DNA of 64,000 nucleotides, taken from contig JALGPY010000005.1 of NCBI GenBank assembly GCA_023055425.1, forward strand, positions 87,213,495-87,277,494, read 5' to 3'. The notes below the pieces were generated by a model. It had not been told where the DNA came from, did no database searches, and saw only the letters and a list, made by a program, of their open reading frames with translations. The stretch is from Linanthus parryae (taxonomy: Eukaryota; Streptophyta; Magnoliopsida; Ericales; Polemoniaceae). This document shows positions 1 to 64,000 of this stretch, piece after piece. Both the position numbers and the translations under genes were made by a program. The number at the start of each line of letters is the position of its first letter. The first letter of the stretch is position 1.

Positions 1-143
1 ATTATGACCGTTGGATATCTTGTATAAATTCCTTTGATGGATGTCGATTAGGGTTAATGAGAATCAGGCGTTATGCCTTGCACTTTCTTTCACCATTAGT
101 GTTCTGTTCATTTCGTCTCTAACCTAAACTAGGTTTTCTTTCA
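1..143 (+). mobile_element. 3' part of a Copia LTR (family A, copy 1)
   Basis: This is the downstream end of a long terminal repeat whose start lies before the window. It ends in CTTTCA directly before a tRNA-Met primer-binding site, as Copia LTRs do. The same sequence, with a few differences, occurs at 41490-41646, where a full candidate LTR (41360-41646) can be delimited. Position 1 here corresponds to about 41490 there. Confidence 0.75.
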
Positions 144-155
144 TGGTATCAGAGC
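144..155 (+). other. Primer-binding site (tRNA-iMet), Copia A copy 1
   Basis: TGGTATCAGAGC directly follows the LTR end. It is complementary to the 3' end of plant initiator tRNA-Met and is the usual minus-strand primer site of Ty1/copia elements. It fixes the plus-strand orientation of the element. Confidence 0.85.
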
Positions 156-239
156 GCCGCTCGAAACAACTATCTTTGCTTTGATTTTGTTTCCCATCAA
201 ATCATTCTCTGTTTATTTATCTCTCTCTGATTCCAAATC

Positions 240-2417
240 TATGATGACTACCACCGCCTCATCTTCATCTTCACGTCAAAACCCTATTTTTTGGTTATCA
301 CATATCAATCATCTAGTTTCATATAAACTTGATATCAACAAATATGTATTGTGATGACATCAATTATCTGCTATTCTTAAAACCCAATCGGTGTTTATAT
401 TGACGGTCCCATTCCTCCGCCGTCCACGACGGTCATAGCTGTTATGATTCAATCTCTTCAAATCCAGCCTTCACTGCATGGCAGATTCTATGTCAAGGTA
501 TACAAACCCTAATTAACGCTACTCTATCACAAGAAGCCCTTGTTCATGTTATTGGTCAACCTACTTCGTATTATATCTGGTCTGCCCTGGAGCGCAAGTA
601 TACTTCCCTAAGTTGAGCAAATATCATAGAACTCAAAAGTGAACTACAAAGTATCAAGAAGAAGTCGGATTTAAAAGATGCTTATATGCAGAAACTTAAA
701 ACTATTCGTGACAAATTAAATGTTGCCTATGTGGTTATAGAAAATGCCAATATGCTTTTGTTTATTCTTAGTGGTTTACCGGTTGAATATAACCCTTTTC
801 GCTCTTCTATTCGCACAAAATCTGACCCCCTTTCTCTTGAGGAACTTGCTGTTCTTCTCAAAGCTGAAGAAAAAATGTTGAAACATCAAACTAGTTCTCA
901 TCTAAACATGGCTTTTTCCTTTTACATACTGGCCTCCTTCTCAAAAATTTCTTTCGTGGTGGTGGAGGTCGTAGAAGGAGTGGAAGGTTTGGTTATTCTA
1001 GATATAACAATAAGAATACCAGATGTGGTTTTGATAGAGGAGGTGGTCGTTTGATGGTTCTCGGGGTAGATCAGGACCTTATCGTGGTGGTGGAAGGTCT
1101 TATAACCCCAGGGGAAGAAACCATTCAAGTCAAAAAAACATCAAAACTCCTCTTCTAACTCTATTATTACTTGTCAAATTTGTGGAAATGACTACCACTC
1201 TGCTCTTGATTGCTCGTTTAGAATGGATCACTCAAACCAAGTTCGTATGTCACCCTCAAGTTAATTGATTATTCTGCTAACACCTCTAATTCCCAAATGC
1301 AACCCAACTATTGGTTGACAGAAACAGGTGCAACAAACCATATGACTGCTGATCCTACTTCTCTTTCTTACGCTGAAAATTATACTTGTGGTGATCATCT
1401 TGCTGTTGGTGGTCATGTTTTACCTCTCACACACTCTGGTAATGCTTAACTCTCGACTCCTACTTGTGCGTTGAATCTCAATAATACTTTGCTAGTACCA
1501 TATGTAACTGCTAATCTGCTCTCAGTTGCAACACAATTGTAGATTTCTCTTTGATGCTCATTCCTTTTCCATTCAGGAAAAGGATTCAGGTCAACTTCTA
1601 TATCAGGGTCAGAGTAAGAATGGGTTGTACCACATTCACTTTATTCATTTTCACAATATCTCTTATGTCAAGTCTTATGTTAGAAGTTATGTTCAAGCAA
1701 ATCTGGGACAGTGAATAGTGTCTTCTATTTGGCATTCTCGATTAGGCCATCCATCAGATGCTGTTTTAAAACAAATATTTCCTGATTTATCTCTAGATGC
1801 TATCTCTTCTGTCTGCAAACATTGTCTTGAAGGGAAAAAGTCAAGACTCCCTTACAAGTTGTTTACAAACATGTCAGGTACTCCTTTACATTTACTGCAT
1901 TCTGATGTTTGAGGACCTTCCTCAACTCAGTCTCTAAATGGTTTTATATTTTATGTTACTTTTATTGATGACATGTCTAGATTTATTTGGGTGTTTGGTT
2001 TGTTCCATAAATTTGATGTGACTTCTATCTTTCCTAAATTTAAATTACTCATTGAAAAAGAAGTTGGTCATTCTGCACATATGTTGATCTCTGATGGAGC
2101 TGGTGAGTACATATCTTTTCCGTTTCAACAAACCTGATATGAAAATAGCATTGCTCCTCAAAAATTATGTCCTCATACCCCACAATAGAATGGAGTTGCA
2201 TTAAGTAACACACATACATATTATCAAAACTGCTTTTACTCTTCTGCAAAATGCTTCTTTACCAAATTTATGTGTTTTCATGTTGTGGATGCTGCTGTTT
2301 ACTTTTTTTAACATAATGCCTATTAGAGTAACTGGAAATAAATCTATTTGTGAAATTCTTTTCAAAGTAAAACCTTAGATTGATCACTGAACTTTATTTG
2401 GATGTGCTTGCTAACAC
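240..2417 (+). pseudogene. Copia A gag-protease-integrase remnant
   Basis: This is a decayed Copia polyprotein read across several frames. The gag part spans about 430-1260 and includes an open stretch at 686-1054. At about 1172-1216 there is a zinc knuckle with intact C-X2-C-X4-H-X4-C spacing (CQICGNDYHSALDC). The protease active site near 1316-1345 reads TETGATNHMT, so the usual Asp is Glu. The GAG-pre-integrase HHCC part follows (WHSRLGH near 1730, CKHC near 1815). The integrase core starts with HSDV and an in-frame stop replacing the usual Trp (about 1899-1915), then IDDMSRF near 1963. A degraded PQ-NGVA motif lies near 2185. The sequence then stops abruptly at the inverted-repeat locus that starts at about 2418, and no RT or RNase H of this element is seen. 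An Ale/Ivana-like lineage is a guess. Confidence 0.8.
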
Positions 2418-2545
2418 TGAGATAAAATATCCTAAACCTTAAGATACCAAAGGCACTGTAAAATTATGTATTGATCGAAGTTTGTATCTGATTTCAATAC
2501 AGGCCACATGGAGAGCTCGTTTTAAGTAAAAAGAGTTATGTTTTA

Positions 2546-2570
2546 ACACACACACACGCGCGCGCACGCG

Positions 2571-2604
<34 letters not shown>

Positions 2605-2620
2605 CACATACACACACACA
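2546..2620. repeat. CA/CG/TA dinucleotide microsatellite
   Basis: This is a compound run of CA, CG and TA dinucleotides in the left arm. The matching place in the right arm (about 12541-12570) holds only a short GT/TA run, so the tract expanded in one arm after the inverted duplication. Confidence 0.8.
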
Positions 2621-3184
2621 TACGTGTACGTGAGAACATGGCTCATAATTTAGGGAGAACTTATGAAATGAGAAGTTTCAACTCCAGTTTCAACTCCAAC
2701 TAGACATAGGTGGTTTTCATTGATGACACCCCTTGAGGAGGCCGAGTTTGATATCTGAAGCATGCCATCAGAAGGTGTCTCAATGTGTGAATTAGCCCGT
2801 GAATAGAATTAATGTTATTGTTCAAAAATTTAAAATACCAGAAACTTTAGCTTTAACAGAACTGATAATTGAATTCATTAGTACGAAAAATAAGAAACGC
2901 CTTATGTTTATAGTTAAATTCTACCTTTTATGGGGTATTCAGGAAAATGATAATTAATTAACATTATTTACGAATTTATTTGGATAGTAGATTATGGAGG
3001 GGAATTGGAGATTTTGAGTTAGAAGGCTGAATAAGATCATTCCTTTCTAGTGAAGTAAGAGTTACGGCAGTTGTTCACTTACTACGGGTGGTGAGAATTG
3101 CATGGAAGTGTCGCAGATAACATCAAACGAAAATATTGAAAATAACAGTTCAATATACCTGGTAGCATCACATGTTGTTTGGTT

Positions 3185-3267
3185 TAAACTCATGTAGGAA
3201 GAAATATGATAGATGCATGCAAGAGTAATTAGCAGACGCTACTCAATAATTATTTTTAGGTCAAGGT

Positions 3268-3346
<79 letters not shown>
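3185..3346 (+). repeat. First, separated array unit with a long (TA)n tract
   Basis: The segment from AAACTCATGTAGGAAG to AGGTCAAGGTAGA matches the first half of the tandem unit found from 4246 onward. It runs into a pure TA tract at about 3270-3346. It lies next to the SRA C-terminal sequence in the left arm, and its inverted counterpart is at about 11451-11560 in the right arm. It therefore probably represents the original neighbour of the SRA fragment before tandem amplification. Confidence 0.75.
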
Positions 3347-3350
<4 letters not shown>

Positions 3351-3365
3351 TACCTCAACTTCTCT

Positions 3366-3990
3366 CGAACTTTTCCCACTGATTGCCGGTTAGTTTGGGC
3401 TGTTCTGGCCTCTGCACCAACTCAAACGCGTATACCATTTTACCTGTAGGTAGACTTTCTTCTTAAAATGAGTCGACCTCGTACAACCCATCGTACATGT
3501 ATAAGAGGTCGACCATGCCTCCTTAACCTACTTTCCAGTTTCCTCTTATAACTCTTACAGGGTTTTTAGTGCGATGACTGTTTCTCAATGCAAGTATTCC
3601 ACCTTGGAGCTTCTGGTCTACTGGTTGTTTCTTACCCGAAGCTCCTGCATTGCTAATGATAATCTGAAACTCTCAGCCGTCGGTTTTCTCACGATAGCCA
3701 CCACAGTCAGAAGATACCACTAGATTGCAGATGATATCATTGTCTTGCCTTGTGAAGTCAACTTCTGTATGTTGCTGTTTGTGGAGGCCGATGATGGACA
3801 TGGCTGTCCTGAACCGAAACTCGTCCCCAACCTCCACGTCAGGGTCACTTACGATGACATTAGCAGGGGTGATGAAATGCGGATCACTCCTGATCAGCTT
3901 TACTGCTTGCTGATCGACCCTTCCGACTCCGTCGTTCTTCAGTTCCGTACAAAGATCGTTGAAACGACAAAGGGTTTTTGTGGTGGTTAA
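3366..3990 (-). pseudogene. SUVH-type SRA (YDG) domain fragment, inverted copy
   Basis: On the minus strand, 3990-3676 is open for about 100 codons. It reads through LCTELKNDGVGRVDQQAVKL, then VEVGDEFRFRTAMSIIGLHK, then LVVSSDCGGYRE, and ends at a TGA (3673-3675). After a frame change, 3672-3366 encodes further SRA-like pieces: LALRNS-type and NPVRV, then YDGLYEVDS, then QPKLTGNQW. Motif order matches the SRA domain of plant SUVH histone H3K9 methyltransferases, including the VPGVEVGDEF-like start, GLH, the SGGY-like block, NPVRVIRG and YDGLY. UHRF/VIM-type SRA proteins lack this YDGLY context, so a SUVH origin is preferred. No pre-SET or SET domain is seen, so this is a fragment. It is the more complete arm of the palindrome centred near 4010. 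Confidence 0.8.
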
Positions 3991-4034
3991 TGTTGCAAGT
4001 GGTGTTTTATGACACCTTCTATGTTTGATTAGCC

Positions 4035-4250
4035 ACCTGAAACACCCTTCGTCGCTTTAATGTTCTTTGTACTGAGCTGAAGAATGACGAAGTTAGAAGG
4101 GTTGATTAGCAAGAAGCAAAGCTGATCAGGACAAATCTGCATTTCACCACACCTGTTAATGTCATCAGAAGTGTTCCCGAGTGGAGGTTGGGGACGAGTT
4201 CCGCTTTAGGACGGCCATGTCCATCATCAGCATCCACAAACAACAAAATG
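4035..4250 (+). pseudogene. SRA-domain fragment, proximal right palindrome arm
   Basis: This is the plus-strand counterpart of minus-strand 3770-3990. It contains the blocks for TELKNDEVRRVD-like sequence, then PANVI, then the VEVGDEFRFRT region. A single base is missing just before VEVGD (CCCGAGTGG here, CCCGGAGTGG in the in-frame copy at 13224), so the frame is broken. It is separated from the inverted arm by only about 40 bases, giving a tight hairpin, and leads directly into the tandem array. Confidence 0.75.
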
Positions 4251-4867
4251 CGGCGGTTGATTTAAACTCATGTTGGAAGAAATATGCTAGATGCATGCAA
4301 GAATAATTAGCAGACGCTACTCAATAATTATTTTTAGGTCAAGGTATAAGAAAGATATATATATTTATATGCGTACCTCAATAATCTGCATTTCACAATA
4401 CCTGCTAATGTCATCAGAAGAGTTCCCGAGTGGAGGTTGGGGACGAGTTCCGCTTTATGAAGGCCATGTCCATCATCAGCATCCACAAACAGCAACATGC
4501 GGTGGTTGATTTAAACTCATGTAGGAAGAAATATGCTAGATGCATGCAAGAGTAATTAGCAGACGCTACTCAATAATTATTTTTAGGTCAAGGTAGAAGA
4601 AAGATATATATATATATATTATATATATATATATATGCGTACCACAATAATCTCCATTTCACCACACCTACTAATGTCATCAGAAGTGTTCCCGAGTGGA
4701 GGTTGGGGACGAGTTCCGCTTGAGGACGGCCATGTCCATCATCAGCATCCACAAACAGCAACATTCGGCGCTTAATTTAAACTCATGTAGGAAGCAATAT
4801 GCTAGATGCATGCAAGAGTAATTAGTAGACGCTACTCAATAATTATTTTTAGGTCAAGGTAGAAGAA

Positions 4868-4904
<37 letters not shown>

Positions 4905-5368
4905 GAACTTTTCCCACTGATAATGTCATCAGAAGTTTTCCCGAGTGGAGGTTGGGGACGAGTTCCGCTCAAGGAAGGCCATGTCCTTCATCAGCATCCA
5001 CAAACAGCAACATGCGGCGGTTGATTTAAACTCATGTAGGAAGAAATATGCTAGATGCATGCAAGAGTAATTAGCAGACGCTACTAAATAATTATTTTTA
5101 GGTCAAGGTAGAAGAAAGACATATATATATATATATATGCGTACCTCAATAATCTGCATTTCACCATACCCGCTAATTTCATCAGAAGTGTTCCCGAGTG
5201 GAGGTTGGGGACGAGTTCCGCTTCAGGACGGCCATGTCCATCATCAGCATCCACAAACAGCAACATGCGGCGGTTGATTTAAACTCATGTAGGAAGAAAT
5301 ATGCTAGATGCATGCAAGAGTAATTAGCAGACGCTATTCAATAATTATTTTTAGGTCAAAGTAGAAGA

Positions 5369-5401
<33 letters not shown>

Positions 5402-5884
5402 GCGTACCTCAATAATTTGCATTTCACCACACCTGCTAATGTCATCAGAAGTGTTACCGAGTGGAGGTTGGGGACGAGTTCCGCTTTAGGACGGCCATGT
5501 CCATCATCAGCATCCACAAACAGCAACATGCGGCGGTTGATTTAAACTCATGTAGGAAGAAATATGCTAGATGCTTGCAAGAGTAATTAGCAGACGCTAC
5601 TCAATAATTATTTTTAGATCAAGTTTGAAGAAAGATATATATATATTTATATGCGTACCTCAATTATCTGCATTTCACAATACCTGCTAATGTCATCAGA
5701 AGTGTTCCCAAGTGTAGGTTGGGGAAGAGTTCTGCTTCAGGACGGCCATGTCCATCATCAGCATCCACAAACAGCAACATGCGGCGGTTGATTTGAACTC
5801 ATGTAGGAAGCAATATGCTAGATGCATGCAAGAGTAATTAGTAGACGCTACTCAATAATTATTTTTAGGTCAAGGTAGAAGAAA

Positions 5885-5944
<60 letters not shown>

Positions 5945-6062
5945 ATATGCAGCAACATGCGGCGGTTGATTTGAACTCATGTAGGAAGCAATATGCTAGA
6001 TGCATGCAAGAGTAATTAGTAGACGCTACTCAATAATTATTTTTAGGTCAAGGTAGAAGAAA

Positions 6063-6112
<50 letters not shown>

Positions 6113-6866
6113 TACCTCAATAATCTGCATTTCACAATACCTGCTAATGTCATCAGAAGTGTTCCCGAGTGGAGGTTGGGGACGATATCCGCTTCAGGAC
6201 GGCCATGTCCATCATCAGCATCAACAAACAGCAACATGCGGCGGTTGATTTAAACTCATGTAGGAAGAAATATGCTTGATGCATGCAAGAGTAATTAGCA
6301 GACGCTATTCAATAATTATTTTTAGGTCAAGGTAGAAGAGAAATATATATATATAAATATGCGTACCTCAATAATTTGCATTTCACCACACCTGCTAATC
6401 TCATCAGAAGTGTTACCGAGTGGAGGTTGGGGACGAGTTCCGCTTTAGGACGGCCATGTGCATCATCAGCATCCACAAACAGCAACATGCGGCGGTTGAT
6501 TTAAACTCATGTAGGAAGAAATATGCTAGATGCATGCAAGAGTAATTAGCAGACGCTACTCAATAATTATTTTTCGGTCAAGGTTGAGGAAAGATATATA
6601 TATATATGTGTGTGTATATATATATATATATGGGTACCTCAATAATCTGCATTTCACAATACCTGCTAATGTTATCAGAAGTTTTCCCGAGTGGAGGTTG
6701 GGGACGAGTTTCGCTTTAGGACGGCCATGTCCATCATCAGCATCCACAAGAAGCAACATGCGGCGGTTGATTTAAACTCATGTAGGAAGCAATATGCTAG
6801 ATGCATGCAAGAGTAATTAGTAGATGCTACTCAATAATCATTTTTAGGTCAAGGTAGAAGCAAGAT

Positions 6867-6900
<34 letters not shown>

Positions 6901-7389
6901 ATATATATATGCGTACCTCAATTTCTCCCGAACTTTTCCCACTTATAATGTCATCAGAAGTGTTCCCGATTGGAGGTTGGGGAGAGTTCCGCTTTAGGAA
7001 GGCCATGTCCTTCATCAGCATCCACAAACAGCAACATGCGGCGGTTGATTTAAACTCATGTAGAAAGAAATATGCCAGATGCATGCAAGAGTAATTAGAG
7101 GACGCTACCCAATAATTTTTTTAGGTCAAGGTAGAAGAAATATATATATATATTTATATGCGTACCTCAATAATCTGCATTTCACAATAACTGCTAATGT
7201 CATCAGAAGTGTTCCCGAGTGGAGCTTGGGGACGAGTTCCGCTTTAGGACGGCCATGTCCATCATCAGCATCCACAAACAGCAACATGCGGCGGTTGATT
7301 TAAACTCATGTAGAAAGCAATATGCTAGATCGTGCAAGAGTAATTAGCAAATGCTACTCAATAATTATTTTTAGGTCAAGGTACAAGAA

Positions 7390-7452
<63 letters not shown>

Positions 7453-7682
7453 TACCTCAATTTCTCCCGAACTTTTCCCACTGATATTGTCATCCGAAGT
7501 GTTCCCGAGTGGAGGTTGGGGACGAGTTCCGCTTTAGGAAGGCCATGTCCTTCATCAGCATCCACAAACAGCAACATGCGGCGGTTGATTTAAACTCATG
7601 TAGGAAGAAATATGCTAGATGCATGCAAGAGTAATTAGCAGACGCTACTCAATAATTATTTTTAGGTCAAGGTAGAAGAAAG

Positions 7683-7714
<32 letters not shown>

Positions 7715-8197
7715 GAGTAACTCAATAATCTGCATTTCACAATACCTGCTAATGTTATCAGAAGTATTCCCGAGTGGAGGTTGGGGACGAGTTCCGCTTT
7801 AGGACGGCCATGTCCATCATTAGCATCCACAAACAGCAACATGCGGCGGTTGATTTAAACTCATGTAGAAAGAAATATGCTAGATGCATGCAAGAGTAAT
7901 TAGCGGACGCTACCCAATAATTTTTTTAGGTCAAGGTAGAAGAAATATATATATGTATATTTATATGCGTACCTCAATAATCTGCATTTCACAATAACTG
8001 CTAATGTCATCAGAAGTGTTCCCGAGTGGAGGTTGGGGACGAGTTCGGCTTTAGGACGGCCATGTCCATCATCAGCATCCACAAACAGCAACATGCGGCG
8101 GTTGATTTAAACTCATGTAGGAAGCAATATGCTAGATGCATGCAAGAGTAATTAGTAAAGGCTACTCAATAATTATTTTTGGGTCAAGGTAGAAGAA

Positions 8198-8262
<65 letters not shown>

Positions 8263-8495
8263 TACCTCAATTTCTCCCCAACTTTTCCAACTGATATTGT
8301 CATCCGAAGTGTTCCCGAGTGGAGGTTGGGGACGAGTTCCGCTTTAGTAAGGCCATGTCCTTCATCAGCATCCACAAACAGCAACATGCGGCGGTTGATT
8401 TAAACTCATGTAGGAAGAAATATGCTAGATGCATGCAAGAGTAATTAGCAGACGCTACTCAATAATTATATTTAGGTCAAGGTAGAAGAAAGATC

Positions 8496-8526
<31 letters not shown>

Positions 8527-8759
8527 GCGTACCTCAAAAATCTGCATTTCACAATACCGGCTAATGTCATCAGAAGTGTTGCCGAGTGGAGGTTGGGGAC
8601 GAATTCCGCTTTAGGACGGCCATGTCCATCATCAGCATCCACAAACGGCAACAAGCAGCGGTTGATTTAAACTCATGTAGGAAGCAATATGCTAGATGCA
8701 TGCAAGAGTAATTAGTAGACGCTACTCAATAATTATTTTTAGGTCAAGGTAGAAGAAAG

Positions 8760-8806
<47 letters not shown>

Positions 8807-9535
8807 TACCTCAATAATCTGCATTTCACAATACGTGCTAATATCATCAGAAGTTTGTGGAGGTTGGGGACGAGTTCCGCTTTAGGACGGCCATGTTCAT
8901 CATCAGCATCCACAAACAGCAACATGCGGCGGTTGATTTAAACTCATGTTGGAAGCAATATGCTAGATGCATGCAAGAGTAATTAGTAGACGCTACTCAA
9001 TAATTATTTTTAGGTCAAGGTAGAAGAAATATATATATATATATATATGTATATGTGTACCTCAATTTCTCCCGAACTTTTCCCACTGATAATGTCATCA
9101 GAAGTGTTCCCGAGTGGAGGTTGGGGACGAGTTCCGCTTTAGGACGGCCATGTCCATCATCAGCATCCACAAACAGCAACATGCGTCGGTTGATTTAAAC
9201 TCATGTAGGAAGAAATATGCTACATGCATGCAAGAGTAATTAGCAGACGCTACTCAATAATTATTTTAGATCAAGGTAGAAGAATGATATATATAAATAT
9301 ATGCGTACCTCAATAATCTGCATTTCACACTACCTGCTAATGTCATCAGAAGTGTTCCCGAGTGGAGGTTGGGGACGAGTTCCGCTTCGGGACGGTCATG
9401 TCCATCATCAGCATCCACAAACAGCAACATGCGGCGGTTGATTTAATTTCATGTAGGAAGAAATATGCTAGATGCATGCAAGAGTAATTAGCAGACGCTA
9501 TTCAATAATTATTTTTAGGTCAAGGTAGAAGAAAG

Positions 9536-9566
<31 letters not shown>

Positions 9567-9813
9567 AATATATATGAGTAACTCAATAATCTCCATTTCA
9601 CAATACCTGCTAATGTTATCAGAAGTATTCCCGAGTGGAGGTTGGGGACGAGTTCCGCTTTAGGACGGCCTTGTCCATCATCAGCATCCACAAACAGCAA
9701 CATGCGACGGTTGATTTAAACTCATGTAGAAAGAAATATGCTAGATGCATGCAAGAGTAATTAGTAAAGGCTACTCAATAATTATTTTTAGGTCAAGGTA
9801 GAAGAAAGATATA

Positions 9814-9850
<37 letters not shown>

Positions 9851-10084
9851 GCGTACCTCAATTTCTCCCCAACTTTTCCCACTGATATTGTCATCCTAAG
9901 TGTTCCCGAGTGGAATTTGGGGACGAGTTCCGCTTTAGGAAGGCCATGTCCTTCATCAGCATCCACAAACAGCAACATGCGGCGGTTGATTTAAACTCAT
10001 GTAGGAAGAAATATGCTAGATGCATGCAAGAGTAATTAGCAGACGCTACTCAATAATTATCTTTATGTCAAGGTAGAAGAAATA

Positions 10085-10148
<64 letters not shown>

Positions 10149-10376
10149 TACCTCAAAAATCTGCATTTCACAATACCGGCTAATGTCATCAGAAGTGTTG
10201 CCGAGTGGAGGTTGGGGACGAATTCCGCTTTAGGACGGCCATGTCCATCATCAGCATCCACAAACAGCAACATGCGGCGGTTGATTTAAACTCATGTAGG
10301 AAGCAATATGCTAGATGCATGCAAGAGTAATTAGTAGATGCTACTCAATAATTATTTTTAGGTCAAGGTAGAAGAA

Positions 10377-10455
<79 letters not shown>

Positions 10456-10918
10456 TAAATAATATCATCAGAAGTTTTCCCGAGTGGAGGTTGGGGACGA
10501 GTTCTGCTTTAGGACGGCCATGTTCATCATCAGCATCCACAAACAGCAACATGCGGCGGTTGATTTAAACTCATGTTGGAAGCAATATGCTAGATGCATG
10601 CAAGAGTAATTAGTAGACGCTACTCAATAATTATTTTTAGGTCAAGGTAGAAGAAAGATATATATATATATACATATATATATGTATATGTGTACCTCAA
10701 TTTCTCCCGAACTTTTCCCACTGATAATGTCATCAGAAGTGTTCCCGAGTGGAGGTTGGGGACGAGTTCCGCTTTAGGACGGCCATGTCCATCATCAGCA
10801 TCCACAAACAACAACATGCGGCGGTTGATTTAAACTCATGTAGGATGAAATATGCTAGATGCATGAAAGGGTAATTAGCAGACGCTATTCAATAATTATT
10901 TTTAGGTCAAGGTAGAAG

Positions 10919-10989
<71 letters not shown>

Positions 10990-11055
10990 GTACCTCAAAA
11001 ATATGCATTTCTCCACACCTGCTAATGTCATCAGAAGTGTTCCCGTGTGGAGGAA
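4135..11055 (+). repeat. Tandem array of about 26 SRA-derived units (~263 bp)
   Basis: Each unit holds, in order, the SRA piece (CTGCTAATGTCATCAGAAG, then GAGTGGAGGTTGGGGACGAG, then the GCCATGTCCATCATCAGC region), AACATGCGGCGGTTGATTT, a conserved ATGCTAGATGCATGCAAGAG segment, and a variable (TA)n tract. The AACATGCGG anchor recurs at about 4246, 4493, 4762, 5009, 5265, 5527, 5779, 5956, 6232, 6486, 6756, 7035, 7285, 7577, 7839, 8090, 8386, 8649, 8920, 9178, 9428, 9700, 9977, 10268, 10549 and 10814. Spacing averages 263 bp and varies mostly with TA length. Most units encode the EVGDEFRFRTAMSI block but with a shared frameshift just upstream. Two classes exist: A with TCTGCATTTCAC and B with TCCCGAACTTTTCCCACTGA. 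Confidence 0.95.
7490..10814 (+). repeat. Higher-order A-A-B organisation in the distal array
   Basis: Class B units end at anchors 7577, 8386, 9178, 9977 and 10814, with two class A units between each pair, so the trimer period is about 0.80-0.84 kb. Rare variants show a longer hexamer period of about 1.6 kb. The GTTGCCGAG/GAATTCCGC variant is at 8649 and 10268, ATATCATCAGAAGTTT with GTTCATCATC is at 8920 and 10549, and TGTGTACCTC is at 9178 and 10814. Class B units also occur at 5009 and 7035, where the order is irregular. Confidence 0.8.
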
Positions 11056-11450
11056 GACAACAACAATATATGCACCTCCGTAGTATCCTCTGACTGTGGT
11101 GGCTATAGAAAGAACGTCGATGCAGAGACTGTCAAATAATATTCATCAACAATGCAGGAGCTTTTGAGACGAAACAAACAGTAGACCGGAGGCTCCAAGG
11201 TGGAATACTTGCATTGAGAAACAGTCAACGTATTAAAAATCCAGTTAGAGTTGATTAAAAGAGGAAACAGGAAAGTAGGCGAGGGAGGCAAGGTCTACCT
11301 CTTATAAATCTACGATGGGTTGTATGAGGTCGACTCAATTCAGGAAGAAAGAGCACCTAAAGGCAAAATGGTACACATGTTGGAGTTGGTGCGGATGCCA
11401 GGACAGCCCAAACGAATCGGGAATCAAAGTTCGTGAGAAATTTAGGTACA
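11056..11450 (+). pseudogene. SRA-domain C-terminal fragment, right arm
   Basis: Directly after the last, truncated unit the plus strand continues with the rest of the SRA region: SVVSSDCGGYRKNVD, then LALRNSQRIKNPVRV, then IYDGLYEVDSIQEERAP with GKM, then MPGQPKRIGNQ. The reading frame is broken by stops and shifts. NPVRV and YDGLY are SUVH-type SRA hallmarks. It is the inverted counterpart of 3366-3700. The N-terminal half of the domain is supplied only by the frameshifted array units, so no intact domain can be read through. Confidence 0.8.
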
Positions 11451-11576
11451 CATATGTGTTTGTTCTACCTTTACATAAAAATATATATTATAAGTATTCA
11501 GTGGCCTCTCCTAATTACTCTTGCATGCATCTGGAATATTTCTTCCTGTTGAGTAAAAATCAGGTAACCCAGCAAC

Positions 11577-11937
11577 GGGGCTGTTCGGATGAGTTTAAAT
11601 AATTGAGAGATTGAGGTTAAAAGTTCACTTAATCTGTAGTGTTTGGATGCAGTAAATTACTAGTAAAAGATATTTTTTAGATGGCGAGGTTTGAACTCGG
11701 AACCTCATGCAGGGTCTTTAAAAGCTCTAGCACTGAGCTAACACACATTTGCATAGAGAAATCCAGTAATCATCCTTAGAAAGTCTGGAATTTCCGGAAA
11801 AAAATCGTGATTGCTGCCCAAAGTCAGGATTTTTTGGATGGAATTCCAAATTTGTTTGGATTTTGAGATATTTGACCAATTATATCAGATTTTTAACTTT
11901 TCATTTCCTCCTTACTTCCTTTCATCCAAACAAGTCC
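11577..11937. mobile_element. MITE-like insertion in the right arm
   Basis: The insertion is absent from the left arm, which gives an approximate empty site near 3175 (CACATGTTGTTTGG). Its ends are GGGGCTGTTCGGATGA and TCATCCAAACAAGTCC, an imperfect terminal inverted repeat of the GGGCTGTTTGGATG kind seen in many plant MITEs. AAC flanks both sides and may be a 3 bp target duplication, as for PIF/Harbinger elements. The family is not certain. Confidence 0.5.
11680..11743 (-). other. tRNA-like (SINE head-like) segment
   Basis: On the minus strand there is a good pol III A box (TTAGCTCAGTGCTAGAGC) and, about 25 bases on, a B box-like sequence (GGTTCCGAGTTCAAACC) followed by CTCGCCATC. This is the arrangement of a tRNA or a tRNA-derived SINE head. 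The acceptor stem does not pair well with the upstream bases, and a T-rich stretch rather than a 3' CCA context follows, so a functional tRNA is unlikely. It lies inside the MITE-like insertion. Confidence 0.45.
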
Positions 11938-12803
11938 AACATGTGATCCTACCAGGTGTATTTAACTTTTATTTTATTTTACAACACTGAAGTTGATGTT
12001 ATCAGTGACACTTCCGTGCAATTCTCGCAACTCGTAGAACTGAACAATTGTGTTAACTCAAAAGAGGACTTGACCAGAAAGGAATTATTTTACTCATTCT
12101 TCTAACTCAAAAGAGAACTTCACCTGAAAGGAGGGATTTTGTTCACCCTTCTAACTCAAAATCTTAAATTCTCCTCCATAATCTACTATTCAAATAAATT
12201 CTTGAATGAACATTTTATCATTGTTCCGAATACCCCGAAAAAGGTAGAATTGAATTATATACATAATATGTTTCTTCTTTTTCTTACTTTTGGACCATAA
12301 TGTATGTACCGGTTCATGTGCTACGGTTTCTGGTATTGTAAAATTTTTGAAAAATAACATTAATGCCATTCACGGGCTAACTCACACATTGAGACACCTT
12401 ATTATGGCCTTGCTTCATGAATCAAACTCGGCCTCCTCAAGGGTTCACATCTATGAAAACCACCAATCGATGTCTAGTTGGAGTTGAATCTTCTCGTTTC
12501 ATAAGTTCTTCCTCAATTATGATACATGTTCACACTGATACGTGTGTGTATATACATATATCTATATATTAGGAGCTCGAAATAATTCTTATTATATATA
12601 TTTTTACAAAACATCCTAAAGATACGGAAACAGAACATGACATAATTCCTTCTACTAAATAGGAGCTCTCCGTGTAGCCTGTATTGAAATTAGACGCAAA
12701 CTTTGATCAGTATATAATTTTACAGTGCCTTTTAGTATCTTAGGTTTTAGTATTAATATTTTATCTCAGGGTTGGGTTTTAAAGTAAATATCAGTTTTAA
12801 GTA

Positions 12804-12830
12804 ATTAGGGTTTAGGGATATGGGTTTAGG
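12804..12830 (+). repeat. Short telomere-like TTTAGGG run
   Basis: TTAGGGTTTAGGG and a nearby GGGTTTAGG resemble the plant telomere repeat. With only two to three units it may be chance or a small interstitial insertion just outside the inverted repeat. Confidence 0.35.
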
Positions 12831-13190
12831 ATTAATATTAAAAGTTCTGTTTTCAGGTAACATTTTAAAGGAATTGTGCTACCCAAGTATGCGATATCAT
12901 CCCAATAATTATATCCCACATTAATTTCCTAATTTTTTGAATGATATAATTAGTAAGTAACTGAACTTAATCTTTCTATAACCTCATTTTTTGGGTATAT
13001 GTAGGGGTGCTTACGGTCCAATTAGGTCAGTTAGAGGCCACTAATGACAGCTAAACCTGAATGATTGGATATGCTATCATTCAAAGCAAGATACTCCCGA
13101 GTTGGAAAACTGAAGAAATAAACCTTACATATATGTGTATATATACATATATATACGTATATATAAATATGTTGGTTCTGTTCTGTTAGA
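12831..13190. other. AT-rich stretch without recognisable gene
   Basis: I see no open frame, terminal repeat or conserved motif here apart from a TA/TG-rich run at about 13128-13170. It separates the inverted-repeat locus from the next SRA fragment. Confidence 0.6.
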
Positions 13191-13194
13191 AGCT

Positions 13195-13304
13195 CAGGTT
13201 TCTATATCATCAGAAGTGTCCCCGGAGTGGATGTTGGGGACGCATTTCGCTTTAGGATGGTCATGTCCATCATTGGCCTCACAAACAACAACATGAGGAG
13301 GTAG
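13195..13304 (+). pseudogene. In-frame SRA-domain fragment
   Basis: From 13224 the sequence reads GVDVGDAFRFRMVMSIIGL and then TNNNMRR to a TAG at 13302-13304. Upstream it keeps CCCGGAGTG, so the SVPGVDVG reading frame is intact, unlike in the tandem units. It is close to the consensus start of SUVH SRA domains. It ends abruptly at the junction with the Copia B fragment (about 13313). It is probably an older or separate copy from the same source as the array. Confidence 0.75.
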
Positions 13305-13312
13305 ACTTGACA

Positions 13313-14448
13313 CCCTCAAAGCTGGTCATACTTCTAGTCCCTGTTTCATTAACTCCGAAAATCCTATGTCCTGAGGGTAACCAAACTACCCCTCGTTCTG
13401 AGTGCTATCATTCCATTTGAGGGTTTGTAGGTTGTAATCCGGCGGTGCTACTTGATTACACAGTGAGAGTCAATTATCTTGGGAGAATTTCGCTTCGAAT
13501 CAAATAGACCCTAAAGGGAGCGAATTTTAGCAATGGCTGACGAAACTCCTGCAACGAGCCCTAGTAAGGTAATTCCTACAGGACCAACACCATCACTGGT
13601 GTCGATTGGAACTCATGGGAAAGTCCAGAAAATTTTACTGGAAAAGATTTCAAGAGACCTCCATAAAAGATGCTATTCCACTTGACTACCCCGAACTTGG
13701 CAAAGTTCTTGACGGAAGATGCTGCAACACTGCCTGAATGTTAAGACAGACAAACAGTCACTGCGGTGGATCCATGAAAACATTCTAACTTTTTGGCCAA
13801 GAACTAATTTCATAACGAATTAGATAAAACCTTGTATACTATTTATAGTGTTGCTTAATCCTGTAAAGAACTTTGGAAGTCTCTTGCAAAAAATTACAAA
13901 ACTGGGATGAGGGGGCAAGAAATTTGTATTTGCTAAGTTCCTCAAAATTTGTTGGTTGATACCAAAACTATAATAAGTCAAGTTCAAGAGTTGCAGGTTA
14001 TACTACATGATACTCCTATTTAAGGAATGGCGTTAGGCGAATCAATCCATGTTGCTTGTATGATTGAGAAACTCCCTCCTTCGTGGAAGGATTTCAAGAA
14101 TTATCTAAAAAACAATCGGAAAGAATCCGAATGGAAGAACTCATCATCCTCTTGAGGATTGAGGAAGATAACCGCAACTCAGATAACAAAGGAGGAATTG
14201 TGCAAGCCAAACCCAACTTCGTGGATCTAGTTACCAAGAAGTAACGAAAGGATCACAACGGCAATGGGAAAGACAAGGTGTTCAGGGAAAATGGTACAAT
14301 TGTGAGAAAGCTGGCCATCGTAGAAATGGATGCAAGAAGAATCAGAAGATTCCTGAGAACAAAAACCGAGGAAAGTTTGCTGAAACTAAAAACGACAATG
14401 GTGTCCACTTGTCCGCGGTAGTGCCGGAGGCAAACATGATTGGTAGTA
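13313..14448 (+). pseudogene. Copia B gag remnant (copy 1)
   Basis: After a leader, gag starts at ATG 13533 with MADETPATSPSKVIPTGPTP, a start seen in many Tnt1/Tork-like plant Copia gag proteins. Later pieces in shifted frames include an LQVILHEI-like block, ESIHVACMIEKLPPSWKDF near 14041-14100, and a zinc knuckle near 14288-14335 (YNCEKAGHRRNGCKKN, first Cys lost). At the end comes the VHLSAVVPEANMIGS stretch that precedes protease. The sequence is cut at 14449 by an inverted LTR. The first about 520 bp recur at 43137-43645. Confidence 0.75.
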
Positions 14449-15400
14449 TGTAGGGTTTTGATACGGATTGCACAGCGGAATAACAATGAATAGATTCCGT
14501 TCAAGATCCTCCATGAATTGTATATCATGCATCATAACTACGGTAAGTTATACGAGATTTGTGTACCTTGTTTGTCTCAATTAATCACTTTACGTAGAAT
14601 AGCGTCCACGTCTCTATGGATATCCACACCTAGGATTGCTCGGTATCCTTCTCGGGCCTTTGTGCTAGCAACGGAAGAAGGTTGAAGAAGAAGATCATGC
14701 AAACGGGACGCCCAAGAGGGGTCGCGCCTCACGAGGCCTTGGCGAGGGAGGGGGCGGACGGGGGGTGGGGGAGGGAGTCTCAGCCTCCTTGTCTTTCTCT
14801 ATCCTTGCTTTTATCTGTCTCAATTGTGATAACAAACTTATGAGAAAATAAGCTAGGAGTGCCCTCATATCGTTAATAATTCCTTATTAACTACATATTA
14901 GCCCCAATACTAATCATGTCCATACACGGATTAGTCCACTTTGAAAATTAGTCCTTATAAGTATTCTTGTTATTGCGTATTGATCCTTCTATTTAATTAG
15001 TCCTACTAATTAATCCCAAAGTCCGGTTTAATCTATAGGGTGTGTGACCTCATAGGTTTCTACTTAGTTGATAGTAACAATTACTAACATAGAGTGGTTT
15101 CTAGCAAGACAAGTGTGCCACCATACTAACATAAATATTCAGAGATCCGACAAACCTTGTGACCAATATAAAAAAAGCAATATTACACAACTAGAGTATC
15201 TAGTGACTTCAAGTCTAAGGGCAACAATACCATTGCCACAACGAGAATAACTTGTGACTTTAACATAATTAATGTAGCCTTCTCGTTGTGGGTCGTTCCA
15301 GTATGCCATTACCCCTAATGCATAACAGTGTGCTAGACTTGATATCACAATATCAGTCTACCCACATACTAGTCTATAGTTGATCGTTAAGAATTTGGCA
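14449..15400 (-). mobile_element. Inverted LTR related to the 62273-63675 LTR
   Basis: The plus strand starts TGTAGGGTTTTG and ends AATTTGGCA, so the minus strand runs TG to CA. Much of it aligns with 62350-63675 in reverse orientation, for example the CTTATTTTCTCA block, ATATGTAGTTAA, GAAGGATCAATACGCAA and AGGTCACACACC. It lacks about 150 bp of the 5' LTR end present in the other copy and is more GC-rich in one patch (about 14700-14780). No internal region adjoins it, so it is a solo or truncated LTR. The flanking 5-mers (TAGTA and CTCAA) do not match, so a simple solo-LTR insertion is not proven. Confidence 0.65.
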
Positions 15401-16592
15401 CTCAAGGCTAAAGAAAGTAAGTAACCTCAAAGCCTTGAAAAAGAAGATGTTGATGATGAAGATCCTATTTGCTTTAATTTCCAAAGCTGTGACCAGAATT
15501 CTCAATATGATGAAGAACTTTGGAAACGGAGACTTCAACAAAGACAAATGTAGATCCTCCAGTAGCAAGGACTACAAAGGTAAAACTTCTGATCATGGAA
15601 AATCCAAAGTAATGAATGTTTTTGAATGTGGTGATGCAGGTCACTTGATCAGAGATGGTCGAAAACATTCCCTAAAGAAGGACCATGAAAGAGAGAAGAA
15701 GGACATGGTAGCTTCATGGAGTGACTCTGAGTCTTTAAGTGATTCTGAACCTGAAGAAGAACAAGCCAACCTGTGCATCATGGCAAAGCATGATGATAGC
15801 TCAGAAAATAACATTGAGTTAATGGTGAACAATATGATGTCTAAACTTGCAGATGTACTTTCTGAGATTTTGAAAACCATGCTTTCAAATGAAGAAGACT
15901 ATTTAAATTAAATCAAGTCTTTCAAGGAAAATGGTCATGGAAAGCAAAAGAAAATTTAGAATTGATCTCTCAAAACTAAAATCTTGAAATTTCTCAAGTA
16001 AAGAGTGGCAGAGATTTCAAAGCCTTGGAAACCAATTTCAAGGCCTTGAAAACTCAACTATAAGAGGTTGTAACTGAGAACTCCATTCTTAGTGACAACT
16101 TTGTTTCTCTAAGTCATCAACATGATGAATTAGAGGAACATAAGACTCTTTTGACTAAGAAACTTCAAGACTCTGAGAACGTTATGAAAAAGCGTGCTGG
16201 CTCGGAACACAATCTCAAATTGATTCTAGGAAGTAGTCTGCACACAGTTCACAAAACTGATATGGTTACAATTAAAACTTTCCAAGAAAGAAAAATATCG
16301 GATTTTTGAAAGCAAGTAGCAGACATTCTCCTAAATGTCACTAATGTTGAAAGATTGGTCATGTTAAGATGACTTGTCCCTTCAGAAGAAGAGAACCTCA
16401 TATCAAGAGGAATAACTTTCCATTTCAACTCAAGGGACATGGGAGACAGATTTGGGTTCCTTAAGGCACTAGACCACTAAACATGGTTGACCCTGAATAT
16501 GATTCCCAATATTACACTTGGTCTAACAGCAGGGTAAGGCAGTGAATGGTATTTTTCAGATTGTAAAAAAGATCAAAGATCAAAGATAGATT
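15401..16592 (+). pseudogene. SIRE-type Copia gag remnant with coiled-coil region
   Basis: An open frame at 15435-15911 carries a degenerate zinc knuckle (FECGDAGHLIRDGRK, near 15624-15665), followed by a K/E-rich segment and the acid-rich SDSESLSDSEPEEEQANLCI block typical of SIRE-type gag. 15912-16300, in broken frames, encodes a Glu/Leu/Ser-rich, probably coiled-coil stretch. A second motif near 16355-16490 (HVKMTCPFRRREP, then RQIWVP, then MVDPEYD) matches the gag-protease linker of SIRE-like elements. TTTCAAGGCCTTGAAA-like palindromes lie inside the coding region (15426, 16015, 16036). Confidence 0.75.
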
Positions 16593-16775
16593 ATGGATAG
16601 TGGTTTCTCTAGAAACATGAGTGGAAAAAGCTCTTTCTTTTCTGAACTAAAAACACAAGCAGAAGGGACAATCACACTTGATGACACAGGAAAATGCAAC
16701 ATTATGGGTATTGGTAAAATTGGTAATTTTTCTGAAAACTCCATTTCATATGTTTATCTTGTTGATGGTTTGTAG
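16593..16775 (+). pseudogene. SIRE-type Copia protease fragment
   Basis: The frame begins MDSGFSRNMSGKSSFFSELK, matching the DSGCSRHMTG active-site region of SIRE-type aspartic proteases, with Cys to Phe and His to Asn changes. ITLDDTGKCNIMGIGKIGN follows, matching the usual flap region. It stops at a TAG at 16773-16775, after which the homologous sequence continues in another frame. Confidence 0.8.
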
Positions 16776-18240
16776 TTTAATTTACTTATCCTATCTTAGC
16801 TATGTGATAAAGGCAATAAGGTTATTTTTTACAAAGAGAAGTGTGTTGTGCAAGATGAAAAATCTGGAAATTCCAATCTCACTGCTCAAAGGTCAAACAA
16901 TGTTTATTACTTGAATACTAACAAAGCTGCAGGAGAAAGTCTAAAGTGCCTCAAGGCCTTGAAAGAGGATTCAAAGTTTTGGCACAAAAATCTTGGACAT
17001 ATTAGATTTCATATACTAAACAAATTATTTTCCAATGACTTTGTCAGAGGATTCGCTTCCATCAAGTTCAAAGATGAGGAGGTATGCAAGGCATGTGCTC
17101 AAGGTAAACAGACAAGAAGTTCATTCAAGCCCAAGAACTTTGTAAGTACAACTGGACCTATTGAATTACTTTATATGGATCTATGTGGTCCTATGAGAGT
17201 TCCTAATATAAATGGAAAGAAGTATATGTTGGTTATTGTAGATGATTTATCTAGATTTACTTGGGTTATGTTTCTTAGAGAAAAGTCTGAATCCCTATCT
17301 GAATTTTCAAAACTTTTCAAGGAGCTTCAAACTTCGAAAAATCTCCCTATTACCTCAATTAGAAGTGATCATGGCAGAGAATTTGATCAATTATAGTTCG
17401 ATTTATTTTGTGCTAAGTATGGTATCTCTCACAAAATTTCTGCTCAACATGACTCTTGAGGATATGTATAGGAAAATGCTTCTGGAGACCAATTTGCCAA
17501 AATCCTTTTGGGCATAAGCTGTGAACACTGCCAATTATATTCTAAACATATGTCTGTTAAGGACTATTTTGAAGAAGACTCCTTATGAACTGCTCAAAGG
17601 GAGAAAGGCAAACATCTCTTATTTCAAACATTTTGGCTGCACTTATTTTGTTCACAATAATGGTAAGGATAATCTTGGAAAGTTTGATGCGAGAAGTGAT
17701 GAAGGTATCTTTCTTGGTTATTCTCTGACTAGAAAAGCATATTGGGTTCACAATAAAAGAACCAAGCTTGTTGAATTAAGTATTTATGTTATTTTTTATG
17801 AAAGCTATGATGGTTCTTTGAGTGAAAGTTATGCAGAGTTGAATCTGAACAAGCATGAGTTAGAAGATGATGCAGATCCAGAAGGAGGTTCAAAGAATAA
17901 CTTGCAAGAGAAAAGAAGAAACTTTCAAGACCTTGAAAATGAGTTTCAAAGGCTTAAAATAGAAACTCAAGAAATACAGAATGGTGAAGCCACTACTTCA
18001 AGACTCAAGGCCTTGAAAAGTTTCCCGGAGAACCAGAACCCTGGACACCATGAAAAAGATTCAAATTTCTATCTTCACATCCAATAAAAATATCATTTCT
18101 GATCCATCCACTGGTACTCAAACAAGATCTCAATTAAAGAACTTGTGTACATTTAATGCGATTTTGTCTCTTGTATAGCTTAAGAATGTGAAGGAATCAC
18201 TACAAGAAGCAGGCATGATCGTTGAAATTCAAAGTGAACT
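16776..18240 (+). pseudogene. SIRE-type GAG-pre-integrase and integrase
   Basis: The open frame 16848-17396 contains FWHKNLGHIRFHILNKL and CKACAQGK (HHCC zinc finger). The integrase core follows with MDLCGPMRV (first catalytic Asp), IVDDLSRFTWVMFLREKS (second motif), and IRSDHGREF with Asp. 17397-17520 is frameshifted around the third catalytic motif. 17521-18087 reads NTANYILNICLLR, TPYELLKGRKANISYFKHFG, FDARSDEGIFLGYS and KAYWVHNKRT, the C-terminal integrase part, then an E-rich linker. Palindromic CAAGGCCTTGAAA motifs lie at 16950, 17923 and 18004. Confidence 0.85.
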
Positions 18241-18490
18241 CAATGAATTGAGAGGAACAAGGTTTGAAATCTGGTTCCTCCTCCCATAGATCAGTTTGTG
18301 ATTGGAACAAGGTGGGTGATCAGAAACAAGCTGGATGAAGGTGGTAAGGTTATCAGATATTAAGCAAGATTAGTAGCTAAAGGCTACAACCAAGAAGAAG
18401 GTATAGATTATGAGGAGACATTTGCTCATTTTGCCAGGTTGGAAGCAATTAGAATTCTACTTGCATTTGTATCATATAAGAATATCAATC
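18241..18490 (+). pseudogene. SIRE-type reverse transcriptase, 5' fragment
   Basis: The frame reads FVIGTRWVIRNKLDEGGKVI, a stop, [20 protein letters not shown], and [18 protein letters not shown], the start of a Copia RT. It ends at about 18490 where a different sequence begins. The YVDD motif and RNase H are absent from this window for this element, although its 3' region may be represented at 43646-50157. Confidence 0.8.
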
Positions 18491-19205
18491 TCAATTAGTT
18501 CCAATTGAGATTAATAATGCGATTCAAGTTCCAGAAATAAACATTGATTCCTCTAATGTTTATAACCTCAATTAGTCCTATTGATACGTCTAACAACAAG
18601 AAAGAACGATTAGATCATAAATCGCACATAACTAAACAAAACACATCCAATTAAGCTTAGAAGCACGAAACCAAATCCATAAATCACAAAAACGTGGTGT
18701 CAAACCCTAGCCCCCTATGAGATATCATGAATAAAAGACTTAGCTACGTCTAAACATGATCAAAGTACACAGTTCAATGATCATCAATCAAAAGCTAGAG
18801 AGAGAGAAGAGAAAGTATCAAACAAAATGTCTCCCAAGCTACACGATCGCTCCTCTAGCTCCCAAGCGTGTAGTCTTCTAATACGTTCCCACAAAATTGG
18901 AACAAGTCTTCATAGATTACATTAAATCCCGTTCAATTCTGCTGCTGCTGAAAACTTATTCTTGTATGCTCTAATCGGTGAACAACCTAGCTCTTCTCAA
19001 ATCGGAGAACATTAGATCCGCCTAACTCGGAGAAGATCGATCCCCTTGATCAAAGAAGGAGAGAAGATTCAGAGGAGTATATTTTTTTTATCTAAGAAAA
19101 TGCATACCACAGATTGTAATCCCGCTATATTACTCACATAAATTTAATTTGTCACAGAGTTACTTGTTTATTTTCTTGAACAACAAATTTGTGTGTACAA
19201 ATTTC
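18491..19205 (+). mobile_element. Probable LTR/leader of a Tat-like Gypsy element
   Basis: This is non-coding sequence between the broken SIRE RT and the Gypsy primer site. It starts near a small palindrome (AATCTCAATT, six bases, AATTGAGATT). I infer an LTR from its position before the PBS-like motif. No second LTR copy was found to prove it, and the exact left edge is unknown. Confidence 0.4.
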
Positions 19206-19222
19206 TGGCACGCCCAGTGGGA
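19206..19222 (+). other. PBS-like motif of the Gypsy element
   Basis: TGGCACGCCCAGTGGGA resembles the TGGCACGCC-GTGGGAC primer-site region common in plant Gypsy elements. It precedes the gag start at 19275 by about 50 bases. Confidence 0.5.
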
Positions 19223-19274
19223 CATCTCAGCCTTTCATCTCTTCTTTCCAGAAAATCACTCAACCTTGTTCGTG

Positions 19275-21500
19275 ATGTCTTCCAACAAAGGCTTTACAAC
19301 AGTTCAAGACCAAACGATCAAGACCATCAGATCTGCAAGTTTTGACAAAGATGGCTCAGGAACAAGTGAAGAAAGTTTGGGACCAATGACCTGAAGCAAA
19401 GCTGTGGCCCTAGGCCGCCCTCCTATGGTGTTGATTCCTAAATCAACTCCGGTGTTTGGATCCAATATTCCCGACGTTCCAGATCTGCGCATCCAAGTTG
19501 AAGCTCACAAAGATGATCACGATGCGTCGGGGGCAGAAAGTCAAGTCAACTAACCAATCAAGAAATCCCCTTCACATTCCTCAACTGAGGGAGATCCTGA
19601 TGGAGATGATGTTTCCAAACATGATGAGGACGAGGATGATGCTAACAAATCGGGATATTCCTTCGATGTCGCTGAATCAAAGCCATATAAAGACGGTAGT
19701 CCTGCGGCTTCTGACTGCTCTATCATGCCCGTCATGACCACAAATGTCTTTGCGCTAGAATAGCAAGTTTCACTATTATCTAGGAGCATTGAGGAAATGA
19801 AGCATGCTATGGAGAACGTGATCTTCAGTTTGCAGCACTGATGAACATGATCGAGAATGTGGGAGAGTCAATCCATGTTGTCCACAACCTTCCAAGAACT
19901 GAGGATGCAGCTGGAAAGAGCAAGGAAAAGTTTGCAGATCTAAATGTATCGGCAGATGGTTCCATTCCTGTCAGCCAATTGAAGAACTTTATTGTTGAAA
20001 CAATGAAGGAGAAGCAAGAAAAGGTGGATGAGGCGCCCAAACCTTTAACAGGGTATAAGAAACCTTAATCTGAAAAGATCGAGCTCCTGCATTTTCCTAC
20101 AGGATATAATCCTCCAAAGTTCAAGTTATTCAGTGGAAAACGCAATCCCATACAGCATATTCCTCATTTAGTGGAGACGTGCAACAACGCAGGTGCGTCT
20201 GGTGACCTACTTGTCAAGCAGTTTGTTCAAACACTTGATGGCTATGCTTTTGATTGGTATGGAGATCTTGAGCCAAGATCAATCGACAGTTGGGAGAAAA
20301 TGGAGAACGAGTTCTTGAATCGATTCTACAGCACACGAAGAACACTGAGCATAACTAAGCTTACTAACACCCGCCAATGGAAGGATGAGCATGTGATCGA
20401 TTAAATCAATCGATGGAGGAATCTAAGTCTCAACTGCAAAGATATAATTAGCGAAAGATCCGGCATTGATATGTGCATTCAAGGTATGCACTGGGGACTC
20501 AGTACATCCTTCAGGGGATCAAGCCTAGAACCTTTGAGGAGTTAGCAACACGTGCTCATGACATGGAACTTAGTATTTCTGTTAGAGGAAGCCAAGGACC
20601 AAAAATTCAAGACTCTAAACATACTGGATTCAAACCAACTTTTTACAAAGGAGGCAACAATACTTTGAAAGTTGAAGCTAAGGAATCAATGGCTGTAATA
20701 GCTGCACCTGTGAAGCTAGGTGCCAAGTTAAGTAAGAAAGATGGCGATAAATTCACCTCGTATCAAGTAGGGTACACACCAAAGCCATCGCTGAAGGAAT
20801 TTCAAGTCTAAGTGTATCCGTTTCCTGACGCTAATGTTCCTGATATGCTTGATCAAATTTTGACCCTCAAACTGCTTGAGCTCCCTGAATCAAAGCGACC
20901 AGAGGAAGCTACAAGGACTAATGACCCACGATACTGCAAGTATCATCGTCTTTTAAGCCATATTACATATCAATGCTTTATTTTGAAAGAGAAAATACTG
21001 CAACTTGTTCGAGAAGGGAAGGTTTCTTTGGAAGACGAACGAGAAACTGCAGCTGAAAATATGATATCTCTCACTTGTGACGGTGAAGATCAAGAAATAA
21101 TTCCATATGAAGTATCGTGCAATGTCATTGGCGTCGAAGAAGTTGAAGACAAATTTTGGTGAATTGTTACACATTGAAGGGAATGATATTGACACCACAA
21201 AGAATCCTTCTGTCTTTCACCACCTTGGAAAGCGCAAAGCAACAGAGTCTGTGTTTGATCGTTTAGGAGTGAAGGATGCTAATACCATGACTCCTCGAAG
21301 ATCGATCCACAATAGGCTGGGTACACCCGTGGAGCGTGAAATGAAGTATATGGCTCGACGAAGAAAACCACCTGCAATGTCAAAAGAACACGAGGATATC
21401 ACTAGGAAATTCCCATCTCGAATGAGAAGGCATACAGAACTTGTGGTAGCAACCAAAGATATGCTGAAAGTTAGACAAAAAAACTGTGATAGATACTAAA
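19275..21500 (+). pseudogene. Tat-like Gypsy gag remnant
   Basis: Starting near ATG 19275 (MSSNKGFTTV), the reading frame is broken by stops at about 19392, 20066 and 20402 and by shifts. The retrotransposon gag core lies at 20080-20810: PPKFKLFSGKRNPIQHI, LVKQFVQTLDGYAFDWYGDL, EFLNRFYSTRRTLSITKL, then [21 protein letters not shown] zinc-like motif YCKYHRLLSHITYQCFILKE (about 20930-20990) follows. At 21107-21499 it encodes HHLGKRKATESVFDRLG and a basic tail. No protease, RT or integrase is found, so the element is non-autonomous or was truncated. It is split downstream by the Copia insertion at 22571. Confidence 0.8.
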
Positions 21501-21583
21501 GTGGTAAATGAAGAAAGATCAAGAACTAGTCCCATTAACGGCAAGTTCTTAGAACGCTACAGTCCTTGAAGATTGTCCAAAAT

Positions 21584-21885
21584 GCTCCAGTAGCACGAGC
21601 CTAGACTGCTTCAACACTCCTCTAGCACAAGCCTAAACTGCTTCAACACTCTTGTAGCACAAGCATAAACTGCTTCAAACACTCTTGTAGAACGAGCCTA
21701 AACTGCTTCAACACTCCTGTAGTACGAGCCTACACTACTTCAAACGCTCCTTTAGTACGAGCTGAAACTGCTTCAAACGAGTAATTCAATGCTCCTTTAG
21801 CATGAGCCTAAAATGCTCCAACGCTCCTCTAGTACGAGCTTATAAACTACTTCAACGCTCTATGACACAACAGCTTAAACTGTGT
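21584..21885 (+). repeat. Degenerate 32-34 bp minisatellite in the Gypsy element
   Basis: About nine imperfect copies of a unit like TAGCACGAGCCTAAACTG followed by CTTCAACACTCCT. One copy has an extra dozen bases (near 21775). It sits right after the gag remnant and is the sort of tandem repeat often found in Tat/Ogre untranslated regions. Confidence 0.85.
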
Positions 21886-22570
21886 TACTCCTAACTATCA
21901 TGAGTATAAACTGCAAAGGCTAAATTGAACTACGCTTGGCTTGATCCTGTGAGGGTACCTAGGCAGATTGGAACGTTCTTCCAAGTTCTGTCATACCAAA
22001 AAAAAAAAAAAAAGCATCTCCCATTTCAACGGATTCTTATGAAGGCGAAATAATGTTGATTGCTTCAAACCAAGACATTTTAAGAGTTTGAAACAGTGGG
22101 ATAGTATCATTTGATCTTGTAAGATAAAGCCTCGTTTATTGGAAACCAAATTCAAAGTGAAGTATTAAAGAAACAAAAAGCTTTATTACTTCACTCAAAC
22201 TGTGCAATTCAAAGTACAGCTAAAGGGAAGTGAAGCGGACGCAAAGGAAGGAAAATTATCAGACAGACGAACTTCATTAAGAACACAGTCTCAACATGCT
22301 CTTTTGATATCCTTTTTCTCCAACTTCATCGCCACATTTGCCTCTCAAGTTTATGATGGAGCTTTTATTGATCAAGACATTGTTGAAAGCCAACCACTAG
22401 CATAGCTATTAATGCTATCGCAGCCAGAAATCAAGATCACTATCTCTGGCACACTCCCTCTGTTATTTTGGCTTGTTGAGGACACCATGACGATTCATGA
22501 GCAAGTTGATGCCACGTATATGCCTTCATTTCACAATCGGTAGCCATTTTCTTTGATCACTGTTGGTATG
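21886..22570 (+). other. Non-coding Gypsy sequence left of the Copia insertion
   Basis: It contains CTACGCTTGGCTTGATCC and GTACCTAGGCAG, words common in the non-coding part of Tat-like elements, and an A15-17 run near 22000. There is one short open frame (22202-22405) without recognisable similarity. It ends at the GTATG target site (22566-22570). Confidence 0.55.
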
Positions 22571-23016
22571 TGAAGGACGTACTTGATCTAACACATTCAG
22601 ATCTACAACATGAATTAAAGCGGAATATTCATGTGTTTACCTTGTCTTCCTTAGCTCCTAAGTGCAACGGATGATCGTAGGGTGCTTGCTTTCACGTGCT
22701 CTTCTTGCTCCCACAGTCTGGCTCGAATCACTAGGACGAAAGCTCTGATCCACACCAAGTTCCACGCAATGGAGGCTAGTTGAAGAGAGAGTCTAGGGTT
22801 TACTGTATTATGATCAGCACATGATCTCTACAGTAGTGTGTATAAAATAATAGGAGGCTGTCTCCTTATATAGACAGACTTATAGCCTATTGCAACATAA
22901 CCCCCTAGGGTTTGTCCTTGCTACTAACCCCATAAGGTTTGAGCTTGTCTCACCTAAACCCATAAGTTTAGGTTAATTGCACTGTGCACCCCACATGGGC
23001 GCACATAATGCTAACA
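22571..23016 (-). repeat. 3' LTR of the minus-strand Copia
   Basis: 446 bp, TG to CA on the minus strand (TGTTAGCATTATGTGCGCC to TACGTCCTTCA). It appears identical to 29718-30163. A TATATAGA box-like sequence in both LTRs (minus complement of TCCTTATATAGAC, near 22870 here) may be part of the promoter. Confidence 0.95.
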
Positions 23017-23030
23017 TCTCCCACTCGCAC
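23017..23030 (-). other. Polypurine tract of the minus-strand Copia
   Basis: On the minus strand GCGAGTGGGAGA lies directly against the LTR start TGTTAGC, the usual plus-strand primer position. TGGGAGATGTTA is common in plant Copia elements. Confidence 0.8.
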
Positions 23031-24890
23031 AGTGGGGTTGCACAAATACAGTAGTTCTAGTCTCCCTCAATCTCCAACTATTATCATCTGCCAAAGTGTT
23101 ATGTGGCCTTGGTGTGTGACTGTGAGAGAACCTGCATTTCGGGAGATCCATACTCTAAACTCATACGAGACGAGCTAGCAGCAGGCGTTTCTCAACCCTT
23201 TAAGAAATAATGCAATACATATATATATATCTCTCTCGTATTCCCCAGATTCTGTCTATTGCCATCTCATAGACCATGAGCACCTACCTTGTCCCGAAGG
23301 TCGTGCATCAATGAGTCTATATCTCCTTTATTATATTCATATCCTGCATGATCCCACAAGATCTTGTAGGTGGGCCCAATGAACATGATAAAGAGCGATG
23401 CAATTAGAATCTTCCTTTCTATCCATTGTCGCTTTGATTCGGAGTCAGCTGCTTTCCTAGCAATGTCCTGGTAGGCCGAATCATTCATAGCCGTGAGGTG
23501 TCACGCTAAAGTAGCACCACCGAACCGTCTCTCCCCGACATGGATGAAAGTACTAAGGGTATACAGTGTCAATCATCTTTATATGATCGACGAGGCTCAC
23601 ACGGCGAGGAAACTCAGGGACTAGTTCTACTCGCCACCTCATGTCACTCATAAGCACGCGTTATCTCATAAGATGTGCGCCATAGTGTTTGGACTCTATC
23701 AGAGCACATGTCCTATCCCATAGGGACCACTATACAGATGTAAGTCCAACAGCCCATATGACTATTAACCCGAGTACTGAGTGTTGCACATATGCAATCG
23801 AAATCAGTTCTCTCATCTGGCTTTCTCTACGCAGACTATACATGGTTCGGGGTAGTAACCATGCTCGAATGGCCATAATCCAATCTCACCTTGGAACTTA
23901 TTCCAATGCGACAAATAAATCCGTCTGACAGGGTCTTGCACTATTGATTGATGTCCAGCTCTTGTCATAGGCCATGCGCCTCATATGACAGGAGTCATCA
24001 TATCATAGGCTTCTAGCGCTTGTCGGGATTCTGTCTCATCTTCTACTCACCTAGGCAATCCAGGATATTGTAAAGGCGGTTGCTCGTGTGAGGGAGTCAA
24101 CCTAGTGTCCGCGCGACATGTTCTATGCTAGTACAGGATATGTAAACAACATGTAGCATAACAAATCCAATTAAAATCCAATTATCAATGTCTCATATGC
24201 TCGTCAATCATATTGCCAGTGATCTACTACCGAGTCCCAATTTTCTAAAGCAATCCACAAAGACGACTCTTATGTGGTTTAGGAATGGGAGGAACCTACA
24301 TTTTGTCCCGTAGTCGATCTACTCCAAGGTTACTCTTTAGGTAGTTAGTTCACCTTTTGTGAAATCAGTACCTCTTTCTATATGTTTGGCTTTATCAAAA
24401 GTACTGTAGCCGTATGCTAGCACTACAGGTTGGTTGACAGCTCATAAGCTTATCAGAAACCTTTTTATCCAAACATATTTCTGTCCGGTGACAGAACAGG
24501 CAATCGTGCTTCGCTTCCATGATCGATGGAGCGGACTAATACGGTTGTGTAACACTTATGCTGCTGTTCCATGCGATGTCATCTAGCATGGACTATAGCC
24601 TGAGTCGGATCTACGTGTATCTAGGTCCCCACCCTAGTCAGCATGCATAGCTGGCTAGTCGAAGCATCATCTCCGATAGTTATAACACGTGATCCTTCGT
24701 ACAGAGTATCCTTTTGGTTGCAATCTAGTGTCTTAAGTTAGATTTCCTGAAATCCACTCTTCCGATTGCATGAGGTTTGTGGGGTCTCAGTATATACCAT
24801 AGCATATAGCAGACTCACACTGCATCGGGCACTTTAGTCATTTGGTCAATCCTAGTATGGTGTCTTCTAGGACACATATTCAGGCTCGTA
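23031..24890 (-). other. Internal 3' region of the minus-strand Copia
   Basis: No RNase H motif could be recognised with confidence. One minus-strand open frame at 23267-23488 (MNDSAYQDIARKAADSESK) has a hydrophobic stretch, but I know no family for it. The rest is low-similarity decayed sequence. Confidence 0.4.
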
Positions 24891-25570
24891 AAATCCTGCA
24901 GCGAGTTATAGGAGTATCACATGGCATTGGGTCCATTACATGGAATCGTTCAGAGTATCTTCTTGTTGTCCGCCTTATGCGTCAATATAAGAAGTCCTTC
25001 TGAACGAACGAGAATGCACCTCGCCCTACTAATATCCTTCGTCACAAATCGAAAGGATAACCACCCTATAGTGGATGTGAAATAGTCCTTAGACTCTCCT
25101 GGAAATAGTATGTCATCGATAATAAGTGACGTGCTCATCTACTCTCTACGACCGAGAGTGATATGCAGCGGTTTTCATCCATTGATAAAATACTGCTGAC
25201 TTAGAGGACTAATTAAGATCATACATAGGCTTAATTAGCTTGCACCTATATGTGCATCCAATCTTACATCTCGAAACCCTGTGGCCGAGTCATGCAGATT
25301 ACCTCTCTGATTTCTCTATCGAGAAATTCAGTCGTCACGTTCATCGAGAATGGAGCCTTATTTCCATAATCACAACTATTACCGATATCTCTGCAAGTCG
25401 TATGCCTTACTATGCTTCCGTCTGTGTCACCCTGACTGACCTTGGAAATCCATCTATTTCCAATAGTCTAACATCCAGCCGAAAAGTCAACCTAGCCTTA
25501 AACTTGGTTGGTCTTTTACAGACTCTAACTTTTCCTGTAAAGTCTACTTTTCATTCTTCATAATTAGGGA
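24891..25570 (-). pseudogene. Eroded Copia reverse transcriptase
   Basis: Minus-strand fragments such as PTKFKARLTF (the FKARLVAKG region) and, further on, REVICMTRPQGF (the EEVYMTQPEGF region) lie in the order expected for Copia RT. Many stops and shifts separate them, and no YVDD motif could be found. The open plus-strand frame at 25240-25563 is the shadow of this region. Confidence 0.5.
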
Positions 25571-26010
25571 ACGATAAGGCATAGTATTCTATCCTATCGT
25601 TTATGCAAGGTGATCTTTAAGATCATCCCTTCGATCTTCAAGCAGTCGATGGGGTATGCTCCTATGAGCAATTCCTTTGCATAGGAGGATCATAATTTGC
25701 TCTCACCCCTATGGATGGGCACCTCGCTTAGAAAGTCACTCCCACTGTCCGAAGGATCCTTGAGGGACTAATTCCTCATAATGGATTAAGGAACAGGGTA
25801 TTTTCTAGCGGTTCCTCCATGCTCGCCGAGATTATCATCTCTACGAACATTCCCTTAATTATGGACATCTCCTTATGAGAAAACATATATCCTGTGAATC
25901 CATTTGCGTTATACTACTAATCAGCTGTTGCGTTTCGAATACGCAACCCCCTAGAGTACTCCGAATAGTATGGGAAGACATGTTACTCCATGAAGATACA
26001 TTTCTTCCAT

Positions 26011-26660
26011 CTAGGGTCTTAATTCCTTCTTGTCAGGTGATGAAATATCCTGGGACAATATCTTAGGTTCATCAACATCTTGCGTGGTGACTATCACGTC
26101 TTCCCCTTCGATGTCAAATCGTCGACGGGGTACGCTCCAACGAGCGTTCCTACGCAAAGAGGATTCTTCTTCAGCATTATCGTCATATACGATAGGCTGC
26201 TCACTAGGTAAGGCACTCCCACTGTTCTCAAGATACATAGGAACAAATTCCTCTTGAGTAGTGGTGAATTGAGTGTCATCTAGTGGTTCCTCTTACTCGT
26301 AGAGAATACCATCTCCACGAGCTTCTCCCTGACTAGGAAAATTAGTTAGCTCATAAGCTACCGATCCCTATGGCCTAAGGTGACCTCATATAGGTTGCCT
26401 TTTGGTCCACACCTCGTAGGGCGTAGTGGTTATAGACTTGGTGGGTTCTTGGTTGAGTAAATCGACAGACGTTTAACAAAGCGTCTCCTCAAGATAGGGA
26501 ACTTATACTTTGAACGTGCTATCATACATCAAACCATCTCAGGCTGCATCCTATTCCTCCTATCCACCATAGCAATCTGCTGCGGGGTATGGGAATAGCC
26601 AACTGCCTAATTACTCTCCATCACATAGCTCTTGCTAAGATAGACACTCGCAGTCTCATT
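26011..26660 (-). pseudogene. Eroded Copia integrase C-terminus and linker
   Basis: On the minus strand HTPQQIAMVDRRNRMQPEMV (about 26640-26540) is a decayed form of the HTPQQNGV-ERRNRT integrase motif. It is followed by a degraded PYEVW-type stretch (about 26440-26390). A 75-codon frame (26238-26011) with RRNARWSVPRRRFDIEGEDV resembles the basic linker between integrase and RT. Order and strand agree with the PBS at 29705. Confidence 0.6.
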
Positions 26661-27627
26661 CTGGCCAAGGGCATATCCTTTTATCCAGACGGTTTTCTAC
26701 CTTTTGTAGATACCTGTCTGAAGCACCCTTATGCCTCAGACTTATGTGGCCCTAGCACACATAGTTGAGATGCGTACAATAATCTACGAATGTGATGGAT
26801 TAGTAAGCACCATGTCTTTAGCTATTAACTTTTAATGGATCACAATAACAGAATGAATAATATGTAAAGACTCAATAATCCTTACTGCTTTACTGGATAG
26901 TTTGCCTTTCGCCTTTCGTGTAAGGCAAGAGTCACACACAGGTAAGGGTACCTTGGGCATATTCCAAGCAGGCCTACCTTAGCTAGCCTGAACATCCTTT
27001 CCTGACATAGTGTGTCTCAATCTAGCACGCCACATATCAGAATCTTAAGGTACAACCCTAGTTGATATCCAAAGATCCTGAGGCGTTATTCATGCTAGAA
27101 ATTAAGAGTGTATAACCATTCATAACATGACCAATTCCAAAGTAAAACTGTAACCAAAACAAATTTTGGTGGCTATTCCCTCAAAGATAATCTTATGGAT
27201 CCTTAGACGAGAAGTTAGTGCCAGGTCTGGCCTTCTAGTCTTAGGGAAACATCCTTTTCCTCCTTTGCATTTGCCAGTCTTGGGCTATTGGTCATGTACC
27301 AATATATTGCCCTCATTCCCTTATCCTTGCCCCACCTGTTCCTCACGGTCCTAATACCGGAGTAGGGACTAAATCTGCCGATCATACTTCATCCATAGCC
27401 TTTAGCAATCATGTATTGCTTAGACTTCAAAAGTATGCTGGAACTAGTATACTTAGCAATCATATATTGCTTAGATCCTAGAACGGAATGATGTTTGGTC
27501 TCATCCAAACATCCTGACACTTTCAAAGTGTGTCATATAACGTTTTCATGGCACTTTCATGAAACGTGGCAGAGATAGCAACAAATTGCTAATCGGATAA
27601 CTTAAACACGATTGTTTAAGGTAGGAT

Positions 27628-27849
27628 TTATGAGTCATTACTCACAATTTTAATGAGGCAAATGGCTAAGGTGGATCCAAGATTCTTCTTCTTTGGCTCA
27701 TTCCTACAATCTTTGAATCTCAAAGTGGTCTTGAACTTGCTGATGAGGTCATTTCCCCACCTTGGCATAGCACGCTCTATGAAATTTATCTTGACTGCCT
27801 CCCACATATTGGTTAGCCTAAAGATAATGTTCATGTGCTGCTGTGACAA
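27628..27849 (-). pseudogene. Probable gag fragment of the minus-strand Copia
   Basis: A 73-codon frame contains MWEAVKINFIERAMPRWGND. Its place between the PBS and the integrase remnants suggests gag, but I do not recognise a specific motif. Confidence 0.3.
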
Positions 27850-29034
27850 CTATTCATCACAGGTTCGACCATACTTGTAGGTGTTTTGACAAACTATGTC
27901 CAACGATTTGGTTACATAGTACGATGACTTGTCATATCGTTTATTGTCATTATTTGAGCCTTTACAGTTTCGATTTAGACACGATTGATCTTTGAGACAT
28001 TGCATAGGAAATCAATACCAGCATTTTCTTAGCTCCGAAATAACATGATACATGATTTAAAATTTCATAGTTCATCATAAGGACTCCACCAAAACCTAGT
28101 GGCAATTCTAGGAATCAAATATCGTCACTTATGATTCCCCATTAGTTTCAATCATGTATAACCATGTGAGCTCTTTTGTTTTAGTTCCTTAGCATGCGAG
28201 GTTATACAGTATATCCAATCACACGCAGTTATAACATAAAACAAGCATAAGCATAAATAAATATGCAATGGATGTGGCCCCTAAGGTGCACTCCCACTAT
28301 TGGGAGTACGTCTTGAGCAAGTCTTGAACTTCTTGCCTCATGGATCTCGCCTCATCTCGAGTGCTCCTTGAAGCTTCCCTGTTCGTCTCTTTGCTCCATG
28401 CACCTCGCGCCATAGCTTTTGGTTTGGCCACCTCTCTTGAAGCTTCTATTCTTCAATCTTCACTAAATATCTTATTTCTAAGAAGTAACCTCTAATAGGC
28501 GATTTAGATGAGAAGAGAAGACAATAGAGTATGTAGAGAGGCACGACACGCAGGCCGTATTTTAATTGATTACATATTCAAAACCAAAACCAAATATAAA
28601 ACCATCTAAGCCACATCCATGCATCAAACACATCCATTCAACCCACAACAGCATGTATAATAATATAATAAACATACTGGATTTTTCTGGAAATTTCCAG
28701 AATTAAAGAATAATTACTGGAAATTAATAAGCAATAAATCAATCAACTAATAAGATTGAAAATCGCTCCCAACTACCTAGGATCTCACCTCCTATCTCAT
28801 AAGGTAGGGAAAAATGTCCTAAGTCTCCAGAAAAAATTTGGGCTCAAAACAGTGTGTTTAAGGACGTCTAATTGCCTCGGGAAGTGTGCTAAACACTAAT
28901 TAATTAATCTGGAAAATAATAAAATTTTCTGTTTTTCCAAAAATTATGAAAAAATCCCAGACAATAGGAAATTTTATTCTGAGCATGTAGAAAAAAATTT
29001 GGTGAAAAATAATGGCCGGAGGAGGGCTCACGCG

Positions 29035-29380
29035 CCCACACGCGCCGCCGCGCGTGGGCGAGTCCGCCTCCGTCACGCGCCGACGCGGCCCGAGTGCCAC
29101 GTCAGCGTGCCACGTGGCACGCCACGTCAGCCACGTGCTGACGTCAGCTGCCACGTCACCCTCCACGTCACCTGCCACGTCAGCAGCCCGCGTGGCTGCC
29201 ACGTCATCTGCCACGTCAGCAATTGCTGACGTGGCACCGCCACGTCATCATGCCACGTCAGCCCTAGCTGACGTCAGCAAGTCCGCCGCCGCCCTTTGGC
29301 GCGTGCGGCGCGTGGCGGCGCGTGGCCGCGCGTGGAGGCGGCGTCGGTGGCGCGTGAGGCCCACGCGCCGCCTTCCCGGC
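29035..29380. promoter_or_regulatory. GC-rich CCACGTCA/ACGT-core cluster in the Copia leader
   Basis: Between about 29097 and 29275 there are about fourteen ACGT cores, mostly CCACGTCAGC-like, with palindromic TGACGTCAGC and CACGTG forms. ACGT cores are the binding sites of plant bZIP factors. GC content is far above the surrounding AT-rich DNA. It lies in the untranslated leader, about 430 bases downstream of the PBS in element orientation, in both directions of reading. A regulatory role is inference. Open frames across it (28900-29214 minus, 29012-29428 plus) are low-complexity and likely non-coding. Confidence 0.55.
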
Positions 29381-29704
29381 CTCCGTTTCCGGCGATCTTT
29401 ACATCGTTGGAATCGTCGTTTCACGTAGATCAAGATTATGTGTTCAAAACCTAATTTTAACATGTTTTGAAAAAATCTTTTTACTGCTCAGATCAAACAG
29501 TCCAGATTTATACTGTTTCGAATCTTAGAAAATTCATAACTAATTCTCTGTTCGTCCAAAAATTACAAAATTTATATTTCTGGAATCCTTGTGAAAAACC
29601 CTATCCAACCATATAGGTTTCACTAACAGATTATGAAATTTCAAAAACTCGAATTTTTTATCTGATTCGGGAACGCAAATCTAGGCACGAAAAACAAGCC
29701 TAAG

Positions 29705-29716
29705 GCTCTGATACCA
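29705..29716 (-). other. Primer-binding site of the minus-strand Copia
   Basis: GCTCTGATACCA on the plus strand is the complement of TGGTATCAGAGC, the tRNA-iMet site. It is one base from the 5' LTR and proves the minus orientation. Confidence 0.9.
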
Positions 29717-29717
29717 A

Positions 29718-30163
29718 TGAAGGACGTACTTGATCTAACACATTCAGATCTACAACATGAATTAAAGCGGAATATTCATGTGTTTACCTTGTCTTCCTTA
29801 GCTCCTAAGTGCAACGGATGATCGTAGGGTGCTTGCTTTCACGTGCTCTTCTTGCTCCCACAGTCTGGCTCGAATCACTAGGACGAAAGCTCTGATCCAC
29901 ACCAAGTTCCACGCAATGGAGGCTAGTTGAAGAGAGAGTCTAGGGTTTACTGTATTATGATCAGCACATGATCTCTACAGTAGTGTGTATAAAATAATAG
30001 GAGGCTGTCTCCTTATATAGACAGACTTATAGCCTATTGCAACATAACCCCCTAGGGTTTGTCCTTGCTACTAACCCCATAAGGTTTGAGCTTGTCTCAC
30101 CTAAACCCATAAGTTTAGGTTAATTGCACTGTGCACCCCACATGGGCGCACATAATGCTAACA
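29718..30163 (-). repeat. 5' LTR of the minus-strand Copia
   Basis: 446 bp, apparently identical to 22571-23016. It is followed by the second GTATG target duplication at 30164-30168. Confidence 0.95.
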
Positions 30164-31352
30164 GTATGGTTAACTCAAACTGGGCTGGAAACCTTCAAGT
30201 GAAAACAAGAACAAGAGAATTTAAGAAACAAATCTAAACCTCATCAGTATTGTAGCATCAGAGGCTCGAATTCTTGGTTTCACTGGTATTGATCAATTCC
30301 TATCGTTGCCATCACTCATAAGGTTCTCGATATTTGGAGTTGGTTCAGGCTTCGCTTCCCTGCAAACATAGAAAAGAAAAGAACAATACAAACAAAAAGA
30401 AGATGAGCATTGTCGGTTCCATCAAGATCTTGAGGTTTGTCATCAAATTCGTCGTCATATTCAGCTAGTTTCACACGGATTGATTTCCAAAGTGGTATGG
30501 TTCTCTAAGCCCAAGTTTGAAGCCACCATGTAGGAACTGGCCCTTCCCAGCTGCTAACTTGATGCCACCGCCGCTTGGATTATCTCAGATCCACCATGAC
30601 AACTTGTTTTGGCCATTGAGTGTATCTTGATTTCTGTCACTGTCAGGTGTCATTGCTAATGTCGGCATCAACAAAATCACCAGGAGCAGAAAGAGAGCTT
30701 CATCTCTAGATCAAATTTACTTTGCGTCAAATTGACATTGCCTCATCAGCTCCTATTTCACACCTTCATGATCGCTGCTTTCACCACTGCCCAAGCTCGT
30801 CCTATGATCGCAAAAAGTTTCGCGGTGGCTCAAAGAAAGCTTCATTAATGTCGTGGCTACATTAAGTTCATCATGCTTGCACTGAAAACTGAAGTTTTGC
30901 GGACTTTCAAAATACAATAAAAAAACAAGAAAGAAACGTAGCCAAGAAATTACAGCTCGTCAGTAACTGAGTCCGCTTCTCACTTTCATATATACGTGGT
31001 GTAGCACATCATCTTGGCTTCCGTTTCGACCTCTTGTTGATTGTTGCGGATAGTCAAAGATCATTAAGACGGCTTGTGAAAAGTCACATTGCATAGCTCG
31101 AATTTGATATTGTTCCCCTGCAGGATGCATCGATTCTCCTATCCACCGGTGCTACTGATCCAAATCTTGCAGTGTTGATTGCACCACTTCTGTCCTCCTC
31201 ATTGTATTGTCCCCATCTTTGTCATCAGGCTGCAATCATTGTCATGCAACAACAAAAAATCGAAGGACGCCATATTTAAAGAACACGTGTTATTCTATTA
31301 ATGCAAAACAGAGCAGGTAGTACTTGGCTTGGTTCAAAATAGAGCATACAGG
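30164..31352 (+). other. Right flank of the Copia insertion, non-coding
   Basis: This is presumably the continuation of the Tat-like element beyond the insertion. I find no gag-pol motif, LTR pair or gene. The stretch has only short open frames. Confidence 0.4.
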
Positions 31353-31364
31353 CAGAGGCGGACC
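31353..31364 (+). mobile_element. hAT-like terminal inverted repeat, left
   Basis: CAGAGGCGGACC followed by CAAGGGGGCC and GGCCATGGCCCC is a terminus type common in plant hAT-like elements. The only inverted match is at 37914-37925. The flanking octamers (CATACAGG left, CTCAGTCT right) do not match, so the two may belong to one rearranged element or to two insertions. Confidence 0.45.
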
Positions 31365-32839
31365 CAAGGGGGCCTAAGGGGGCCATGGCCCCTACAAATC
31401 TTTTTTTGCTTCTTATCATGTAAGTATAAATTTTAGAAAATTATGTACCCTTTTAAGCTTGGCCCTCTCATTTTTGGACAAAATATATAGTAAAATGGAA
31501 TGGATGGTAGCGGTAAAAGGGTAAATTACATCCCGTTTTATAGGAAATCATACCATCTTTGAGATAAATTTAAATTTAATTTAATAGGTGGTCAACGATT
31601 AATTAGGTGATTTTAGAATAAGTGGAGTGAAAATAGGAGTTTTGCTACAATAGCAGTTACTTCAAATCCAAAACAATCCCTATAATTGAGGATGTTTATT
31701 CTATATGAATGAATTTCATTAAAATAAATTATAAAAAAAGTGAGGAAAACAGAATAAAGAAATTAATTCTCAAGTTTTCTTTATCATGATGTCTTTGCGC
31801 GAAGACTTTTTTCTCTTCGTGCGAAGACCTTCGTGCGAAGAGTTTCATTCTTCATACGAAGACCTTCTTATTTCAAGACTGAGAGCTTTTTCCCGATGAC
31901 TTCTGAAATTTTGGATAAGAAAAGTCTTCGTGGGGAGAGAAATTCTCTTCGTGGGAAGGTCATCGTGAGAAGACAAATTGTCTTTATGCGAAGACCCTGT
32001 AGCTCCAGGATTCTTCTTCATCTTCAACGGTCCATAACTTTTTCCTTCGATGTCCGTTTTAGCTCTGTGACCCGCCGTTGGAAAGCTCTTCGAGTCTTCT
32101 TTCAATTTTCACTGCTCTCACTTACATCTTCATTGTACAACCCAAAATATCCTTAATATATCCTTAATTTGCTCTAAAACATCCTTGAAAAGCAACTAAG
32201 CTTTTTGAAAAGCAAATAAGGACCCGACTTTTGATCCCGAAATCCGATGAATGTAATTTTTGAACCTTTGCAGTTCTTTTGCGACGTAGACTTGGATCAT
32301 GTACAGAAATTCCCGTTTCGGAACCATTTTCTCGTTTTTCTCAATCCCCAAAATTGGCGAAAACATCCAAAACGCGCCAAATTTGCCTTTTTCTTCTATT
32401 TTGAGGCTTGTTTCTTCTCTCCACTTAATTCCTGCATACGTAATTCCTGTCAAACAACAACACGAACACTACCGCGAAGATAAAATGTGATAAATTATCA
32501 AAATCATAATCAAAACTATTAAGGAACTCGCGGATTGTAAATTTAAGTTCTAAAACATCCAAAAGTGCATTTTCTTCTCAAATTAGCCCAAAATCCATCA
32601 CTTTGCACCTAAACGCACACAAATAACAATGTGAAACGTACGTAGGATAACTCTTATTAAGAGTTATCAAATACCCTCACACTTTGCATTTGCGCGTCCC
32701 GAGCGAAGTGTCATCTACTGCATCTAACTGTTTAATAGCCAAACAGACTCAAACGACTCAAACAAGACTCAAGACACTACTAATGCAGCAAGATGATGCA
32801 AATGAAATTCTAGACTCAATCTCTAAGTCCTGGTGCGCT
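31365..32839. other. LTR-like debris with CTTCGTGCGAAG palindromes
   Basis: No gene is recognised. At 31797-32000 the palindrome CTTCGTGCGAAG and close variants recur (31815, 31829, 31850 and weaker ones near 31925 and 31985). The same motif returns at 35739 beyond the Copia fragment. The words GACCCGCCGTTGGAAAGCTC and CACTTTGCATTTGCGCGTCC resemble plant Gypsy LTR sequence. I infer a Gypsy-type LTR fragment interrupted by the Copia fragment that follows. Confidence 0.35.
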
Positions 32840-35560
32840 ACTAAAGCCAGTAGAACCCTGATCGAAGTATGTCTGAATACCGTTGAGAAGATGTCATTGT
32901 AGTCAACTCTCTCTTTCTGACTAAACTCTCAGGCAACTAGCCTTGCCTTATACTTGATGCCCTCCCCTTCTGTAGCTCCTTCCTTTCTTCTAATGAACCC
33001 CTTGGAACTGAATATCTTTCTTCCCTCTGACAATTTAACAAGATCCCAAGTCGAGTGCTTGCAAAGAGACTACATCTCTTCACCCATCGTGGTAATCCAC
33101 TGTGCTGACTTAGAACTAGATATAGCGGCCTTCTAGGTGGACGACTCATCATCCACCTCTTCCGCTACTTGCAATGCATATCCCACCATACCATAATCTA
33201 TGTATCTAGCATGAGGCTTTATGAATATCCTTGGTATTCCTTAAGTAATACATTGATATTCCGGTTTCTCTGGTACAGACGCATCCTCACTATCAGACTC
33301 TTTTTCTTCTTCCTCTTCGGCTTTCGGCGGTGGTGTAGTATTTCGGAATCCTTAGGGTCAATAGGATTCGACTCTCCCTCAACCTTCTTATTTGCACCTC
33401 CAACCTCTATCTATACGGAATTCTTCCACATAGGACTCTCATCAAAGACTACACTTATGATAAGTATAATCTTATTGTCTATCCATATCTTGTATCCCTT
33501 CACACTTGTTCCGAAACCCATGAATACTCCCTTCTTTGAACTTGGTTCTAGTTTTCCATCATCAACGTGAATAGGAAATTCAACCAAAAACTCTCAAATT
33601 CGATTAATCCTACTCTACCGGACCAAACTTCCATAGGAATCTTGCATCCTATACATGTGTGCGGGCTCAGATTCACGAGATAGCATGACATGAAGACTAC
33701 TTCTCCCCGGAAACCTCTAAAAGACCTGAATTCGAAATCATACACCTTGCTTTTGGTAAAAGTGTCTGAATCATTCTCTCAGCTACATTAATCTGCTGTG
33801 GTGTGTATCAAACGGTGTGATGGCGAGCAATACTCTGATCCTTGCAGAATCCATCAAATTCTGATGAAGAAACTTCCAAGACATTATCTGTGCGCAACCT
33901 CTTCTCCTTCTTTTCCACTTGATTCTCTACAAGTGTCTTTCACTCCTTGAATCTTGCGAAGGCTACACTTGGGTGTTTCCTCACGAATATGCAAGTCATC
34001 CTTGAGTAGTCGTCTATGATGCTCAAAATACATGTACCAACCAATCCGCTCAACTTGAGATGGATCCCAGAAATTCAAATGGTTATAATCAAGAGTACCT
34101 TTCATTCTATGAACCAGATTAGGTGACTTTCTACGATGTAGCTTCCCGTACACTCAGTGCTCACAAAACCCTAGGCTCTTGGGCACATGCTCAATGAGAT
34201 AGCCTTTCTTGTGAAGTTTCTACGTTCCACGTTCACTCATATGATCGAGTCTCATATGCCATAGCTTGGTTTGATCAGCTTCCTTGATCTCCGCCAAGAC
34301 AACTCTGACATACCCTATTATAGTCGAACCTTGTTATACGAAGTCCCATCCTTGACCCCCTTGAGTAGCACATCCGAGTAATTGTAGACACATAATCCTA
34401 CACCATCACCTTAGAAGTTGAATCCCTTGTTGTCGTAGACTCAAAAATATAAAATTCTTTGTGACAAGAGATACGTGTCTAACATCCTTCAAAGTGAATG
34501 CCTTCTCATCAAACGTCTTGAATCTAACTGAACCTTTTCCTATGACCTTGAAAACAACTGTGTTTGCCTTATGAATGGATCCCCCATCTGCACGGTTGTA
34601 GCCTGAAAATAGTTCCCTGTTGAACATATATGATAAGAAGCCCTCGAGTCAAGAAACCACGCATCCGGTTGATGAGTCAAGAAACCACGCCAGTAGAACG
34701 AAATCATCCTCAGGACGAACTCCCCTTCTCTACCATGGCTGCAGAGCCATTCTGTCATGTTAACCTCGTTTCGGGAAATCTCTCTTCTAGTGTCCCTTTC
34801 TCTTGCACCAAGAATAGACATTCTCAGGTAACTTATAACCAGAGAACTGATTCTTCTTATTCTTCTTACCCTTCTTGCTCCCACCAGTTTCTATCAAAAT
34901 GGAAGCATGGTTCTCTGTACTTGTGCCTGCACCCCTATGGCGCAGCTCCCTAGCATGGAGCGCTGGTCTGACCTTCTCTAGGGATAATTCTTCCTTGTTC
35001 ACAATGAATGAATAAACAAAGTTCTCATATGATGGAGGTAACGATCAAGATTAATAAAAAATTCGGCATCCTCATGGCCCACATTCTCGCCAATATTAGG
35101 CGAATCTAAAAGAATTATGTTCAACTGATCAATATGATCATTGGGATCCGTACCTTCAAGAATCCGCAAAGTGAAGAGCCTTTTATTAAGCATCAACTTT
35201 CTAGTGAGACTCTTCGTTGTGTAGAGACTCTCCTACTTGAGCTAAGTCTTCACTGCTTCCTTCTTATCTGCGACCTCGATCATCACGTCATCCGGTAAGT
35301 AAAACATAATGTTTAAATGTGCCTTCTCCTCCATTTCATTGAACTCCGATGTACTAGCATCCATGCCTCCCTCGTCCGCGGTCAAAGGTGTCCACAACCT
35401 CTGCGATTAAATAAAGCCTCATCTTTATCTTCCACATACTGAAGTTGTTCGCTCCTATGAACCTGTCGATCTTCAAATTTGATACAGACATGTTTCTTGG
35501 TGGATTAATCTTGACGTAAGCTTAGATATCAGTTTGTTATTACACCCACGATGACTCTCA
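32840..35560 (-). pseudogene. Decayed Copia fragment, same family as 56798-61664
   Basis: It is collinear with about 58525-61210 of the complete element but more diverged. On the minus strand, gag is at about 35520-34980 (LNKRLFTLRILEGTDPNDHI, then EELSLEKVRPALHARELRHR), the zinc knuckle region near 34800, and the protease region at about 34690-34620 (AWFLDSRASYHICSTGNYF, with DTGAS changed to DSRAS). Integrase follows (DYNHLNFWDPSQVERIGWYM near 34090-34020, and KIPMEVWSGRVG near 33640). It ends at the RT start (about 32840). RT and RNase H are missing. Stops and shifts are frequent. Confidence 0.8.
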
Positions 35561-35719
35561 CCTCATGAACGATAACGGAACAATGCAATCACACATGATT
35601 TACGTGGTTCGTTAGCACAAAATATCCTAACTACGTCCACAGGCAATAAACGATAACGGAACAATGCAATCACACAAGTTTCCGCCTACAGGATTCCTTC
35701 ATGTGAAGGTATGTTTCCT
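35561..35719 (-). mobile_element. 5' LTR remnant of the decayed Copia fragment
   Basis: The words TTTACGTGGTTCG and TAGCACAAAATATCCTAACT parallel ATTTACGTGGTTCGCTAGC and AAAATATTTGCTAACTACC in the LTRs at 56798 and 61334. Inside, GATAACGGAACAATGCAATC is duplicated (about 35570 and 35650). No clean LTR end could be fixed. Confidence 0.45.
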
Positions 35720-36225
35720 TTGTGCCAAGAGATTATGTGCTCTTCGTGCGAAGGCCTTCCTGTCTTGCTCATGCACACTGTTCTAAGAACACCTTTGCCC
35801 TTTTCGGTTTCCTTTGGGTTGTCTTCGTACAACGACATCTGGAAATTCACTTCTTCGTGCTCCTTTGAGTATCCTCATGCTTCAAGGCATATTCTCAACA
35901 TTATTTTATTTGGTTATTAATTAATTGATTACTTTATTTTAATATTTGACATCTATGTTCTCTCGTTTTCGGGTATTCCATTAAGAGGGTGGCGAATCCC
36001 TATTTCTTCTTCTTGATTTTACTGTGTTCTCCAATTTCTCAATCCATGTCGATGCTCCGTCGAAACATAGAGGGATAACTCATTTTTATTAAAAATGCTA
36101 TCCCCTCTCTCATCCATTTTCATCGAAGACTGCTTGTCATTTTGGGTTTTTTCCGTTCACACAAACTCTCCTCCAGTTAGAAGCAATTTTCTTGTTTTAT
36201 ATATGTGTTTTCAATTTCTACAACC
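35720..36225. other. Non-coding, LTR-like debris
   Basis: It begins with another CTCTTCGTGCGAAGG motif (35737-35752) and several CTTCGT words, probably the other side of the sequence seen at 31797-32000. No gene is visible. Confidence 0.35.
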
Positions 36226-36393
36226 TAGGAGCGGTTTTCTTATGCCTAAGGGTAAAAAATTACAGCTTAGGAGCAGTTCTCTTCCGCGTAAGGGCGCTAA
36301 ATAACGCGGAGGAGCGGTTATCATCCATGAATAGGCGGCCAACTACCGCCTAAAAGCGGTTATTATCACCAATAAGGTGGTAATCAACCCCAT
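36226..36393 (+). repeat. Four-copy 42 bp minisatellite
   Basis: Units start at about 36226, 36268, 36310 and 36351 with (T/G)AGGAGCGGTTNTC-like sequence followed by a TAAGGG/AATAGGCGG block. The period of 42 is a multiple of three, and the first two units are open in one frame, but later units carry stops. Confidence 0.75.
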
Positions 36394-37913
36394 AAGTGTT
36401 GTTTTATGCCTCACTTGGTCTTGAAAACTTGTGAATTTAATGTGGACGCCGAATTCTGCTATTGCGACAGGCGCAATATCATCTTCAACCCCCCCCCCCC
36501 GGTTGATCCCCGCGTTGGAGATTAAAAGACTCTTTAGTAGTCAATTTGTAGTGATGTTGCAGCGTACAAGTGCAGTTCAAACTTGTTCTTCCAAAAAATA
36601 TACAATTTATGTAGGAAAGATTCATGCGTAATATATAAGTGGTACATCATTCTACGTTTGATTCAACCATTGTAATCTTGATTCGGTGATGAATGAATGA
36701 AGGGCTGGATTGCAAAAACAAAAAAAAATTGACATTTCTTGTAGAAGTCTTGGAATAACATACACACACAAGCTATTTCTTTTTTATTTTATTTTTTTAG
36801 AATACACCATTTGGTATTTCCTATATTTTTATTTCTTTATTATTTTATTTAAATATTTGACGTTTCTCGTCAAAGTCTGACAACCTTACTTGCTTGGGGA
36901 CTTTTCTTGACGAGGAATGTATAAGATGCATCTTCAAGAAATAACAACGTACACTGAAAATTATATTTCTTGCTCCATTGGAGTTATGAAAGGTCTGATC
37001 AGTATTTATAACATTCTACTATGTTGGTACATTCTATATAGTTCTATCAATCTTTAATTACATGTCGATCATATTACGTTAGCTCTTGCTTGAGTGGTCA
37101 CATTTCTTGTTCCGACATTTCTTTTTCTTTTGAAGTTCTGCTACTGTGTGATCTTTGTTGAGTATCTTGTGATATTTTATGCCGTTACGAACTTGTAATC
37201 AAGAAATTTTGAGAAATATCTCACCAAACACTAGTTTAGCATGTTTACATGTGGTTTATGTAAAAGTTTTAACGTCAAATTAGACAATTTATTGATTGTT
37301 AAGCATGTAGATGTAGTCAGGACCATACCCAAATTGTTTTATCCTGAACGGGCCAGTGGCAACATGTGTAGGCTTGATATAGAGATTTTTTTTATATTAG
37401 TATAACCTATAATTATAAATTTACTAATGAAAAACACAAATGGCGTAACAATAATTGACGACCTTTGATTAGGTACGGGATCCACGAGTCTAATGAAACT
37501 ATGTTATCCAAATTTTTGCTGAAATGCATTGCATAAAACCAGAAACAAAGGAGGTTCAAAGTACAGGGGGAGGCAGTACCCCGTACATCCTTAAGTACAA
37601 CACCCTCCAGTAAACACTAGAAAGTGATTCATCCAACATTGTTCAAATAAATGATGAAAAGTATAAATACATGGGAAAAAGAAAGAACTGGACACATGGT
37701 TGATGGCCGCAACAAGAGAATCAGCAACCTTGTGAGAGGCCTTGTGCTCATACAGAAGCTTCACCTAGTTATCAGTTCCTAACAACCTGCATACTATGTC
37801 AATCACGTGAAATAAAAAAAATTGGAGGCTAAATTCAATTTTTTTTAAATAGGGGTATAAATGCAAAATAAAAAAGTTGAGTGCGGGCTATAGTCCCCAC
37901 CAGTCCCTAGCTA
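36394..37913. other. No recognisable gene
   Basis: The stretch is AT-rich with a C10 run near 36490 and an A/T-rich patch near 36780-36850. On the minus strand near 37680-37770, SHKVADSLVAA-like sequence vaguely resembles the end of a LINE RNase H. This is too weak to call. Confidence 0.5.
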
Positions 37914-37925
37914 GGTCCGCCTCTG
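37914..37925 (-). mobile_element. hAT-like terminal inverted repeat, right
   Basis: GGTCCGCCTCTG is the complement of CAGAGGCGGACC at 31353-31364. Subterminal sequence (CTAGCTAGG, GTGGGGACT on the minus strand) is of the GG-rich kind seen next to such ends. Confidence 0.45.
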
Positions 37926-40592
37926 CTCAGTCTGATCCACTAAATTTCTGAGACCAAATCATTAAAAATTCAAAAAGGAAATGCATCGGTATAAAAGTAC
38001 ACAAGGAGTTGTCAGTTCGAATCATCCACGGCCAATAGGGAGAGAGAAAGAGAGAGAGAGAGAGAGTGAATTCTCTGGATTAAAATTTTGAAACCAAAAA
38101 CCTCTGCTTCTCTGTTAATGGACCACCCAAGAACAGGCACGTTCTTAATGGTGAGGTGATTTGGGGTGTATAGAGAAGATGGTAGTTATATCCTATGTTA
38201 ACTGGACTCGGATGCGGGTGGGTGTGGGTGTCACGTCGGGTGTGTATTCGAGGATCGAATTTGAATTTTTGTTGAAATTTAGGATTCGGGGACTCGGCTG
38301 AAAAATACTTAGAATTTGGACACGGTTGTGGGGATACATATATTCTTCTAATTTGTGTAAGTCAATGTGCAAGTTGGGCATCCATCTTAGTACATATATG
38401 GAATCCAATAATATTTTCTATCAGACCATTCTGAAATAAAAGAACTATATAAGGAGCTTTTCATCAATAATGTTTTTCTTGGACTTGGAAAGTATGAATA
38501 ATAGGGGCACTGGCCATATACTTTTACACTTGGTCTTATTTATTAGAAAGAACACATAAGAAGCCCAACAAAATACAATTAAAAAAACAGATCAAGCCCA
38601 ACCCAAGTTTAACATATAATAGTAACCCAAAAGAAGAAATTAGGGTTTCTGCAACTAAACGACGAAAAGGACGACCTGCAGACAGACGAGAGTGGACGTT
38701 CGTCATTTGAGATGAGGATTGCCAGAGAGTCGCGTCCACGAGGAAGCCTACCGGATCGACATTGATTTCATACATGCACCCGGGTATCGTATCCACCCGG
38801 GTACTCCAGCGAAACTGATGAGTCCAGGTAACGTAGGTTATCTCCTGACAAAATTAAAATACGTAGAGATGATGGTGCTTATAGTTGTTAAGCATGCTCT
38901 CACTTATTGAGTTATCGTACTTCATTTGGGTGTGAACACAATGGGAGAAGAAATTAGCAGATCGGTATAAAACCCTGAATGAGATTTCATGTAGGGCGCG
39001 AATCGGAGCGATAGGCTAGGCTGTGATTTTATACTTGAGCAAGAATAACATTTGTATTTGTGAATTTGACCGTATAAGTAGCATACTTCTGAATCGTATA
39101 ATTTATAATGTAAATATGCTTTATTAAATTTGGCATCTCGAATTTGCATTGCGACTATGTCGGGTCTACGAGCTAATTTGTAGTTGCAAATAGACAATGA
39201 GCATTTCAAAGGCAGTAAGAGCAGATTTTTCTAAACTTTTCCAAACTTCTTTTTTAGGAAGAAACTTTAGTGAAAAGATATACCAAGTCCAAACATAGAT
39301 GTAAAACAAAGGAACAGAGACATATCTCTCGTTTCACTTACCACCATCATTTTTGGTACTTTTTCAATAGTTCTAAAACAGTTTTTCACTTTTACTCTTA
39401 CTTTATGAAACAGTTAACTTTTGCATACTATAAAATCTATATATGCACATGCAACCCACTTTTCCTTTATCATTAAGTCTCGTTATAACTTCAGATATCC
39501 AAACAGTACCATAGCCCAAATAATATTTCTATTGGTTCAAAGTTTCAAACCAACAAAAATGTACAAGGCAGTGCATTTACGGTAAGAAATTGCATTGCAC
39601 ATTGTGAGTCGAAGAAGGAAAGTTAAAAACAAAACCTTAAAGCAGATGTCAAATAAATCTTTTTTGAAACCAATATATAGCTATCAGAACCTTTAAATCC
39701 AAGTGCCATTAAATAATTAAATAATCAAACAACCAAAATCCATATTTAATCATTGCATGCTCAAAATTCAACCAGGATTGAAACACAGTAAATGTGCAAA
39801 TTTGGTATTATTCACATCACTTCTCTACATCAACTAGTCTAGACACAACCTTCTTATTACCAGTGCAGTTTGCTTTTCTTCTTTGATTACAGTTATTAGT
39901 TACCACTCCGTGTCTTCTCTTTAGACCCATTTTTTATTTTGGGGCGTCTCTTCTCTTTCACCCCATTTCCTATTTCACTTTATGACGCTATTTATTGTGT
40001 CACTTTGACGAGGTGATTGATTAGCAAAAAAATACACAAATTTTATAACATTTGCATGTTATTGTAGAGTAAACTTTATTCTATAATACTATGAAAAAAT
40101 TGTCAAAAAATTACATCATTCTGCTATCCAAATTACCGTCAAAGTGATTCAGTTACGGATAAAAAAAGTCAACCAAATTTTGTTTGTTTGTTTTTAGAAA
40201 AAAGTCAACCAAAGTTGAAAGAGAAGAAATAGAGGATTTATAATGTTAATCCACTAATAAATTCGAATGAAATATCAAAACATTTGCATAATACGTTTGA
40301 ATAATATATACTACGCCTTTTCGCAATGTTTTGATTACATCGCAGTGTTAATGCATCCATGGACTGTGACTTGTCAAGTAAGGGCCCAACCCTTCCTATA
40401 AATTGGATTTTATTTTTATTATAGCCTTGCAATGCCGCATTGGATCATTGCTTCTTCTCACTGCATTGAGTTTGTCAAGCTCTACCATTATCCTGACTCT
40501 CATCACAATTCTGCTTCTATTATTATGTAGTATTAGAAGAAACATATGTAGTATTAGTTATATGCTTTAAAAATGTATCAAATAAATAAAGG
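37926..40592. other. No recognisable gene
   Basis: There is a GA microsatellite at 38041-38068 and a G-rich patch GATGCGGGTGGGTGTGGGTG near 38210-38230. Around 38640-38830 the sequence AGAAATTAGGGTTTCTGCA and later GC-richer DNA might be a decayed 5' UTR, but no protein similarity is visible. The rest is AT-rich. Confidence 0.5.
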
Positions 40593-40965
40593 CTTAATTA
40601 CTTAATGAATACCCGCTGTTTGTCGAAACTATCACATTGCAACACCCGGTTCTAGTACTAGCTGATTGACCCCACATTTGCAGAAAAGACCTCAATGTCA
40701 AACTTGGAACGGAAATTTCTCATCAAATTTAAAATTGACGAAGGTATTCTCATCAAGTGCACATCGTCTGTGATACAAACGCATCCATTGTGTGAAATAA
40801 TACCCTCCGAATATGTTAATTATGAGATGAAATTTCATTCCCGGTTGAACATTGACGTCATTCCTTTAAATGGGGGATGCAATCAGCTAGATTTAAAGCT
40901 AGGGGAGTTGCAATGCGATAGTTTTGTCACATTGGGGGGGGGGGGTTATGCATTAAGTAATTAAG
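40593..40965. mobile_element. MITE with ~55 bp terminal inverted repeats
   Basis: The left end is CTTAATTACTTAATG and the right end CATTAAGTAATTAAG. Inside, AACTATCACATTGCAAC (40629-40645) pairs with GTTGCAATGCGATAGTTTT (about 40907-40925). Length is about 373 bp, without transposase. A 12-base G run near the right end is an expansion inside the repeat. The 89-codon open frame within (40695-40964) runs into the terminal repeat and is probably not a gene. Confidence 0.7.
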
Positions 40966-41359
40966 ACAAAAATAACATTAAAATGTACCCATGTAAGGAG
41001 TACACGATAGAGCATACGCAATATGCTATTCGTGAAATTTTAGAAAAGCGACTTTGCAGCACACTTGCTAATTCACTTGTTAACCTTAATTTTCGTTCGC
41101 CACATCTGGTTAGTAATATTTTCTCATGCATTTTTTTCTGCAAGTCATTTCTCCAACCTGTTGGTCTTCCTAAAATCTCTCTCACATTTTCAGTTCATTT
41201 AAATCAAGCTTCAGATACGTCATTATCCTTATATGTTCACTAAATTTTAACCACTAGACTAAAAGACAAAGTCAAGAGGTGAAAATGAAAGCTGCCAAGA
41301 CTGGGAGGGCTCAAATTCAATATTCAGAAGTCAAGGTATAAAAGAGAAAAGCTCAAAAC
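40966..41359. other. No recognisable gene
   Basis: AT-rich sequence left of the Copia A LTR. The short open frames here overlap on both strands and have no recognisable motif. Confidence 0.5.
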
Positions 41360-41646
41360 TGTTGGCTTCTATATTTTACACATCTAGACCGTATTGAACT
41401 CATTTCCAAATTAGTAAGATAGCTTTACATTTATGTTCTTATAATCTTAGCCAGCATTTATGTTCTTATAATCTTAGCCAGCAGTTCATATTATGACCGT
41501 TGGATATCTTGTATAAAATCCTTTGATGGTAGTCGATTAGGGTTAATGAGAATGAGGCATTATGCCTTTCGCTTTCTTTGACCATTAGTGTTCTGTTCAT
41601 TTCTTCTCTATGTGTTCTTTGATTAATATAAACTAGGTTTCTTTCA
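41360..41646 (+). mobile_element. Candidate 5' LTR of Copia A copy 2
   Basis: It begins TGTTGGCTTC and ends CTTTCA immediately before the PBS, so TG to CA and 287 bp. The 3' part is homologous to 1-143. A 27 bp direct duplication (41428-41454 and 41455-41481, CATTTATGTTCTTATAATCT start) lies inside. No 3' LTR is present, so the left border is inferred from the TGTTGG start and cannot be checked by comparison. Confidence 0.6.
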
Positions 41647-41658
41647 TGGTATCAGAGC
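41647..41658 (+). other. Primer-binding site, Copia A copy 2
   Basis: TGGTATCAGAGC directly after the LTR, as in copy 1 at 144-155. Confidence 0.85.
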
Positions 41659-41739
41659 GCTGCTCGATCCAACTATCTTCGTTTTAATTTTGTTTCCCAT
41701 CAAATAATTCTCTGTTTATGTTATCTCTCTCTGATTCCA

Positions 41740-43139
41740 AATATGTGATGACTACCACCGCCTCATCATCATCTTCACCTCAAAACCCTATTTTTCGTTT
41801 ATCACATATCAATCATCTAGTTTTATATAAACTAGATAACAACAAATATGTATTGTGACGACATCAATTATCTGCTATTCTTAAAACTCAATTGGTGTTT
41901 ATGTTGAAGAGTCCATTCCTCCGCCATCCCCGACGGTCACAGCTGTTGACGATTCAATCTCTTCAAATCCAGTCTTTGCTGCATGGAATATTCTATATCA
42001 AGGTATACAAACCCTAATTAACGCTACTCTGTCACAAGAAGCCCTTGTTCATGTTACTGGTCAACCTACTTCGTATTATATATGGTCTGCTGTGGAGCGC
42101 AGGTATGCTTCCCTAACTCGAGCAAATATCATACAACTCACAAGTGAACTAAAAGTATCAAGAAGAATTCGAATTCAAAAGTTATTTATATGCAGAAACA
42201 TAAAACTACTCGTGAAAAAATTAACTGTTGCCTCTTTGGTTATAGAAAATGCAAATATGCTTTTTTTTATTCTTAGTGGTTTACCGGTTGAATATAACCA
42301 TTTTCTCTCTTATATTCGCACTAAATCTGACCCCCCTTTCTCTTGAGGAACTTGTTGTTATTCTCAAAGCAGAAGAAAAAATATTAGAAAATCAAACTAA
42401 CTCTGATATAAACATGGCTTTTGCCTTTTACATACTGGCCTCCTTCTCAAAAATTTCTCTCGTGGTGGTGGAGGTCGTAGAATGAGTGGAAGGTTTTGTT
42501 ATTCTAGATATAACAATAAGAATACCAGAGGTGGTTTTCATAGAGAAGGTGATTCGTTTGATGGTTCTCGGGGTAGATCAGTACCTTATCGTGGTGGTGG
42601 AAGGCTGATAACCCAGGGGAAGAAACCATTCAAGTCAATGAAACCATCTAAACTCCTCTTCGAACTTTATTTTAACTTGTCAAATTTGTGGAAATGACTA
42701 CCACTCTACTCTAAATTGCTCGTTTATAATGGATCATTCAAACCAAGGTCGTATGCCACCCTCAAGTTAATTGCTTATGCTTCTAACACCTCTAATGCCC
42801 AGGTGCAACCCAACTATTTGTTGACAGACAAAAATGCAACAAACCATATGACTGCTGATCCTACTGCTCTTTCTTACGCTAAAAATTATACTGGTGGTCA
42901 TGTTTTACCTCTCACACAAGCTGGTAATGCTTAAATCTCGACTTCTACTTGTGCATTGAATCTCAATAATACTTTGTTAGTACGATATGTAGCTGCTAAT
43001 CTGCTCTCAGTTCACATATTATGTTTGCAACACAATTGTAGATTTCTCTTCGATGCTCATTCCTTTCCATTCGGGAAAAGGATTCAGGTCAACTTCTATA
43101 TCAGGGTCAGAATAAGAATGGGTTGTACCCTCAAAGCTG
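41740..43139 (+). pseudogene. Copia A gag-protease remnant (copy 2)
   Basis: It is collinear with 240-1637 of copy 1. It has open pieces at 42092-42346 and 42249-42485 (gag) and a glycine/arginine-rich stretch at 42482-42697. A degraded zinc knuckle lies near 42680-42725. The protease site near 42825 reads TDKNATNHMT, so the catalytic DTG is lost. It ends at the protease/pre-integrase border, where GGGTTGTACC is fused to Copia B sequence at 43137-43140. Confidence 0.8.
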
Positions 43140-43645
43140 GTCATACTACTAGTTCTAGATTCATTAAACTCCGAAAATCCTATGTCCAGAGGGTATCCAA
43201 ACTACCTTTTCCTCTGAGTGCTATCATTCCATTTGAGGGTTTGTAGGGTGTAATCCGGCGGTGCTACTTGATTACACAGTGACAGACAATTATCTTGGGA
43301 GGCTTACGCTCCGAAACAAACAGAACCTAAAGGGAGCGAATTTCAGCAATGGCTGACGAAACTCCTGCAACGAGAACTAGTAAGGTAATTCCTACAGGAT
43401 CAACACCATCACTGGTATCGATTGGAACTCATGGGAACGTCCATAAAATTTTACTGGAAAAGATTTCATGAAACCGCAATAAAAGATGTTGTTCTGCTTG
43501 ACTATCCTGCACTTGGCGAAGTTCTTGACAGAAGACGCTGCAACACTGCCTGAAAATTCAAACAAACAAACAATCACTTCAGTGGATGCATGAAAACATT
43601 CAATTTTTTTGGCCAAGAACTAAGTTAATAACGAATTATATAAGT
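43137..43645 (+). pseudogene. Copia B leader and gag start (copy 2)
   Basis: About 510 bp matching 13313-13840, beginning ACCCTCAAAGCTGGTCATAC. The gag ATG at about 43350 (MADETPATRTSKVIPTG) is followed by stops at the same general places as in copy 1. It is joined on the right to the GAA-rich start of the SIRE-type extra ORF. Confidence 0.75.
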
Positions 43646-43651
43646 GTCCGA

Positions 43652-43803
43652 CAAGAAGAAGAAGAAGAAGAAGAAGAAGAAGAAGAAGAAGAAGAAGAAG
43701 AAGAAGAAGAAGAAGAAGAAGAAGAAGAAGAAGAAGAAGAAGAAGAAGAAGAAGAAGAAGAAGAAGAAGAAGAAGAAGAAGAAGAAGAAGAAGAAGAAGA
43801 AGA
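43652..43803 (+). repeat. (GAA)n microsatellite, about 49 units
   Basis: A nearly perfect GAA/AAG tract that continues into interrupted GAA (43804-43822). In the frame of the following ORF it codes lysine, so it probably grew from the lysine-rich start of that ORF. Long GAA tracts can form triplex structures. Confidence 0.95.
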
Positions 43804-45204
43804 TGAAGAAGAAGAAGAAGGCAGTGGAGACTGCACCAGAGAAACAGAAGGGTATACAAATTGGTAGCCCAAAGAAGCCAAAGAAGAAGGATGACAAAGC
43901 AGACAAGGGAAAATGAACGGAAAAGGTTACAGGGGATGAACTAGAAGATGAAGTAGATGATAAAAATAGAAAAGGCACTGCAGATCTATTCAGAAAAGAA
44001 GAAATCCACTTGTAAGAAATCAGCTCCTGATAGTACATGGTTTATTATGAATGTTGCTAGAGGTCAGTGGCTTGGTCTATTTTCCTCTAGACCATTTGGT
44101 TTCTGTAGTGTTATAAGTATGCCTATGCTACATGGTAGGAATTTGGAATGCATCAAAATGTGGAGGAAAAGTTCTCTTTGGTATATTCTAAATCCTCCAG
44201 AGATATCTTACCCTAGACTCACCAGGTTCTTTTACCTAAACATGAAACAAGTCAAGAAGTCTGCAAGTCTGGTGATTCACTAAGGTTTCTAGCATTGACA
44301 TGGAACTAGATCATGTTGAGTTTGAAAATGTTCTAGCTTGTCCTAAGAGATATGACACCAGTAACTACCTTCCTGAGAGTGAAGACCTGAAACTAGCAAA
44401 TGAAGAGTTCTTTCTACCAAATACTACTACCTCATCTAAACAGTTAACACACTCTGTGCTAACTGTTGAAGCCAAAGTGTTGTTTTCCATTTTTATGAGA
44501 TGTTTGGTACCTCGGGAACACTCAAAGGAAATGGTAACTGACAGGGTGTTGTACTATATGTACTTGGTTATGCATGGGTATGAAATTGATCTTTTACAGC
44601 TGGTGACGGAAGACATGATTTATAGCCAAACCAACCAGAGAAAACACCATTTGCCAACATGCTCACCTTATTCTTCCAACACTTTGAAATTCCAACTGTT
44701 AATGAAGTCAGTGACTACTGGTTTTGGCATGCTTAATGAGAAGACTTTTAAGAAGATTGGTGTGGTGAAAACAAGTGCCAATGTTTGGAAGCTCTACTCT
44801 GATTGGCAGAGGAAGAATTGGGTTCTAAGAAGTTTCTTAAACCCAAATCCTTAACTCCCACTTCCAGCCAAAAACCTCAGTCCCAAGACAACCCGTTGAC
44901 CCTCAAATTTTTGAAAGAACTTCAGATGGATATTGATGAGGTACAGGAGAATCAGCATGGGTTTGACACTGAATTCAGACAGCTGAAGTACATGGTTGAA
45001 AACATGTTCAGGAGCATGACATTGTTTGATGTAGCTGAGGAAGTGTCTCAAGCTGAGAAGAGTACTAAAAAGGCTGAATTAGTAAAGGATCCATCCAGTG
45101 AGCATTCAACTCTAGATAAGACTGCTCAGGTCAAACGAAAAGGCTAACAGGTGGAGGTTGAACATGTGGATGAAGATCAAGATGAAGACAGTCCAGACTC
45201 AGGT
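43804..45204 (+). pseudogene. SIRE-type extra (env-like position) ORF, 5' part
   Basis: A lysine-rich start (KPKKKDDKADKGK near 43870-43910) is followed at 43957-44283 by STWFIMNVARGQWLGLFSSR, LECIKMWRKSSLWYILNPPE and ISYPRLTRFFYLNMK. The frame then shifts and 44300-44854 carries MELDHVEFENVLACPKRYD through to VLYYMYLVMHGYEIDLL. The next frame (44803-45147) is rich in Gln, Glu and Ser, possibly coiled coil, and ends in an acid-rich stretch. It resembles the so-called putative plant transposon protein regions found in retroelement extra ORFs. An envelope role is not shown. It is interrupted by a solo LTR. Confidence 0.6.
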
Positions 45205-48200
45205 TGTGACATCCAACATAATTAAGTTTAATTAGGAATATATTTGATTTATTTTATGATGTTTTGAGCTAATTAAGTTGGATGGTAGAATTCACATATT
45301 GGTTCCTATAATCTTAATTGTGACAATTACTTAATTGTTATGAAATATTAATTCTAGAAAAGTAGTAATGTATGTATGTATTTCTAGTATTTGTAAATTA
45401 TTGCGATAGTATGTATACCTTGCATGTACATCTAGTGTAAGGATTAGACACATAGTTACCTATCACTAGGCAAGCTAGCTATCTATGTATTGTCACGTCA
45501 TGACTACTTGTGTTACACAACAAGCTTATCTCCTCTACACTCTTCCTAGCTATCTTGCTCAATGAATCACATCTTTTAAATGCAATCCCGGATTTGAGAA
45601 AAGAAGCCACAAAAACATGGTCAAAACTTGGTATTTTGCCATATTATGAGTGTAAAACTTGTGGGAGTTGGATACCTATCAACCCTAGAGTCATTTTTAA
45701 ATGTTATTCCACATATTAAACTCAAAACATGATAGCAAGTGTGTCATCTTTTTTTTTGTTCCAAAGTGGCTAGCAATGAGCATACTAGGACAATTCTTGC
45801 AAGCAAGTGTGACAAGACACATGAGAGATGCACCATAACTCTTTTGCATCTTTAAATCTTTGTAGTTCAGCCCATATCCCTCATTTCTCACACTCCCTTG
45901 TCTCTCTAAGAGTCACAAGAAGTCCTTTTCTCTCTCAAATGAAGCTCAACCCGTTTTTGGGCTAAGACCCCCACAAAACACCATCAAAACTTCATATTAT
46001 AGCCTCCAAAGTATGAAAAATTTGTGTCCAAGCTAGATACAACCTTGGTGGGGAGTTTTTCCTTCATCCTACCAAAGAATTGAAGCTTACAATCACTCTT
46101 TTGCTCACAATTCATAATATTTGAGGTAAATTGTTCATCTATTCTTTGATCCTTACATATTCTTGTTTATAGTTTCTATTACAATGGTAGATAATCTAAG
46201 AATGTCCTTGCATGTGTCTATTTTTGTATCTTCTGGTGGATTCATGGGTTCATCCACATTGAGGAAGGTTTAGAAGAAGTTCATGTCTCAAAAGATGAGA
46301 GTTGTCCTTGATTTCCCTATTCCATACTCTTCATCCTTCCAAATCATGTGTTTTTGCTCATCCTTGAAGACTATATGCTGCATATAGACTTGCATGTGTC
46401 TCTTCATTCCTTCTTTGCATATAGATTTCCCTATTCCATACTCGTCATCCTTCCAATTAGTTTCATTCCAAAAAGACGTTTAAATTTTCTGTAATGTGAG
46501 TTTTCGTAAACTTTGTCAGGGCTGGAGAGTGGTTCGGACAGATTGTGTCACCAAAATTTGTGAGGTCATTACTCCCTCATACCAGTTTGTATTTTTCTCT
46601 ATCTTCTATCGAGTTGAAGCTCTGTGTGTCTACTTTCATTTCCAGTTGGATTCATTTCAATATCTATTCTATATCATTTAAAATTCCAGTTTTCGTAAAG
46701 TGTGTCAAATCTGAAAAGTCCGTTTCTCGCCGAGTGGCATGTGCTACTTTGGACAATATTATTCCTTCGTTCATGCAAGTTAGGGGGTCATCATAATTAT
46801 AGAGCGAGGCATATTATGAACCTTATTATTATCATATAGCCACTAGGAATCACTTGAATTGATGTTGCCTGGTCCTTACGTGTTGAATTGTCATTGGTAG
46901 AGCCTCTTTCTTAGCTTTGCCCTTGGATTCTCGTATTAGTAGCTAGTAAGGATTTTATGAGCTAGGAATCGAGGTGAGTACTTACCCAACCCTTTGGTAC
47001 TGCTATTTTCATATATTAACTGGTTATGGGCTATGAGGTGGATATTGTAAAACTTGCGAATGATGGAATGTGTTCTTAATGACTACTTGGTGATTTGTAT
47101 CTTTTAATTGGAGATATAGCCCATGTTTTAAAGCATGTTGATAAATGATATTTGTTAAACTGAAAGTCCATGGTATGCTTTATAAAGTTTTGGCCGAGAT
47201 GGTTGCCTAAATGACACTGTTGGACAGTACCCTAACGGTGGGGGACAATTCACCGGTACAGTACCCTAACGGTTGGGGGATATACACCGGACATTACCCT
47301 CCGCACGGGGAGAATAGACGGGAGGTCGATGCCCTGTCCCAGGGATATAATATGGGATGAGCCGTTAACACGTGCGTTGTCATGACTTGTCGACTATATT
47401 TTCGTCCGAGGTAGCGATTCTACGCAGACTCGCCACATTGATGGCTAAGTGTCACGAATGAGATTTTAATGGCCAAAGTACTTGAATGAATTGAGCCAAT
47501 GGCTCAAAGTGGTGTTGTGGAAGGGGTCGAGGACCCAACTGTTTGAACTAAATGCCTTAAATGTTTACTTGAATGCTTGCTTAAATTATGCTGTTTATAT
47601 TATTCTTTATCTATGTATGAATTGTGAAGCAAGCATGTTTGGAACACGTTGACCATGGCATTTGAAACTTCTATTTATATTGTATATTTGCAAACCTAAC
47701 AAAGGGGTAAGTAGGTGCTCACCAGACTTCACAGTCTGGCCGGTTTTAAATGACCGCTCTTTCAGGTTCTAAGGAGAGGACCGAGCCAAGTAACCAAGCT
47801 GCATAATTTCATTGATCGTATCATGTTGAGAGATGTTTCATGCTTTTGTGCTGGAGTTGTCTAAAATTATCTTTGTTATGTCTACATAGTAGTATGTAGT
47901 ATCTTTCTATGTGTAACTATGGGAGATCTATTATGCACTCGTTAGAGGCCATGTATGGTCGTATTTTGGTAGTGGGAATGTGTAACCCCATGAGGGGATA
48001 TCCCCTGGCTTTTTTAATGGATTATTGGAATTTAATTTATGGATTTTTTTGAATGGATTATGTGTAACCGTGACTGAACCTGAAGGACTTGACTCTAAGA
48101 TCGACGCGTACCATGGAGGATAGAGAAAATTTTGATTCAATTCTCAAAGTTCTATTTCCTTTTTGTGAAAAACAAATAGTTTTGGATATAAGACCCCTTT

Positions 48201-48352
48201 ACATAAGCTTCCGCAATATTTATCAGTTAATCCTTGAATTTCTAATCATTTTCACTCTCATCCTCATGGTACGAGTTAGCCTTGGTGGTGTGTGACGTCT
48301 CGTTTCCGTTTATTTACGTTATTAATCGGGGTCGCGGAAGCGGGGTGCCACA
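45205..48352 (+). mobile_element. Solo LTR, Gypsy (Del/Tekay-like), CAGGT duplication
   Basis: It starts TGTGACATCC and ends GGGGTGCCACA and is 3148 bp long. CAGGT flanks both sides (45200-45204 and 48353-48357), so the ends and target duplication are exact. The long LTR and the start and end words fit Del/Tekay chromoviruses. Inside are repeated phrases such as CAGTACCCTAACGG (about 47226 and 47257) and GATTTCCCTATTCCATACTC (about 46311 and 46425). No internal region remains, consistent with LTR-LTR recombination. Short open frames inside are not conserved genes. Orientation is taken from the end sequences. Confidence 0.9.
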
Positions 48353-48551
48353 CAGGTGTACTGCTCATAGATCTCCAGAAGAAGAAACCTAAGAAGTCTA
48401 CTGTACCAGAGATTGTGACTGCTCCTGATTTTTTGAGGGAGAAGGTGAAAAAGGTGATGACGTGGATGAACAAGAAGAAGAACAGGATGATGAGGAAGAA
48501 AGTCAGGAAGAGGATGCAGAGAAGCAAGGAGATGAAGATCCTACCCCTTAA
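48353..48551 (+). pseudogene. SIRE-type extra ORF, 3' tail
   Basis: It continues directly after the solo LTR. It has a lysine-rich KKKPKKSTVPEIVTAPDF stretch, then in the next frame an extremely acidic tail (DEQEEEQDDEEESQEEDAEK) ending at TAA near 48549. The basic-to-acidic layout parallels the start of the ORF at 43804. Confidence 0.6.
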
Positions 48552-48917
48552 TTCTTGCCTACTCTTTCTTTTCCTATTTCAAGGCCTTGAACTCTGTTCC
48601 AAAGCCTTGAAATTCTTAACTTTCAAAACTTTTACTTTTTATTTTTCCAAACTCTGATCCAACATATCCTCATTCTTTTTTGATGAAAGTCAAAAAGGGG
48701 GAGAAAATTTAGGTTGTTTTACTACATATTTTTTATTAGATGACCTGGTTTTGGTCAGTTAGGATTATCTGCACACTTTGCTGTTTTTCAGTTTAATAAG
48801 TATGATCTTTTGGACATTATGTGATGATTTTATATGGTTATTTATGTGATGTTCAATTGAGTATTTTTTGCATAAGTACAGTATCAAACAGATTGGACGA
48901 CCTTGATTTTGTCTTTC
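48552..48917 (+). other. SIRE 3' untranslated region
   Basis: Non-coding DNA between the extra ORF and the PPT, with TTTCAAGGCCTTGAA at 48577 and CCAAAGCCTTGAAAT at 48599. The words GTCAAAAAGGGGGAGAAAAT near 48690-48710 look like a second purine-rich tract, as SIRE-type elements may have. Confidence 0.5.
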
Positions 48918-48930
48918 ATCAAGGGGGAGA
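48918..48930 (+). other. Polypurine tract of the SIRE-type element
   Basis: ATCAAGGGGGAGA directly precedes the LTR start TTGAAAGTTC, the normal position for plus-strand priming. Confidence 0.75.
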
Positions 48931-50157
48931 TTGAAAGTTCAAAGCAGTTTCAATATTTCAAAGAATTGAAATAGCTAGTCTATTTCAAGGCCTTGAAACA
49001 GCTTTCAAATCCTTGAATCTGACTGAGACTTATAAGCCCGAACTTAGGGGGAGTTTCTGTTTCTGATTGAACTCCTCAACCCCCGTGCTTAATCTATTAT
49101 TACTTGATGATGAAATAAAAACTATTTTTGCTATGTTTAACACTATCTAATCCATCTGGTTGACTCAGTATTTCAGGGAAAGTTTATTTCCTATTTTGCA
49201 GGACTTATTTCCTAACCTGAGTTTTGGAGGGAAGGAATTTATGGGTTGATTTGGTTCTGCAATCAATCTAATGATTATAACAATTTCTCATTATGTTTAT
49301 GGACAAGATCAAATAAATATCCCTGAAGATACTTCGCAACTATCCGTTGGAGAAAACTATTAGAGAAGTCAAAGTTGTTGCCTACAAAATAGGGAAGTTT
49401 GTTGCTAAAAATCTTGAAGATTTGCAGAGCAAATGAGCTGTATATAAAGAGATCAGTTTGAAGCATCAAACACAAAACTCAACGGACAAAATATAGAGAC
49501 TCTCAAACACATTCAAGGATTGCCAAGAAACAAAGAAGCAAATCAAATTCTCAATCCAATTCTCAGAAGAACACTGCACTCTCACAGCAGTTTCATTTCC
49601 TGTGTTCTGTTCATAACTTTATTTGTATATCATTTCATAAAATACTTCTGTTACATTCTCAAGGATTGTTAAAGGTGAACAATAGAGAATTTTTATTTAA
49701 TCAGATAGCTAGAGCAGGTACTAGATAGGTTAGTGAGAACCACAAGCTGTAACAGAGTAAGGTATCTCTCTGTGCTTGAGATCTAGGGCTTAGCTGTTGA
49801 TTAATAAGAACTGAGTTGAAAATCCTACAGGGAGAAGACCCCTGAGGTAGAGACGTAGGTCCAAGTGGACTGAACTATATATATCTTGTGTCTCTTGCAT
49901 TTACTTTTCTATTACAAAGTTAGAACTTTTGCAGCATTCAAAACAGTTTCATTTCAAGGGCTTGAAACTCATTTCAAGGCCTTGAAATAGGCTTATTCTT
50001 CTATTCACTCTAACTATTTTATCCCAAGGTCTTGAAACTCATTTCAAGGCCTTGAATCTTGTTACAAATCTTTTGAAACCACTAATCTTGCAAAGTTTAG
50101 CAAAATTCTTCATACTCTATTCAACCCCCCCCCCCCTTCAAGAGTATTGATCTTGCA
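48931..50157 (+). mobile_element. 3' LTR of the SIRE-type element
   Basis: About 1.2 kb from (T)TGAAAGTTC to TCTTGCA. TTTCAAGGCCTTGAAA palindromes are at 48983, 49952, 49972, 50023 and 50042. TATATATATCTTGTGTC near 49880 may be promoter-related. The end ATTCAACCCCCC followed by TTC-AGAGTATTGATC is typical for SIRE-like LTRs. A run of 14 C interrupts it. The exact right edge is uncertain by a few bases. Confidence 0.65.
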
Positions 50158-50713
50158 TTTCTACCTACTTTACACCCCTTCACACTTGTACTATACTTGT
50201 ATTGTCATTTTGTGTTCTTAAGTCTCACAAACTTTGAAGTTTAGTTGTTCAAGTGAACAACAAAGAAGTTCTTATTGTTTCAACAGATTGTAGCTGAAAC
50301 TAGATAGATTGGGAACTACAAGCTGTATAGGTGAAAGGTAGCTCACTTAAGCTTGAGATCTAGGGCTAAATATGGGTGATTAATAAGAATTTGTGTGAGA
50401 ATCCTGGAGGGATAAGATCCCTCAGGCAGAGACTAGGTCCAATTGTGACTAAACTTTGTAAAATCCTTGTGTTCTTGCTGCTTACTTCTTTTATATTTTC
50501 ATTACAGTCTAAACAGGAAGTTCAAATCTTTGGAGTTTTCCAAATCTCAAAGATTTGAAGCCTCTGTGTTCTGCAATTATATCTCTAGTTTCTCAAATCT
50601 TTTACAAAGCTTTGAGATATCAACTGCATACTCTCTTCAAGTTCTAAAAGACTGTTTTTTTAGCAAAAGTTGACATACTATATTCAACCCCGCCTTCTAG
50701 AGTATTTAGATCA
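50158..50713 (+). mobile_element. Second, diverged SIRE-type LTR fragment
   Basis: It aligns with the 3' half of the preceding LTR: CACAAGCTGT/ACTACAAGCTGT, GCTTGAGATCTAGGGCT, GATTAATAAGAA, and the ending TTCAACCCCGCCTTCTAGAG. Its palindromes differ (CAAAGATTTG-type instead of AAGGCCTT), so it is from another subfamily. It may be an older insertion that the first element hit. Confidence 0.6.
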
Positions 50714-50729
50714 TGTTGATATAATTACA

Positions 50730-51517
50730 TTACAAACTTTCAGACTCCATCACAGATGATACTCGAATCCAATCACCATATAGCTTCTTGACTTGACCCC
50801 CTGCATTAACAACATCTTTCGCCTTCCCACATCATGTTAAATCGTGCCTCAACACGCCACATAATTCACACATATATGGAACCTTTTCGTAACGAAAAAA
50901 GACCCAGGGAACATTACCTTCTGAAAATTCGGATTTTTGCTCCTCTTCTTAACGGCTTTGGAGATCCAGAAGCACCTTCAAGCGTAGTCACCTTCCCTTG
51001 AGAATGCCTTTATCTGGGAGCACGACATCAAGCAAAGAGCCAATTCCTCTTCCAATGTCTCGACCGGTTGCCAAATTCAGCCCATCAAGAGAAGCCCCCA
51101 TACCTGAATCCAAAACATCCCCGTTTTGTAGTCCAGATTCATCATATCGGCCCCCTCTTGCCACTGAGCACCATCATGTTGTTGTTTACCAACCACGGTT
51201 TTCCCGCCATTATCCGGTTAAAATCTTCAATTCTTCCAAAGATAAATTGGAAGAAGCCATCATCGGATTCACCATAAAGTCCTGTGGTTCGTCCCAAATC
51301 ATCGACATCAACTTTTGAACCCCCATACCATTTAAAGGTTTGGAAGTCCAGATTTTTTCCACAAAACTTGGTTTGCAGGTCTCTCTTCCTCGGCCAGAGA
51401 GGTTTTAGAGATAGCAATTTCAGTATCCGCCATGTCGTTGAGGTTCATAGCTATGAAGTCCTCCAAAATTCCATCAGGGCATTCCGTGTTGTTTGTCTGT
51501 GAACTTGCCGAAGCCAT
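50730..51517 (-). pseudogene. LINE ORF1-like (DUF4283 / zf-CCHC_4) remnant
   Basis: On the minus strand a start at 51517 (MASASSQTNN) leads into an acidic N-terminus. After a frameshift near 51340 comes the DUF4283 core (FFQFIFGRIEDFNRIMAGKP then WLVNNNMMVL, about 51270-51165). FWIQVWGL follows near 51105, and after further shifts there is a zinc knuckle-like CELCGVLRHD near 50850-50880 and YGDWIRVSS near 50765-50790. This is the layout of plant L1-type LINE ORF1 proteins, which bind RNA. It is on the opposite strand to the LINE ORF2 at 54590 and is a separate insertion. Confidence 0.75.
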
Positions 51518-51973
51518 GATCGGAGCAAGGAAAAAGAAGAACTGGAGCAACATTACAGAAGAAAAGAAGCAAGAAAACAATAGGAAGAGTTTATGCCGAA
51601 GAGGTAGTTTAAACCTTGATTGGTAGTGATGATGGTCGCAGCGCCGCCTCTAAATAGTCGAGCTCCACAACAAATTTAGCCCCACACCGCCACTACCACG
51701 CCCTAAAGTGGTGGCTAACTGCAAGTAACTGTCCACTTTCTTCCCTGAGACGTGGGTTGTTTTATGAGAAATGTGGTTTGTTTGATGAGAGAGGGGGGAG
51801 CTTTTTTTAACTTCTAAGGTGCAAATAAATTTTAATTTTTACAACAGAAGAACTTTGAAATAGGGAAAAAGAAATTGGTCAGAGATGAGTTAGTTATTAC
51901 TTTTTTATTTTAGTTATTGTTTGGGAGATATGATGACTATTCTTAATTTTAAAATTTCTTTTTTTTAGGACTA
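51518..51973. other. No recognisable gene
   Basis: This is upstream of the LINE ORF1 remnant and may include its 5' UTR (CCGCCTCTAAATAGTCGAGC region). It ends at the Helitron terminus. Confidence 0.4.
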
Positions 51974-52287
51974 CTAGGGGATTGCCCGTGCCCGAGGGCA
52001 CTACCCCAAAAACACGTTTCCTGACTTCTTGTAATGTCATAAATAAAATGAGTATTTTTATCTACAAACATGGGCAAAAAACAAAGACAACATAAATTAT
52101 TGTATTAAATAATCAAAAACAAAGGAAACCCATTTTTTATAATTATGATAAAAGGAGTGGGTAGTTAAATGGGTAGTTAAGTAGTGGGTAGTTAAGGGGT
52201 GGTAGGTGAGATCTAAGGGTTGGGGTTAATTCAATCCAATGGTCTAAAAGACATTTTAAAGTCAACCGTCCTAATTTATAATATAGA
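51974..52287 (-). mobile_element. Small non-autonomous Helitron
   Basis: On the minus strand it starts A/TCTATATTATAAATTAGG (5' end at 52287) and ends with a hairpin GTGCCC-TC-GGGCAC, then GGGCAATCCC and CTAG, followed by T (51974-51977). A TC start, a CTRR end with a hairpin about 10 bases upstream and insertion between A and T are Helitron hallmarks. At 314 bp it has no Rep/helicase. Inside are repeats of GGGTAGTTAA (about 52150-52200). Confidence 0.65.
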
Positions 52288-53540
52288 TTCTCAATATATA
52301 AAGTTGTGGAATTAATAAGTAATATAACAGTCCAACATTTGCATAACATTATACTGGTAGGTATTATTTCCTTTCATTAAATATAAATTTGTAATTACTT
52401 AGGAGTTGCAATTTGACTGGGTAATTTCATGACCATTTTTTCAGTCATGGGTTTTAGAAAACTATGACAATTTTTACATGGATAATATATGATTAATTTT
52501 TACTTGCCCAATTCTTTTTTTCGTCAATTGTTTGTCGAAATACATGATAGTTTTTTCTTATTCTTTTCCAGTTTCATATCAATTTTAATTAATATTTTAC
52601 CAAATAATAATATATATAGAAAATTTTCATAAAATTGAATTTATATGAGCGAAAAATTTAAATCGAACTAATATAGAGTAAGATAAATTTAAATTGAAGA
52701 ACTTGCAAATAGAGAAGGAGTAGCAGAAAATGCTTTGAAATAAAGAAAAAAATTGGTTATAAGTGACGAATGTCGAGGAAAAACAACAATTTTGATATAG
52801 AAAAATTAATTAATTTTTCTTTTTTGTTGGTTGAAATTCAAATAAGCACAATTCATGTTAGTGCATAGCCAATATAAGCTGACTCATGACTGGGCAATTA
52901 CATGACCTATTTTGTTTGTCATGTTTTTTAAAATATATGATAGTACTTACATGGCCAAGTATATGAACTGGTCAATTTTTGCATGGTCAATTCTTGTTTT
53001 ATTTTCGTCAATTATTTTTTACAATACATGATAATTTTTCGTGGTTTTTCCAGTTTCATATCAACATTAGTCAAAACTACACCAAATAATAATTACTATA
53101 GAATGCAAAAATTATTACATAGATTAAAATATATTGGCCAAAGTGAAAATTGGAAGAAATAATCTGAATTTTTATGAATTGAAATTGAAGATGTAGAAAA
53201 TAGAGAGAATTGGACGAAAATGTTTTGAAATGAGTACAAAATTGATTTATCTGCAATGAATGTCGACGAAAAACAACAAAAATTATGAAATAGAAAAACT
53301 AACTATGTTTTTCCTTTATTGATTGTGAATTTTCTTTGAAGATATGAATATGATTACATAGAGTTATGATTTGTATTAATAAGACATAAATATGTAATTA
53401 CGTAGGAGTTACATCATGGCATGGAAAATTACATGAACAATTTTAATCGGTTGAAATCCAAATAAGCACAACACATGCCAATGTCGTAGCAAATATAAAT
53501 TGACACGTGTTATTCTTTGTGCAACCTAAGCACTTTTCTG

Positions 53541-53569
53541 CTTTAATATATAATATTGATAGATATAGA
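53541..53569 (-). mobile_element. Second Helitron 5'-end-like motif
   Basis: The minus strand reads A/TCTATATCTATCAATATTA with AAAGCAGAAAAGTG following, a typical Helitron 5' terminus. It might belong to a longer element ending at the same CTAG (51974) or to another copy. Confidence 0.4.
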
Positions 53570-53608
53570 TTAAAATAAAATGAAAATTGCACAAAATAAT
53601 AATTACTA

Positions 53609-53871
53609 CTCCCTCCGTCCTGCAAAGATAGTCAATTTTTGAACCTACAGCTTTTTTTTGGAAACATGCAAATAATACATCCAACTACATGTTTTTGACA
53701 TGTTATTTCCACTAATATCAGTGATTTTGTTTTCTCCAATACTAGGCGCATTGAATGTGAATGGGTAATATTGGGACTTCATTGTATTTTTTTCTTTGAA
53801 AATGGAAGTGGACAACCATTCTGGGACATACCAAAATAGAAATATGGACTATTGTTACAGGACGGAGGGAG
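53609..53871. mobile_element. Stowaway MITE (Tc1/mariner type)
   Basis: Termini CTCCCTCCGTCC and GGACGGAGGGAG, flanked by TA at 53607-53608 and 53872-53873. At 263 bp, with no transposase, it fits the Stowaway family. It interrupts the third AT-rich repeat at AATTAC/TATAGAAT. Confidence 0.9.
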
Positions 53872-54589
53872 TATAGAATTCAAAAATTATTACATAGATT
53901 AAAATACAATGGTCTATGTGAAAATTGTAAGAGATAATCTGAAGTATGATGAATTGAAATTGAAGAGCTAGCAAATGGAGAAAATTGGACGAGAATGTTT
54001 TGAAATATGGAAAAATTGATTTATTAGCAATGAATGTCGAGGAAAAACAACAAAATTTATGAAATATGAAATGAATAAAGTTTTTTCTTTATTGATTGTG
54101 AATTGTTTTTAAAGATATGAATATGATTGCTTAGGTGTTATGATTTGTTTCTTAAAAAAATGAGTTATGATTTGTATTATATTACATAAATATGTAATTA
54201 CTTAGGAGTTACAACATGACATGGCAATTACATAGACATTTTTTATTGGTTGAAATCAAAATAAGCACAACACATGCCAATGCCATAGCAATAAAAATTG
54301 ACATATGTTGATTATTTTCGTCTATTATTTTTTTCAACACATGATTCATTAGTTTTTTCCAGTTTCATATCACTGTAGTCAAAATTACACCAAATAATAA
54401 TTACTATAGAATGCAAAAATTATTACAGTTTAAAACAATCCAAGTGAAAGTTCGACGAAATGATCTGAAATGTTTTGAATTGAAATTGAAGAGCTTGCAA
54501 ATAGAGAAATTGTTTTGGACGAAATCATCTAACTATCCGGGAAAGACTTTATTGTTGCTTGGTCTCAGATACAGGGATCGATTTATGTG

Positions 54590-56797
54590 GTTAGGCTAGG
54601 GTCCAACATCTGGTTGCGGAAATCTCGGATCATGTGCCTATTGAAGCTTTATGGAACCTAAGAGCCTCTCCTAGACAAAGGAGACGTAGAAGATTTTTAT
54701 TTTGAAGCAATGTGGCTTCAGCACGAGGGGTGTAGGGATATCATCACGATAATTCGCAACAATCAGGTTCTTAGATTGAAGGCAGGTTAGACTCTTTGGC
54801 CTAGAATATTAAGGGATGGGAATCCTCTTCGTTCGGCAATGTGAAGAGAGAGTTAGCTCAACTCCGAGGCAGACTTCAGTTGATTTCTGATGGACCCCAG
54901 ACGTGAGAAGATCTTGCTGAGATGCTGATTATCAGGAATGATATTCTCTGAATCCTATCAAGGGAGGAGGAAATGTGGAGACAGCGTTCTAAGGAGACTT
55001 GGCTGCCGAAAGGGGATTAGAACAAGGTGTTATTTCATCGAAAAGATACTATTCGTAGAGCTTGGAACCATATTTTCAAGTCTGGAGGAAAAATCAGGCG
55101 TGTGGCAGGATGACCTGAATCAGGTTTTTTCTATTCTTGAGGACTATTACAGGGGTACTTTTAGCAGCACTAACCCCTCTAGACAGAATATGGAACCAAT
55201 TATGGGAGGAATTGAGGTGCTCGTATCTTTACAGCAACGAGCTCTTATGAATCAAGATTTTACTGCCGAGGACATCCGAGAGACAGTAGACAGTTAGCTC
55301 CGCTAAAATCTCCAGGCCCGGACGGATTCCCGGCTGTATTCTTTCAGAATAACGGGCAGATTGTGGGCCTGGATATTGAGTATACGTGTTTGGAGATTCT
55401 AAACAATGGAGCTGATATTTCCAGGTTTAATCATACTCTACTTGCTTTAATTCCTAAGGTTAAACAAGTAAGAATCCCAGTTGATTTGCATCCGATTATT
55501 TTATGTAACACGATTTACAAAATTGTTACAAAAACTATGGCTAACCGTTTGAAGATTATTCTAAGCTCTTTGAATTCCGAGAATTAGAGTGCTTTTGTGC
55601 CTAGAAGGCTTATTTCTGACAATACTGTTACTGCTTTTGAGCTTCTATATTCTATGAAGAATAGGAAGAAAGGGAAGAAAGGCTTTCATGCTCTCAAATT
55701 CGATATGAGCAACGCATATGATAGAATTGAATGGGATTTCTGCGAGATATCATGGAGAGAATGACGTTTGGGCTAAGGTGGATCGATTTAGTTATGAATT
55801 TTGTTTCCACGGCCACATAGAGTCTTCTCGTGAATGGGGAGACGCACGACCACATCGTCCCTCAGAGAGGACTTCGTCAAGGATGCCATTTATCCCCAAA
55901 TCTCTTTTTAATAGTGAGTGAAACTCTCTCACGGTGTTTATTCTTGCTGTGCAGGATGGCCGTCTCTCAGGGTTGTCAGCCTCTATAGGAGGACCTGTTG
56001 TCTCCCATCTTTTCTTTGCAGATGACATGTTACTTTTCACTAAAGCAACGCCAGAAGAGATTGAAGTTCTTCGACATATTCTTCATCTCTACGAAGAGGC
56101 TTCAGGCCAAGTTCTAAATTTTTATAATCATCGGTGGTTTTTTCAGATAATGTGAGCCAGTCAGACAAACAGAGTCTCAGTCAACTCTGTGGAATTCAAT
56201 TGGTAAACGAACATGACAGCTATTTGGGTTTACCCACAAATACTTTAGGAGTTCCTCTATTCTTGATGTGCAATTAAAATCGTCGGCACATGTATCATAC
56301 GCTTTTTGGAGTATCATTTCTGGTCGTGACCTTGTCAAAATAGGGTTATTTTGGAGGATCAGGGATGGATCTCAGGTTGTGCTTTTACAGAAATGTGGTT
56401 ACCAAGATTCAGCTCCTTTCGGCCCATCACGGTTTGTCTTCCAAATTCAGAAGAGATTATGGTGAATTTCTTTATAAACAGCCAAACCGGTAATTGGAAT
56501 GAAGAGGCTCTAGACATTTACTTTATTTTAGATGATATATAAGTTATTTTGTCCATTCCACTCTAAATTGAGCTTCAAGATGAATTTTCATTGCTTCACC
56601 CGGATGATGGAAACTACACGTTAGCTCCGGGTTTTAGGGCTCAACGAATTCGAACTACGGGTAATCCCTCTTATTCTCTTGGTGCGGTCAATAGATCTTG
56701 GTTACAAAAGCTTTGGAAGATGAAATTTCCCAAGAAAATCGTCTTTACTGATTGGAGACTATGGAATTAAGGTTTGCCAGTTGCTGCAAATCTGTCT
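54590..56797 (+). pseudogene. LINE (L1-type) ORF2, endonuclease end and RT
   Basis: It begins with the C-terminal endonuclease motif ISDHVPIEALWNLR (about 54622). The linker follows (FSILEDYYRGTFSS near 55125). RT includes SPGPDGFPAVFF (about 55308), FNHTLLALIPKVK, VDLHPIILCNTIYKI, AFVPRRLISDNTVTAFELL, FDMSNAYDRIEWDF, GLRQGCHLSP (about 55868), then FADDMLLFTKA near 56014-56045 (normally YADD/FADD). The start of the zf-RVT part, LWKMKFPKKIVFTDWRLW, lies near 56713-56767. The 5' part (ORF1 and most of the endonuclease) is missing. The frames are broken by many stops. It is interrupted by a Copia insertion at 56798. Confidence 0.85.
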
Positions 56798-57135
56798 TGT
56801 TATGACAAACCACCTCACGAACGAAGAACGAATAAAAGAAGAACACGAGTATTTTACGTGATTCACTAGCAAAATATTTGCTAACTACCTCCACGGCGGA
56901 AAAGCACTCTTTATTCACTTAAGAGGAACAATTAAAATGTTTTTGCATACCTAATAATGTGACTACTAGGTTCTTTATATAGTGCTAGGAAATCCCTAAA
57001 GTTTTCAAATCCAATTTGGAAACAACTTGTTTCCTAACTAATCCTCTGCTGCTTTTGACTTCCAATACTTTCCTAATCAAAGTTGGAAACAAAGTTTTTG
57101 GCCGCCTTTGACTAATTCAAGGCACCAACTCAACA
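56798..57135 (-). repeat. 3' LTR of the Tork-like Copia
   Basis: 338 bp. The PPT AAGGTGGAGATTTG (minus strand) directly precedes its TGTTGAG start at 57135. It holds an extra GTGACTAC-like insertion relative to the other LTR. Confidence 0.9.
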
Positions 57136-57149
57136 AATCTCCACCTTGA
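57136..57149 (-). other. Polypurine tract of the Tork-like Copia
   Basis: AAGGTGGAGATT on the minus strand, adjoining the 3' LTR. Confidence 0.75.
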
Positions 57150-57279
57150 CTTGAATTGTCTCGTCAACAGCAGCTGCTCCTCTTCTCGTAAATAAAAGCT
57201 ACGTCTTCTCCGCACCCGATTGTCTCTTGTCACAGAGACTCACTAGACCCCCACCGGGTCCGACATGCTCTGAAGGGCC

Positions 57280-57978
57280 TCACTGGCTCAAGATGTTGAG
57301 CAATTCCAGACAATGCTGTAACTTGCTCTCCGGAACTGGCTTGGTGAACATATCCGCGGGGTTGTCAGCAATCCCCACCTTCATCACCTTGATCCTGCTT
57401 TCACTTCTCAGAAATTGATACCTGACGTCAATATGTTTGGTCCTCTCATGATGAACCTGGTCCTTAGTCAAGCAAATTGCACTCAAGCTGTCACAATAGA
57501 CTATCGCCTTATCTTGACGTAGCCCTAGATTATTAACCATTCCCTTGAGCCACATTGCCTCCTTTACTGCTTCCGTTAGAGCCATATACTCCGCCTCCGT
57601 GGTGGACAAAGTCACCGTTGGCTGTAGCGTAGCCTTCCAACTCACAGCGGATGCTCCCAGAGAAAATACATAGCACGTCATTGATCTTATACTATCAACA
57701 TCCCCTGCATAGTCCGCATCCGAGAAACCAGCTACCAAGATGTCTTCATTAGCCCCATAACATAGTCCAATGTCTGACGTACCCTTAAGGTACCTGAATA
57801 TGTGCTTCACCGCATGCCAATGGTCCTTCTCTGGATGAGCCATAAAACGACTAACCACACTAACAACGAATGCTATGTCCGGTCGAGTACAGACCATGGC
57901 ATACATGAGGCTTCCAACTGCGCTAGCATATGGAACCTTGGACATGTACTCCTCCTCCTCAGTCTGAACGGTGTACAT
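57280..57978 (-). pseudogene. Copia RT C-terminus and RNase H
   Basis: A 232-codon frame reads KVPYASAVGSLMYAMVCTRP, DIAFVVSVVSRFM, RYLKGTSDIGLCYG, then RNase H with GFSDADYAGDVDSIRSMT, STTEAEYMALTEAVKEAMWL, YCDSLSAICLTKD, KHIDVRYQFLR and ADMFTKPVP. The catalytic acidic residues (DADYAGD, TEAEY, CDS) are kept. The frame ends at a natural stop just before the PPT. It is separated from the RT frame only by a short gap with stops (about 57979-58067). Confidence 0.9.
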
Positions 57979-58067
57979 TCCTAGTTGCTGTTAGTCGCCA
58001 TAGGAGTATCTATAGCTTTAGCTGATAACATCCCAAATCTGCTCAAGATCTTCTTGATATATCCCTG

Positions 58068-58781
58068 CTATGACAGGAAAAGCTTCTTCTTCTTCCTGTC
58101 TCTATAGATCTCAACTCCCAATATCTTTCGAGCAGCTCCTAGATCCTTCATTTCAAATTCCGCGCTAAGGGACCTCTTTAATTCTATGATGTTCTTGATA
58201 TCCCGAGTTGCAATAAGAATATCATCCACATACAGAACTAGGTAAATACGTGATCCACCATGCAACTCTTTGTGATACACGCAACAATCATACTCGCACT
58301 TGTGGTAACCAATCTTCAACATGAAGCTGTCAAACCTCTCGTACCATTGCCTCGGCGACTGCTTAAGTCCGTAGAGAGATCTCTTCAGCTTGCACACGTG
58401 GTTCTCTCTTCCGAGAACTTGGAACCCTTCCGGTTGGCTCATGTATATCTCTTCCTCCAACTCTCCGTGAAGGAAAGCTGTCTTGACATCCAATTTCTCA
58501 AGCTCTAGGTTGTGGTTTGCCACTAAAGCTAGTAACACTCGGATAGAAGTATGTCTGACCACCGGTGAGAAGATCTCGTTGTAGTCAACTCCCTCTTTCT
58601 GATTGAACCCTCTTGCAAGTAGCCTTGCCTTATACTTGATGCCCTCTCCAAATGCATATCCTTCCTTTCTTATGAAAACCCACTTGCAACTGACGATCTT
58701 CCTTCTCGCAGGCAGTTTAATAAGCTCCCAAGTCAAGTTCTTGCTAAGAGACTCCATCTCCTCCCTATTGCGGCAATCCAT
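58068..58781 (-). pseudogene. Copia reverse transcriptase
   Basis: A 237-codon frame with WELIKLPARRKIVSCKWVF, KARLLARGFNQKEGVDYNEI, FSPVVRHTSIRVLLAL, LDVKTAFLHGELEEEIYMSQ, LKRSLYGLKQSPRQWYERF and the catalytic LYVDDILIA (plus-strand 58208-58235). It is nearly complete for a Copia RT core and its key residues are present. A frameshift just upstream joins it to KWIAAIG-like sequence, so it is part of a broken polyprotein. Confidence 0.9.
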
Positions 58782-60139
58782 TTTGCTGACTCAGAACTAG
58801 ATATAGCAGCCTTGTAGGAGGATGGCTCGTCCTCTACCTCTTCTGCTACCTGTAATGCATATCCCACCATACCATCATCTCTATATCTCGCCGGAGGCTT
58901 TATGAATCTCCTTGGTCTTCCTTCAGCAATACTTTGATGAACCGGTTCCTCTGGTTCAGACGCATCTTCACGATCAGACTCTTCTGCTTCTTCCTCTTCT
59001 GCTTATGGCGGCGGTGTAGGGATTTTGGAATCCTTATGATCAGTAGGATCCGACTCTCCCTCCACCTTCTTCTTGGCACCTCCAAGATCCACCTCCACAG
59101 AGTTCTTCAACATATGATTCTCATCAAAGACTACACTTCTACTAAGTATAATCTTGTTGTCTGCCCATATCTTATATCCCTTCACACCTGTTTCGATTCC
59201 CATGAATACTCCCTTCTTAGCTCTTGGTTCTAGTTTGCCATCATCAATGTGATAATAGGCAACAAAACCAAAAACTCTCAAATCCGATTAATCCACTGCA
59301 TTACCGGACCAGACTTCCATAGGAATCTTGCATCCTATACCTGTGTGCGGGCTCCGATTTATGAGCTAGCATGCCATGGAAACTTCCTCACCCCAGAAAC
59401 CTCTAGAAAGACCTGCATTCGAAAGCATGCACCTTTCTTTCGCTCAAAGTGTATGATTCATTCTCTCGGCTACACCGTTCTGCTGCGGTGTGTGCCGAAC
59501 GGTGCGATGGCGTGCTATTCCCTGATCCTTGCAGAATCCATCAAACTCTGATGAACAAAATTCTAAGCCGTTGTCCGTGCGTAGCCTCTTCACCTTCTTT
59601 CCGACATGATTCTCTACTAGTGTCTTCTACTCCTTGAATCTTGCGAAGGCTTCACTCTTGTGCTTCATCACGAATATCCAAGTCATCATGGAGTAGTCGT
59701 CTATGATGCTTAGTAAATACCTGTACCCGCCAATCGCCTCAACTCTAGATGGACCCCAGCAGTCCGAATGGATATAATCAAGAGTACCTTTTGTTCTATG
59801 AACCGCCTTAGGGAACTTGCTACGCTGTAGCTTCCCATACACGCAGTGCTCACAAAACCCTAGGCTCTTGGGCGCATGCCCGGTGAGATAGCCTTTCTTG
59901 TGAAGTTCCTGCTTTCCACGTTCACTCATATGACCGAGCCTCATATGCCACAGCTTGGTTAGATCAGCTTTCTTAATCTCGGCTGAGACAACTCCAGCAG
60001 AACCTGTGATCGTCGAACCTTGCAACATGTACAAAGTCCCATTCTTGACTCCCCTGAGAATCACCTTATAACTCTTGCAGACTTGTAGATCTCCACCTTC
60101 ACCTTTGAAACTGTATCCCTTGCTCTCGAGTAGACTCAA
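58782..60139 (-). pseudogene. Copia GAG-pre-integrase, integrase and linker
   Basis: The frame 60139-59627 has LWHMRLGHMSERGKQELHKK and FCEHCVYGKLQR (HHCC), then DYIHSDCWGPSR and SIIDDYSMMTWIFVMKHKSE. After an in-frame TAG at 59627 it goes on with KRLRTDNGLEFCSSEFD, RHRTVRHTPQQNGVAERMN, a TGA, MLSNAGLSRGFWGEE, and further stops. 59281-59003 holds DLRVFGFVAYYHIDDGKLEP, KGVFMGIETGVKGYKIW and the E/D-rich linker. The catalytic D, D and E (about 60 residues after the second D) appear to be preserved. The damage here is mostly in-frame stops. Confidence 0.85.
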
Positions 60140-60184
60140 GGAGATCAGATTCTTCTTAATATGTGGTACATGCCTGACTTGATC

Positions 60185-61225
60185 TTAAGTACATAACTTC
60201 CCTTCATTCGTCTTCAATCTAACTGAGCCGCTCCCAATGACCTTACAGACGGCTCCGTTTGCCATGTAGACAGACCTTCCATCCGTTTGGTTGTACGTCG
60301 AGAATAGCTCCCTGTTAGAGAAAATATGATAGGAAACTTCGGAATCAAGGACCCACGCATCCTGAGAGTGCGTGACAACATCCGCCATTAGAACGAAATC
60401 ATCCTCAGACGAGTTACCTTGTTCTGCTACGACTGCGGATCCATTCTGCACCTGTTGAGCTCGTTTCGGGCAATCTCTCTTCCAGTTCCCCTTTTCCTTG
60501 CAAAAGGCACATACATCCTTGGGTAACTTAGAACCTGAGTACTGCTTCTTCTTTTTCTTCTTACCCTTCTCTCTTCCCCTCGTTGCCATCATTCCGGAAG
60601 CATGGTCCTCTATACCTGTGCCTGCACCCTTATGGGGCAGTTCCCTAGCATGGAGCGCCGATCTCACCTCCTCTAGGGATAAGTCATCCTTGTTCACAAT
60701 GAACGACTGCACGAAGTTCTCATATGATGGAGGTAACGAGATCAATAACAAAAGTGCAGCATCCTCATCCTCCACCTTCTCGCCAATATTATGCAAATCT
60801 AACAGAATTGTGTTCAATTGATCAAGATGGTCTTTGAGACATGTACCTTCAAGCATCTTCAGGGTGAAGAGCCTTTGCTTTAGCATCAACTTGCTAGTGA
60901 GACTCTTCTTCATGTAGAGACTCTCCAACTTGAGCCAGAGCATCGCTGCTTCCTTCTGATCTGCGATCTCGATGATCATGTCATCCGATAAGCACAACAT
61001 AATCGTTGTGTGTGCCTTCTCCTCCAATACCTTGAACTCCGATAATGCAACATTCATGCCTCCCTTGTCCGTGGTCAAAGGTGCCCACAAGCCTTGCGAT
61101 TTGAGAAAATCCTCCATCTTTATCTTCCACAGACTGAAGTTGTTCCCTCCTGTGAACCTGTCGATCTCCAACATCGATCCGAACATCATTCTTGGTGGGT
61201 CTTGAACCCTAGTCGTGTGCTCCAC
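60185..61225 (-). pseudogene. Copia gag and protease
   Basis: A 346-codon frame from ATG at 61225 (MEHTTRVQDPPRMMFGSMLE). It has the UBN2-type gag core (FTGGNNFSLWKIKMEDFLKS, LWLKLESLYMKKSLTSKLML, LLISLPPSYENFVQSF) and a zinc knuckle at about residues 238-251 (CAFCKEKGNWKRDC, His replaced by Asn). The protease site is AWVLDSEVSYHIF where DSGAS is expected, so the catalytic DSG is damaged. A TAA at 60185-60187 ends the frame, but DQVRHVPHIKKNLISLSLLE continues in the same frame. It resembles Tnt1/Tork gag. Confidence 0.9.
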
Positions 61226-61318
61226 CTAGATCGCAAAACCCTAGCTTTGATTTCACCAAGCTGTGAAACCATAGCTTTGCTCGGCCTTGATCTTGATCTT
61301 GAAACACCGTCAACCTTG

Positions 61319-61330
61319 GCTCTGATACCA
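61319..61330 (-). other. Primer-binding site of the Tork-like Copia
   Basis: GCTCTGATACCA (complement of TGGTATCAGAGC), three bases from the 5' LTR. Confidence 0.9.
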
Positions 61331-61333
61331 CTT

Positions 61334-61664
61334 TGTTATGACAAACCACCTCACGAACGAAGAACGAATAAAAGAAGAACATTAGAATTTACGTGGTTCG
61401 CTAGCAAAATATTTGCTAACTACCTCCACGGCGAAAAAGCACTCTTTATTTACTTAAGAGGAACAATTACAATGTTTTTGCATACCTAATACTACTAGGT
61501 TCTTCATATAGTGCTAGGAAATCCCTAGAGTTTCCAAATCCGATTTGGAAACAACTTGTTTCCTAACTAATCCTCTACTGCTTTTGACTTCCAATACATT
61601 CCTAATCAAAGTTGGAAACAAAGTGTTTGGCCGCATTTGAGTGATTCAAGGCACCAACTCAACA
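61334..61664 (-). repeat. 5' LTR of the Tork-like Copia
   Basis: 331 bp, the partner of 56798-57135, followed by TGTCT. In element orientation the sequence ends CATAACA before the PBS. Confidence 0.9.
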
Positions 61665-62272
61665 TGTCTCATAGGGGGTTGCTGTTGTGATGGACTGATA
61701 GAATTGTGAGAATCACATCGAGGATGAGGATCATTGTTTTATGTATTTCACCTTCGCTAGAAGTGTCTGGTTGACAGCGATGGGCAGTGAGTTTCGATTT
61801 CCAATTTCAGGTACTATAAGGGATTGGATTTCCAATTTCTTCACAACTCAATCTATGGACATGCGCGATAGATTCACGGAAGTCATTTGGGCAATATGAC
61901 GTAATCGTAATGATACAATTTTCAACTCTACCAGCCGCAACCCCGGTCAAGTTGCTCGATTCGGGTTAGAACATCTCAATTGGTTCAAGGAATCAGTGAT
62001 TTTTGGTTTTATTTGTGATGAAATGACGCCTCAAGCTACAGAGAAGGCGACTTGGACTCCTCCCCCTCCTAGGATAACAAACATCAATGTCAACGCGACT
62101 TAGGTTGAAGACGGAATAGCCACCGGAATTGGAATATGCGCTCGTGAAGAACAGGGAGGATTCATGGCCGGAAGTTTCAGAAGAGTCGCACGGCAGAGAT
62201 GACCTCTTGTGGTGGAAGTGGTGGCAATCAAAGAAGGGCTAAAGTTTGCAGAGGAGTTACTATTGGAATAGA
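61665..62272 (+). pseudogene. LINE ORF2, 3' part (zf-RVT, RNase H)
   Basis: It continues the LINE after the Copia insertion. Broken frames carry a zf-RVT end (HRGLLL, ESHRG-DHCFMYFT-like) near 61670-61770. Near 62075-62270 an RNase H-like part follows (NVNAT, EDGIATGIGICAREEQGGF, VVEVVAIKEGLKFAEELL). It ends at 62272 where the next LTR starts, so the LINE 3' end and poly(A) are not in the window. Confidence 0.75.
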
Positions 62273-63675
62273 TGCCCTAGAGGCAATCTTTCTTTAGTGA
62301 ACAACGTTTTTGGCTAGAACATTCATTGTATTATTTATGGAGATATTTAATATAATTAAGTCCTTAGATTAGAAATGAGTTTGTTTGTCTTAAATACGCC
62401 TATTCAATTATAATGATTAATTGGACGATCAACTATAAACTAGTATGGGGTATGATTGATATGGAGATATCACGATCCAACACATGGGTATGCATTAGGA
62501 GTAATTTCATACTAGATTGACCAACTTACGAGAAGGCTACATACATGTTATGTAAAGTCACAAGCGCTTCTCGTAGTGACAACTGTATTGTAATCCTTAG
62601 ACTTCAAGTCACTGGATCCTCTAGTTGTGGAGTATTGTGTTTTGATAGCATCAAACGCTACACAGTGACCGGGTAGCAAAAAAAAGGTGCATATCGGACA
62701 CAATAGGAAGCAAGCATAGAGATGGTAGTGATGTAGATAGAATTTTTCCCTCCCACATAACAAGAGCAAATATCCGTGGCCACTCGAGGGTTAGTTCTTA
62801 TAGAATTTCTGGCAAGACTAAGATAAATCAATATAGGATATTGATGTTATCTGCATGGATGAGACTATTCCCAGGATCGAGAAAATATGGATTGGATATA
62901 CGAGTGTGACATGTATGTCTCGTGTCCAATCCGGATATAGAGACAAAGGGATGAGACAATACTTGCACAAGGTTTATCGGATTACTGAATATTTCTATTA
63001 GTTTGGTAGCATGGATGTGTTGCTAGACACCGCTCCATGTTAGTAATCTTTACTACCAACTAAGTAGAAACGTATGAGGTCACACACCATATGGATTAAA
63101 CTAGACTTGGGAATTAAATAATATGATTAATTAATAGAAGGATCAATACGCAACTACTTGCAAACTTAGTAGGAATAATTTGCAATTTGGACTAGTCCAT
63201 GTATGTACAAGATTAGAAGAGGGGCTAATATGTAGTTAACAAAGAGTTGTTGGACTATATAAAGGATAATCCTAGCTTATTTTCTCAATTAATGCTCATA
63301 AAATACTTTGAGTAGGAGAGAACAAAGCAAGGAGATAGAGAGAGCACCACTAGGGCCAAACCGACCCCCCCCCCCTCATTGTCGTCGGCTTCAAGGAGGC
63401 ACACGGACTTGGGTGTTTTGTTGCGTGATTATTCTTCCTTCTTCCACCAATTGCTAGCACAAGGCGTGGAGGAATCTAGAGCTTGATCCTAGGTGTGGAC
63501 TTGCCGTAGAGACGCAAACAATATTTTGAGTTTGAAGTCAATCGAGGAAACAATCAAGGTACTTGATACTAAATTTTTTGCTATCGTTATGATATCTCTT
63601 CTTGTGATCCTTGGAGTGTCTTGTGCAGTTCTTATTATTGTTTTTACGCTACGTAATCTGTTACAAAACCCTACA
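62273..63675 (+). mobile_element. 5' LTR of an Angela-like Copia element
   Basis: 1403 bp, from TGCCCTAGAGGCAATC to AACCCTACA, followed by one base and the PBS. The start TGCCCTAGAGGCAAT is common in Angela-type Copia LTRs. Related, inverted LTR sequence is at 14449-15400. A C10 run lies near 63366. The 66-codon open frame at 63493-63693 crosses the LTR end and is unlikely to be a gene. The 3' LTR and target duplication are outside the window. Confidence 0.8.
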
Positions 63676-63676
63676 G

Positions 63677-63689
63677 TGGTATCAGAGCC
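63677..63689 (+). other. Primer-binding site (tRNA-iMet), Angela-like Copia
   Basis: TGGTATCAGAGCC, one base after the LTR end. Confidence 0.9.
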
Positions 63690-64000
63690 ATAGGTCGTAG
63701 AGAATAAGGTAGTTTATGTGTTACAATTTTTGTCTATTTACACTTTAATTGATATTTATCGCGTAAAATGGACAAATTAAGCATATTGATGCAATTTTGA
63801 ATATGATTCAAGCCATGTAAGATCTAATATTACATAGGATGTGAAATTTTGGATCAAGATAACTATGGTTAGGATGTGAAATTTCGGATCAAGAGAACTA
63901 TGGTTAGGAAACAAGTTGGGAAAAGAGGTTTTTCCAATTCGGAAACAACTAAACTTGGGAAACAAGGAATAAGTTGTTTTGGAAAACACTTCGTAAGAAG
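63690..64000 (+). other. Leader of the Angela-like Copia
   Basis: Untranslated leader with a 35 bp tandem duplication (63836-63870 and 63871-63905, AGGATGTGAAATTT start). Gag is expected beyond the window. Confidence 0.6.

Follow-up and report, generated by a model that had tools for sequence, protein, structure and literature searches.

The window, the whole 64-kb stretch of DNA analysed here, carries near its left end two inverted arms of SRA-domain sequence that lie between copia fragments, and the plus arm is split by a tandem array. The features are listed below.

1..2412, plus strand: fragment of copia A, from gag to integrase, adjoining the minus arm on its left
2413..4009, minus strand: minus arm, from alignment to the plus arm and tblastn with the intact ORF
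3179..3358, plus strand: minus-arm piece of the type that makes up the second half of the array units (exon end and 3' region in antisense, with (TA)39)
3358..4032, minus strand: SRA reading frame in the minus arm, 225 codons with three in-frame stops
3830..4190, no strand assigned: palindrome centre, a near-loopless hairpin if transcribed
4010..4262, plus strand: first part of the plus arm, an SRA exon whose frame break is also found in the nine fetched sister copies
4161..11026, plus strand: tandem array of 25 units inside the plus arm
11050..12773, plus strand: rest of the plus arm (SRA middle and end, 3' region)
13204..13312, plus strand: third SRA fragment, directly adjoining copia B
13312..15400, plus strand: 5' part of copia B (gag); the end given is where the query sequence stopped, not the element's own end
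41490..43643, plus strand: flanks of the cassette without the palindrome, 1-1631 joined to 13312-13827 (88.4% and 88.6% identity)

Alignment paired the minus arm at 2413-3991 with the plus arm at 4027-4263 and 11050-12773, in agreement with the matching arms of the original prediction. Complementarity between the arms is 80-86% in the six longest ungapped blocks; identity is 76-84% in four gapped blocks and about 77% in the core. At the palindrome axis the inner ends of arm homology are separated by a spacer of about 36 nt, and the outer ends, at 2413 and 12773, are abrupt. By tblastn with the intact ORF, the minus arm contains the SRA gene of an intact relative from about codon 15-19 through the stop, followed by about 940 bp of 3' sequence. 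The 25-unit array between the plus-arm pieces and the third SRA fragment (13204-13312) had not been noticed earlier. Translation of 1..2412 gives what we take to be gag-preintegrase/integrase-like motifs, extending to about 2409. No Rfam family was detected in the 64-kb window at gathering scores, and a tRNA scan of the window found none. A telomere-like motif at 12805-12817 was rejected as chance, its count (up to two mismatches allowed) being matched in 46 of 100 shuffles.

SRA domain and its probable parent

The SRA motifs recognized by eye in both arms are genuine, and both arms match Pfam SAD_SRA (PF02182). The minus-arm frame, read with X at stops, gave E 8.8e-30 and 103.9 bits against a cut-off of 30.7; three plus-arm pieces gave E values of 0.0058, 0.00095, and 3.6e-6, each singly under the gathering score. 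Among chains of solved structure, the minus-arm frame scored best with SUVH5 (E 1.4e-28) and second with SUVH6, while SUVH4, SUVH9 and UHRF1 were lower. By this order of scores among solved structures, which is not a rooted family tree, the SRA is of SUVH5/6 type. The closest SRA relatives in the protein search came from Ipomoea, with 41-42% identity over 70% of the query.

An intact relative lies about 320 kb from the locus, at C68:86894721-86895446. It is an open, stand-alone SRA frame of 242 codons without SET, and SRA (109.4 bits against SAD_SRA) is its sole domain. A tblastn search of the window with 120 SRA homologues, some of which have pre-SET/SET, found no pre-SET or SET sequence at E values up to 0.01, and 1,912 of its 1,915 matches fell within SRA parts. 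The other three were one weak match each from P0001, P0028 and P0079; the first two have no SET domain, and the P0079 match overlaps the third SRA fragment. Because the nearby intact SRA frame is open and has no SET, the parent was likely a gene with SRA alone and not a complete SUVH methyltransferase. The locus had been proposed to be an inverted duplication of a SUVH-type SRA gene: the inverted duplication and the SUVH5/6-type domain are supported, and a SUVH methyltransferase as parent is not, given that the search detected no pre-SET/SET homology in the window and that the local relative is SRA-only. The upstream region and first codons of the intact frame are missing from both arms; its 695 bases covering the upstream sequence and the first 14 codons had no match in window positions 1-14000 or in nine sister copies at E values up to 1.

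Copies in the genome

In the host genome of 1.51 Gb, at least ten copies of the locus, this one included, span about 250 kb of one chromosome. Nine sister copies were fetched. All nine have the palindrome centre, and no copy examined has an unbroken arm: the plus-arm frame break is present in 9/9 sisters and the minus-arm reading is interrupted in 9/9, with the stop SF*EES common to L009, L015, L016 and the window. The same copia elements lie on either side of most copies. The joint between copia A and the minus arm recurs in eight of the nine sisters and that between the third SRA fragment and copia B in five, and a similar joint lies at C68:86901228/86901259. In the palindrome-less flank copy at 41490..43643 the joint has a 3-bp overlap, ACC.

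The long inverted arms, their abrupt ends at 2413 and 12773 and the many copies might also suggest capture of SRA sequence by a mobile element (Pack-MULE or foldback type) whose terminal inverted repeats are long. We consider this very improbable, since most copies have the same copia joints, which points to spread by segmental duplication and not by insertion at new sites. No target-site duplication was seen by eye at the outer ends, and palindrome-type matches, among the matches listed, are within one cluster only. The class of transposon with terminal inverted repeats was rejected on the single cluster and the shared joints.

Divergence of the two arms

Plus-arm copies look neutral in their evolution, with mean dS of 0.062 and dN of 0.076 over 45 pairs. 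The minus arms among themselves gave dN of 0.077 and dS of 0.120 and are not clearly neutral. Between arms dN/dS is less than 1 (0.48; mean 0.57 over nine loci), which suggests that arm divergence was partly under coding constraint. Two paralogues, and not one fresh duplication, may be the source of the arms. In the unrooted tree L018 branches between the two arm clades, so that more than one order of events would fit. The three mean pairwise distances are near a star (0.157, 0.179, and 0.195).

It is conceivable, but in our judgement rather doubtful, that the arms are two separate head-to-head SRA paralogues, each truncated, instead of the product of one inverse duplication. The inter-arm dN/dS and the separate arm clades with the single gene between them would fit such an origin, as would a plus-strand SRA fragment located 5.5 kb from the intact gene, in head-to-head orientation to it, at C68:86.895/86.901 Mb. 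However, arm homology reaches within about 36 nt at the axis, extends about 940 bp beyond the stop and has the same outer ends, and a fold-back duplication gives this arrangement for free. The near-star distances also speak against paralogues.

Hairpin and RNA pairing

The palindrome centre (3830..4190) has a predicted fold of -223.8 kcal/mol on the plus strand (z -26.4, 100 shuffles) and -205 kcal/mol on the minus strand (z -20.4), and the predicted fold is stable in 10/10 copies. The capacity for a long hairpin claimed in the original prediction is thus supported, as the centre is predicted to form long dsRNA on both strands. Covariation and G.U/A.C counts, which are weak tests here, give no sign of maintained RNA pairing. 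Covariation among the ten related copies gave a term of +1.78, with 2 of 127 pairs compensatory. Over three arm blocks, G.U and A.C counts were 66 vs. 69, with no pairing-preserving bias; a fourth block, sharing 8 nt with the first, has a further 6 G.U and 3 A.C. One-sided transitions lean to G.U (19 vs. 11 sites; two-sided binomial p 0.20).

The 709 21-mers of the intact frame were compared with the hairpin sequences. The inner hairpin of the window has 6 exact matches and 96 within three mismatches; the corresponding numbers are 21 and 374 for the whole minus arm, 14 and 256 for the plus arm without the array, and 4 and 77 for the array. Two control stretches have none. The two sister hairpins tested have no exact match, with 90 and 102 matches within three mismatches.

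Silencing of the intact SRA gene, which lies on the same chromosome, might come from siRNAs cut from the hairpin RNA of one or more of the ten palindromes, as happens with a head-to-head SRA-gene palindrome, VIM4-VIM2, in Arabidopsis Cvi-0 (PMC13213937). The very stable predicted fold of all ten copies is consistent with this idea, as are the 21-mers that the window's arms, inner hairpin and array share with the intact frame. We find it unlikely, given that the two sister hairpins tested share no exact 21-mers with that frame, that core arm identity is only about 77% compared to 99.86% in Cvi-0, that the arms are without the parental upstream region, and that neither pairing-preserving bias nor covariation was found. 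Slightly less likely again, the ten palindromes could work as a dosage family, lowering expression of the intact SRA gene nearby via hairpin siRNAs, the array adding repeated antisense and sense targets. If true, this would be a chromosome-local RNAi brake on a DNA-methylation reader, built from the reader's own dead copies. Because one genome holds ten natural hairpins and one open-frame target, gene-palindrome control of silencing factors is directly testable outside Arabidopsis.

Comparison with known systems

The two arms of VIM4-VIM2 are genes of 99.86% identity, for which read-through transcription, siRNAs and a measured effect are reported (PMC13213937). The Linanthus locus resembles it in that SRA-domain genes from the machinery of DNA methylation are paired in inverse orientation around a short non-palindromic spacer (50 bp there, about 36 nt here), and in that the arms contain repeats and have a history of rearrangement. 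Unlike VIM4-VIM2, the Linanthus locus consists of pseudogene arms, 76-84% identical, that lack the sequence upstream of the parent frame, the SRA is of SUVH5/6 type and not VIM, and there are ten copies, one with a satellite array. Mu killer of maize (PMC3440606) is likewise a partial inverted duplication, and a long hairpin is possible if the transcript of a neighbour reads through; it is transposon-derived and has a genetic effect, whereas the Linanthus locus is not known to have one. Young MIRNA genes (PMC3237417) similarly begin with an inversely duplicated gene or pseudogene fragment that gives a foldback related to its parent, whereas the Linanthus palindrome shows no covariation. By titles and abstract openings, no SUVH-gene inverted repeat or pseudogene array was found in the open-licence PMC literature.

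The locus had been put forward as a candidate for an undescribed system. With at least ten decayed copies, the parental upstream region missing and no sign of maintained pairing, we do not retain this claim, and the principle is published for VIM4-VIM2 (PMC13213937). The locus could supply RNA silencing, and its sequence gives no sign of retention for that purpose.

The tandem array and the origin of the locus

Array units are 248-298 bp long, except one of 457 bp that carries an extra half unit. They run head to tail with periodic inter-unit similarity, as satellite units do. Every unit is chimeric, with SRA exon sequence from the plus arm joined to 3' region from the minus arm. Divergence from the units is 0.079 for the 3179..3358 piece vs. 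0.205 for the homologous plus-arm piece. Compared to sister arms, the second half of the units is nearer to the minus arm in 8/8 sisters that keep both pieces (identity 87.5-95.5% vs. 70-84.5% for the plus arm), and the exon half is nearer to the plus arm in 9/9 (mean divergence 0.096 vs. 0.179). The exon half is no more conserved across units than the other half (0.059 vs. 0.062). None of the nine fetched sisters carries an array, and full-length unit matches are confined to the window among the 40 of 464 candidates that were scored. A three-unit higher-order pattern is weak; period-3 order was reached in 19 of 10,000 permutations.

Long TA runs and tandem repeats are difficult to assemble, and one might ask if the array is an assembly artefact. 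This is hardly credible, as mean identity between units is 92.7%, with about 7% difference outside TA runs, and the array has junctions of two types and, in one unit, a half-unit duplication of its own.

Most probably, the locus is a decaying pseudogene palindrome that was amplified as a passenger, with a satellite born across its centre. A stand-alone SRA gene (SUVH5/6-type, no SET) would have been duplicated inversely with the axis inside its 5' coding part, leaving the spacer of about 36 nt; we infer this event from the anatomy, and fold-back template switching is an example of a possible route. After decay of both arms, the palindrome, bounded by copia A at one end and by an SRA fragment plus copia B at the other, was copied to the ten or more sites observed within about 250 kb. 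In the window copy, the plus strand from about 3183 (minus-arm 3' region) through the axis to about 4260 (plus-arm exon) may have been tandemly duplicated, and the duplicated stretch may then have lost its palindromic core of about 0.77 kb. Duplication with core loss is suggested because the units are chimeric with two kinds of internal joint. The array then grew to its 25 units, with the weak three-unit pattern observed in them. The locus behaves as unstable, neutrally evolving repeat DNA. Methylation and 24-nt siRNAs are likely enough for a palindrome among retroelements, and would be a by-product.

Satellites derived from dispersed or mobile sequence (PMC12628747) similarly arise when a formerly single sequence is tandemly amplified locally. 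Unlike those, the unit here combines pieces of both arms of a gene palindrome and is not part of a transposon. The array suggests a route to satellites by tandem duplication across a gene palindrome with core loss, and it appears to be a satellite seen soon after it arose, for which nine sister copies of the site that lack the array serve as comparison.

Structure of the SRA-derived inverted repeat

The inverted repeat was borne out at the position given by the original prediction. A repeat search of the window found six long ungapped blocks between the arms (80-86% complementary) spanning 2449-3991 against 4028-12732, and alignment of the arms gave one collinear pair with a 36-nt central spacer. 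The prediction had overlooked a tandem array lying between the pieces of the plus arm.

2413-3991 (minus) against 4027-4263 plus 11050-12773 (plus): collinear arm pair, full alignment
4032-3358, minus strand: minus-arm SRA reading, 225 codons, three in-frame stops

The SRA domain is likewise present in both arms. The minus-arm reading, with in-frame stops entered as X, matched Pfam SAD_SRA with E 8.8e-30, and three plus-arm pieces matched weakly. Compared with solved structures, the minus-arm SRA ranked closest to SUVH5 (1.4e-28), followed by SUVH6, SUVH4, SUVH9 and UHRF1. When 120 SRA homologues were searched against the window by tblastn, 1,912 of 1,915 matches fell inside SRA parts and the remaining three were weak and single; no SET domain was matched in the window, the queries including SET-bearing homologues, five of which were inspected individually.

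Local copies of the palindrome

The window occupies C68:87213495-87277494 of the 1.51-Gb genome, and ten further sites on this contig were fetched for comparison. The palindrome centre is present at nine of them (sisters L009-L017; the minus arm of L013 is shortened). Copia A, the retroelement piece at the left of the window, adjoins the minus arm on its left side in eight of the nine sisters, and the joint between copia B and the third SRA fragment falls at the identical base in five of nine; the remaining loci differ or run out before the joint. These shared joints argue that the whole cassette, copia A - minus arm - plus arm - third SRA fragment - copia B, has been copied locally. One further stretch carries the flanks without the palindrome, and we read it as a cassette having lost its palindrome.

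41490-43643: both copia flanks fused, 88.4 and 88.6% identical, their joint overlapping by 3 bp

An (AAG)56 microsatellite (43653-43820) follows the copia B match of this stretch immediately.

Decay and coding constraint

None of the nine sisters has an uninterrupted minus-arm reading, and in all nine the plus arm breaks into two frames at a roughly common point. L009, L015, L016 and the window all have the stop in SF*EES, which indicates that death of the gene predates the spread of at least these four copies. Among themselves, the plus arms show mean dN 0.076 and dS 0.062, and the minus arms dN 0.077 and dS 0.120 (minus arm of L013 left out of the whole dN/dS set). Between arms dN/dS is 0.57 (0.48 in the window alone), and against the single gene at L018 it is 0.56 for the minus and 0.71 for the plus arm. 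Because these ratios are below 1, some coding constraint acted on the older divergence. This favours two paralogues as sources, or a functional period in one lineage, and no other result weighs as much against a duplication that was simply dead on arrival. An unrooted tree separates plus arms from minus arms, with L018 placed between the two groups.

An intact relative

The parent is likely an SRA-only gene, not a full SUVH gene: L018, the tenth site, holds an intact SRA frame with SAD_SRA (E 1.8e-31) as its sole Pfam domain.

L018:2222-2947 = C68:86894721-86895446, minus strand: 242-codon open SRA frame, codons numbered from the first ATG
C68:86900945-86901228, plus strand: truncated SRA fragment (L021), extending back to codon 6, then copia B

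The L018 frame, a candidate functional gene judging by its sequence, ends at the same TGA as the minus arm, and no inverted partner adjoins it. A CT-rich stretch lies upstream. The truncated fragment stands head to head with it, about 5.5 kb apart, and with its copia B resembles the third SRA fragment of the window.

In five copies the minus-arm match to the frame starts at codon 15, in the window at codon 18 and in one further copy at codon 19; matches starting at codon 11 (two copies) and codon 1 (one copy) are taken as chance extension, since they cross the axis into plus-arm DNA. For the plus arms the match starts at codon 26 in seven copies, at codon 31 in the window and at codon 39 in one, and a single match from codon 5 again crosses the axis. 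Searched for directly, the upstream stretch together with codons 1-14 had no match within positions 1-14000 of the window or in any of the nine sisters. From these match starts and this search, the start of the frame and its upstream DNA appear to be absent from both arms.

A chimeric tandem array

The array has 26 anchors, giving 25 full units and one cut final unit. Units are spaced 248-298 bp apart, except one of 457 bp carrying an extra 178-bp half unit. Each begins with the plus-arm SRA exon, followed by a piece oriented like minus-arm 3179-3358 with a TA microsatellite. The second half diverges by 0.079 from the minus arm, a value close to the unit-to-unit divergence (0.063), versus 0.205 from its plus-arm homologue, and the exon half diverges by 0.175 from the minus arm. 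Comparison with the sister arms checks this independently: the exon half is closer to the plus arm in 9/9 (mean 0.096 vs 0.179 for minus), and the second half is closer to the minus arm in all eight sisters with both pieces (L013, which lost its minus-arm piece, was left out). Each unit is thus a chimera of both arms. Within the array, conservation of the exon half does not exceed that of the second half (divergence 0.059 vs 0.062).

Internal joints, assigned by eye, are of type A in 17 units, type B in seven and neither in one, with type B at every third unit from unit 7199 onward. Similarity at lags 3, 6, 9 and 12 exceeds the rest, a pattern matched by only 19 of 10,000 shuffled unit orders.

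The array is absent from all nine palindrome-bearing sisters, where the plus arm passes directly from 4262 to about 11053. With 40 of 464 first-look candidates scored, full-length matches to the array unit were, among the matches listed, in the window only, and half-unit pairs recur on C68 at 86.894-87.225 Mb, their counts being at-least values. As the simplest path we infer that a plus-strand stretch of about 3183-4260, across the palindrome axis, would have been tandemly duplicated, that the duplicated stretch would have lost its core (about 3358-4131 or 3384-4158), and that the core-less unit would then have expanded.

Hairpin potential and known systems

If transcribed, 3830-4190 is predicted to fold at -223.8 kcal/mol (z -26.4) on the plus strand and at -205 (z -20.4) on the opposite strand; plus-strand folds of all ten copies range from -173 to -198 over 331-341 nt. 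Arms of such identity fold well, used or not. In the window arms, pairing-keeping G.U and pairing-breaking A.C were even over three blocks (66 vs 69), a fourth, partly overlapping block adding 6 vs 3. Over the ten copies, 2 of 127 pairs were compensatory, with an unfavourable covariation term (+1.78), and one-sided changes break pairing in 40 cells vs 24 in which they keep it; an opposite lean (19 G.U vs 11 A.C sites, p 0.20) comes from pairs selected on the same data. Six of 709 21-mers of the L018 frame match the inner hairpin of the window exactly and 96 with three or fewer mismatches; two control stretches gave none, and two sister hairpins tested gave no exact match. Since hairpin 21-mers match the intact frame, its silencing in trans would be possible in principle.

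The locus had been proposed as an undescribed system; this is not supported, and the idea is already known in kind. Among the open-licence papers searched, its nearest counterpart is the VIM4-VIM2 palindrome in Arabidopsis Cvi-0, a pair of almost identical SRA-domain genes whose read-through transcripts yield siRNAs that lower VIM1 (PMC13213937); Mu killer (PMC3440606) and MIRNA genes from inverted duplication (PMC3237417) are the same kind of thing, and inverted copies through template switching are described (PMC10766183). The novelty lies in the anatomy: a single decayed palindrome is present in at least ten copies close to an open-frame relative, and one of these copies has given rise to a chimeric satellite. 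The locus is unusual in anatomy and, as far as can be shown, ordinary in function.

Other repeats in the window

A 446-bp direct repeat of 100% identity (22571-23016 and 29718-30163, 7.1 kb apart) possibly represents the LTRs of a young element. A 2.7-kb direct repeat of 80% identity lies at 32815-35503 and 58497-61198, the latter copy overlapping a copia gag frame.
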